A DNA stretch of 64,000 bases from Sphagnum magellanicum (lineage: Eukaryota; Streptophyta; Sphagnopsida; Sphagnales; Sphagnaceae): NCBI GenBank assembly GCA_021904315.1, contig CM038917.1, positions 13,004,041-13,068,040 of the forward strand, given 5' to 3'. Numbering within the stretch: the first letter of the stretch is position 1; every line of letters begins with the position of its first letter. Of the stretch, positions 1-64,000 are shown piece after piece. The notes below the pieces were generated by a model. The model did no database searches, was not told where the DNA came from, and saw nothing but the letters and a program-made list of their open reading frames with translations. The position numbers and the translations under genes were made by a program.

Positions 1-221
1 ATGAAGTGTTTAATGGAACCCCCAAAACTTTAATTCTTTATATTGGTTAAATTGGGATGGGGTGTTGAAATCAAATAGCAGGCCAAAAGGGGACCGTGCT
101 ATATATTTATGAAGCCAAATAGAGAATCCTATTACACAAAGTTCAATCTAAAAATGCTCATATGCAGACGATACAATGGAGGGGGGAGGGGGGAAGGGGG
201 GGAATGATGTGAATGCCATTT

Positions 222-362
222 GTAATGGATCGAGATAAATAAGAGGGGGAATGGCTAACTATACAATGTAGTGTCGTAAAGTGAATTAAGGTAAATAATG
301 CCCTTCTCAAAGGATCACCTTGATGAGTTCCCATGGCAAGTGGGATGACTATGACATCACCA
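222..362 (-). pseudogene. Reverse transcriptase fragment (non-LTR-like), left arm
   Basis: The minus strand reads a short peptide containing AMGTHQGDPL, the conserved G-x-x-QGDPL block of a non-LTR-type reverse transcriptase. It matches the longer fragment at 49398-49670 in the other arm, but the segment upstream of it there is missing here. It is a scrap, far too short to work. The exact element family cannot be told from this piece. Confidence 0.6.
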
Positions 363-2100
363 ACACCCTAAACCCTTCAGCAATATGAAAACAAAGTTGA
401 AACAATTGTGGGAATCCATTTGGACAGTTTTACGAATGTAAACAATTTCAGAGGTGTTCGAAAACCATCCGAGAAAAATCACTTGAAGATAAATTTAGCA
501 TGCATTGGAATGTTAGCTTGAAGGAGTCAAATGAAAGTTCAAGGTCTTGGTCTAGTTCATAGTTTTCCAAAAAAAATGGGAATAAACCATTTGATTCATG
601 ATGTAGAATGATGAAAACTAAAGACATGGGTGCAAGAGAAAATGGTGTTAGACCATGTGCTATTCAAGATTATTCTCCTACACATCCAAGGATTACACTA
701 CGGAGAAGGCATTTTTTATTAGGAGGATCATGTTGGGCAAAAGGCATTGAGTTCAAACTTGCTACCAAAACTTGGGTTCGTAAAAAGAGATTCCTTCTAC
801 AAGTTTTCCTAGTTATTTGTTAAATTTTTAAAAAGTTAGATCCACATTTCCTTATGCTTAATGGGCCCCCTTGAAGGGGCAAAACAAGACACCATTGGGG
901 TAACATGAGGAACAAAGGGTTTTGTGTTAATTTATTCAATGGAAAACGAAATGCCACTTGCACATCACATTGTAAAATGGTAGGGATGCAATTGTCTAAT
1001 CGAGAACGACAAAAGCCAAAATGAAAAGACTCAAGGACATTCAATGTCGAAACTTAAGCCCATGTCAATGTAAGTGGGTTAGGAGTATGGGAAGGTATTG
1101 GGCCGGGATGGTCATGTAGATTTGGTTTAGATGAATTAGATGCCTAACAAGAATGCTACTGAAAGTCAACCTTCAAAGGGTAAATTGATGCCCATAGGTG
1201 GGGTAATAAGTTATAGGTGGAGGTTCTAAATGTGTTGGGAGGATGGGGGTAGATTGGGCGATTAAATCATGAAAAATTATGTGGGCTAATAGAATGAAAG
1301 GGGGAAAAGGTCTTACATGTGAATTATTAAACATGGGATTAGGAAAATGTTGAGTGGGGGTTCCACATTCACACGAAAGGTTGAAGGTTAGTAAAGGGAG
1401 CTAGTGCGTGGTGTGTGGTTTGTCAAAATGGTATGGGAAATTAGTGGGTGGTGTGTGGTTTACATAAGAAAAGGGGCGGAGAATGGGGTTGTGTTAGTGT
1501 GTGAAACAAATGGGTGATGTAAATTACGAGGTTTGATGAAACACCATGAACTAAGGGACATGGAACAATTTGTGCCGACGAGGAAAGAGGTTTATTAGGA
1601 GCTCAATTGTAAATAGACCCCACTTTCTAATGATTGTCTATTTCAACATGGCAATCTTAAACCTACAAAGCCAACCACACAAAACTAGGCAAATCAAAAG
1701 GAAAAAAAAATAAGAATCATTGTAAAAAAACGAGTCCTATTTCAAAGGATTACCAAACCCTAACTTTGCCATAGCCTTGGACACCATCATCACTACTTTA
1801 TTGGGTTTAACACAATTTATACACTATTGAAAACTATTGTGGAAGAATTAGGAGCCCGAAAACTTTTAATCTTTTATTCTTTGGACTACCCAAACTAAAG
1901 AAACCATAAACTAAGTCTTGACATATTAAATTTAGAAATATTATTTATCAATATGAACATTTTTTTGAATTTATGTCAATGATATTGAAAAATCACATCT
2001 TTAAAATCTATTGAAGTGAATTTTTCAAAAATTCATGCTACTGAAAGTTCTCGAAGGATGCATAAAGTGATCTCTTTGTTTTGTTGAGAATTTGAAAAGC
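363..2100. other. Non-coding outer part of left arm
   Basis: This stretch is homologous in inverse to roughly 46560-49200. I see no gene. A minus-strand reading near 820-1044 (partner near 48430-48600) looks like more debris of the same RT-bearing element, but it has no motif I can name. A purine-rich block at 1400-1560 is the counterpart of the pyrimidine-rich 47940-48070. Confidence 0.6.
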
Positions 2101-2169
2101 TCACCAAGGAAAACCCCATTTAATTGATCACAGGCAACCCAAACAGAAAACAAACTGAATGAACCAGGA

Positions 2170-5100
2170 CTATACAGAGAGGTAGGATGAGGATGAGAAG
2201 ATTTTGTTTGTGACATATCCACCGTCGACGACCAAGTTGTGGCCTGAGATATATGGTGAGTCGTCACTGGCCAAGAAAAGGGCAGCCTTTGCAATCACTT
2301 CAGGAGTCAATCTTGCACCTGCAATATTAGAAAAGTTTTCTCGCTCAATCATCTTCTCAAATTGTTCTTCACTCAAGTCTGGGTAGATCTCTCTGCAGAA
2401 AAGCCAAAGCACAGGTGAGTTGGGAAAAGCACCGGAACTGATCAAATAGTACGCCTTAGGACACGCATTATTGGAGAGTGTTAAGTTCCAGAAGATGCTA
2501 AGTATCCACAAAACTATTCAAAAAGTTCATGTTTAATTTCTTGGGTTTATACGTTGTTTATTTTCAGTTACAGCCTTCTCACTTCGAAAATCTATAATGT
2601 GTGCGAAGTTTGAGCATTGAATTGTCTGACTAGACTATGTTGCAGACTATGTTACCAGCTATCAACATCCCTGCCCATCACCTTAAGAGTCATGGACACA
2701 AGGTGGACTTTCATAAGGTATGGGAGCCAATACAATGAGTTTCTATCATAGGACTCAGCCATGATGGTGCCTAAGAGTATGCCCAGTGGCAGCAGTATAA
2801 TGGCCTTTCCAGTATATTTTGGATGAAGTATTACAATCAAATAGTGTAAACCTGCTTTGGGTGTGTTAAGTGTAATTCTTGATGCCAAGGAAGGCCTATT
2901 CAGGCTCCCCTGTGCAGTGATTTGGAGGCCGCCGAATCAGCCCCTGCTGCAGATTCTGCAGCATTGGCAGGAGTACCCCCACCAGTTCCCCAAGAGTTCC
3001 CTGCCTTTAAAGCAAGATAAGGGGCCGCCCAAGGTGGATTCTGGTTTCCTAGCAAGTCCATGGGTGAGCCCGTTATTCCAGACCTTAGTGCGTCCTTGAG
3101 CTAGCCGTAACAGACTCACACAGGGACTTTCTAGGACCTGAAATCCTCCCCTTAGGCCTGTTATCTAGTATATTATTCCCCACTCTTATGATTGCTAGGT
3201 TTTACAGAGTAAGGCAAAGCTGTTACAAACCTAAATTGGGAGAGTGCCATAGGTGTGGCCACGACTCCTGGTGATATGCAGTTCACGCGGATGCCATGCT
3301 TGGTGAGTTGCGCAGAGGCACTATAGCTTGCTGCAATTACACCTGATTTGCTGATACTGTATGCAAGTGGTCCTATTCCAGCAATAGATCCAGCGATGCT
3401 TGCTGTGCTTATAATAAGCCCTTGCTTTGCTGGGATCATTGCTTTTGCTGCATGTTTGATGCCGATTACCGTTCCCAGTAAATTCACATCTAGCACCTTC
3501 TGAAACTCATCGACAGGTAGTGCTTCAGATGGGGACCATGGGCCTGCAGATGAGACCACACTCCCACCTGGTTTGAAATCCATGATTGCTTACTTTGATG
3601 CATTAGTAAGCACTCAGTGGATTCAATTCACAACTCCCAAACAACCATTCAGCTGTACAACTTGGTAGCTCCAGAGTCGTAGACAAGTCGAAGGAAAAAG
3701 TGAGATGCAGAAGTTATACAAAGTTATACTAGGATGGGAGAAATTATTTGACCAATTCTTCCCTGTGGACTTGGAAATGCAGTATCCTGCAGTCAGACCA
3801 AAATTGAACCTCTAACGCTACGAAGACAGCAGTCAATCCTAATCAACTGTTGCTTGGCTCGTAATGACCTGTCAAAGATTTCCCAGTGTATTGGGAGGAT
3901 GCCTTAAATCCTTAAGGTTCCTCCTGACATGGGAGGTAATCTTCTGTTTCTGGGTGGGCTCTTACGCATTTCATAAGGGCCCACTTTGTTTTCTTTGTTT
4001 GCTTGACAGGTCCTTATGCATGGTGAGACCCTCAAACAGGGTGTAACCAGAATTTGGTGCTGCCCTTCACCGTCGCCTTGGGCAGGCACCTTATTCTTGT
4101 AATTGCCCTGCCAACAAGCCCTACCTAGCATGTACTGCTTGAGTCCAAAACCTTGCAGGACATATCATACCTATCTGTATAGGCAAAAGCTGTAGGGTAA
4201 AGCCCCAGGGTGGGGGCATTTGCAAAATGAGGGGCCTAGGATGAGATGTAACATCCCTTCCACTCCTAAGGAGTAAGTGTAAGAACCCTCCGCTTTTCCA
4301 AGAGGGATATTCATGGATAGCAGGTGCCCTCCAAATCTACTAGGAAATTTCTCTTAGTGCCTTGCATGTAGGTCAAACAATTGAAGGACTCTTCAAGTTC
4401 TTGAGTCCATATATAGCACATCAACAAGGCCTTCATCATCCTCAAATTGATTCTGTGAAAAATTAGGCAAGTGTGATAAACTCATTACCAAAAAAATGTT
4501 TTGCTGGCAGATATGTTCAAACATCATAGATTTAGGATCAGCTCACCTACGATGCCTGCATTGTTGTACAAGATGTCAAGCTTTCCAAAAGAATGCACTG
4601 CAAGATTCACTGCAGCAGCAACATGGCTCTCTTTGCTGACATCACAGTGTATATACTTGGAACAATCTGTTCCAAGCTCATTCACCAGTGTCTGCCCAGC
4701 ATCGTCCTTCACATCAGCAATCACCACTTTGGCTCCATGCGCCACAAATAGGCGTGCTGTTGCATGCCCTATGCCTGTGGCTGCTCCAGTTATCACTGCC
4801 ACTTTGCCCACTAGCTGCCTACCAAAGATGATGACCCTTTCAGCTCATTTGAAGATCAAATGACTCACGCTGTGAAAAATTTTAAGACTTTATCATTCAA
4901 ATCTTTCTTCAAAGAAATCAGCTCACATAGATGACCCGAAATCACAAACCCAACAAGCATGTGTCTGGAGAGGCTTCCAATATTCTACAACCCCAAATTG
5001 ACCCTCTCTGAGATGACATTCTTATCCTAGAGTAAGTCAAGGAGCTGAACCATATGCCAGCTGACACTACAGCAAGGCTTATGGATTCACCAGCTCAATA

Positions 5101-5320
5101 GTAGCTGCTCATCTCCAATATTTCATGTCAATCAAACTCAGGATTAGATCAACATATTTGCTTCCATGTGATTCTGACAATGAAACAAAGTAAGAATTGC
5201 AGCTCACTGCATCTCAGAGGACTGTATGATCTGTTAGACCTATTATGCAGTGAAAGAAACTTTCCCAAAACTTATGAATGGGATAACTAACCTCAAAGGA
5301 GAAGCAGCAGACATCACCAT
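2170..5320 (-). CDS. Short-chain dehydrogenase/reductase, SDR110C type, copy 1
   Basis: Predicted NAD-dependent alcohol dehydrogenase/ketoreductase. By family (ABA2/xanthoxin, secoisolariciresinol, zerumbone and borneol dehydrogenase relatives) it would oxidise or reduce a small secondary metabolite in the cytosol. Four coding exons on the minus strand: 5320-5292, 4818-4547, 3543-3231 and 2392-2170, all with GT..AG introns and joining in frame to 278 residues, the usual family length. The start is the ATG of a 29-nt exon (MVMSAASPLR). A GTG at 4811 that looks like a start is internal. Motifs: cofactor loop TGAATGIG (20-27), Asp45 ending beta-2 (favours NAD), NNAG (95-98), Asn121, Ser149, Tyr162-Lys166 (YSISK), SPG loop, and C-terminal SGHNLVVDGG. 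No breaks seen. The substrate cannot be deduced. Confidence 0.9.
4200..4450. repeat. Dispersed repeat in SDR intron 2 (copy 1)
   Basis: This block shares the series TTCATGGATA, TGCCCTCCAAA and ACTAGGAAATTTCTC with 5890-6040. It contains the near-palindrome ACTCCTAAGGAGT. The same pair of related blocks occurs in the right arm (about 44230-44400 and 40700-40870), so the repeat was in place before the inverted duplication. The class is unknown. Confidence 0.6.
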
Positions 5321-5679
5321 GGCAGTACACTTCAGGGAATCTCCTAGAGAGAAATTGGGTGTATATGAATCAAACCTGCAAAAGAACACAGTTCCAAATC
5401 AAAGAAGCTGTAGCAGAACCAAATGGATTGAATTATGGACTGTTCAGATTGACAATCATTGATCAAATCACAGATTCAAGCAATTGAGGATGATGATGAC
5501 AACACTGGAGGCTTGTATTGTACAACTCAGCAAATAAGAAGCTAGTCGTAGAATGTCTCTGGCCTACAACATGGCCTGCCGGTGCATTTTAAAACAACTT
5601 GATTTAGCAAGAGAACTGGTTTCTTTCCAACACAACAATAGTTTAAATAGGAAATGTTCATGGGAATGTGGGACCCAAA

Positions 5680-5790
5680 TGAACATTGAGTACTATAGGA
5701 TTGGCGTAGCCCATGTGCAGATTGAGTACTACAGGATTGGTGCAGCCCATCTGCACATTGAGTACTACAGGATTGGCATATGCCATGTGG
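5680..5790. repeat. 36-bp tandem repeat, about 3 units
   Basis: Units read ATTGAGTACTACAGGATTGG followed by about 16 bases such as TGCAGCCCATCTGCAC. They lie just upstream (minus-strand sense) of dehydrogenase copy 1. The right arm has the same array with about five units (42774-42935). The array is open in several frames, which creates spurious ORFs on both strands. Confidence 0.85.
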
Positions 5791-5837
5791 GACCTGCCAC
5801 GCCTGCAAGAAAAATTGCCTATTCATTAGGAGTGTGA

Positions 5838-5871
5838 GGGATCTTACACCTGCAAGTCACTGTAAGATCCC
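5838..5871. repeat. Short inverted repeat upstream of SDR copy 1
   Basis: An 11-bp perfect inverted repeat, GGGATCTTACA (5838-5848) and TGTAAGATCCC (5861-5871), with a 12-nt loop. The right-arm equivalent (about 40858-40896) carries changes in one side. It could be a cruciform or hairpin, or the edge of an old repeat. No regulatory role is shown. Confidence 0.55.
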
Positions 5872-5874
5872 AAA

Positions 5875-8005
5875 CCCTCCACTCTTAAGGAGTAGGCTTG
5901 TAGGCATAGTTAAGGTCCTGCCTGGTCCCTAAGGAGTAGGCATAATAATGTCTCTGCCCTTTTCTAGAAGGGAAATTCATGGATACAAAATGCCCTCCAA
6001 AAACACTAGGAAATTTCTCCCAATACTTTTCGTACATGTCTTTGTATTCTTGCTTCCTTTCTTTTTCTGCTCACTCTTTTTGCTTTGGGAACCACTAGAA
6101 TGTACGATGTACAAAAGAATACAAATAAAAACAGAGATGATTACAGTTTTTACAATCTTTTCTTTGTCATAGTTCTTTTTTCTTGATTGCAAATGGAGTA
6201 AGGGTAGATCAAGAGCAATGAGTACGTTTGATTGTGTTTCATTTGAGAACTACCAAAATATGTAAAAGAACACAAAGAACAAAAGGATAAAGATTTTTGC
6301 ATGTTTTGTCCTTCTTACTTTCCTTCCTTTTTTTATGATATTTCTCCCTTTTCCCCTTGTTCTTTGGATTTTCCCTTCGTTTTTCCTTGATCCGTTGTCA
6401 AGGGCTACATATATCAAGAATTAAATGCATGTTTTTTCTGTATTAATTTATTTATCCTTACTTTTGTGTTTTCTGTTGGAATATCAGAAAATACAAAAGA
6501 ATACAAAGAGAAAAGAGATACATAAACATTCTCAATTTTGTTAACCTTCATTGTAGAAGCAAGGGTAGATCAAGAGCATCAAATCCACGTCTTGGTTGTT
6601 TTGTAGATTCTTATAAGAACTATCAAAAAATCCAAAACCAAAAAGTATATGGAGAAAATCAAATGAAGACCATTAGTACCATTTTTCCCCCTTTTGCTTC
6701 TTCTCCTTTGCAAACGGAACAAGGGTTACATAGGTTGAGAAAATTCCTTACATGTCTTGGTTTTCAATTCTTCTTCTTCCTTTTTTTTCCTTTTTTCAAA
6801 AAAACTATTTTTGGGGGGAACTAGACAACAAAATCAAAGGATGAATATAAATAAGTAGAAAAGGGAAGGCTTGAACAAATTTGAGAAAATAAAATGAAAT
6901 GGGTTGAGGCTCATAGAGTTGAACCTGATATTATTATTTTTCAGTATTGGATATTATCAAGAGGTGGATAGGTGAGAGGAGGAAATGCGTAGGAGTTGCA
7001 AAAGGTAGTGGGTAAAAGGCAACTAGCAAAAATCCTTCAAGATTTGATCTCCGTCCAAGAAGGGATCCTTGCATGAAGCACATACGAAGTCCTTCCTTAC
7101 TTTCCTACATGTGATCCAAATGATGTAATTTCTTTGGATCTCATTTTCCACTACTTCCATGTCATGGTGTTTTCTTGCAATCAAGAAAATCCAATTACAT
7201 TAGAAGATCAAGAGAAAAGTTTAAACATGATTTCATAGGTTGTACACCTCTATTTCGTTTATCCTTGACTTTGTTTGAGGTACTATACATAGTTTGGAGT
7301 TTTTTTAATGAAACAATGAAAAGACCTACATGCAAGGAGTACACTACTCTATCAACACATGAAAAGCATGTTAGACATTGATAAAGGAAGAACTTTATAG
7401 GTGTTTTATGTAAGGAAATGAGGATGACATTTATAGGTTTGATGGGAGTCCATCATTTCAATTTTTTGGGTTACCCTAAGGTTGTAAGATTTCAAGACTT
7501 GGTTTTGACCATTCTCCCGAGTGTGATTTTGTGAATGTTTCTCAAGTTCATTGTGCAATGAAACCTTAAGTAGCATTATGATGAAAGTTTTGCAAGAGCA
7601 AACGGTGCAATTATATTAATAAAACCCACCCAAATTCTAACCAATGCTTGGTTTTGGATGTTTTTGGGTGAAGAATTGTATTGATGTTGCAAATTTTTAA
7701 TATGTTTACACAATAACATTTTTAATATATTATGGAAACATTTGGATTAATTTGGAATGAATGTAATCAAATAGAATATTCAAAAGCACTTTTGAAACAA
7801 TGTAACTAGTGTTTTCAATGTTTTTTCATTTCTCAAAAGATTTGAAATGTCTTTAGAATAACACAATCATTTACAATAATTATCCACACCTTTACACGAT
7901 AATATATTTTGACATTTTTTGGGGTTGTAAATTGTGTTGTCAAATTACCATTTTGGACCTAAACTTAGTAGTGTGTCATTCAGGAAATATGTTCTTCAAG
8001 ACTAA
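5875..8005. other. Non-coding inner part of left arm
   Basis: This AT-rich stretch with runs of T and C is the inverse homologue of about 38950-40850. I see no coding region; the short open frames have no known domain and are not kept as ORFs in the other arm. Repeated phrases (AGGGTAGATCAAGAGCA near 6205, 6555) indicate internal old duplication. Confidence 0.6.
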
Positions 8006-9238
8006 CACCTTGTAGTTGATTATAATTAGTTACTTATAAGTACTTGGAAAAGGTGAATGATCTCCCGTGTACCCAATTAGTTGAAAGTGAAAAAGAATTG
8101 ATCAAGATAAGGTTTTGCTAAGTTTTCATGCAAGCTACTACATGGATTGAACATTAAGTATGGGAAGGCCACATATGTTGCACACTTTGTCAAAACCTCC
8201 AAATTACAACAAGAGGAGTATTATGGTGTAGCAAAATTTGTGAAGGCAAATCTCTTGATGTGAAACAACATGTGGACCAAGAATCATTTACTTGCCAACA
8301 ATGTGCCACTAGCCCTGGATGTCATCATGGAATACTGCTCCTTGACAATGCGTTTTGCTAGGGTTTGGTTGTGTGCAACATGAACCTTTTGAATCACATT
8401 GTGGGCTACATAAGGAACAACATCACAACATGAACAAAGATCCAAAAGACATAATGAAAATATAGATAATATGCTTTGAAATGTCATAGGTTGGGGATAT
8501 GTATGGCAAGAAAGGCATTGTGTTTGGCTTGCTTCATTGCCTTCGAGTTAAGTTGGGGGTCCTCGACATTTCAAATGGAATACATACAGGTGTGTTCATA
8601 GTTGACAAACTTTTTTTTTCAATTCGTGTCACTATCTCATGAAATGCTTTGTGTTTAAATATTGGTAAGAAAGTAAATTTTGATATATTCAACTTGAAAA
8701 TGTGGGGTCTTCTTATGGAAAACACTTGCTACAATAACATGTCTATTCTTTTCCTTGTATTGAATAGGGTATCTTCCACATGTGGGCTTTTATTACATTG
8801 TGTGATGATCATGTAGCTTAATCTTAAGCAATTGGAAACAAACTTATTAAGGTCCCTTGAACTTTCATCTCCCAAAAGGAGTGCACATAAATATAGATAT
8901 CTATTGACCTTACCAACAACTATGTTGTGAATCCAACTTGATTGAGAAACATGAAAATAAGGTTTTTGGTAATACTTGAAAGTTATTGGGCATGTTGTAA
9001 TAAACATTGTTCTTGTGTACCACACAAGAAGTTATTTGCTTTGCAATGAGGGTGACAAGCCTTTTGAGTTCCTTGACCTTCAATTGTGCAATGTGAAGCG
9101 ACTTGCATACATCTTTTATAAATGGAACTATACACATGTGGTCAATGTCAATATTGCAATTGATTTGCATTGCAATCTCAAAGGCAGGATAGGTAGGTCA
9201 AAATTTTGTCAAGTCAAGCTTCTCATGCACAAGAGAAC
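8006..9238. other. Unassigned single-copy stretch
   Basis: This begins exactly where homology with the right arm stops. Short open frames on both strands (for example minus 8729-9025 and plus 8976-9311) overlap each other and show no recognisable domain. I can assign nothing here. Confidence 0.5.
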
Positions 9239-9900
9239 ACTAGAAGAAAAACATGTATTTTTAAATGGTTTCTGTGACAAAAATTTAATCGCAAGCGACA
9301 TTTGCAACTAAATCTCATTAATCACTTTGGACAAGTCCATGAGACATTAATTACAAATGACAAGGGATATTAAATGAAAAAAAAAATCAACAAATACAAG
9401 TTCATCCTTTGACTCCACTATATACGTATTGTCACATGCAACTATGATGCAACTATTTTGGTTACAATTGAGGCAAATGATGTGTTGCCACGTGTTTTAA
9501 TATTGAATTATTTAGAACATTATTATTATTATTATTATTTTGAAATAATCTAGGATGTTTAATTCAAATGTTTGGATGGTCATATATTTGACACGTGGCC
9601 CAATGTAAATATGCCATGTGGCACCTTAAGATGAATTTAATACAAAATATTAATATTATGTTAACATGTGCCTAGGTAGGTACATAAATAGGTGCCTACA
9701 AACCTAGGCTACATACTTACCTACCTATTTAGGTAAAAAGGTACGTAGGTAGGTCTACTTTCCTATGTTAAATACCTACTCATATAAGTAGGTACTTAGG
9801 TAGGTAGGTACATAGGTTGACCTAGGTGGGCACATCATATTATATACCTACCTAGCTAGGTAGTTAAATAGGTTGGGGAGGTTGATAGTTTTTAAATTGT
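9239..9900 (+). mobile_element. CACTA-family remnant (one end)
   Basis: Starts CACTAGAAGAAAAACATG, close to plant CACTA termini, followed by subterminal TTTGCAACTAAA. Further in, phrases such as TTGACACGTGG, CATGTGGCACC and ATGTGCCTAGGTAGGTA match, in inverse, the right part of the intact CACTA element at 32769-35065 (about 34480-34690). The CCTA/TAGG-rich block at 9670-9880 has a parallel there too. I could not find the other terminus, so it is probably truncated or overwritten. Confidence 0.5.
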
Positions 9901-11780
9901 GCATAATTTTTCTTTTTGTTTTGGATTAAATCTTTTGATTAGCTCATCCCATATGCCCAAATTTCTTAATGTGAAATTTGATGACCACACCCCTTGTGTT
10001 TATAATGTTCAAAATAGGAATGGAAAACAAACGATATGGGATAAGTTTTGAAATTGCAACTCCAAAATTTTCTTCATGCCTTTCGTTTCTAGTTTTTACA
10101 TTTATAACAATTCAAGTACATGGCTCACTAAATAATTAGATAACCATTTAATTAATATTGATTAAATTTAACATATATTTAAACTATAAACTATACACTA
10201 CAAAAATTAAGTATTCATTATCAACTACTTAAATAAATAATAACTTCTTAATATTTAACTAACTAGTTATTTAGTTTCTCACAAGTCGTTAATACATAAC
10301 TCAAAGATAAATAAATAGCTTAAATATTTTATTATTTTTAAATATATAATCGAATTATAAATAATATAATTAATGTAAAATAAATTCTTTTCCAAGTTAT
10401 AAATAATGAACGAACAATTGTTATTAAAAAAAATTCCTCCACGGATTTTTTAAAAAGGTAATCTTAAAATAGTTATATTAATTACTATATAATTACATTT
10501 ATTATTGAAAAACATTTTATCATAGATAAGTAAATACATAATTTTTAAAAATAAAACTTAAATTACTTTATAAAAATTCTTGGAATTAAAATCATTACAA
10601 TAATTATTTTCCAAATTTTAAATTCAGATTTAAAGTTATAAATTACATATTGTGAATAATTATGTTCAATAAAAAAATTATCCATATGATATAATTAATT
10701 CTTATCTAAAGTAATTACAATGATTTTAAAGTAATGTAACATTAATTATAGTAATTAATTTTTTTTACTATAAGAATATAAAATATATAATGTAAAAATA
10801 TATGTTTAAAAAATAATTATTTAGTGTAACTTATAATTAATAAATATAATAATTTATAATAATTTATAATAGTGATTCATTATGGATAACACTAGTAGAA
10901 AAAAACCTTAAAACTCAATCAATAATTTTAAGAATTGAAATATTAATTTTAGAATCCAAAAAAAAATATTCAAAATTCAAATATCATTTTTTAGATGATA
11001 TAAGTCTTTGAATTCAAAATAAAAATTTCAGAATTGAAATGTCAATTTTCAAATTCAAAACTGAAATGTCCATTTTTAGACTCAATTAATAATTTTCTGA
11101 ATTGAAATATTAATTCTGAGAATCCAAAATAATAATTTGGAATTGCAATTTCAAGTTTCAAATCAAAATTTTTTTTCAATTTAAATTTAAAAACTCAAAA
11201 TTGAAATATTAATTGTTTGAATTGAAAATAATAATTTAGAATTTAAATATCAAATTTTAGATCAAGTAAACTTTTTGAATTCTTTAAAAAAAAAAAAAAC
11301 TCAAATAATTTTTTAATGAATTGAAATAGCAAATTTCAGATTCAAATATCAAATTCAACTAATTCTTTAAAGAATTGAAATAATAGTTTTCTAAATTGTA
11401 ATATAATTTTAAGGATCAATTTTTAAAAATTTTAAAAGTAAAAATTCAAAATTGAACTATTAATTTTCAAATTCAGATAATTAAACAAAGAATTCCAATA
11501 ACAATTTTTAGCTTCAAATAAAATGTTTTAGAATTGGAATAACAATTTTTACACTCAAATATTTGTGTGTATATTAATTATGTGTATGTATGTATATTGT
11601 TCATATAATGAATCTAAAATTAATATTTGAACTCTGAAATTTATTATTCAAATCTGAAATCAATATTTCAACTATGAAATGTATATATATTTGAATTTAA
11701 AATTTGATATTTGAATTAAATAAATATTTATGTGAATTTGAGTCTAAAAATAATAGAGATGAAGTGATGTTTAATTTGAC
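9901..11780. other. Very AT-rich DNA with degenerate AATTGAAAT repeats
   Basis: There are no genes. From about 10900 to 11720 the sequence repeats variants of TTCAAATTCAAAATTGAAAT with irregular spacing, like a strongly decayed minisatellite. At 10890 the sequence CACTAGTAGAAAAAAACC looks like a second CACTA-type terminus at the edge of this repeat. A partner end was not found. Confidence 0.5.
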
Positions 11781-11873
11781 CTAAAAATTTAGTTAAGCAA
11801 CAACACACCCAAAAAAAAAATCTCATCTTCAATCTTTTAGGGAAAGTAAGATGGGATTATTGTTGTATCCAAC

Positions 11874-13495
11874 CTCAATACTTTCAAGGTCCATGTCATC
11901 TAGAATCTTTTGCAATTACCACTCACATATTGCACTTATCTCCACAAACCACTTTTGGTCCTCTAGTAAGTCTATATCTTCCATAAGATTTTGTGTAAAC
12001 ATAATGCCATACATAGGGTCTTAATCTCCTACTTAATGTAGGCCAACTCCTTAAGCTTTGCAAATGCATCCTTTTTAGTTGTTCATTGTATTGTGAGTGC
12101 TTACATGCATGTTACAAAAACAACAATTCAACGAACCACAATTCACCTCATCTAGAAAAATCAAAAAGTTTTTCCAATGTGAGAGAAGATAAAAACAACA
12201 CCCACCGTGAGTAAGTTCTCCACACCTACGATTTGCAAGAAGCAAAACATGCCAATGATGACCCCATTAGCATTAGTTCTCTTATTGGCTGTGAGAAGGG
12301 CTTCTACATACCTGCCATGTTAGTCAAAGAAAGAAAATGGAAACTTGTCTGTATCTTGGCCATCCATAGCATTATTGAACAATATCATGTACTTGGTCAT
12401 TGAATCTTGCCCCTTGAGCAGCAGAACATCATTTGTATATCAAAAACCTCACTTACTAGCATCTTACCAAGCACCTACATCCAAATTCACCAAAACCTAA
12501 AGTACTATATTTGTCCATAGTTACAATTACTCTTAGCTTTGCATGTCACAAATCATTCAAAAAACTGAGAATGCTACTAGACATCCATTGAGAAACATGG
12601 ACAAAGTGGGCATTGTAGCAAAACGTAAAGAATGGTGAAAAATACCTCCTCTTTTTTCCATCCAGTGGGCTTTTCCATGGATGCATTCCACTTCGAACAA
12701 TAACCATACTCATTAAAACCAAAAATAGGTGGGATCAAGGGATTTGGATTTTGCACTATTGCTTTATAATCGCCTTATATGCAAGTGAACATGTCATAGA
12801 CCAATTTGTGGCCAGTCACATCTTGTCCCACAAAACAGACACCCACCACATTTTTTGTCACATCCCTACTTGAACATGCATTTACAATCAAGATCATTGC
12901 TCCTTTTTCTATATGTGAACCATACATTTTTAATTTAATCTCCACATTATGCTCTTCTTCACCTACAAGGGAACAACGCCCAATTTGCAATCAGATTATA
13001 GCAACACTTGATCACATTCACATATGTGAGCAAAAAGAGATAAATTGAATGCCATAAGAGATCAAAACCATACCTTGCAATGCAATATAAAGTAGGCACT
13101 CTACAACTTCTACAAAATCAAACCCTTGACAAGCGATTGACCCATAACTTCCCCAATTGGCAACCATGTGAATTTTACAACATTTGCATTCTAGCCATTT
13201 ATAAAGCCACTTGAATCAACTATTAGAATTGGTGTTGTTGCTATCTTAATCAACCTAACCATTTCATTTGCTATTGTGTTGAACTCATCCATGCCTTGCA
13301 ATTTTAGGTCATTCAAGTGGGCATGAATCATTGTCTTAGTGTCACTGACATGAATATCCTTAAAAGAGTGTTGCAATATGAACTAGAGAAAGTGGATATC
13401 ATCCATCTCCATATCCTTCCAAGGTAAACTCCGTCATTTCATGACTTGAAACTTTTGCAATAATTCACCTTCTTTATCCTAAATACATGAAGCAA
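11874..13495 (-). pseudogene. Phytochrome pseudogene fragment (PAS region, introns kept)
   Basis: The minus strand carries the middle of a plant phytochrome. Recognisable pieces in order: [115 protein letters not shown] and KILDDMDLESIE. These cover the two PAS domains and the start of the kinase-like region; the chromophore (GAF) and PHY domains are absent. Two introns remain, 12963-13073 and 12475-12645, with GT..AG ends at positions typical of plant phytochrome genes, and the fragment stops at what looks like the next donor (11873). In-frame stops (in the first exon part and after MFTCI) show it is dead. It is a genomic copy, not a retrocopy. Confidence 0.88.
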
Positions 13496-16400
13496 AGCAG
13501 GAATGAAAAAGGGCACCGACGAACAAATCGCTTAAACTATCAAATCACCTGAACCATCAAAGATGCAACCTCATTCCTTTCTTCACCAACTACGTCTCAT
13601 TCTTTTTTTCACCAACTTTAGCTTTGTTTCTCCTCCTCTTTTTTGCTACAGTCTCATTCATTGATGTTTTCTTTCGTTGCAACATTATTCATTTTTACCT
13701 TACCAAAGTATGTTTTACGCAAAAAATAATATTTTAACAAATGGAGAATAGCCATTGAACCTATCTAAATAACCTTAAGACCAATAACACGGACATTGTA
13801 CAGATAGTTGCAAAATTGTTCAATTATTTTTTAAACTTGGAATATAATTAAGGAAATTTTGGAGATGTAGAAAGACAGGCCTACCTTAGGGGCTTTTTCA
13901 ATATAAAAAATCCATGAATACTTATAATACCATAGAGGAAGGTGATAATTTACATGCTGGAGAGGAAATCATTATGATCAATTTCATAAAATAATCTTAA
14001 TACAAAATCTTTAATACTTATGAATGATTACAGTGAGGTGACAAACATTTTGAAAAGGGACCTTTGTAATTAATAAATCCATAAAATGAAACATCTTATG
14101 AATAGTTATAATATAGTGATGAAACATTCTGAAGAGGGGCTCATGTGATCAATTTCATGGTTGAAAATAAAACTTAAAATTAACAAGAGATGTGTCACAC
14201 TATGGCCTTGCCATTTGCATTCAAAAGTATTTTAAGGTGAAAGAAGAATTACAAAAACTCAAATGCATCACCATGCAAAAATATAATCTTCAAAAAATCT
14301 TCTACAAGAAACCAAAATCCTTCAATATATTAGAACTTTATAACTAATCTCAATTTTCAACACAAGCCAAAATATCATCTTTCAAAAAATCCTCATATAA
14401 AAAATATACCTATTACATAAGGGCCAAAATCCCTTAAGCTACTATACTCTATAGTGATTCGAAACATAATGTCTAGGTTGCCTTATAGACTTGAACATTT
14501 TCTCCTTCAGTGAATGAGTACACATTTAACATTAGAAATTGACTTAAATTTGTTTTCCTACCAAATAAATAAATGACTAACACCTTGTGTATTGTTCAAT
14601 TCAAAGATTGTGTACATTTATGCAAGACTAGGTCTTTATGTCTTTGATGCATGGTCCTTTCATTGTGATACAACTCACAAGAGATAAGACTACATTTGTA
14701 ACATGACCACAATTTCACATATCAACTTCACAATCTATGACATATCACTTTACTTGATATGGTTCATGGCTAAAAATATTTTATGCATGTCCCTTTAATT
14801 CTTTGGGACATTATATTTTCTCAAAATAAACCTCTATTGCTTGTTTCTATTGGGTCCATGTTGTCTCTTCAATAGTCCAAACCAAGCAATGATATGCAAA
14901 CACCCAATCCTTACCCATATACTTGGTAAACAACTACTTCCCTTCTATTTATGTGCTTGTCTGTATTGATGGACCTTAAACCCTTATCAAACGGGAATTT
15001 CAAGTATTGAAATTAGAGACAGTTTCAAGCTTGAAATCGGAGATGGTTTCAAAATTAGCTTTGTCCTAAATGGGGTCGGGCTAGGAGTAAGAAATGTGAT
15101 GATTGTCATGGTCTTTAGTAAGTAAAATGGTGAAGTCCTCATAAATTTTATGTGTAACTCTATGGTCCAATGGACAGTAAAGAAATTTCCAACCATAGGA
15201 GATGATTACAACAATTATACTAACAATTAATTGGTGACTCCATCTAAAATTCAATAGTAAATGGTAATTGTAATAATGAATAAATCAACATATGGTAATT
15301 CCAACATTAGAAGGTAAATAATGAACCCAACAAGAAAATTAAGAGTGGAAATGAAATTCCAACAATTATGAAGAAAATGCAATAGTGAAATGTAATTCAA
15401 TTAATGAATGTAGAATTATAACATTAACTTAGTTTTGCACAATGTCACTTTAATGTGTTTTATGTAAAAATGTAAATCACCATGAGTCCTTGGAATCTTG
15501 AAAACATCTCCAAAACGTAATTTCTATTCCTAATAGGTGTTGAATAAATCCTATTGGATACATATTGAAATATGATTGACATTGTAATTCACATAGTTTC
15601 AATATAATTTTGACAACTTTGATTATTGACCTAAAGTTGTTTTTAGTTTTAATTGAAAATGATGGTGATTGATCTGAATTTTGAAAATTGATCTTTAATT
15701 GTTTGGGTTCTAAACATGTATTATGAATATCATGCTAGGGAGACAAAATTTTCAATGTAGTTCCAAAGAATGTGGGAATTTAGTGTGCATTTAGAAAATG
15801 TTGAATATCATGGAATTGATGTAGTTTTTTTTTTTGGTTATGTGTGCATCTTAAACAAATCTAAAGTGATGTCTAGCAAATGGTTTAGTAAGATTTATTA
15901 CGCCAAGAGCTAACTGATACATGGTTTAAAGCTATTATGTTAATAATTGGGGCAAAAATTATATTATTATGCTAGAATAAGCTAGTGAATATTTGAAAAC
16001 TCATTGGAATATTTGTTGACTTTATTTATACACCAAGAAAATATCTAAAATAAAACAATTGGAATTGTTTTGTTAATGAATTCACACAAGTATTTGTAAG
16101 TATCACCTCCATGTTTTTTTACTTTCCACCTTTTTTAGTTGGTTTTATTTTTATTTTTAGCTTTTGAATTTCAATTTTAAACAATATACTTGTTTGTTGT
16201 GTTTGTTGAAGTGAAATTGAATGCTCATAACGAAAGGGAAAAACAAGATTGGTGTCATTGTGTATAGCTATGAATTGAAACAAGTTCGAATTGATACCTA
16301 CCATTTTTTTAAAATACCCAAATTCCTTATGATTTCAAATTTTTATTCTATACTTATAACAAAACTCAAAAGCATGGTGAATTGACTTCAAATTCAACAA

Positions 16401-17199
16401 TGGATAAATCCATATTTGGAATGTAACATTTTTCTAAAGTGGGGTTTCCTCTTCTTTTTTCCCCTCTCTGTCTCCACATGTAGTTGAAATAATCAAATTG
16501 ACTATTGGTTCATTTGATATTTCAAAGGATTTTGAAATTCGGCAATTCATGCGCTCTCTATATTAAAGCACATATGACATCTATAGGTGTACTTTGAACT
16601 ATGACCATTCACTAGTCTTAGTAAATGTGGACTAGTTGGAAAGTAATGAATTCATTGGTTGAGGACTAATGAATTACACCCACATTTTGCAATAGTGATT
16701 TTTCTTTAGTTTAAAAATAGCTAAGGTTTTAAGTCATCAAATAATTCTATTCCACTTCACGTGGAAGATTACTTAAAAGTCAACAATTGGATTTGCACAA
16801 TTCTGAGCTTACACAATTACAAGACATAATTTCCAACTTAAGAGGACTAGATGGCTCACTCTATATGAAGGGCCAAAAGGGCTACCCTTTTCCTATATGG
16901 AAGATTTATTCAAAAGACATGAAGTTAATTTCAATTCACAATATATGTCTAAAATTTTGGTCTTGATATGAGTGGGTTATAATCTTATAGGTTTACTTTG
17001 TAACTCATTGTCAGAATATTTATTTTCTTTCCATAGTCACCTATTCATGGAATGTTTATCATAATGAAATCTTACTCACTTCTACAAATGTAAAATATTT
17101 AAACTTTGTAGGAGGTACAATGAGTAACAGTAACTATAGCTTTTCAAATGGTCTCATGTTTACAAATTTTCATAATAAATAAAAATGTGTAATTAATTC
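13496..17199. other. AT-rich intergenic DNA
   Basis: I recognise no gene, RNA or clear repeat edge. The short open frames (minus 14987-15196 and minus 16119-16304) show no domain. Near 13485-13560 a phrase (GAAGCAAAG, then TAAACT.TCAAAT) has a loose counterpart at 52680-52740, perhaps a small shared repeat. The 5' end of the Helitron probably lies here or just downstream but shows no clear boundary. Confidence 0.5.
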
Positions 17200-20169
17200 T
17201 AGTTCTATTGAAGATGTTGAAAAAATTGAAGCATAATCATTTCAACTTCAATACAAATAATTTCTTTTATTTGCACAAAAAATTCTCTTTGCAAAAAAAA
17301 TTTATATATTTATATATCATTGTTGAAATAACAAAAAAAATATTATCATTATTCATTTGTATATTTCAGAAAAATTTAATGGCTAGTTCACAAATTGAAT
17401 CTTTCCTAGATGACATTGCTACAACATTGTTATTTCCAAAAAAAATGCACATCATTACTTCAATGGACATAGATGAAGATTGATATTGGTATTTGTTGAA
17501 TGAAAATGAGGCAAAGCAAATGCCATCAAAAGTAGCCAATCACATAACATTAATTGACTTACATAAATGTGGTTACATGTTATTATCAACATTCAATCAT
17601 CTACTCACTTTGAGAAGTTTCAATAATAAGTGGAAAAAAATTGTTGATAATACACTTGAATGGTCAGCATTTCAACCTGCCAATGGAACAAATTTATGGG
17701 AATTTCAAAGCATATTCACAATGTAATGTTTTTAAGAAAATTTGAAAATTTTCTCAACACATTCACAAAATACAAATTTGTCAAATTTAGGAGGCTTGCA
17801 TATCATTGATTTGGAAACCTTACATGACAAATTACTTTCACTCTAATGACATTTTATGAAAAAAATTCCCATTTCAAAAATAAAATTTGATTATGTAGAT
17901 ACAAAATTTGAAAAGGAAAAAAAATTCTTTGATTTGAAAATATAGAACATAATTTTTTTTTTGACATCAACAAACATTTCAATAATTCCAAATTTTATTG
18001 AAGGTGATTTTAAATACATCATAAATAATAAAATAACCCCATTTTTTCAAATTATAATAGTAATTTAAAATTAACCACTAACATATATGATGATGAATCA
18101 ATCACCTTCATTATATTTTTATCATTTGAATAAAATGATAAAATCTATTTTTAAAAATCCTCATTCATAATTATGTCATCATTTTTAATTTTTAAAAAAA
18201 GACTTTAAACATATTTATCACGAATATGTATTGTACAGTTATATAAAATGGAAAAGTATGACAAATCAGAAATTATAATCCCATCCAAACTCAAAGTAAG
18301 TGTCTTTACATCTACACAATTCAAAACAAATTCATATATTCAAATATATCACACACATAAATTCCATTAATTATAAAACTAATTTAAAAATCATATGTAA
18401 TTAAATTTATTTTTAGGAATATAACATTCAAAAAACTATTTATAATCAATACGAAAAACATGATTATCACATCATCAACATAAAAGATGTCAAATGGGGA
18501 AGTTCAAACTATCATAACACAAACTTTAACGGAAAGACAAAACAAACAATTTTTGCATTATTCATTGGAGATGTGGGATCTTGCTAGGTGGGGGAAAAAG
18601 GAAATTACAATCAAGTGTCATTTGCTAACACATATGCAAATGAAACATTTATTTGAATGAATCAAAATTCATCAAAGAATATAAAAATAAAATATCAAAA
18701 TGGAGTGATTATTGTAAAGAAAAATGTATTGATTTAACTTGGCATGATGACCAAAAAGTTGTTCTTAGAAAAAAATAAATGTTAAAAACAAAAACCATAG
18801 CAACAACATCAAGATTGTTTGAATCGGCATGGAAAGAACAGAAAACTACCATAGAAAATGACAATTTGGAAGGTTTCATTACAAATACAATTCCAATTAA
18901 TTATTCATAATGACAAATCAAACTACAATGGAAAAAAAACTCAAAAAAGGAAAACATATAAAAAAACAAAAGATAAAAAGAATGCCCAAAGGTGAGAACA
19001 AAGGAAAAACAATTCAAATTTTTTTAAAAAAGAATATTGAAAAAATATTTAATGCTAAAATATGAGATACTTATTCAAATAATTACAAAAATACCAATCA
19101 TATGTTTTTCCACCATATATCAACATGCATAATAACATGTTTTGTCTAAAACAATTCAACAATTTCATAAATAAATCCAACTTTGAATTTGGCCACTGTT
19201 GCATTTGCAATGAAAATAAATTTATACATTAATTAATAATATGTGATATTTCAAATCTTGACTCTAAACTAAAAAATATGAGAAATTTACTTAAAATGAA
19301 TCTTATATTTCATTTTGAATACAATATCGAATTCATCCCAAAAGAATTATTGAATGACACCAAACACATGCATCCAAAATTGGAAGGACTCTTGTTATCA
19401 AATCAAGGTATTTCAACTATTGAACATCAATTTTCAACATGTAAAACTTGTTACATTTCTTTTAAAAAAATAAAATGCCAAAACTTGCATTAGCTAATGG
19501 TTTATGGATTGGCATCACATCAAAAATATTACTAAAATTGACGATGGTGGAAGAAACCTTGATAACACGTTATCGTTGTCCTACCATACTGATCAATACC
19601 AATAAAGGGAGCACAACAAGTCAACATGCACTCAAAAGAAATGTTGTAAGTTTTGCACAAGATTCTGAAAGTGCAATAAAACTTCTAGACACATTACCAT
19701 CATCATTATAATCATTATTTGATACTATTGTAGTACATTTTGTTGGAAGTTCACACCCACTTGTAGAATTAGTTAAAAGTTGCAAATTATTATATGTATA
19801 TAAATATGTTGTAACCATATGGTTCACATGGTTAAAAATGAATCATATATATAGGATACAAAAATACAACTATGAATATCGATGTTTTAAATGTGTTGCC
19901 TAAAAATGATATACTAGAGCCAATAATGAGATCAATGTTCCAATCAACAAATGTTGAACTTGTTGATTTCGAACATGTTACGAATATCATAAACTTACAT
20001 CAACAAAAAAAATACAATGAAACTGAACATGTCATAGAAACATTAGGTCTAATAGATTTCGATGGCATAGACATAAATGAACATGAACAAATGATTAATG
20101 CATTCCAAAATTTACATTGTAATCAATGTTTATTTCATAATCATCACACCACAATGATAAATGAATACA

Positions 20170-21500
20170 ACAATCCAAATCTAATAACGTGCATGTTTTC
20201 CACCTTATTTCCTTTTGGAATTGGTGTCTCCAAAATGAACAACATACCTCATAAAATTATCACTACAAACTCATGTAAAACATTTAGTGAATTTCAACAA
20301 AATTCGTTATTAATTTTCAAAACATCATTTATTTCCATTTTTTGTATTCAACATAATACAACTTAGACAAATTTGTCTTGGAGCTAAATTAATAGTATCA
20401 AAATCATCAAACATGAATGAAAGAAAACTCTTCAATGAAATACAAACTACAAATTTTGATGACATTATTACTAACTAACAAAACATAGATTACAAAAAAT
20501 ATATATGTAGTTTATAACAACTTAAAAAAAATTCTAGTAAATATGTCATGGTTTCTGTAAATAGTCATGCAACACAAAGAAACCAAATTTTTAGTATGAT
20601 AATTTTTATGGGAATGCCAAGTTTTTTTTCACTTTATCATCCTTTGTTAGCAGTTTTAAGTGGACAAAACACAAATCTTGATTTATTCTATGAAAAAAAT
20701 ATGCTAACAAAAAATGAACGATGCAAATATGCAACAATAAATCCAAAAGCTCAAGCTATATTTGTACACATTATTGTCAATGTTATCTTCAAATATATGT
20801 TACAAGTAAAAAACACAAAGGATTTATCTAACAACAATTTTGGTGTTATTAGTCACATAAAAGCTTACTATGGATGTTATGAAATTGCAAAAAATGGTAG
20901 CTTGCATATGCACACATTATTATGGTTTAATGATTCTCAAGATCCCAACACACTTGTACAAACATTGCTTGACGATGAGATTTTTTGACAAAAATTGATT
21001 AATTATTCGAATGACATAATTACACGAGACATCAATCAATAAAAATCATGTCCAATAACAACAAATACAAATTGCATTAATGACAATCTTGATAACATAC
21101 ATGCTTGCACCACAAGGCCACTAAATCTTGAAGAAAAAACATTTTAAAACAATTCCAAAATGACATTCATAAATTGATGAATATATGCAATCGACATGTA
21201 TGTAATCCAACATGTTACAAAACATATGTTGATGCGTTAAAACAATTATGCAGGTATGGATTCCTTCAACCTTTAATCAATGAAATTCATTTCAACATTG
21301 AAACGAGACTTTTACATATAAAAAGAACTAATAAATGGTTAAATAATGTAAATCCATGGATATTATCGGCTTCAAGATGTAATCATGATTTGAAATTTAT
21401 AGCAGCTTTTGGCAAAGATAGTAAATCATTGATTTATTACATCACAAAATATCTATTTACACTTCACATATGTATTCTTTTTTGCAAATTGTAGCATAAT
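20170..21500 (+). pseudogene. Helitron Rep (HUH nuclease) domain remnant
   Basis: The Rep domain nicks and joins DNA at the element ends. Visible family blocks are STLFPFGIG (about 20200), GMPSFFSLYHPLL (about 20612), FGVISHIKAYYGCYE (about 20840), the two-His metal site SLHMHTLLWF (about 20902), and HVCNPTCYK with CRYGFLQP (about 21197-21275). The paired tyrosines appear in LIYYITKYL (about 21430), with spacing Y-x3-Y as in active Reps. The domain is split over at least three separate open frames with stops between them, so it is inactive. Confidence 0.85.
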
Positions 21501-22829
21501 AAATGAAAACTCAAATAGTAATTACAACTCAATTGACAAAAGTCATCGTCTCCTCATACATTGTTTTAATACAATAGGAAGTCAACAAGAAATATTAGCA
21601 ACCATGGCAATTAATCATTTATTAAACTTACCAGATCACAAAACCAATCATGATTTCACTTACATATTTTGGTGTGGTTTGTTAGCATGGGTGAATGAAT
21701 AAGAAAAAAATCAAAATGTTCAAAATGAAAACAATAATGATATTGATGTCAATTATGAAACTTTCGTAATTGATAAAAACTCATCAAGTCAACAATATAC
21801 CATACACAATTTTAGGATCAATTACCAATATGAACCTACTCATTTTAATTCTCTATGTCCATATGAAATTTTTAGTAAGACAAACAAAATCAACATATGT
21901 TATCATCGATTTAATAGTGAACACCTTCAATATAACTACCATAGCCTTTACAAATTCAAAGTACAAAAAATTCCAATTTTACAAAGTTACACAATACCTT
22001 CACAAAAAAATGACCCTAAAAATTATGCTCGAGCCATTTGTATTTTGTTTACATCATGGTGTACAATTTTTGGCATCAAATCAAATATCACAATATCTTG
22101 GGAAATGACACTAAAGAATGTGTACCCAACATTTATTGATTTGTTGAAAAATAAATTAAATATATTAGCATCTTACATGGATATAAAGAATCAAAAGATG
22201 TATATAGATTATTGAGCTTGTAGAATCAACACAACTTGAATTTGATAATGAAGACATAGAAGAAAAATCAACAATAAATTCACTTTATGAAGATGATATT
22301 GAAAATGAATTCCAACAAAATATCCATGACATAAAACAATAAAACAATAATATATAAAGAAAACTTAATCCTGAAGAAATAAAAATAGAATATTTATTAT
22401 GTGTTCACAAGTACTAAAACCTATGTAACCGAAATAACAAAACATTTAGAAACAACAAAATAAAAACACAAAATGAAAATATCAATAATCACAATGTAAA
22501 TTTCATTACCAAACTTCAAGTTTTGAATCAAAATTTGAAACTTCCACAAATATCAGACCTTGATGAATGAACACCATAAATTTCACATCCATATTCAAAC
22601 ACAACCTATACAATTGAGAATACAAAACTTGCAGTATGCCATTTATCATTTAATGACATGCAATCATATGATATTGAAAATGAAAATGAAAACATAACAT
22701 TCATCGATGAAACAAATATTTATTCACCGTTACACATTAAAACCATCACAAAGGAAAAATACAAGTTAGATAATTTACAAGCCATTTCATTTGAATTTTT
22801 CATTCCAAATGCAACAAATAATCAATGAT

Positions 22830-24280
22830 TACAATATGTAGGAAGAGCTATTGGTATTGGTAAAACAAAAATAATTAGATCTATCCAAGATTATTTTTTG
22901 AAAATGGGAAAACAACAAAAACTTAGAGTTACCACATACATTGCAAATGTAGCCTTATTAATAAATGGAACAACGATACACTCTTTGTTGGGATTATCGA
23001 TTGATAAACACAGAACTATAAGCAAACCTAACTCAATCATAAACATATGGCCAAATATTTAGTTCATCATTATTGATGAATTATCCATGGTAGGTTGCAT
23101 TTTGCTTGCCACAATACACTTAAAATTACAAAAACTAAAATCTAACATTTTACCATTTGGAGGATTCAACATAATGTTCATGGGAGAGTTTTTACAATTT
23201 CCACCAATCAATGACACACCATTATATTCAACAAACATGCAATTGATTTTTTCAATCACAAAATTAACACAGGAAAAAGTCATAAAAGCCTTTGGGAGAA
23301 TTACATTTGACCAAATAGTATTATCCTAATAGAACAAATGGGACAAAACAAAGACATTCAATATGCTACCTTTGTAGAAAACCTTTGAACTAGAAATATT
23401 TTAAAATCAGATTTTGATTTGTTAAAGATTTTTTTTCTATCTAATTTAAATGTCAACTTATTCGATGATCCATGGAAGAAAACAACTTTTATAGTTCCTC
23501 ATAATGAATTACGAAATGCCATAAACCATTACATCATAAATATCCATTCAAAAACATCAAAACAAAAATGTTACATTATTGTTGCAACTAACACATATAA
23601 AAAAGGTCCAATATGTAATGATATCAAATAGATCAAAAGACAAACAAGTCCACAAGTAAAACTCAATGTTTAACACCTTTCCTTATAATCTATAAAGGAA
23701 TGAAAATCATTATTATTGAAAATTTCTATTCTAAATTCAAAATTGTAAACGGAAGCATTGGATACATCGAAAATATGTCCTTCACAAATTTGGAACGGAT
23801 ATAGAAAGACGTTACAATGCATCCCCCCATAAATGTCTTCGTCAATTTTAACGATTTCATTGAAAAGAACATAAAATTACAAAACATAAAACTAGAAGGC
23901 CTCCCTAAAAATGTCATACCAATAATACCCATATCAAGGAATTTCCAATATCACCATCACATATTGGAATTAAGCACTTTCAAAACATTCATAATTAATA
24001 ATGCCAATTGCCCTAGCTTTTTGTCTCATAGATTTCAAAACGTAAGGACAAACATTTGACAACTTAATCATAGACCTTCGGCCACCACCTGACAATGTGT
24101 GTTTAAATATGCACAACATATATGTAACCTTATCATGTCTATGATCCATAGATGGATTCATAATTTTACAAAATATTACTATGTAGGACATATGCAAAGC
24201 TAACTTCAAAAAAGAATCCCTAGAAAATTTAAAACCTATTTCAAAACATAATATAACCAAAAAAATCCAAATTAATAATC
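22830..24280 (+). pseudogene. Helitron PIF1-like helicase remnant
   Basis: A superfamily 1 helicase that would unwind the element during rolling-circle transfer. Visible blocks are Walker A GIGKTKII (about 22856), TIHSLLGL (about 22977), Walker B FIIIDELSMVG (about 23063), motif III GGFNIMFMGEFLQFPP (about 23158), and near the C-terminus GQTFDNLIIDLRPPP and NIYVTLSCLRS (about 24047-24150). Several stops and frame changes interrupt it. The C-terminal stretch is repeated in inverse at 38650-38949. A host PIF1 gene is unlikely, given the adjoining Rep domain. Confidence 0.85.
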
Positions 24281-24329
24281 CACAAAAATCCTACAAAAAA
24301 AAAAAAACATTTAATTATGATCAGTGATT

Positions 24330-24860
24330 TAGATGATGACAATATTGACAACAATATCATCAATTATTGGCATGAAGAATTCCAATGAACTAAAAATGAT
24401 GAGAATATTCCTTTCAATTGGAATGGATGGTTGAATGATCAACATTTAATAGTTGCAATGCAAATATTGTATGTTCAAAACTTACAATTGTTAGGATACC
24501 AAGAACACACAAACACAATCATAGGAACTATACATAGATGCTTGTTTAATGGATCGTCTTCAAGATATTTTCATAAATAATAATCATTGGATTTTAGTCA
24601 AAATACACACATCCACACTAAACCTACATTGCATAGTATATGATGCAAACAGACTGACAATAAAAATTTATTAAATGACACCATTCAATTATTAACCAAC
24701 ATCATAAATGTAAAACACTTATTATATTCATATGCAAATGTTATGCAACAACCAGATAGTTCATCTTATGGACTTTTCACAATAGCATATGCAACCGATA
24801 TAACATTTGAACTAACTCAAAAAAATCTATTTACAATGTGCCACAAATGTGACCGCATTT
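24330..24860 (+). pseudogene. Ulp1/C48-like cysteine protease remnant downstream of the helicase
   Basis: The plus strand shows GWLNDQHLIVAMQIL (about 24430), then HWILVKI with IVYDANRL (about 24572-24650), then QQPDSSSYGLFTIAYATD (about 24747-24800). This is the order and spacing of a Ulp1/SENP (peptidase C48) fold: W-L-x-D entry, catalytic His in HW, Asp in YD, Gln, and the Cys-Gly site. Here the Cys position reads Tyr (SSYG). Repeat copy B retains Cys there (SSCR) and copy C has Tyr. Stops and a frame change make it dead. It may have been the end of the Helitron protein, a second gene of the element, or a separate transposon scrap. Confidence 0.65.
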
Positions 24861-24912
24861 GCTTAACAACATAAACAATAAAACTATATCTCCATTCCCC
24901 AAATACTCGCAT

Positions 24913-25470
24913 TCAAACACTATAAAAATGAAATGGTAGATCATCACTAGTAGTGCATAAGAATGTGGAGCCTAAGTATATATATGTAAATGGCTTCAAT
25001 TTGTTATACATTAATGGAACAGATCCACCATCTTTCTCAATAGGTGCATCATAATAATATATTATGACACTATCTAAACTATCACATGAATAGGTAATAA
25101 CTTGCCACCAAAACAACCATCTGATGTTGTGATACCTTTTCATTATCTTCTAAAAATCATTAAACTTTTGATGTAAGGTTTGCAATGTAGCCTTGTGCTT
25201 GAAGATTTCAAAAAATGATTAATGATATAATTTAACAAAGAATCAACTTCTTTGGAAATGATATCATATGGTTTTGTTTTTATGATTTCAAGGGTTGTAA
25301 GATTGGTTTTAAAGGCAACACAATGCATTGAAATGATGAAAGGGTTTTACCTTTTGTTTCAACATGGTTGTAACTCATGTCCTTTGCCCAACCATTGTTA
25401 TAGCTCCATATGATCCAAATGCAATACATTTATCTAGGTCCAACCCCCCTTTCTTTTCTTAATGTTGCAA
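24913..25470 (-). pseudogene. hAT transposase fragment, copy A
   Basis: The minus strand reads CIAFGSYGAITMVGQRT, then HCVAFKTNLTTLEIIKTKP, DVDS-like helix SKEVDSLLNYIINHFLKSS, MKRYHNIRWLFWWQ, and DSLDSVIIYYYDAPIEKDGG. This is the layout of the catalytic-core region of hAT transposases of the ZNF862/KIAA1586-like group (D-G-A..MVG, HCVAHR..L, K-x-x-x-I-RWLS). In-frame stops and a frame change divide it, and the C-terminal hAT dimerisation domain is missing. It lies tail-to-tail with the Helitron. The same pieces occur at 37490-38030 and 62890-63430. Confidence 0.7.
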
Positions 25471-28060
25471 AGATAATGTGACCTTTTTTTTCCTTTGTAA
25501 ACATTAATGAAAACTTTATCAATTTTTGAGTTGAATTTCATCCAATAAAATAAACTGTACCATACATTCTTCCATGCTTTTTGGGTAGCCTCAATAGGAT
25601 TCACATTGTTTTTACCACGGTGAAGAAGGAGAAAAAACAAGTTTTTGGACATCATGAATTGACATGCAATTTTTTAAAAGAAAATCTTTTTGACTAATTT
25701 AGATTATATGTCATGTTCAAGAGAAATGAAAAACATAAGTGAAAAGTTTTCTTGATTGTGAGTAATGTTGAATGGAGTAATAAGATTAAGGGTTACAAAT
25801 AATGTAAACAAATCAAGGAATATAAAGGTGAAATGCCATTCAACTTTTGAATGAAATGTGAAATTATGAGGTGGCATTTGACTTTTGAGCAACAAAGTGG
25901 TGAACATGCATGTGAAGGTTGCAACCACCAAAAGCAAATGAAAAATGTGAAACACCACTTGATTTTTGAATGAGTAAATGCCCTTCATTCTTGAACAATG
26001 AAATAGTGAACAACAATGTGGAGTTTGGAAACATCAAAAGGAAATGAAAATTGAAAGAGAAAATGAGTAGATTAGGGTTAGGGTCATATATAAAATGTTA
26101 GGTTTTTTTTGTTTTTTTCAATAGTCAAAATCCATGATAAAAGTTTATAAAAATTTATTATCTTTAGAAATTTTGGTAGGTAATATAGTTGTCCATGAAA
26201 AAAAAGTTTATTTAATTTCCATATCGTCATGTTTTATGGGAAATTTAACTCCTAAAGTTGAGAATTTGAATCAATTTTTGGGGTAAAATGTTCAATTAAC
26301 ATTTAATTAATTGTCAGTTATCCCTATACATTGGATTGATTTACTATTTCCCATGTCCCATTCATAAATATAAAATTAGAATTGAAAAAGGTAGAAAACT
26401 ACTAAGGGGCACCTTCGATGGAGGTGCAAAAGGAAGGTCCAACAAAATGGAACAATCAAGTTGGTTGAAAGTCATAAATTGAACCGCCACGGCCTTTAAA
26501 TGAAAATCCAAAACTAATTCAAGCCAATTTGAGGAGGAATCTACATGACATCATTTGCAAAGAAAATTTAGTTGGTTTGGACAAAAAATTATACTAGAAG
26601 GTGAGCTCATAGTTTGGAGAACCAAGATGGAAACTAGGGTCTAAGGTTGTATTTCATTGTGTTCATTATTTTTCATTGTTTTTCAGTTGTTTGTTAAGTT
26701 GACATTGTGCAAAAATGGAGGACATTTTGTGGATTAAAGAGATTGTTGAAAGCACCTTACCATTCCATTTTTTAGCACATCTAGTGTTAACATGATTGGA
26801 TTTGTAAATCCACACAAGGTTATTGTTTTAAGGAGCACATTTTCAACTCTTGCCAATGCACAAAATGAAAATGTTTTGAAAATGAGCATAGAAAGTTTTG
26901 ATTATGGAAGATTGAAATGCTAGTTTTCACAAGTTGAATGATATTCATACGTATAAAAAATTGCTAAACCAACTCCCATTCTAAAAAAAAGAGCAACAAG
27001 GAAAAAAAATTTGTAATTACAATGAAAAAGGAAGAGGAGGATAGTGAGAAAGTTGGAAAAAGGTGGGTGAATGATTAAATATTACATCTGATTACAAGGA
27101 GAAATGGAGTTCAAATTTATAAAAAAAGTGAAAAAACAAGATAAATTCTAATTCACTTGAAACTCTAATTGTGCTTGTTTGGATAGAATTTTAAAAAGAA
27201 TGTTTTCAGATTTGAAACTTTCTCTTTTTTAGACTTGAAACTTGAACAAAGTGATTTTTTTGGAAACAAACTAAACATAAAAAATAACAATGACTTTATG
27301 CATTGCCTTAGTTAAAACTAAGATCATCAATATCTTGTGCTTATTTTTCATTCACTATGTGGAGTAGGAAACAAGAAATAAAAAAATTAACATGAGAAAA
27401 ATAACCCCAAAAAAAATCCCCTATTGCTTTCACATGTGAATTTCACACTTTGACCAATTGGACCCTCAAATTGAACCCAATGCCTTTAGACAAACTCGTG
27501 GTACATTGAATTTTTGAAGAAAAAATTAATGTGAAGAAAGGACCAATTCAAGGATTCAATGAATTCGTTGGCCTCACCTACTAAAGTAATGATATTATGT
27601 TTAGATTCATTATAGAGGATAGTAGTTTAAGGGATTTTGGTCTTTAATACATAGGTCTATTTTTATATGAAGATTTTTGAAAGATGATATTTTGGTTTAT
27701 GTTGAAGCTTGGGATTAGTTATAGAGTTATCCTTAGGTCTATCTTGGAGGATGACTCCATTTCCTCAACATCCAGAGCCCACATTCATTCTTGTTTGAGC
27801 AAGGGGGTAGGGCTGTGGTTAATTGTTAGGCCATCTATTTGTTTGTTTTGTGTCACTCACTTTACTTTCACCTCAGCATTACATTTTCATCTCAATTTGA
27901 TTTAACCCTTGACATTTAATCTTTTCACATGTGACTCTGAACACATGTTGGATGCATTTGGCATGCACTTAACTTGTTGTTCATTTGGAGGTCAATGGAT
28001 AACCACACATGACACCATCCAAAACGTCATGTATGCTTTCACAATTGAATCTAATGATTG
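25471..28060. other. Remainder of composite repeat A, no gene
   Basis: Open frames such as minus 25704-25988 and plus 27684-27905 have counterparts in copies B and C and so look like ORFs of a repeat. They show no domain I recognise, and in copy B they are broken. Runs of A and T are common. Confidence 0.6.
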
Positions 28061-28796
28061 TGTCCATAGCCAGGGTTTCAAATAGCTAGTTTGTTGCCAC
28101 ATCTGCCAAATGGAATGACCTAGGTATTGGAGATTGTAATGCCCAAAAACGGCTTCAAGCTCCAGTGGGATGGCCAATTTTGATGCGAATAATGATATGT
28201 CAACGTGGGTGCCAGATTAGCACATTGAAAAGCTAGACACTAGTGGGAATAGGAAGGGTGACATATGTCCATGTTATGGTAGTCATATGTTATACATGCT
28301 AACTTGTGGAGGATGATGCACCATGCTCACTTCACACTGCAATCACCAATAGACACTCCCAATTTGAAATAGCCATAGCCAAGATAATCACCTGATCATC
28401 AATGCCATACAATAATAATCATGAATGTCACAACCAGTTTTGCACATGGAGACTGCCTAAAACCATCCAAGACAAGTCCAAGTAATTAGTTCATGTGCAA
28501 TCAACAAATTTGAACTTCCTACTTCACTACTTGATCATTTATATAGGTACATATTTACTTTCATTCTGAGAACTTTGTGGCCTTCTTGGTCACAGGTAGT
28601 TTATCCCCTGCTTGCATACCCGTGTTGCTTTTGTGAACTTATCGGACTGAACACATGGATCATTTGAATCCTGTCTCCACCACTGTAGGATTTCCATTGA
28701 TTTTAACTCCATGCATTTTTTCAACATGGAACCCCTCCAATGCAATTTTCAAACTTAGGAAGGCATGCTCTGGAAACAGCGAACAAAGATTTGATT
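28061..28796. other. 3' flank of the coiled-coil gene
   Basis: This is single-copy DNA between the edge of composite repeat A and the stop codon at 28797. It probably includes the 3' UTR of the minus-strand gene. I did not identify a firm polyadenylation signal or any other gene. Confidence 0.5.
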
Positions 28797-30925
28797 TCAG
28801 TGTTGATGGAGGTGGCCCAATCCGACTGAAGAAAGGATCACAAACACAACAGCATGGAGACCTAGAACATAAGCCACTGTCAGCAAGCGAAGGAGCCTGC
28901 TGCGCCGCAGTTGGCTGCCCGCATGAAGACTGAAAGCATCCATTCTCAGAGCTACTTGAGCAACATTCTCTGAAACTCCCTTAGCACCCCTTTGGCGCAC
29001 TGGAGCTGACCGGAGCCTGGAATCCTCCAAGGCAAATGCTGCTGCAGCTGATGATAGTCCTGATGATGACCGACCAATCTTGTTTCTTTTAAAATAGTCA
29101 AGGTCACCATTTCCAGCAACAAGATTTCGCCCTGCTGTATTAGCTCGCTCAAGTCCAAGTTCCAGTGCATTTCGCTCATTGGCAAGGGACTCCAGTTGTG
29201 CCTGCGAAAAGGTTTCTATACTTTATATATTCCAGTAGGGAGTGAGGAGAAATACTACTTCTTGGGCAAAGCCTAATTTGCAGCTTGAAAATAACTGCAA
29301 ACACAATGACCTTCAAAGCAAGTCCAGAAGGATATGTTTGTGGATTAGCCTTACATCCAGAAAGATCTACACACTGCACAATATTTGAGCTCCACCGGGG
29401 ATAATCTTATTCATTACTGTGAAACAATCTGCTTTGTTTTGCAGTTTATCAGCAGTGAAGATACTGGCAAAAATGTTCTAGACAGATAGAATTATGAAGA
29501 ATCACAGATCCAGACACACCTGCTTTGTCACCAATTGCTCAGTTAAGCTTCGTAACCTGCGCTCCAGATCTTTTTCTCGTTGGACTGCATGACACATGCC
29601 CCCTTCAGAACATTTGTTTCAACTATGTCTTAACTGCTTCAAAAAAACCACAAGACTGATGCAAAGCTCTAAAGAAACTTCAGATGCTAGACGCTTCCAC
29701 CTCAACACATGACTAGCTTCCATGCTGACCTGTTGAATTGCAGATCAACTCAAACATAACAATAATCTACCTGGAGAGGGCCATCTTGCTGTGTTTTGTT
29801 GCAAAGACATCCATTCCTCCTCCAACTTTGAGACTTTGATTTTCCAGTTCTCCTGCATTGGACTCACAACAAGTTGTTTCTCTGACTACATGAATTCTGA
29901 GGAACAGAACCAGATGCACCATCAACCAGCTAGAAGACACATAGAAGTTTGCTTGAGTCTATCTGTGACCCAGAAATGGGTTTATGCACGATGGAAGCCT
30001 ACCAGCTCTGTTTTTATTATTTCTACGCCCTGTTCATCACTTGATCGGACACCTTTTGCATTGGTTTCATCATTCAGCTTGCTGTCATCCTCAGTTTGCT
30101 GCATTTCAATTGACATTGCTTGTGATGCAGAGCTTTCTTTCTCAGCAAGAGCTGCTTGGAGCTGCTCAAGCTCATCCCTAAGTTGTGTTTCTCTATGCTC
30201 CATCTCCTGCGGTTATTGTAAGCAGAACAATCACAAAAAAAGAGAGATAAGTAAGCAGGACCTGATTCAGGAGTACAATCTCTTTGATATCAAATCTCAT
30301 TCAACAAAAAAAATTCAAAATCAATGAAGTAGGCAAATAAAAAGAAAAAATCCTGCAGTCATGCAATCTGTATTGGTGTTTGAAGAAACATGTCGATGCT
30401 ACATGTGTTCCCACAAAGACCTAGAGATAGAGAAGAGGTGCAACAAAACCTGCAAGCTGCCTTCCAGGTGACGAGCTTCCTGAGCCTTCTGACGTATATG
30501 CTCCTGTCTGGCCGTCAACGCTTTAGCATATGCTGCATTCTCTGCTTGCAATGAGGTCTCCCGCAATTGCAACTGCCAAAGAATGATGCATAATAAGAGA
30601 CCGCTGCCAATAAACCTTTGTATACTTCAAGAGTGAAGAAACCTTTACAGACCTGTTCGCGGGTGGCAGAGTGTGCATGAATCTCGAGAGCCAGAGCGGA
30701 ATGGGCTGCCACCGAGTCAGCATGTAGATGAGGCAGACGTTCGGCAATGTGCGCGGGAGGCATCCGTTGCCTGATTTGCTGCAGACTGTGCTGCAAAGCC
30801 GCTGCGCGGGCATCTAACGCACTAACAGCCTGCCATTGCTGAGGGGTCATACGCAGCGTGTGGTCGTCAGATCCCGCTCCGCTTCCACCCACCACATCCG
30901 CTGCCCATGCCAACAAACCCGCCAT
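28797..30925 (-). CDS. Coiled-coil protein with C-terminal membrane anchor
   Basis: An intact gene for a conserved plant protein of unknown function that I recognise by sequence but cannot name. Six exons on the minus strand: 30925-30653, 30572-30450, 30206-30003, 29852-29771, 29584-29520 and 29201-28797. All introns are GT..AG and the sum is 383 residues plus stop. Features: N-terminus MAGLLAWAADVVGG, then RLPHLHADSVAAHSALALEI (64-83), charged heptad-like coiled coil over roughly 85-270, a conserved WPSPVQREKDLERRLRSL block, a Ser/Ala-rich linker, and a hydrophobic segment LLTVAYVLGLHAVVFVIL (about 355-372) a few residues from the end. That layout suggests a tail-anchored or golgin-like protein of the endomembrane system (inference). 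The start is the first ATG, preceded by a GC-richer leader. Codons and splice sites look unbroken. Confidence 0.9.
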
Positions 30926-31700
30926 GCCTGACCTTGTGTTCCTTTGACCTCAAGAGATACCAAAATTTGCTCTCCTCCTATTCCCTGGCCATCTGTTCCA
31001 AAACCATTGCTCCGCCGTTTGCTCCTGATCTCTGTTCCCGCTGTCTGACTGTGTCTATCACCTCCATGTAGGTACCGGTTCTTCTTGGTTCTTTGCAATT
31101 GTTCCACCACATCTGAGATTCTTTTCTACTCAAGTTCTCATGTCGAACACCAAAAAAGAAATAAATAAATAAATAAAATCTTCCTGCGCCGCTTCTTATA
31201 TCACAGGATGCGGTCAGACTCGCCTGCCCTCCCTTTCTCCCAAACTCTTACAGATTCCAATACTTGCTCACTGTCGCCTCTTCGAACATCTCTTAATCCT
31301 GCTCGCCGCCTCCGTCGTCTCGAATGCCTACGTTGACCCCTTTTAGTGGACATGAAATGCTCGGCCTGCAAGATTCCTCAAATCTTTCCCAGTCAAACTC
31401 CTATGTTGGATTTCAAACGGTGTCTCTCGTTCTTCTTACACCCACTGCGTCACATGCGTCCGGAGCGTCAGAATTCGCATCAGGATTCGAGTCAGATGAG
31501 TCCTCTTTCTCATCGGAGCTTCAGAGTTCACTGGCACCATGAGCTAGGGTTTTTTCCCCGGACACCCCCACCCTCATTCCTTCGGCCGGTTCACAAGTTC
31601 GAAGTTCGAACCCTAAAATTTGGAACGTGTAGTGTAAAGAAATCCACAACTAACAGCCATCCCCATTGGCGCTCATGAAAGCAGGTTTTGGATGAACAAG
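30926..31700 (-). promoter_or_regulatory. 5' leader and likely promoter of the coiled-coil gene
   Basis: This GC-richer stretch lies upstream of the ATG at 30925. From 31117 onward it is duplicated at 58796, so the first 190 bp of leader are unique and the rest is shared. It contains AAAACCCTAGCTC on the minus strand (31541-31553), a telo-box-like element common in plant housekeeping promoters, and an AAATAAATAAATAAATAA run at 31158-31175. No transcription start can be fixed from sequence alone. Confidence 0.5.
31204..31542 (+). pseudogene. Possible broken first exon facing the coiled-coil gene
   Basis: The plus strand reads MRSDSPALPFSQTLTDSN and on to a stop at 31330. From 31324 an overlapping frame continues with a Ser-rich stretch ending in LLTPTASHASGASEFASG and stops at 31542. 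Base composition and Ser/Arg content resemble a plastid transit peptide, with a lumenal-type A-x-A cleavage site (inference). The copy at 58884-59240 has the same first-frame stop plus further small changes. It may simply be leader sequence of the opposite gene. I do not recognise a family. Confidence 0.25.
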
Positions 31701-32768
31701 AGTAAATATTACTGCTGTTTGGGGGCAGGAAAAATGGCGTTTCATTTGTGCACAGGATGCTATGGCTGGCGAAAATGCGTTACATGGTTAAACATCTTCT
31801 GTTGATTGGTCTAGGTGGTTTGCTGACGAGGACATTTTAGATGACAATCCAAGTCCAAAATCTAAGGAACCAATTTGAACAAATGTAACCATAAAAAAAA
31901 ACCAAAATGCTTCAAGATATTATATCTCTATAACTTTTTCATCACAAAAATTCAACAAAAGATCGATGGCCGGAACCATCACATGGGAGACAAAAAAGGA
32001 AGGCCAAAGAAAGACCAAAAGACACACAACCTACAAGAACACAAAAAAGAGGGAGAGAGTTAGTCCCTCTCGTGGTGGCAAGAAACCATTTCATCCACGG
32101 CCCTCTAATGTTGCCTGCATGCAAATTGTGAGATTTAATAATAATGGGAGGTCTAAAACAAGCATCACTAACCAATACAATCTTCCTCTTTATAACAAAG
32201 GCTAAAGCACGCTAAAAAACAATATTAACACGTTGCTTGAAAAATTGAATGGAAAAAGACAAGGATAAATGATTTCATGATTGCCTATCATCGAAAAGAC
32301 GAGCACACTCCTTAATGAAACGATCCATATCACGCCTGAATGTGTCATGCACCTCCATGGCCATTGTAATAAAGTGGTGCTTCTCATGAAGCCTTTTATA
32401 CTTGCAAATTTTAATAATGGCACTAAATTTTGCAACTACACCTATTAGTCAACTAATGACACTTGAAACCACTGTTTCATGTGTTGAATTAGTAACCACC
32501 ACATTAACAACAAAGACTTAATCCTCCCAAGTCATGTAAAGATCGGTTCATAATGAAACTCCTAATGTAAGGGTGTACCATCGTTCTCTCCATGCAACGT
32601 GCCCACTTTATCAAACAAAGACATACATGAAATTTTGAATGGTGTCATGTGTGGTTTTTCATTGACTTCCAAATGAACAACGAGCTAAGTGCATGTCAAA
32701 TGCATCCCACCCATGTTCACACTCACATATGAAAAGACTAAATGCCGAGGGCTAAATCAAATTGAAAT

Positions 32769-35065
32769 CACTACTAGAAATCTTGTCATTTGCAACCAGT
32801 CACTATGCAACTAGCATGTAACTGGTTGTCGTTTATAACTATCTTGGTCATGTTTGCAACTACAAATTTGGTATTGTATAAATTTTAGGCCATACGATTA
32901 TGTGTGCAACTAAATGTGTACAACATGGACACGTGTCATAAAAATAATGGCCTAAACTTATACATATTTAAATATTATATTTAATATATCTACATAGGTT
33001 ATATATAATATTATTATGTACCTCTAGTACTAAGGTTAACCCCATGCTAACTTAGGCTAGCCTAAACTAACCTAGGTTAAATTAACCATGGTTAAATTAA
33101 ATTAAACTAAACTAATTATGGCTAAATTAAATTAAATTAAGCTAAACTAACCATAGTTAAATTAAGTTTAAGCTAAAATAATAATGGCTAAATTAAATTA
33201 GGCTAAAATTAACCATGGCTAAATTTATTATATTAAACCCATTATGGCTAAATTAAATTAGGTTAAAATTAACTATGGTTAAATTAAGTTAAACAAAATT
33301 AATTATGTCTAAATCAAGTTAGGCTAAATTAAATTAAACTAAATTAAACTAGGCTAAAATAAATATGGCTAAATTAAGTTAGGTCAAATTAATTACGGCT
33401 AAATTAAGTTAGGCTATAATATTTATGGCTAAAATAAATTAAACTAAATTAAGTTAAACTAAACCATGGTTTAAATATGTTTAACTTTATTTTATTTTGG
33501 GATATTTTATTATAAATAATCATAATTATTAATTAAATGTTTGTTATAATTATAGTGATAATCAATGATATATATATAGGTATTATATATTTAAATTTTA
33601 TTATTTCTGTTAAAATATTAATGTAAATAGGCTACACTAATTAACCTACAAGTATACAAACATCCTAAGCTAATTATTAATTTAAATTAAATAATAATAT
33701 TAAAATCACATTTTCATTAAGTAATCATAATTACTAAATATCCTATAATCACCTTTGAAATGCAAAAGAAAAGGAGTAATGAAGAACTAACAAGAAGAAA
33801 AATAAGAAAAATAAGCTTTCCAAGTTATAAAACGTTATGTTTTTTGTTTTTTTCTTAGGACCCCTCCTACTTTCAAAGCTCATAACTTTCTTATTTCTTA
33901 TTCATTTAAACAATTTACAATGATATAGGAGTGCCATCTGAAATCCTACAAATCACATTGGAACTCTAATAGCAAAAAAAAACATAAAATGAACTTTCTA
34001 GGTGTTTAAGAACCGGCCTTAATAGTTTCTTTTTTGAGTTTTTTGACCCCCTTTACTTTGAAGGGCCATAACTTTCTGATTTATAATTTGTTTTCAACGA
34101 TTTTTAGTGTGTTAGATGCGCCAAGAGGAGGGCTTCAAGTTTTGTTTGGACACCAAAAATAATAGAGCCCTCCCCTAGCTATTATACTTTAATATTGTAG
34201 TTGCATCCATTGTGCAACTAGGTTGGTTCATGAGGTTTGCAATGGAATGCTTTAACCCATATCCTTTGGCTTTCAATTTTATTTGGCTCCATATATAAGT
34301 AGGAGCAATAGATATGTTGAAACCAAATACCAAGTGCCATTGGGGATGAGTGAATGAAAAAAACTTGACCTTTATGAAATGGTCAAACCTAAAAATAAAA
34401 TCGGATTATTCTAAACCTACTTATATAACCTAAGCCTAATTATTTTTCAACCTATTTACATACCTAAATAAACCTACTTATTTAATAGGGTTTAATTATT
34501 ATCTACCTACCTAGGCACCATGTGTGAACATCTTATTAACCATAAATTGGATGACTTATATTTCATTAATTAGTATTAAAGATTTTAAAAATAGATGGGC
34601 TTTGATTGCCACATGTCACCATATAATTGGTGTTAAAATATTGAACACGTGTCAAATGATCAATGAACGTTCCATGGTGTGCCACGTGTCATCATCATAG
34701 TGGCAAAACCTTTAATGATTGAGATTAATCTAATGAATTTTTAATTTTGAAAACACAAAAAAATTAAAATAATGACACGTGTCCACAACTAGTTGTCTAA
34801 TTTCTAAACATGTGTCATATTTTGATTAGTTGCATGTAGTTGCAAGGAAAGTTGAACATAAAGTGCAACTACATTTGGATTGGTATGTATGTATGAACAT
34901 GTATACTAACACTGTATGTACATGTTGCATATGTAGTGTCGCATGAAACTGCATGTCATGTGCAACTTGTCTTAAGCAACTACACAAATTTGCAATTGCA
35001 TGTGTCGCATGCAACTGAATTTTAGTTGCAAACAACAGTTGTAAAACCCAAAATTTTTAGTAGTG
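32769..35065. mobile_element. Non-autonomous CACTA element
   Basis: A 2297-bp element with termini CACTACTAGAAATCTTG at the left and, in inverse, CACTACTAAAAATTTTG at the right, 15 of 17 matching. It is flanked by the 3-bp target duplication AAT (32766-32768 and 35066-35068). The paralogous sequence at 60468-60476 lacks the element, so it is an empty site. Subterminal regions repeat TTGCAACTA and GTTGCATG motifs, as CACTA transposase-binding regions do. There is no open frame of transposase type; the interior is AT-rich with minisatellite DNA. Confidence 0.92.
33040..33480. repeat. Degenerate minisatellite inside the CACTA element
   Basis: About 440 bp built of variants of ATGGCTAAATTAAATTAGG and the related GCTAAATTAA core, with irregular unit length. 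It is confined to the CACTA interior, so it probably arose within the element. Confidence 0.75.
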
Positions 35066-35068
35066 AAT

Positions 35069-37489
35069 GAAAACATAACGCTGAAGTGAAAGTGAAGTGT
35101 GTAATGCAAAATGAACAAATAGATGGCCTAACAACTAACCATAGCCTTGCCCCCTTGCTCAAACAATAACAAATGTGGCCTTTGGATGTTGAGGAAATGG
35201 AATCATCTTCCAAAATAGACTTAAAGATCACCCCATAACTAATTTCAAGTTTCAACATAAGCCAAAATATCATCTTTCAAAAATCTTCATATAAAAATAG
35301 ACCTATGTATTAAGGGCCAAAATCCTTTAAGCTCCTATCCTTTATAATGAATTTAAACACAATATCGTTGCCTTGGTAGGTGAGGCCAACAAATTGATTG
35401 AATCCTTGAATTGGTCCTTTTTTCACATTAAATTTTTCTTCAAAAATTTAATGTACCACAAGTGTGTCTAAAGGCATTGGGTTCAATTTGAGGGTCCAAT
35501 TGGTCAAAGTGTGAGATTCACATGTGAAAGTAGTAAGGTTTTTTTTTTTTTTTTTGGTCATTTTTTTCATGTTAATTTTTTTGCTTCTTGTTTTTTGCTC
35601 CACATAGTAAAAATAAGCACAAGATATTGACAATCTTAGTTTTAACTAGGGCAATGCATAAAGTCATTATTACTTTTTATGTTTAGTTTGATTTCAAAAA
35701 AATTATCACTTCATTCAAGTTTCAAATCTAAAAAAGAGAAAGTTTTAGATTTGAAAACAAATTTTGAAAAAAACATCTATCAGAACAAGCACAATTAGAG
35801 TTTCAAGTAAATTGGAATTTATCTTGTTTTTTCACATTTTTAATAAATTTGAGCTCCATTTCTCCTTGTAATCAAATGCAATATTTAATCATTCACCCAC
35901 TTTTTTCCAACTTTTTCACTTTCCTCTTCTTCCTTTTTCATTGTAATTACAATCATTTTTTTCCTTGTCGTTCTTTTCTTGAGAAGGGGAGTTGGTTTAG
36001 CAATTTCTTGTAAATATGAATCTCATTCAACTTGTGAAAATGGGCATTTCAATCTTCCATAATCAAAACTTTTTATTTTCATTTTCAAAACATTTTCATT
36101 TTGTGCATTGGCAAGAGTTGAAAATGTGTTCCTTAAAACAACAACGTTGTGTGGATTTATAAATCCAACCATGTCAACATTAGATGTGCTCAAAAATGGA
36201 GTGGTAAGGTGCTTTCAACAATGTTTTCAATCCACAAAATGTCCTCCATTCTTGCACAATCTCAACTATACAAACAAGTGAAAAATAATGAAGACAATGA
36301 AAAACAACCTTAGACCCTAATTTCCATCTTGGTTCTCCAAACCATGACCTCGCCTTCTAGTTTAAGTTTTTGTCCAAACCAACTGAATTTCCTTCGCAAA
36401 TGATGTCATGTAGATTCCTTCTCAAATTGGCTTGAATTGGTTTCAGATCTTCATTTAAAAGCCTTGGGGGTCCAATTTATGACTCTCAACCAACTGGATT
36501 GTTCCATTTTGTTGTACCTTCCTTTTGCACCTCCATCGAAGGTGCCCCTTAGTACCTTTTTCAATTCTAACTTTATATTTATGAATGGGACATGGGAAAT
36601 AGTAAATCAATCCAATGTATAGGAATAATTGACAATTAGTTAATGCTAGTTGAGCCTTTTGCCCAAAAATTGATTCAAATTCTCAATTTTAGGGAGTTAA
36701 ATTTCCCATAAAACATGACAATGTGGAAATCAATTAAACTTTTTTTTCATGGACAACTATATTGCCTACCAAAATTTCTAAAGATAATAAATTTCTAGAA
36801 GCTTTTATCATGGATTTTGACTATTGAAAAAAACAGAAAATTACCTAACATTTCTTAGATCACCCTAACCTTGATCTACTCATTTTCTCTTTCAATTTTC
36901 ATTTTCTTTCGATGTTTCCAAACTTCACATTGTTGTTCACTACTTCATTGTTCGAGAGTGAAGGGCATTTACTCACCAAAATCAAGTGGTGCTTCACATT
37001 TTTCATTTGCTTTTGGTGGTTGCAACCTTCACATTCATGTTCACCACTTTGTTGCTCAAAAGTCAAATGTCACCTCATAATTTCACATTTCATTCAAAAG
37101 TTAAATGACATCTCACCTTTACATTCCTTGATTTGTTGACATTATTTGTAACCCTTAATCTTATTACTCTATTCAACATTACTCACAATCAAGAAAACTT
37201 TTCATTTATCTTTTTCATTTCTCTTGAACATGTCATATAATCAAAATTAGTCAAAAAGATTTCTTTTAAAAAATTAGATGTCAATTTCATGATGTGCAAA
37301 ACCTTGTTTTTTCTCCTTCTTCATCGTGGTAAAAACAATGTGAATCCTATTGAGGCTACCCAAAAAACATGGAAGAATGTATGGTATAGTTTATTTTATT
37401 GGATCAAATTCAATTAATTTGATAAAGTTTTCATTAATGTTTACAAAGGAAAAAAAGGTCACATTATCTTTGCAACATTAAGAAAAAAA
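35069..37489. other. Composite copy B, non-coding part
   Basis: Homologous to 60477-62889 and, in inverse, to 25471-27930. ORF-like stretches (minus 35022-35273 and plus 36871-37139) are repeat-derived, without a recognised domain, and degraded relative to copies A and C. Confidence 0.6.
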
Positions 37490-37944
37490 TGGGGGTTGGA
37501 CTTGGATAAATGTATTGCATTTGGATCATATGGAGCTACAACAATGGTTGGGCAAAGGACATGAGTTTAGACCATGTTGAAACAAAAGGTAAAACCCTTT
37601 CATCATTTCAGTGCATTGTGTTACCTTTAGAACTAATCTTACAACCCTTGAAATCATTAAAACTAAACCATATGATATCATTTCCAAAGAAGTTGATTCT
37701 TTGTTAAATTCTATCATTAATCACTTTTTGAAATCTTCAAGCACAAGGCTACATTGCAAACCCTACATCAAAAGTTTAATGATTTGTAGAAGATAATGAA
37801 AAGGTATCACAAAATGAGATGGTTGTTTTGGTGGTAGGTTATTACCTATTCATGTGATAGTCTAGGATAGTGTCATAATATATTATTATGATGCACCTAT
37901 TGAGAAAAATGGTGGATCTGCTCAATTAATGTATAAAAAATGAA

Positions 37945-37980
<36 letters not shown>

Positions 37981-38030
37981 CTCCACGTTGTTATGGAATA
38001 CTGATGATGATCTACCATTTCATTTTTATA
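37490..38030 (+). pseudogene. hAT transposase fragment, copy B
   Basis: The plus strand shows CIAFGSYGATTMVGQRT and HCVTFRTNLTTLEIIKTKP, then the SKEVDSLLNSIINHFLKSS helix and DGCFGG/RWL region in a shifted frame, as in copies A and C. It contains several stops and a (TA)n run at 37946-37978. Fragment only. Confidence 0.65.
37946..37978. repeat. (TA)n microsatellite
   Basis: An uninterrupted TA run of about 16 units lies inside hAT fragment B. The corresponding site in copies A and C has only a short TATATA, so it expanded after the copies separated. Confidence 0.9.
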
Positions 38031-38949
38031 GTGTTTAAATGCGAGTATTTGGGGAATGGAGATATAGTTTTATTGTTTATGTTGTTATGTAAATGCGATC
38101 GCATTTGTGGCACATTGTAAATAGATTTTTTTGAGTTTAGTTCGAATGTTATATCGATTGCATATGCTATTGTGAAAAGTCTACAAGATGAACTATCTAG
38201 TTGTTGCATAACATTTGCATATGAATATAATAAGTATTTTACATTTATGATGTTAATTAATAATTCAATGGTGTCATTTAGTAATTTTTTTGTTGTCGGT
38301 CTATTTGAATCATATACTATGCAATGTAGGTTTAGTGTGGAGGCGTGTATTTTGACTAAAATCCAATGATTATTATTTATGAAAATATGTTGAAGACAAT
38401 TTAGTAATTAAGTTTCTATGTATAGTTCCTATGATTATGTTTGTGTGTTGTTGGTATCCTAACAATTGTAAGTTTTGAACATACAATATTTACATTGCAA
38501 CTATTAAATATTGATCATTCAACCATCCATTTCAATTGAAAATAATATTCTCATCATTTTTAGTTAATTGAAATTCTTCATGCCAGTAATTGATGATATT
38601 GTTGTCAATATTGTCATCATTTAAATCACCGATCACAATTAAATGTTTGTTTTTTCTTTGTAGGATTTTAGTGGATTATTATTTTGGATTATTTTGGTTA
38701 TATTATGTTTTGAAATAAGTTCTAACATTTCTAGGGATTCTTTTTTGAAGTTAGCTTTGCATATGTCCCGCATAGTAATATTTCATAGGATTATGAGTCC
38801 ATCTATGGATCATAGACATGATAAGGTTAGGTATATGTTGTGCATATTTAAAACACATTGTTAGGAGGTTGCCGAAGGTCTATGATTAAGTTGTCAAATG
38901 TTTGTCCTTGTGCTTTGAAATTTGTGAGACAAAAAGCTAAGGCAATTCA
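38031..38949 (-). pseudogene. Helitron tail in copy B (C48-like plus helicase end)
   Basis: The minus strand has QQLDSSSCRLFTIAYAID (about 38180), the C48-like active-site block with Cys kept but the next Gly changed to Arg, and at higher coordinates the helicase C-terminal segment matching 24012-24300. It is cut at 38949, where the right arm of the inverted duplication starts. Confidence 0.7.
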
Positions 38950-40840
38950 GTCTTGAAGAACATATTTTCTAAATGATACACTAGTAAGTTTAGGTCCAAA
39001 ATGGTAATTTGACAACACAATTTACAATCCAAAAAAATTATCAAAATATATTATCGTGTAAAGGTGTGGATAATTATTGTAAATGATTGTATTAGTCTAA
39101 AAGCATTTTAAATCTTTTGAAAAATGAAAAAACATTGAAAACACTAGTTACATTGTTTCAAAAGTGCTTTTGAATATTCTATTTGATTACATTCATTCCA
39201 AATTAATCCAAATGTTTTCGTAATATATTAAAAACGTTTTTGTGTAAACATATTAAAAATTTGCAACATCAATACAATTCTTGACCCAAAAACATCCAAA
39301 ACCAAGCATTGGTTACAATTTGGGTGGCTCTTATTAATGTAATTGCACGTTTTGCTCTTGCAAAACTTTCATCATAATGCTACTTAAGGTTTCATTACAC
39401 AATGAACTTGAAAAACATTCACAAAATCACACTTGGGAGAATGGTCAACCAAAACCAAGTCTTGAAATCCTACAACCTTAGGGTAATCGAAAAAATTGAA
39501 ATGATGGACTCTCGTCAAACCTATAAATGTCATCCCCATTTCCTTTGCATAAAACACCTATAAAGTTCTTCATTTATCAACGTCTAACATGTTTTTCATG
39601 TTGTGACAAAGTAGTGTACTCCTTGCATGTAGGTCCTTTCATTGTTTCATTAAAAAAACACCAAATTGTGTGTAGTACCTCAAACAAAGTCAAGGATAAA
39701 GGAAATGGCCTACTTACTAGAGTTTCAGGAACAATGTGCTTGAAATGGAGGTGCACAACCTATGAAATCATGTTAAAAATTTTCTCTTGATCTTCTAATG
39801 TAATTGGATTTTCTTGATTGCAAGAAAACACTATGACACGGAAGAAGTGGAAAGTGAGATCCAAAGAAATTCCATCATTTGGATCACATGTAGGAAGGTA
39901 AGGAAGAACTTTGTACATGCTTCATGCAAGGATCCCTTTTAAGATGGATATCAAATCTTGAAGGATTTTTGCTAGTCGCCTTTTACCCACTACCTTTTGC
40001 AACTCCTACGCATTTCCTCCTTTCACCTATCCACCTCGTGATAATATCGGATACTGAAAAATAATAATATCAAGTTCAACTCTATGAGCCTAAACCCATT
40101 TAATTTTATTTTCTCAAATCCGTTCAAGCCTTCCTTTTTCTACTTATTTCTATTGATGCTCTTGATCTACCCTCGCTTCTGCAATGAAGGTTAACAAAAT
40201 TGATAATGTCTATTTATCTCTTTTCTCTTTGTATTCTTTTGTATTTTCTGATATTCCAATAGCAAACACAAAAGTAAGAATAAATAAATCAATTAATACA
40301 GAAAACATGCATTTAATTCTTGATCCGCCCTTGACGACGGATCAAGGGAAAACGAAGGGAAAATCCAAAGACACGGGGAAAAGGGAGAAATATCATAAAA
40401 AACAAAGGAAAGTAAGAAGGACAAAACATGCAAAAATCTTTATCCTTTTGTTCTTTGTGTTCTTTTACATATTTTGGTAGTTCTCACATGAAACAGAATC
40501 AAACGTACTCATTGCTCTTGATCTACCCTTACTCCAGTTGCAATCAAGAAAAAAGAACTATGACAAAGAAAAGATTGTAAAACTTGTAATCGTCTCTGTT
40601 TTTATTTGTATTCTTTCGTACATGGTACATTCTAATGGTTCCCAAAGCAAAAAAGAGTGAGCAGAAAAAGAAAGGAAGCAAGAATACAAAGACATGTACG
40701 AAAAGTATTGGGAGAATTTTCCTAGTGTTTTTGGAGGGCATTTTATATCCATGAATTTCCCTTCTAGAAAAGGGGAGAGACATTATTATGCCTACTCCTT
40801 CGGGACCAGGCAGGACCTTAAGTATGCCTACAAGCCTACT
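38950..40840. other. Non-coding inner part of right arm
   Basis: Counterpart of about 5930-8005. AT-rich with C and T runs. The open frames here (plus 39527-39790 and plus 40184-40480) are not conserved in the left arm and show no domain. Confidence 0.6.
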
Positions 40841-41082
40841 CCTTAAGAGTGGAGGGTTTGGGATCTTACAGTTACTTGCAGGTGTAAGAACCCTCACACT
40901 CTTAAGGAATAGGCAATTTTTCTTGCAGGCGTGGCAGGTCTCCCATGGCATATGCCAATCCTGTAGCAGTGCTGTCCAACGGCTGGCCGCTAGCTGCAGC
41001 CGCCTGCAGCCGCCCGCAGCCGCAAATCGGCTGCGGCTGCGGCCAGGATTTTGATTAGCGGGCGGCTGCAGGCGGCTGTGCG

Positions 41083-41369
41083 ACAGGAGCAAAGCTTTCT
41101 ATCCGTGAGCATGAAACAGATGTCAATATGCGGAATGTGGAGATGGAAGGCACATATGAGCAGATTGAGCATGCCACTGAGATGGTCCGCCAATTTCTTT
41201 AGCAACGAGCTGAAGTAACTGTGCCTCAAAGGGCTGCTGTTACTCTAAGCTCCCACAATTTCAAGACCAAGCTATGTGAGAACTACACTCATGGTACTTG
41301 TACTTTTGCAGACCACTGCCATTTTGCCCATGGAGTCCATGAGCTGCGATCCACAAATCGATTGAGATG
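41083..41369 (+). pseudogene. Captured KH / CCCH zinc-finger gene fragment
   Basis: The plus strand reads GAKLSIREHETDVNMRNVEM, the second half of a KH domain, then QIEHATEMVRQFL, a stop, and in the same frame FKTKLCENYTHGTCTFADHC followed by HFAHGVHELR. The finger has spacing C-x7-C-x5-C-x3-H. This combination is typical of plant RNA-binding CCCH proteins with a KH domain, whose C-terminal part has this order. One in-frame stop after RQFL and the missing N-terminal half make it non-functional. DNA after 41369 (to about 42360) may be the captured 3' UTR and other host sequence. It lies wholly inside the hAT element. Confidence 0.85.
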
Positions 41370-42375
41370 ATCAGAGCTGAAACGCATGGAGGTCTACCCA
41401 CAAAAGTAGACAGGCAACAATAGACTGCAAAACAGTGGAAAAACTCAAGTAACTACTATGAGAGATGAACGTAGCAAATTGCACACTATGGTCAGTTGCA
41501 CAAAACCCACTTTCATGTTCAGAAACATGCAATCCACATTGTAGCCGGCGACAATACTCGTAGCAACAAGCGCAGCGGGTTGCATCCAAGCACCCTCAAT
41601 GCTCTTCTCTTTCTCCGTTCTAATCAGGACCTTGACCGTAAATAAACACGTTCAAGAGTAAGACGGCTACGGCTCAAACATTGTGTTAAGTTAACACTTC
41701 GTGGCCAGCAGCCACTCCCTTCCCACCCTTGGGAAACAGGTGGGCATCAGCGAAGCCGGCGCCTGTTCCGCTAGCATGCAAATTATTATTCTTCTTCTTC
41801 GTTAGACCGGAAGTAATGTTTTGGCAGCTTTCCTAGACAGATCAGGATGAATCAGCACACTGGATCATCGCTTCGTTCAGCTGGTAGTAGCTGCTTATAT
41901 AGTACTTCTGCTAGTTCGACTCAGTGACAGTTTCGACTCAGTGACAGTAGTACAAGGCATATTAAGTGGATACTACAATTGGGTTTTAGCAACAGCAGTG
42001 CCAGCAGCAGTAGTAGCTCATCTAGGAGTAGTAGTAGTAGGAGTAATTTCGTGAGCTTTGATACGTTAAAGGATTTTATGAAATTTTTTCTAATCGCAGA
42101 AGCTTAGCGGGGTTGTAGTGGCGAATTGTTTGCTTGCATTACAATGTGAAGTATTTCTCATTAAAAGCAATCACTAGAAGTGAGATCAGAAGAAGTATTG
42201 GGGACGATCCAATCCAAAAACAGAGATAGAGAGCTCAAAGATCAGATTTAAACTGCAGGAAGACTAGTTAATTGAAGAAAAGTTCTAGATCATCTTCACC
42301 AGGATATTATCAGTAGATTGGGTTTGCTTAGAACTCATCTTAATTCATTGAAGCGGGTTTTTTTTTTTAATCAAG

Positions 42376-42465
42376 ATGTTAGGTCGCAGGAAGGCCCGTG
42401 CAGCAGATCGGGAAGCTGCTGCATATAATGCAACTACAGGAGCTGGAGGTGCAAATGGTAGTAGA
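42376..42465 (+). pseudogene. Possible captured first exon in the hAT element
   Basis: An ATG at 42376 opens MLGRRKARAADREAAAYNAT, followed by a Gly/Asn-rich stretch, after a T-rich leader-like segment, then runs into hAT subterminal GC repeats. It looks like the start of a host coding sequence. If it came from the same KH/CCCH gene, the two pieces are in swapped order; it may be a different gene. The family is not recognised. Confidence 0.35.
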
Positions 42466-42772
42466 ACGGGCGGCTACCGTTCCGGCTGCCATATTGGCAT
42501 GTGAATCGGGCGGCTGCGGCTGCGGCCGAGATTTCATCAGGACCAAAACGGCTCGGCTGCGGCTGGATGCCGCCGGATGCTTGAACAGCACTGGCTGCTG
42601 CATATAATGCAACTACAGGAGCTGGAGGTGCAAATGGTAGTAGAACGGGCGGCTACCGTTGCGGCTGCCATATTGGCATGTGAATCGAGCGGCTGCGGCT
42701 GCGGCCGAGATTTCATCAGGACCAAAACGGCTCGGCTGCGGCTGGATGCCGCCGGATGCTTGAACAGCATTG
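42415..42772. repeat. 179-bp tandem duplication of the hAT right end
   Basis: Two head-to-tail copies, 42415-42593 and 42594-42772, differ at only a few positions. Each ends in a terminal repeat: the inner copy ends GAACAGCACTG and the outer GAACAGCATTG. The inner end matches the left terminus better than the outer end does. Confidence 0.92.
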
Positions 42773-42773
42773 T

Positions 42774-42935
42774 CCTGTAGTACTCAATGTGCACATGGCC
42801 TAAAGAAATCCTGTAGTACTCAATGTGCAGATGGGCTGCACCAATCCTGTAGTACTCAATGTGCAGATGGGCTGCACCAATCCTGTAGTACTCAATGTGC
42901 AGATGGGCTACGCCAATCCTATAGTACTCAATGTT
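42774..42935. repeat. 36-bp tandem repeat, about 5 units (right arm)
   Basis: Units begin CCTGTAGTACTCAATGTGCA followed by GATGGGCTGCACCAAT or variants. This is the inverse of the array at 5680-5790, with about two more units. The hAT element sits at its left edge. Confidence 0.88.
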
Positions 42936-43295
42936 CATTGGGTCCCACATTCCCATGAACATTTCCTATTTAAACTATTGTTGTGTTGGAAAGAAACCAG
43001 TTCTCTTGCAAAATCAAGTTGTTTTAAAATGCACCGGAAAGCCATGTTCTAGGCCAGAGACATTATACGACTAGCTTCTTATTTGCTGAGTTGTACAATA
43101 CAAGCCTCCAGTGTTGTCATCGTCATCCTCAATTGCTTGAATCTGTGATTTGATCAATGATTGTCGATCTGAACAGTCCATAATTCAATCCATTTGGTTC
43201 TGCTACAGCTTCTTTGATTTGGAACTGTGTTCTTTTGCAGGTTTGATTCATATACACCCAATTTCTCTCTAGGAGATTCCCTGAAGTGTACTGCC

Positions 43296-46200
43296 ATGGT
43301 GATGTCTGCTGCTTCTCCTTTGAGGTTAGTTATCCCATTCATAAGTTTTGGGAAAGTTTCTTGCACTGCATAATAGGTCTAACAGATCATACAGTCCTCT
43401 GAGATGTAGGGAGCTGCAATTCTTACTTCATTTCATTGTGAGAATCACATGGAAGCAAATATGTTGATCTAATCCTGAGTTTGATTGACATGAAATATTG
43501 GAGATGAGCAGCTACTATTAAGCTGGTGAATCCATAAGCCTTGCTGTAGTCTCAGCTGGCATATGGTTCAGCTTCTTGACTTACTCTAGGATAAGAAGGT
43601 CATTTCAGAGAGGGTCAATTTGGGGTTGTAGAATATTGGAAGCCTCTCCAGACACATGCTCGTTGGGTTTGTGATTTCGGGTCATCTATGTGAGCTGATT
43701 TCTTTGAAGAAAGATTTGAATGATAAAGTCTTAAAATTTTTCACAGAGTCAGTCATTTGATCTTCAAATGATCTGAAAGGGTCATCATCTTTGGTAGGCG
43801 GCTAGTGGGCAAAGTGGCAGTGATAACTGGAGCAGCCACAGGCATAGGGCATGCGGCAGCATGCCTATTTGTGGCGCATGGAGCCAAAGTGGTGATTGCT
43901 GATGTGAAGGACGATGCTGGGCAGACACTGGTGAATGAGCTTGGAACAGATTGTTCCAAGTATATACACTGTGATGTCAGCAAAGAGAGCCATGTTGCCA
44001 CTGCAGTGAATCTTGCAGTGCATTCTTTTGGAAAGCTTGACATCTTGTACAACAATGCAGGCCACTTAGGTGAGCTGATCCTAAATCTATGATGTTTGAA
44101 CATATCTGCCAGCAAAACATTTTTTTGGTAATGAGTTTATCACACTTGCCTAATTTTTCACAGAATCAATTTGAGGATGATGAAGGCCTTGTTGATGTGC
44201 TATATATGGACTCAAGAACTTGAAGAGTCCTTCAATTGTTTGACCTACATGCAAGGCACTAAGAGAAATTTCCTAGTAGATTTGAAGGGCACCTGCTATC
44301 CATGAATATCCCTCTTGGAAAAGCGGAGGGATCTTACACTTACTCCTTAGGAGTGGGAGGGATGTTACATCTCATCTTAGGCCCCTTATTTTGCAAATGC
44401 CCCCACCCTGGGGCTTTACCCTACAGCTTTTGCCTATACAGATAGGTATGATATGTCCTGCAAGGTTTTGGACTCAAGCATTACATGCTAGGTAGGGCTT
44501 GTGGACGGTGCAATTACAAGAATAAGGTGCCTGCCCAAGGTGGCAGTTAAGGGCAGCTGGTTACACCGTGTTCGAGGGTCTCACCATGCATAAGGACCTG
44601 TCAAGCAAACAAAGAAAACACAGTGGGCCCTTATGAAATGCGTAAGAGCCCACCCAGAAACAGAAGATTACCTCCCATGTCAGGAGGAACCTTTAGGATT
44701 TAAGGCATCCTCCCAATACACTGGGAAATCTTTGACAGGTCATTACGAGCCAAGCAACAGTTGATTAGGATTGACTGCTGTCTTGGTAGCGTTAGAGGTT
44801 CAATTTTGAGTCTGACTGCAGGATACTGCATTTCCAAGTCCACAGAGAAGAATTGGTCAACAAATTTCTCCCATCCTAGTATAACTTTGTATAACTTCTG
44901 CATCTCAATTTTTCGTTGGACGTGTCTACAACTCTGGAGCCACCAAGTTGTACAGCTGAATGGTTGTTTGGGAGTTGTGAATTGAATCCACTGAGTGCTT
45001 ACTAATGCATCAAAGTAAGCAATCATGGATTTCAAACCAGGTGGGAGTTTGGTCTCATGTGCAGGCCCACTGTTCCCAATTGAAGAACTACCTGTTGATG
45101 AGTTTCGAAAGCTGCTGGATGTGAATTTGCTGGGAACAGTAATCGGCATCAAACATGCAGCAAAAGCAATGATCCCAGCAAAGCAAGGGGTTATTATAAG
45201 CACAGCAAGCATTGGTGGATCTATTGCTATGGGAGCATTTGCATACGGTATCAGCAAAGCAGCTGTAATTGCAGCAACCTATAATGCCTCAGCCCAACTC
45301 ACCAAGCATGGCATCCGTGTGAACTGCATATCACCAGGAGTCGTGGCCACACCTTTGTCATTCTCCAGCTTTGGGTTGGTAGCAGCTTTGCCCTTCTTTG
45401 TAAAACCTAGCAATCATAAGAGTGGGGAATATTATACTAGATAACAGGCCTAAGGGGAGGATTTCAGGTCCTAGAAAGTCCCTGTGTGAGTCCGTTATAG
45501 CTAGCTCAAGGATGCGCTAAGGTCTGGAATAATGGGCTCACCCATGGACTTGCTAGGAAACCAGAATCCACGTTGTGTGGCCCCTTATCTTGCGTTAAAG
45601 GCAGGGAACTCTTGGGGAACTGGTGGGGGTACTCCTGCCAATGCTGCAGAATCTGCAGCAGGGGCTGATTCGGCGGCCTCCAAATCACTGCAGAGGGGAG
45701 CCTGAATAGGCCTTCCTTGCCATCAAGAATTACACTTAACACACCCAAATAGCATCGAGTGGGTTTATTTTCCAGCCCAAAACAGGTTTACACTATTTGA
45801 TTGTAATACTTCATCCAAAATATACTGGAAAGGCCATTATACTGCTGCCACTCGGCATGCTCTTAGGCACCATCATGGCTGAGTCCTATGATAGAAACTC
45901 ATTGTATTGGCTCCCATACCTTATGAAAGTCCACCTTGTGTCCATGACTCTTAAGGTGATGGGCAGGGATGTTGATAGCTGGTAACATAGTCTGCAACAT
46001 AGTCTAGTCAGTCAATTCAATGCTCAAACTTCGCACACATTAAAGATTTTCGAAGTGGGAAGGCTGTAACTGAAAATAAACAACGTATAAACCCAAGAAG
46101 TTAAACATGAACTTTTTGAATAGTTTTGTGGATACTTAGCATCTTCTGGACACTCTCCAATAATGCGTGTCCTAAGGCGTACTGTTTGATCAGTTCCGGT

Positions 46201-46461
46201 GCTTTTCCCAACTCAGCTGTGCTTTGGCTTTTCTGCAGAAAGTTCTACCCAGACTTGAGTGAAGAACAATTTGGGAAGATGGTCGAGCTAGAAAACTTTT
46301 CTAATATTGCAGGTGCAAGATTGACTCCTGAAGTGATTGCAAAGGCTGCCCTTTTCTTGGCCAGTGATGACTCACCATATATCTCAGGCCACAACTTGGT
46401 CGTCGACGGTGGATTTCTCACAAACAAAAGCCTCTCACCCTCATCCAACCTCTCTTTATAG
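43296..46461 (+). CDS. Short-chain dehydrogenase/reductase, SDR110C type, copy 2
   Basis: Paralogue of the gene at 2170-5320 with the same four-exon structure: 43296-43324, 43798-44069, 45065-45374 and 46239-46461, GT..AG throughout, 277 residues. The 29-nt first exon again encodes MVMSAASPLR. Kept residues are TGAATGIG (20-27), Asp45, NNAG (95-98), Asn121, Ser149, Tyr161-Lys165 (YGISK), and SGHNLVVDGG near the end. Changes from copy 1 cluster in the substrate-side loops: after NNAG (HLGPLFPIEEL against IVGPWSPSEAL), a one-codon deletion before the Tyr, and the segment after SPGVVATP. Both copies keep frame despite many silent and intron changes, which suggests both have been under selection (inference). 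Copy 2 has Cys for the Arg at residue 32. The substrate may differ from copy 1. Confidence 0.9.
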
Positions 46462-46735
46462 TCCTGGTTCATTCAGTTTGTTTTCTGTTTGGTTTGCCTG
46501 TGATCAATTAAATGGGGTTTTCCTTGGCGAGCTTTTCAAATTCTGAACAAAACAATGAGATCACTTTATGTGTCCTTCAAGAACTTTCAGTAGCATGAAT
46601 TTTTGAAAAACTCATTTCAATATATTTTAAAGATGTGATTTTTCAATATCATTGACATAAATTCAAAAAAATGTTCATATTGATATATAATGTTTTAAAA
46701 TTTATTTTGTCAAGACTTAATTTATGGTTACTTTA

Positions 46736-47616
46736 CATATTTCTTGACAAGGATCACAAATGTACACTTGATTATTTTTTCACTCATGTACAAGTTCAAA
46801 AAATCTTGATTTTAACACCAAACATGTATGTTCGAATAGACATACCAAACCCCTTTGCCCTCCGCCTCAACATTATTGACTACCCTACACCTTTATCTTT
46901 TTTTATCAAGAGAGACCAACCCTTGTGCTCACTTGTTAGCACCGCACGAAAAGAGGAGAGAGAGAAAGATAGCTAAAGAGGGAGAAAGAGAGACAAAAGA
47001 GGAAAAAATTGTAGTGGAGGCATTCAAGAAAAAGGAAAGAGGGGTTCCAAGACCCATGTCTAGTTCCAATTTCAATAGAAAGAGGATTGGTTGTAAGTCC
47101 AATTGTAGTTCTAGTAGGAGGACTGGTTGTAAATCTAGTTTTTAGATTTTGGGGGCACGGTGGGGCATTTGAAAGCAAACACTTTCTAGAATAAAGGCGA
47201 AGGATGATGACAAAAACAAACACCAGCATCAACATGCAACAAAAAACAAAGGTGAAGAGCTAAGGAGGGTGGGTTTTGGGTTTTGGGTTTTTTGTTTTGT
47301 GGTGGGTCCTTCTTTTTACGTTTATGCGAAGCCCAATTTTTTTTTATCATAAAGAGAATCTAGTTATTAGCTACAAATTATAGGGTTTATGCCACAAAGA
47401 AAGAGATTTTGTCACAATCCTAATTTTTTTTAGTTTTTGTTATAAACATGGAAAAATAACAAAGGAAGAAAAAGAAATAGAAATCAAAAACTGCATTGTA
47501 AGTGTGAACGTGTGAATACATAATGGCCAGTCATTGACCAATCATATGTTTGTTAGGGTTTTCTTTTGAGCAAAGCATTGAATCCAAGGTGTTTTCATGT
47601 TATCAAGGTTCGGTGC
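46736..47616. mobile_element. 881-bp insertion of unknown class
   Basis: Present in the right arm only. It is flanked by TACTTTA at 46729-46735 and 47617-47623; the left arm (about 1885-1905, inverse) has one related copy (TTCTTTA) and no insert. The interior has a purine-rich GAGAGAGAAAGA block at about 46945-47010 and a short open frame with no domain. No terminal inverted repeat or poly-A tail is evident. Confidence 0.55.
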
Positions 47617-47623
47617 TACTTTA

Positions 47624-49397
47624 GTTTGGGTAGTCCAAAGAATAAAAGATTAAAAAAATTTGGGTCCTTTAATTCATCCACAATAGTTTTCAATAGTGTA
47701 TAAATTGAATCCCAATAAAGTAGTGATGATGGTATCCAAGGCTATGGCAAAGTTAGGGTTTGGCAATCCTTTGAAATAGGACTTGTTTTTTTGTGACAAT
47801 TCTTAATCTTTTTCTTTTTGATTTGCCTAATTTTGCAAGATAGGCAGTTGTTAGAAAATGGGGCCTATTTACAATTGAGCTCCTAATAAACCTTTTTTTT
47901 CATGGGACACAAAATGTCCCATGTCCCCTAATTCATCATGTTTCATCAAACCTCATAATTTACATCACCCATTTGTTTTTTCACACACTAACACAACCCC
48001 ATTCTCCGCCCCCTTTCCTATGCAAACCACACACCATTCATTAATTTTCCATACCATTTTGACAAACCACACATCGCACACTAGCTTGCCTTACTAACCC
48101 TCAACCTTTCGTGTGAATGTGGAACCCCCACCCAACATTTTCCTAATCCCATGTTAAATAATTCACATGTAAGACCTTTTCCCCCTTCCATTTTGTCAAC
48201 CCATATAATTCCTCGTGATTTAATCACCCAACCTACCCCCATCCTCCCAACACATTTGCAACTTCCACGTAGAACCTATTATCCTACCTATGAGCATCAA
48301 TTTACCCTTTGAAGGTTAATTCTCATTAGCATTCTTGTTAGGCATCCAATTCATCTAAGCCAAACCTACATGACCATTATGGTCCAATACCTTCCTACTA
48401 CTAGCCCACCTACATCAACTTGGGCTTGGGTTTCAACATTGAATGTCCTCGAGTCTTTCCATTTTGGCTATTGTCGTTTTTGATTATACAACTGCATCCC
48501 TACCACTTTACAACGTGATGTACAAAAGGCATTTCATTTTCCATTAAATAAGTTAGCATAAAACCCTTATGATGTGGCATCTTGGCATTTGTTCCTCATG
48601 TTACCCCAACAGTGTATTGTTTTGCCCCCTTCAAAGGGGGGCTACTAAACATAGGGAAATGTGGATTTGATATAAACGATTTTTAACAAATGATTAGGAA
48701 AACTTGTAGGAGGATATTTTTTTACGAACTCAAGCTTTGGCAGTAAGTTTGAACTCAATGCCTCTTGCCCAACATGATCTTCCATATCAAAAATGCCTTC
48801 TCCACAGTGTAGTCCTTGGATGTGTAGGAGAATAATCTTGAGCAACACATGCTCTAACACCATTTTCTCTTGCACCCACGTCCTTAGTTCTCATCATTTT
48901 ACATCATGAATCAAATGTTTTATTCCCATTTTATTTGAAAAAATACAAACTAGACCAAGACCTTGAACTTTCATTTGACTCCTTCAAGCTAACATTCCAA
49001 TGCATGTTGAATTTATCTACAAGTAATTTTTCTGGGATGGTTTTCGAACACCTTCGAAACTGTTTACACCCATAAACTCTCCGAATGGATTCCCACAATT
49101 GTTTCAATTTTGCTTTCATATTGCTCAAGGTCACATTCCATGTCAAATTGCACATATCCTTGGGGTAACCCACCTTTTAACCATGACTAAACCCTTAGGT
49201 GGAGTTTGTCCCATTAATATAAAGGAAACATTGTATCAACTCACAAGGTGCACTTTATGCTTTTAATTTTGTAATACCTTTGCAACACATTATGTTCACA
49301 CCAATTTAGAATAACAACCAAGGGTGGATGTGAAACTATAATCCATGGCATCAAGTGCACTTAAACCCTCCCCAATTAGGTTCTTTTCTAGCTAAAC
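47624..49397. other. Non-coding outer part of right arm
   Basis: Inverse homologue of about 360-1880. It is pyrimidine-rich at 47940-48070. Decayed sequence at 48420-48900, also in the left arm, may belong to the RT-bearing element. No gene. Confidence 0.55.
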
Positions 49398-49670
49398 ATG
49401 GCAAATGCCTTTAATTCATTGTCAAGAAGGGTCATATTTCAAGAATTTCATGTAGAAGGTGGGGACATCATACAACTTATCCCCTTTGTTCATGCATTCA
49501 ATACATTAGAATCTCCTTTGTTTTATAGTCATAATAACCATGATGGCGATGTCATAGTCATCCCATCTGCCATGGGAACTCATCAAGGTGATCCTTTGGG
49601 AGGGGCATTATTTGCCTTAACTCACTTCAAGGCACTACATTCTATGGCTAACCATTTCCCCTTTTATTAA
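49398..49670 (+). pseudogene. Reverse transcriptase fragment (non-LTR-like), right arm
   Basis: An open frame of 90 codons starts ANAFNSLSRRVIFQEF, continues with IIQLIPFVHAF, and ends with AMGTHQGDPLGGALFAL. These are neighbouring motifs of a non-LTR-type reverse transcriptase palm: the AFNS block and the GxxQGDPLG block. The YxDD active-site block is not reached; a C-rich run follows at 49705. Fragment only. The left arm has the shorter counterpart at 222-362. Confidence 0.7.
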
Positions 49671-49960
49671 TTTCGATCCATTACAAATGACATTCACATC
49701 ATTCCCCCCTCCCCCCCCCCCCCTCCATTGTATTATCTACATATGAACATTTTTAGATTGAACTTTATGTAATAGGTCTTTCTATTTGACCTCAGAAATA
49801 TATAACATGGTTTCCTTTTGGCCTGTTACTTGACTTCAACACCTCATCCCAATTTAACCATTAGAAGGAATTAAAATTTTGGGGGTTCCATTAAATACTT
49901 CATCATTCACATCATCCTTCATCAAAGATACCATGCTAAAAGATGTTCAACATGTTGACC

Positions 49961-52900
49961 TTTTTCCCTAGATTGGGTAATGTTCAAGTAACCTTTGGAA
50001 TTATAACTCATTATTTCACGCATAGGAGATCACTCACATATTTATGTTATCAACTCCTCCACAAATAAATCCATTTAATTTAAGAGTTTGAAGTTGCATC
50101 TTTACTTTAAAAAAAAATTACTAATATTTTATTAAAAGATGTCAAATGGTGCAATAATCAGATAGGATTGTATTAATGTACAACTGTGTGGTTAAAGAGA
50201 TGGAAAGCTGATGCTAGACATGACTATGAAATCTCATTAGAATTTGAAACAACAAACAATGATTTTAGAATTGCAAGTCTTAATTAATTGCTTGTGACAA
50301 TTAGAAAGGGTAGTCCATAAGGAAGGCTCCACAAAATTCAAATGAACTTGTAAATGAGTTGACATAGAATGGAATAAGTCAAAGGCATCATACCCATCTC
50401 CATCAAACTAGCACACAAGATAGTAAATATCCCAAAAATTCATTCGCTGACAAGGTTAATGGATAAATTGTAGGAAGTTCTAAGTTGCACAATTTGTGTG
50501 TGTATGTCCATAGGGGGTAATACCACTTAAGGCACACACATGCACACAAGTCTAGAGAATTTTTTCTTTTTGGTTTATAATTCTTCAAAAGATATGAAAG
50601 TTTTTGGATCAAACAAGAATGTAAATCTTTTGCATATAAAATTAAATGCATCAAAATGACAAGATAATCATGCCAAAGACATGCATACATACCTACATCC
50701 TTTGCAAAGTTAAAAATAGTTTTGTTGAGCGAGAGAGAGATAGAGCACAACAAGCTAGTTGTTCCAACATGCAATGGAACCCTTTAGCATATGGCCAAAA
50801 AATGAAATGCGAAAAAGCTTTGGAACCCATCATTAATTACCATTGGTATTTGGAAATTGGACTGAATCTTGGATTTGGTACCACTTGCACAAACTCCCCA
50901 TTCAAGCATTCCTTTGAAAACAAAAATGGACACAAGAAACTCAGGTTTGTCAATATCTCATTTTTCACACCTCTACTTGTTTTACCTCAAGGATGATAAG
51001 ATGTTCTAAAACAAAATTGCCGAAACACTGATTTTTCATTCAACTTAATTTGTTTTAACAAGTACACAATTGCAAATATTGATCTATCTTGCAAAAATCA
51101 AACGATTAGCCTAGAAAAACAAAGGGAATTATGACCTAGACAAACCCCATTTCTGCAACAAATTTCATTTCTGCAACAAACTCATAGGAATTGATCTAGA
51201 GACTATGAGGTTGGAAGCCAAGTTTATCTCACTAGCCACTGGTTTGAAGTAGCTGGTAAGAAAGTAATGCGGATCGCTTGTTGGCTTCCTTGTTACATGG
51301 GGGTTGGCATCAACATCCTCGGAGTTTATGAACATCCATACACGGATTTTTTCCAAATAATTGCATAGCAAGGCTTTTACCGAAACACCAATGGAAACTT
51401 TTTCAAATTCTTTGAATCAATGTAAATTTAATGTGTGATGCTATGCATTTCAATGTAATGGACACCATGAACAACTCTAGTGTATTCATGAGGTTTAAAC
51501 AATATTTCTAGATGATCAAAATTGTTGTCTTAATGTAAGCACTCAATCCAAGAAGGTTGTGTAACATTTCTTCTATTTATAGTGTTTGCTTACCTCCAAC
51601 TTGGCTTGCATAATGAGCTTTGAAGAACCAATGGAGAATTCGCACTTGAATGCCAATGCTAGGATGAGAAGAAGCACTAATATATGGTGCAAGGCTACTC
51701 GGTTCACCATAGATATGTCCCCCTTCAAATCCATCCCATCATGCCTTACCTCTTTGTACTTGCGAGGGCCTAGCTAGCCTGAGTGGATATAGAAAGAAAT
51801 TGATTATCTTGCTTTCAAATTAAAAAATGCTGAAAAAGGAGCTGCCTTACCCCCAAAAGAGAAAGAAAGAAAGAAAGAAAGAAAGTTGGTTAAAAGTTTT
51901 GAAACAACTTTTTAAATACATATTGAATTTCCCAAAGATAGGATTCAAGACCTTGATATGTACAAAAGGGAAAGTTCGGATGTTTTGCATTTACAACAAC
52001 TCATTTCGACATGGTGAGTTGTTTGTTGCTATTTTTTAATTAACTATGTTGTAAAGAGCAATTGTAAATCGAAACACACAACATGTCTGATTCAAATGAG
52101 GACATTCAATGACTAAATTACAGGGAAATTATCTCTAGATCTATTAGTTACCATGATGTTGTGAATTGTGTGAAACCACATCTTCATAATACTTTGAAGC
52201 TGCCAACCAAGAATCCATTGTAGTTAGAAGCAAAAGTAGCACCCAAGGCTTTTCATTGTTGTGGTGAGAATGATGATCACATAAATGACTTTCTAGATGA
52301 AGAAGATAGTGTATATGGTAACAATACATAGTAGTAGTAGCTTTTTCAAGCCCAAGGAAAACCTATTAATTTGCTAATGTTTGGTTTCAAATCCATAGCA
52401 GTGTACTGTGAGGTTAGTGCATCACCATATTTTCTTGAAATTTTTTTCCTTCATTTCCACACACATGAGATAAGCTAGAATTTAGACACATAAATTTTTT
52501 TGATGCTATGATTTTAGGGTTAAAAATTAGGTGAAATTGGCAGAGATGTTAGGCAAAGGGATATGATTTTTGAGATCTTCAAAATTTAACTTAATCTCCC
52601 ATCACCCCCTCCCTAGTCATCAACAACAACAAACCTCTTTAGGGCGCAATAATAAACCTTTTTTTTTCTTCATCCCAGATGAAGCAAAGTAGTAACGATG
52701 AAAGGTAGCGGTAGGCAAACTGCCTAAACTGTCAAATGGAATCTAACTCGAACAACACGTTACAACCGAAATGTGAAAAAAAATTACATGTTGAAATGTC
52801 CAAGGTGACCATACGAAAAAAAACCCATATATTAATTCTTCGAAATTTTTGTCTTTGGAATTTTTTGGCAAAAATAAATAAATGTTATCATTATTTGTTC

Positions 52901-55900
52901 AAAAGTCTTTCAATGGAAGTTTGTTATTATTAGTAATATAGGATCAAATGTTAATTTAAGGAGGTCAGTTTTATTTTGTTCCCAATAGCATGCAACATTG
53001 CAAAATTATATAATGCGCAATTTATTGAGAAATATATTTAATTTGTAAATAAAAAATTTAATAGGTTATTTATAGTCCATTATGATAATATATTTATAAT
53101 ATACTTAGAATATGTCAATATTTCATAATAAACTAAAAAATACTCGTTTGTCTCAAATGATTTCTAAAATGTACAAAGAATGACCTCCTTGAGTTTGTTT
53201 GAATTGAAATTATTCAAATTCACATATTATTCATTACAAAGACAACTGATTTTAACCAATATTTGTTCAAGAGGAAATTAGTTCTCACATCTTGCTTAAA
53301 TTTGACCCTTTGGGTGGATACATAAAACAATTTTCCTTTAAAATTAGATGTAGTAAATATCATTACATAAGAATGTTTATAAATAGTGTAGATTTGGAGT
53401 TGCATTAGCTTTTCAAAAACAATATGTTGCAATTGTACATGCAACATTAGAAGCCACATTCATGGACAATGATATCATTGTTTCTTTTAAAATTTAAAAC
53501 CCTATTACCATGCCCTTAAGACAAGTGGGATTGGCAAGTTGGGGTTATGTAGAATTGGAAATTTTATGTGCACATTATGGGGCGGAACACCAAATATATG
53601 GTAAAGTTTACCATCCACTTATAAACATTGCAACTATGAAATGTGAATTTCTTGCTTTCAAGTTGTAAACAACAATTGATTAGAGGGATCAACTTTCAAA
53701 AATCTTTGGGCTATGGTAATTTGGAATTCATCACTTCAACACAAATATGATAACCTATTGGTACTTGTTAAAATTGCTTGAATTCAATGTGTGAGCATTG
53801 CAACATGTTAAAAGGCTTTTATAATTCAAAATTGAATCAAATCAAAATTACAAAAGAATTTGAAAATAAGAAATTTAGAAATTGTGTTCCACATTGGATT
53901 AAAAGGACCAGCAAAAGGGTTTGAACCAATTTTGATGAAAATTATATCTTAGTAAAAAAACTCCACCAAGTTTAGGGGTTTTTTTTTTTGACCCTAAAAG
54001 ATATTTGATTAGGCAAAGCAATATGGAAAGGCCCATTAATGATTCTAAATACTTCATTGATCCTTATTTGATTTTGGCATATGTCATTATGTAAATATAG
54101 AACCCTTCGAATTCATGTTGAATTGGCTTTGGCATCTTAAAAGGGTTTAACTCGTGCTAAAGATGCTTAGAATTACATTTATCTAGTTTTCAATTTACCA
54201 TTATGTCAATTTAATTGTTGTTGTTTTGATTTATGTATGTTTGCAAAGGAAATAACAGACTACAATGCACATACTTTAGAAGGTTGGAACAATATTAACA
54301 TTTTAAGATATTTTATTTTTAAAGTTAAGAATTTAAACACGTTAGGTTCAAAGTCTTCAAAACTAGTTCATGGTCTCCTACACATACACAAATTGTAACC
54401 CACTTTTGAATAAGTTTGTTTAAAATGCACTGGATCAATTCAAATTGACTGGATTTTGAATTTATTTTATTTTATTTTATTTCATGCATGGGAAATTGAT
54501 GGAGCAAAAATATATATATTCAAAAAATTATTACTCCAAATTATTTTTAATAGGTGAAAATTGACACATGTAGCCCTCTAATTGAGGACTTTCAAAGTTG
54601 CTAGTTCATAGAAAACTTTTTCTTGAACACTATAACCAATTTCTTGGATGTGAAATTTATTGCTTAAGGCCCAAATACCAAGTATGGGTGGAGCTACTCT
54701 TTAGGATATTGTGTTGATAATCATTAAAAAATATATTGTAATATCTTTACCATTATAACAAAAATTCAAATCAATTGTTCACAATGTCCAAAGTTCTAAA
54801 ATTTTGATATGACATTCTTATTGATTGCATGCCTTAAATTTGGGTGGTGCAATGCGTCTAAATAGTGCAACATTACATGGCATTTATTTTTCCTTAACTA
54901 TAGGAATTTCAACAATTTTTTTTGGTGAAGTGAAATATATATATATATAAGATGTTGCAATGAAAAGGTCCTATGATAGTAGTTTCAAGGGATTTTGACT
55001 CTTAAAAACTAGGTGAAATGATTCATCCTACATTGATTTTAATTGTCATATGTACATGATTCACTTCCATCCTTTGATGTTGTCTTGTTTTTTCAACCAC
55101 CTCATAACAAATAAGTTTCCATGGGTATGGTTTTTCATTAGTTGAATGTAATGATAATTGTGAATATTGTCATTGTGACATGCTTTCAAATTTGAGAGTG
55201 ATCTATTTCTTTTTCATATATGAGACGTATAAATTATAATAACCAATTTGGGAGAGACTTGTGTGCAAGGAAAATAAATGATTACATCTCTTTTTTCTCC
55301 CTAGAGTATTTGTCTACATTTCTCTTACCTACTACCTCCATGAATTCAAGGGATTTTTTTTTCTATTTGGTTGTTTGATTTTGGATTTAGTGGAAATGAC
55401 TTGAAAATATGAATGTGGGCGGGAAAAGAAGGATGAAAAAGCAATGTAACAAAGTGAGAACTTGAAAAGGTTCTTTTGTATGCCCAAAAAATGTGTAAGA
55501 AACCTTTTTTTATTAGAAAAAGGTGCCTTACTCTTTCTTCTCGTTTATTCAACTTTTTCCTTTTTTGTTGAATCATTGAACATTTAGGTAACACATTTAT
55601 TGAGTTACAATTTTTTAATGTTTCTTTTTTGCCATTTTCCTAAGAAAAAAAATCCTATCTCTATGATTACCAAAGTAGATTTTTGTTGCTAGGCAAAAGT
55701 ATGAAAACAATCTAGTCTAACTTACACAACATTTTCTTATAAAAATTGTGATAATATACTAGCATTTATAACTCATGTACTTGAAAACCTTCGATAATTT
55801 TTATGTTTCATTTGTTTCATTATCAAAGAAATGATATTTTCATTTGGACTTCCTTCGTCATAATCATTGTATTTGTTGATTTACATGATGGGGTTTGTGT

Positions 55901-57899
55901 CTATCCAAAAATTTGTAGATTTCACTTGTTCTTGTTAGTTTACATAATGGGTTTATGTAAGGTTAAAAATGTTTGTTGTTAATTAATGGACTCAAGTTAT
56001 TGCATTACAAATCACAATGATGCATAATTTGGAGGACAATGACATGTTTTTTTTCTACAACTATATAACGAAAATCTCATTTTCAAGTTCAATAACATTA
56101 TAGATTATAAATTTGTAGTTGTGCAATGGCCATAATCTTTCTATCATTAATTTTCATTTGCATTTTGATTGAACATTGTCTATGTAGTTTGCACCCATTC
56201 TATTTCTCTATCAGGCATGATCTAATAGCTCTTTTTCATGTCTTTAGGGTTAGTAGAATTATGTGTTTGAGTTCTAGAATTTCCCTTTGTATATCCTAAA
56301 AGAGTGAACCTTTGTATGCATGAGATTTTCCAACTAATTTATAGCGCAACTCTTCATGAAGCAATCTACCAAAGTGTTAAAGTCAAGTTGCAAGGGTGTG
56401 CTATGGATGTAGTCAAATGTATTTACACTTGGGTTGAACATACTGGCTTACTTGGACACCAACATCATTAGAAACCAATCTTCCATTTTACAATCAGATT
56501 AATTAATGCATCTTAAATCAAAGACATCCATGAATATGTGCTCACACAATCAAGCATTGGAACACTTTTTGAGTTCCAACATTTTTCATTTGAAAGTTAA
56601 AATTGTCATTTACAATTGATTTTTGCAACACATGACAATTCAAAAGATCTTATTTCACGATGCATCTATAGTTCTAACAACCCCTTTCAACTATGGTGTG
56701 AGACAAATCAACCTAATAAATGTAGGTTGTTGCAAAATGGAGGTAGATCTATAGTAGTAGGTCTAAAATATGATGCAAGTATCTATTACTACAAATCATT
56801 CAAAATTTGACCTTGGGTACACCATATAACACCTCAATCAAGTTGTGTTAACTAATAAAACAATTGTGTGCCCAAAGACAATCCCTACACTTGTGGACTT
56901 AAACTAGGTACCATCCATTGCTATCATTGCCTTGAAGGGCAAGACAACTTAATGATGAGAGTAGTCACCAATGCAAGGTCTACAAAATCTGTGTATGGAT
57001 TGGTGATTCTTGCACTACCAAGTATTCAACTCTTTATGCACTTTTACAAGTATGGATCTTGCTTCCCATTTTAATGAAGACTTCCATCTTGGTGATTTAT
57101 ATTCACTAGCAATAATCTAACTAAGGTTGTTTCATTAAAAAATGGTTAATATTTTCTAAAGTAAATACATTTGCTTTCCAAGTCATTTGTGCTAAGAATT
57201 TGTGATCTTAATCACATGTTTTTATCAATCAGACTCTAAAATTGGACCCTATATCTTTAGACACTTAAGTTGTGCCCTAGAAACTAGTTTAAAAATTGTT
57301 TTGTGAAGAGGGGTGGAACTCAAGGATTCAATTTGCTTCAAATCCGTCCCTGGAATTTTGAACCCTGAACCCCCATCTAAAATGAGCATAAGATGTACAT
57401 GGCTCATACATAGGTATGTGGAGATTAAAACCATGCCATAGTGTGCTTCCCCGATTGACCATGTGGATGCATAGGCCAACAAGATGCACATTGCACTGGC
57501 ACCCCATAACATGTTGCTGAATGAAAAGACACATTAGTTACCAATGCCAATCTCAATTGGTGTTCAATCTATAACCTATCTCAAATACCTTCGAACTGTT
57601 ATGAGAGAGATCTAGAGGATATAACTATGACCTTCAACCTCCTTTTGGGAGCAGGTATCCGTCCAACTATCCTCATCACAAATTTCATCCCAACTTGAGT
57701 CATTTCTGTAATCATAAACTTACAATAGTCTGGATTAAATATGCATAATCTTTTGAGTGAGTATGGCCATCAAAATTAGGTTCTGTGATACTTTGCCCCA
57801 CAAAAAATTACAATAGACTGTATATATAGAAAAGGACCCCAAAAAATGATCTCTTTAATCCCAGATCACAACAATACCACACATCTCATCACACAGATC
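49961..57899. other. Long AT-rich intergenic region
   Basis: This is about 8 kb with no gene, RNA or repeat edge that I can recognise. Open frames are short, overlap on both strands and lack domains; the longest, minus 50403-50774, is compositionally like non-coding DNA. There is a GAAA microsatellite at about 51862-51893 and short TA runs near 54935. It lies outside both the inverted and the direct duplications, so it is single-copy within the window. Confidence 0.5.
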
Positions 57900-58295
57900 C
57901 AATACTCTGTTACAATGGAACAACTCAACCACCAATCTTATACAGACAGGAGAAGACAACCCAATGGATCCAGATTCTTCAGATAATTTCCTTCAATGGA
58001 GTATTCTAGAATCCTTCCTCCATTTAATCAGAAATAATTAGACCATCTAAAACTTATCCCTCAATGTTTTCATCTAAAGAAATGGAATGAGCATTTGCAC
58101 CAACACCACCATATTCTGGGGTAGATTTTCACTACTTAGCAAGGGAAGTGGTTTGTTCTGAAGTTCAGATTTAGCCATTTCCTTTTGTTAGGTTTATTAG
58201 GTGTGGAATCACCCATTGGGTATTCTTGTTCTTCATTTTGATCTGAAATCTCAGCCTCTTTTGTCAAAAAATTAGCACCCACACCCTTCAGTTTG

Positions 58296-58732
58296 TCATT
58301 GCTGCTTGTTTTTCATCAAGAGTCCTGGCATTGATGTGAATGACTCATGAATTTTGTTGTGCAACTTAAGCAGCTCATCCACCTGCATCAAAATTTTACA
58401 GTATCTCATCAACAACTGTCATAAAGATGGAACAGGATGACCACTCTTATGATAAATTCCAAATGTAAGTACCACTGCTGATGTAATAGTCCAGAATGGG
58501 CTTTGTATTCCTTTTCTGAATGTGGATACTATCAATTGAGTTTCTCATCTCTGATTCACAATTTCCATTTGGATAAAACCAACAAATGACAATAAACAGA
58601 AAGAGAACATGAATACATACAAGACTTTTTTGAATCAAGGTACACTAAGATAAGGTTTGGGCACAAAAGTAGACTCACTGTATGTTTCTCCAGAGAGTAT
58701 TTGTTTGTGACAGCTGTAAACCTAGCCAATGC
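58296..58732 (-). CDS. Two putative terminal exons of an unrecognised gene
   Basis: On the minus strand 58732-58679 encodes ALARFTAVTNKYSLEKHT between a good acceptor (CTGCAG) and donor (GTGAGT). 58382-58296, after ATGCAG, encodes VDELLKLHNKIHESFTSMPG and a few more residues to a stop. The two join in frame (both phase 0). Composition and splice sites look like real exons, but I do not recognise the protein. The upstream part of the gene is missing: at 58796 the sequence switches to the duplicated flank of the coiled-coil gene. It may be a 5'-truncated gene or a new chimera using the duplicated promoter. Confidence 0.45.
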
Positions 58733-59240
58733 CTGCAGATCCAAAATGCAAGGAGCTCAGGAAGAAAGTCATACCACCTCATATCTATGAGATCCGAGAT
58801 TCTTTTCTACTCAAGTTCTCATATCGAACACCAAAAAAGAAATAATTTTATTTTAAAAATCTTTCTGCGCCGCTTCTTATATCACAGGATGCGGTCAGAC
58901 TCGCCTGCCCCCCCTTTCTCCCAAACTCTTACAGATCCCAATACTTGCTCACTGTTGCATCTTCGAACATCTCTTAATCCTGCTTGCCGCCTCCGTCGTC
59001 TCGAATGCCTATGTTGACCCCTTTTAGTGGACATGAAACGCTCGGCCTGCAAGATTCCTCCAATCTTTCCCAGTCAAACTCCTATGTTGGATTTCAAACG
59101 GTGTCTATTCTCGTTCTTCTTACACTCACTGCGTCACATGCGTCCGGAGCCTCAGAATAATTCGCATCACGATTCGAGTCTGATGAGAGTCCTCTTTCTC
59201 ATCGGAGCTTCAGAGTTCACTGGCACCAAGAGCTAGGGTT

Positions 59241-62200
59241 TTTTCCCTGGACACCCCCACCCTCATTCCTTTGGCCAGTTCACAAGTTCGAAGTTCGAAC
59301 CCTAAAATTTGGAACGTGCAGTGTAAAGAAATCTACAACTAACAGCCATCCCCATTGGCTCTCATGAAAGCAGGTGTTGGATGAACAAGAGTAAATATTA
59401 TGGCTGTTTGGGGGCAGGAAAAATGGCGTTTCATTTGTGCACATGATGCTATGGCTGCCGAAAATGCGCTACACAATTTAACATCTACTGTTGAGTGTGG
59501 TTAGACTCACTGATTGGTCGAGGTGCTTTGCGCATGAGGACACTTTAGATGATGATCCAAGTCCAAAATCTCATGAACCAATTTGAAAAAAATGTAATCA
59601 TAAAAAAAAAACCAAAATGTTTCAAGATATTATATCTCTATAACTTTTTCATCACAAAAATTCAACAAAAGATTGATGGCCGGAAACATCACAGGGAAGA
59701 CAAAAAGGGAAGGCCAAAACCAAAAGATGCACAGCCTGCAAGAACCAAAAAAAAGGGAGAGAGTTAGTCCCTCTTGTGGTAGGAAACTATCTCACACATC
59801 GCCCCTCTAATGTCGCATGCATGCAAATTGTGAAATCTAATAATAATGGGAGGTCTAGAACAAGCATCACTTGTCAATACAATCTTCCTTTCCATAAAAA
59901 AGATTAAAACACACTAGAGAACAATATTAACACACTGCCTAAAAAATTTAATGGAAAAAGACAAGGATAAATGACCTCCTAATCACCTATCATGGAAAAG
60001 ATGGACACACCCCCTAATGAAATGATCCATATCACATTCAAGTGCACCATGCACCTTCATGGCCATCATAATAAAATGGTGCCCTTCATGAAGTCTTTTA
60101 TACTTGCAGATTTTAACAATTGCATTAAATTTTGAAATTGCACCTATTGGTTGGTTAATGACACTTGAAGCCAATGTCTTCTATGTCGAGTTAATAACCA
60201 CCACATTAACAACAAAGACCTAATCCTCCCAGGTCATGTAAAGATCAGCTTGTAATGAAATTCTTGACGTAAGGGTGTACCACCATTCTCTCCATGCAAC
60301 GTGCCCATTATATTGAGTGAAAACATACATGACATTTCGGATGGTGTCATGTGTGGTTATCCACTAACCTCCAAATGAACAACAAGTTAAGTGCATGCCG
60401 AATGCATCCAACACGTGTTCACACTCACATGTGAGAAGATTAAATGCCAAGGGCTAAATCAAATTGAGATGAAAATGTAATGTTGAGGTGAAAGTAAAGT
60501 GAGTGACATGAAACAAACAAATAGATGGCCTAACAATTGACCACAGCCCTACCCCCTTGCTCAAACAAGAACGAATGTGGGCTCTAGATGTTGAGGAAAT
60601 GGAGTCATCTTCCAAGATAAACCTAAGGATAACTCTATAACTAATCCCAAGCTTCAACATAAGCCAAAATATCATCTTTCAAAAATCTTCATATAAAAAT
60701 AGACCTATGTATTAAGGACCAAAATCCCTTAAACTACTATCCTCTATAATGAATCTAAACATAATATCGTTGCTTTAGTAGGTGAGGCCAACAAATTGAT
60801 TGAATCCTTGAATTGGTCCTTTCTTCACATTAATTTTTTCTTCAAAAATTCAATGTACCACAAGTGTGTCTAAAGGCATTGGGTTCAATTTGAGGGTCCA
60901 ATTGGTCAAAGTGTGAAATTCACATGTGAAAGCAATAGGGGTTTTTTTTTCAGTTATTTTTCTCATGTTAATTTTTTTATTTCTTGTTTCCTATTCCACA
61001 TAGTGAATGAAAATAAGCACAAGATATTGATGATCTTAGTTTTAACTAAGGCAATGCATAAAGTCATTGTTATTTTTTATGTTTAATTTGTTTCCAAAAA
61101 AATCACTTCGTTCAAGTTTCAAGTCTAAAAAAGAGAAAGTTTCAGATCTGAAAACATGCTTTTTAAAATTCTATCCAAACAAGCACAATTAGAGTTTCAA
61201 GTGAATTGGAATTTATCTTGTTTTTTCACTTTTTTTATAAATTTGAACTCCATTTCTCCTTGTAATCAGATGTAATATTTAATCATTCACCCACCTTTTT
61301 CCAACTTTCTCACTATCGTCCTTTTCCTTTTTCATCGTAATTACAAATTTTTTTTCCTTGTTGCTTTTTTTGTTAGAAGGGGAATTGGTTTAGCAATTTT
61401 TTATACGTATGAATATCATTCAACTTGTGGAAATTAGCATTTCAATCTTCCATAATCAAAACTTTCTGTTCTCATTTTCAAAACATTTTCATTTTGTCAT
61501 TGGCAAGAGTTGAAAATGTGCTCCTTAAAACAACAACCTTGTGTGGATTTACAAATCCAATCATGTTAACACTAGATGTGTTAAAAAATGGAATGGTAAG
61601 GTGCTTTCAACAATGTTTTTAATCCACAAAATGTCCTCCATTTTTGCACAATCTCAACTTAACAAACAAGTGAAAAACAATGAAATACAACCTTAGACCC
61701 TAGTTTCCATCTTGGTTCTCCAAACTATGAGCTCACCTTCTAGTTTAATTTTTTGTCCAAACCAACTAAATTTCCTTCGCAAATGATGTCATGTAGATTC
61801 CTCCTCAAATTGGCTTGAATTGGTTTTGGATTTTCACTTAAAGGCCGTGGCCGTTCAATTTATGACTTTCAACCAACTTGATTGTTCCATTTTGTTGGAC
61901 CTTCCTTTTGCACCTCCATCAAAGGTGCCCCTTAGTAGTTTTCTACCTTTTTCAATTCTAATTTTATAATTATGAATGGGACATGGGAAATAGTAAATCA
62001 ATCCAATGTATAGGGATAAATGATAATTAGTTAAATGTTAGTTGAACCTTTTACCCAAAAAATTGATTCAAATTCCCAACTTTAGGAGTTAAATTTCCCA
62101 TCAAACATGACAATATGGAAATCAAATAAACTTTTTTTTCATGGACAACTATATTACCTACCAAAATTTCTAAAGATAATAAATTTCTATAAACTTTTAT

Positions 62201-62889
62201 CATGGATTTTGACTATTGAAAAAAAACAAAAAAATACCTAACATTTTATATATGACCCTAACCCTAATCTACTCATTTTCTCTTTCAATTTTCATTTCCT
62301 TTTGATGTTTCCAAACTCCACATTGTTGTTCACTATTTCATTGTTCAAGAATGAAGGGCATTTACTCATTCAAAAATCAAGTGGTGTTTCACATTTTTCA
62401 TTTGCTTTTGGTGGTTGTGACCTTCACATGCATGTTCACCACTTTGTTGCTCAAAAGTCAAATGCCACCTCATAATTTCACATTTCATTCAAAAGTTGAA
62501 TGGCATCTCACCTTTATATTCCTTGATTTGTTTACATTATTTGCAACCCTTAATCTTATTACTCCATTCAACATTATTCACAATCAAGAAAACTTTTCAC
62601 TTATCTTTTTCATTTCTCTTGAACATGACATATAATTTAAATTAGTCAAAAAGATTTTCTTTTAAAAAATTGCATGTCAATTCATGATGTCCAAAAACTT
62701 GTTTTTTCTCCTTCTTCACCGTGGTAAAAACAATGTGAATCCTATTGAGGCTACCCAAAAAGCATGGAAGAATGTACGGTACAATTTATTTTATTGGATC
62801 AAATTCAATTCAAAATTTGATAAAGTTTTCATTAATGTTTACCAAGGAAAAAAAAAGGTCACATTATCTTTGCAACGTTAATAAAAGAA
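59241..62889. other. Non-coding part of second duplication copy
   Basis: Homologous to 31560-37489 minus the CACTA insert. It holds the empty CACTA site at about 60468-60476. Repeat ORFs at minus 60454-60675, plus 62351-62635 and plus 62684-62881 match those in copy A closely but show no known domain. Confidence 0.6.
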
Positions 62890-63430
62890 TGGGGGTTGGA
62901 CTTGGATAAATGTATTGCATTTGGATCATATGGAGCTACAACAATGGTTGGGCAAAGGACATGAGTTACAACCATGTTGAAACAAAAGGTAAAAACCTTT
63001 TCATCATTTCAGTGCATTGTGTTGCCTTTAGAGCCAATCTTACAACCCTTGAAATCATAAAAACAAAACCATATGGTATCATTTCCAAAGAAGTTGATTC
63101 TTTGTTAAATTATATCATTAATCATTTTTTGAAATCTTCAAGCACAAGGCTACATTGCAAACCTTGCATCAAAAGTTTAATGATTTTTAGAAGATAATGA
63201 AAAGATATCACAAAATCAAATGGTTGTTTTGGTGGCAAGTTATTACTTGTTCATGTGATTATCTAGGATAGTGTCATAATATATTATTATGATGCACCTA
63301 TTGAGAAAGATGGTGAATCTGTTCCATTAATGTATAACAAATTGAAGCCATTTACATATATATACTTAGGCTCCACATTCTTATGCACTACTAGTGATGA
63401 TCTACCATTTCATTTTTATAGTGTTTGAAT
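62890..63430 (+). pseudogene. hAT transposase fragment, copy C
   Basis: The plus strand shows CIAFGSYGATTMVG, HCVAFRANLTTLEIIKTKP, SKEVDSLLNYIINHFLKSS and, in another frame, the YYDAPIEKDG region. Same layout as copies A and B, with stops and frame changes. It resembles copy A more closely than copy B. Confidence 0.68.
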
Positions 63431-64000
63431 GCGAGTATTTGGGGAATGGAGATATAGTTTTATTGTTTTTGTTATGCAAATGCGATCGCATTTGTGGCAC
63501 ATTGTAAATAGATTTTTTTGAGTTAGTTCAAATGTTATATCGATTGCATATGCTATTGTGAAAAGTCCATAAGATGAACTATCTAGTTGTTGCATATGAA
63601 TATAATAAGTGTTTTACATTTATGATGTTGGTTAACAATTGAACAATGTCATTTAGTAATTTTTTATTGTTTGTATGTTTGCATCATATACTATGCAATG
63701 TAGGTTTAGTGTGGATGTGTGTATTTTGACTAAAATCCAATGATGATTATTTATGAAAATATATTGAAGACAATTCATTAATTAAGCATCTATGTACAGT
63801 TCCTATGATTGTGTCTATGTGTTGTTGGTATCCTAACAATTGTAAGTTTTGAACATATAATATTTGCATTACAACTACTAAATGTTAATCATTCAACCAT
63901 CCATTCCAATTGAAAAAAATATTCTCATCATTTTTAGTTAATTGGAATTCTTCATGCCAATAATTGATGATATTGTTGTCAATATTGTTGTCATCTAAAT
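63431..64000 (-). pseudogene. Helitron tail in copy C (C48-like), cut by window end
   Basis: The minus strand shows QQLDSSSYGLFTIAYAID (about 63570-63600), with Tyr at the Cys position as in copy A, then sequence matching 24340-24500 up to the window edge. The helicase end, if present, lies beyond 64000. Confidence 0.65.

Follow-up and report, generated by a model that had tools for sequence, protein, structure and literature searches.

A probable Pack-type hAT element with a KH/CCCH gene fragment and a tandemly duplicated right end in Sphagnum magellanicum

The window analysed here is a stretch of 64,000 nucleotides from Sphagnum magellanicum (GCA_021904315.1, contig CM038917.1, positions 13,004,041 to 13,068,040), in which an inverted repeat with arms at about 1-8 kb and 39-50 kb harbors, in its right arm, an element of 1806 bp that is probably a non-autonomous hAT transposon. 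Copies of a short-chain dehydrogenase gene are present in both arms (2173-4844 and 43772-46458), with plant borneol and secoisolariciresinol dehydrogenases as their best PDB matches, and a Golgin_A5-like coding piece on the minus strand (28800-29222, E=5.9e-10) probably belongs to a host gene. About 16 kb (8004-24005) containing Helitron_like_N and PIF1 helicase pieces are found only in the left arm, the right arm being continuous at 38948, and represent either an insertion into the left arm or a deletion from the right one. Another segment occurs three times (24006-28056, inverted with respect to the others, 35067-38947 and 60306-64000) and carries a Peptidase_C48-like (Ulp1) frame just under the Pfam cut-off. 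Additionally, a CACTA-like element of 2297 bp (32769-35065; ends CACTACTAGAAAT and CACTACTAAAAAT, with AAT as probable 3-bp target site duplication) has no counterpart in two further copies of the region, one near 60460 and one, reversed, near 27890. It is another DNA transposon for which natural empty sites are available. The features of the hAT-like element and its target, including its terminal inverted repeats (TIRs) and target site duplication (TSD), are the following:

40959..40966, plus strand: left copy of the TSD, TCCTGTAG (from the sequence)
40967..42772, plus strand: probable non-autonomous Pack-type hAT element, 1806 bp (from the TIRs, the 8-bp TSD and its absence from the left arm)
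40967..40979, plus strand: left TIR, CAGTGCTGTCCAA (from the sequence)
40997..41078, plus strand: GC-rich left subterminal hairpin with CGGCTGC/GCAGCCG repeats (from a self inverted match, a DNA fold z of -4.75 and the motif positions)
41083..41370, plus strand: probable captured host gene fragment, with the C-terminal half of a KH domain, one C-x7-C-x5-C-x3-H finger and a terminal stop (from translation, Pfam and PDB)
42376..42504, plus strand: candidate second fragment, an ATG-initiated frame of 42 codons (MLGRRKARAADREAAAYNATTGAGG...) (by inference only)
42415..42593, plus strand: right-end unit, inner copy, 179 bp (98.3% tandem duplicate)
42581..42593, minus strand: inner right TIR, CAGTGCTGTTCAA, followed by GCTGCTGC and lacking a TSD
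42594..42772, plus strand: right-end unit, outer copy, 179 bp (tandem duplicate of the inner copy)
42760..42772, minus strand: outer right TIR, CAATGCTGTTCAA, bordered by the TSD (from the sequence)
42773..42780, plus strand: right copy of the TSD, TCCTGTAG (from the sequence)
42773..42934, plus strand: tandem array of 4.5 units of 36 bp, the first unit being the target (from repeat analysis)
5683..5789, minus strand: matching array of 3 units in the left arm, with the unoccupied site

The two arms align on both sides of the element, and the edges of the indel were taken beforehand from this alignment, independently of any TIR or TSD. At these edges the TSD is exactly 8 bp long, identical on both sides, and cannot be extended either way; the TIRs are 13 bp long, with 11 of 13 positions identical between CAGTGCTGTCCAA and CAATGCTGTTCAA and divergence beyond, and share the form CA(G/A)TG (CAGTG.. 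and CAATG..), in which position 2 is A and position 5 is G. Under a naive model, the chance of finding such TIRs and an 8-bp repeat at preset edges is about 1.7e-10. With up to 2 mismatches allowed, the TIR recurs in the window only as the inner right-end copy, and no further copy of the element was found there. The element-end patterns are absent from prokaryote and viral contigs, as expected for a eukaryotic element, a literature search with the TIR string gave unrelated matches only among the papers listed, and Rfam gave no match in 38000-46000. The TIRs, TSD and edges given in a preliminary description of this DNA are confirmed; that description overlooked the tandem structure of the right end.

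Assignment to hAT is purely structural. It is favoured by the short 13-bp TIR of CA.TG form together with a TSD of exactly 8 bp, features that speak against membership in another superfamily with TSDs of 8-9 bp (MULE, P or Merlin); plant MULEs in particular usually have long TIRs and TSDs of about 9 bp. Such a membership appears very improbable, even though TSD length is not unique to hAT and the element contains no transposase. Counted against the hAT reading is the TSD itself, since TCCTGTAG only half fits nTnnnnAn, the TSD consensus of Ac-type hAT elements. The ends of the element also carry repeats: the first 112 bp are 70% GC, and clusters of CGGCTGC/GCAGCCG lie no more than about 110 bp from the left end and, on the right, no more than about 290 bp from the duplicated end, with none in the interior. 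These clusters resemble hAT subterminal repeats, for which a role in transposase binding is putative here. The strong folding of the long left-end hairpin (z -4.75) is explained by the same repeats, and no RNA function is claimed for it.

Between the TIRs, the frame at about 41083-41370 translates as ...TGAKLSIREHETDVNMRNVEMEGTYEQIEHATEMVRQFL, a stop, QRAEVTVPQRAAVTLSSHNFKTKLCENYTHGTCTFADHCHFAHGVHELRSTNRLR and the terminal stop. The part after the first stop shows the C-x7-C-x5-C-x3-H spacing and matches Pfam zf-CCCH at E=8.8e-5, passing its cut-off, whereas KH_1 is matched only by its C-terminal half and fails its cut-off (E=0.03); the KH half lies directly upstream of the CCCH finger in the same frame. 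The closest PDB relatives of the fragment are tristetraprolin-type CCCH fingers, and it has no relative in prokaryote contigs. The element frames examined yielded no transposase domain, so that the element combines host coding DNA between TIRs with the lack of a transposase, as in Pack-TYPE elements, with the zf-CCCH match above cut-off and the KH half weak. Because of the in-frame TAG at 41200-41202, between the KH half and the finger, the captured frame is broken, and it has no evident function. An origin of the KH/CCCH sequence within the transposon family itself, by inheritance from an autonomous ancestor, is highly unlikely: the piece begins in the middle of the KH domain beside the subterminal repeats and stops soon after the finger, like the 3′ end of a gene, and hAT transposases are not known to include a KH-CCCH module. 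Plant proteins combining KH and CCCH domains are found in poplar, where KH occurs in CCCH subfamily VIII (PMC3427045), and in barley (HvC3H11, PMC8922935). The frame at 42376..42504, whose translation begins MLGRRKARAADREAAAYNATTGAGGANGSR..., has no Pfam match and putatively represents the 5′ part of a further gene taken up by the element.

The TIRs, the TSD, the unoccupied counterpart site and the Pfam match together support a non-autonomous hAT element with a host gene fragment. A Pack-type hAT that took up this fragment, later had its right end duplicated in tandem and would have been mobilised in trans into the right arm is proposed with good confidence. The same evidence supports the preliminary description insofar as it proposed a Pack-hAT with a KH/CCCH fragment and without transposase.

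The final 179 bp of the element, TIR included, are present as a tandem duplicate with 3 differences (98.3% identity). The inner right TIR agrees with the left TIR at 12 of 13 positions and the outer one at 11 of 13; it is the outer right end that is bordered by the TSD, which indicates that the 1806-bp form is what inserted at this locus. A shorter inserted unit, with the inner right TIR as its end (40967-42593), was rejected because its flanks, TCCTGTAG and GCTGCTGC, differ from each other. Of the three sites at which the end copies differ, two (42591/42770 and 42509/42688) show C-to-T changes in CHG context, and one of these lies within the terminal TIR, a pattern expected of a methylated plant element. 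The joint between the copies coincides to the base with the end of the inner TIR and shows 0 bp of microhomology, and this coincidence of joint and terminus points to an end duplication made by transposase or by self-nesting. With no microhomology at the junction, ordinary replication slippage or unequal crossover without transposase would require a random duplication to have stopped by coincidence precisely where the TIR ends; this origin seems rather unlikely, yet tandem duplications are common and slippage has been proposed for the tandem TIRs of tomato MULEs (PMC3310237). The GCTGCTGC after the inner end corresponds to the first 8 bases of the 179-bp unit. Insertion of a sibling in the same orientation at GCTGCTGC, followed by recombination between the left parts, would leave the sequence observed at the inner end, but the repeat of GCTGCTGC is not diagnostic by itself because any tandem duplication repeats those bases. 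Within the transposase-made or self-nested origin, we tentatively suggest, as a possibility short of an even chance, that the tandem right end records a self-nested insertion and its collapse, leaving one left and two right ends, the outer of which was used in transposition.

In the left arm, the counterpart near 5765-5776 (reverse complement) lacks the element and shows no excision footprint. The unoccupied site noted in the preliminary description is thus real, though its position coincides with the first unit of a 36-bp array that differs in length by two units between the arms, the left arm being the shorter. An arrival of the element after the inverted duplication, also part of that description, is favoured by the present data and falls short of proof, since one deletion between the CCAATCCTGTAG repeats in an occupied left arm would yield the same structure. 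One of these repeats belongs to the left flank, the other to the border of array units 2 and 3; on this alternative the insertion preceded the duplication, and a direct-repeat deletion then removed the element and two array units from the left arm. The left flank joined to unit 3 does match the left arm better (score 345) than the plain insertion at unit 1 (303.5), and a single event would cover both arm differences, the lost units as well as the absent element. On the other hand, tandem arrays readily gain and lose units, so a two-unit difference needs no tie to the element. The divergence between the end copies (3/179, 1.7%), which should not be younger than the insertion, lies below that of the flanking arms (2.8-4.1%), the opposite direction from that expected of an insertion before the duplication, but the difference does not reach significance (Poisson P 0.07 to 0.27). 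Altogether, an insertion before the duplication is regarded as an unlikely alternative, and landing after the duplication is preferred. With a non-significant difference in divergence and a broken captured frame, the young appearance attributed to the element is not established.

Gene capture by hAT elements has been documented since Du et al. (2011) described two Ds2 and nine Ds-l4 elements in maize (PMC3260210). Pack-hATs have been catalogued in maize and rice together with a model of fusion between neighbouring insertions (Gisby and Catoni, 2022; PMC8903248), and 208 of 370 animal Pack-TIRs reported in 2021 are hAT (PMC8277862). The earlier suggestion that capture by hAT is less often described and for that reason notable is weakened by these publications. 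Like maize Ds2 and Ds-l4, the Sphagnum element has hAT ends, an 8-bp TSD, a length of about 1 kb or more and host-gene filler in place of transposase; it differs from them in a TIR that is not of Ac/Ds type, in the gene captured and in its subterminal motif, CGGCTGC here and AAACGG there (PMC3260210). Its right end has a close parallel in the compound Ds-l4-483, whose terminal part is a truncated repeat of the element itself (PMC3260210): in both, a regular element has such a self-copy, terminating in a TIR, appended to it, and the TSD lies beyond the outer end. In Ds-l4-483, however, about 5.5 kb of other DNA intervene and a separate TSD flanks the inner element, whereas here the second right end abuts the first and comprises 179 bp only.

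The maize and rice Pack-hATs likewise carry gene-derived DNA between hAT TIRs flanked by an 8-bp TSD, and fusion of neighbouring insertions is described for them, in the case of hAT, as far as the text of that article indicates, in a supplementary figure (PMC8903248). Those elements form multi-copy clusters; in the window, the present one occurs once. Metazoan Pack-TIRs resemble it as hAT TIR elements with captured host DNA (PMC8277862), but are mostly single-copy and gap-filled in place, whereas here a TSD and an unoccupied counterpart site are present. Extra TIRs at one end, solo or in tandem, are known in MULEs (PMC3310237); they share with the present element the TSD on the outside only and the non-autonomous nature, and some of these MULEs carry gene fragments as well, although they belong to the MULE superfamily and have long TIRs.

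The following history is proposed. DNA of a plant KH-CCCH gene would have entered between hAT ends by copying, in an ancestor of the element, most likely as filler in the repair of a break at an excision site or a stalled fork. A tandem duplication of the right end would then have followed, with transposase action at that end as the most likely cause, either through insertion of a same-orientation sibling copy into the internal GCTGCTGC site and collapse by recombination or through a sister-chromatid event. An unseen hAT transposase may have mobilised the resulting 1806-bp form in trans, using its left and outer right TIRs. Its insertion into the right arm, with the 8-bp TSD, is read directly from the sequence and probably took place after the inverted duplication.

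The element adds one well-delimited Pack-type hAT, with exact ends, a captured gene and a natural unoccupied site, to a type that is already catalogued; the picture of which superfamilies capture genes is unchanged, and the compact tandem right end is its sole unusual detail. This duplication could help to test models of how Pack-type elements acquire DNA. If it was indeed made by transposase, it would represent a compact intermediate for the growth of Pack-hATs and their pick-up of DNA.
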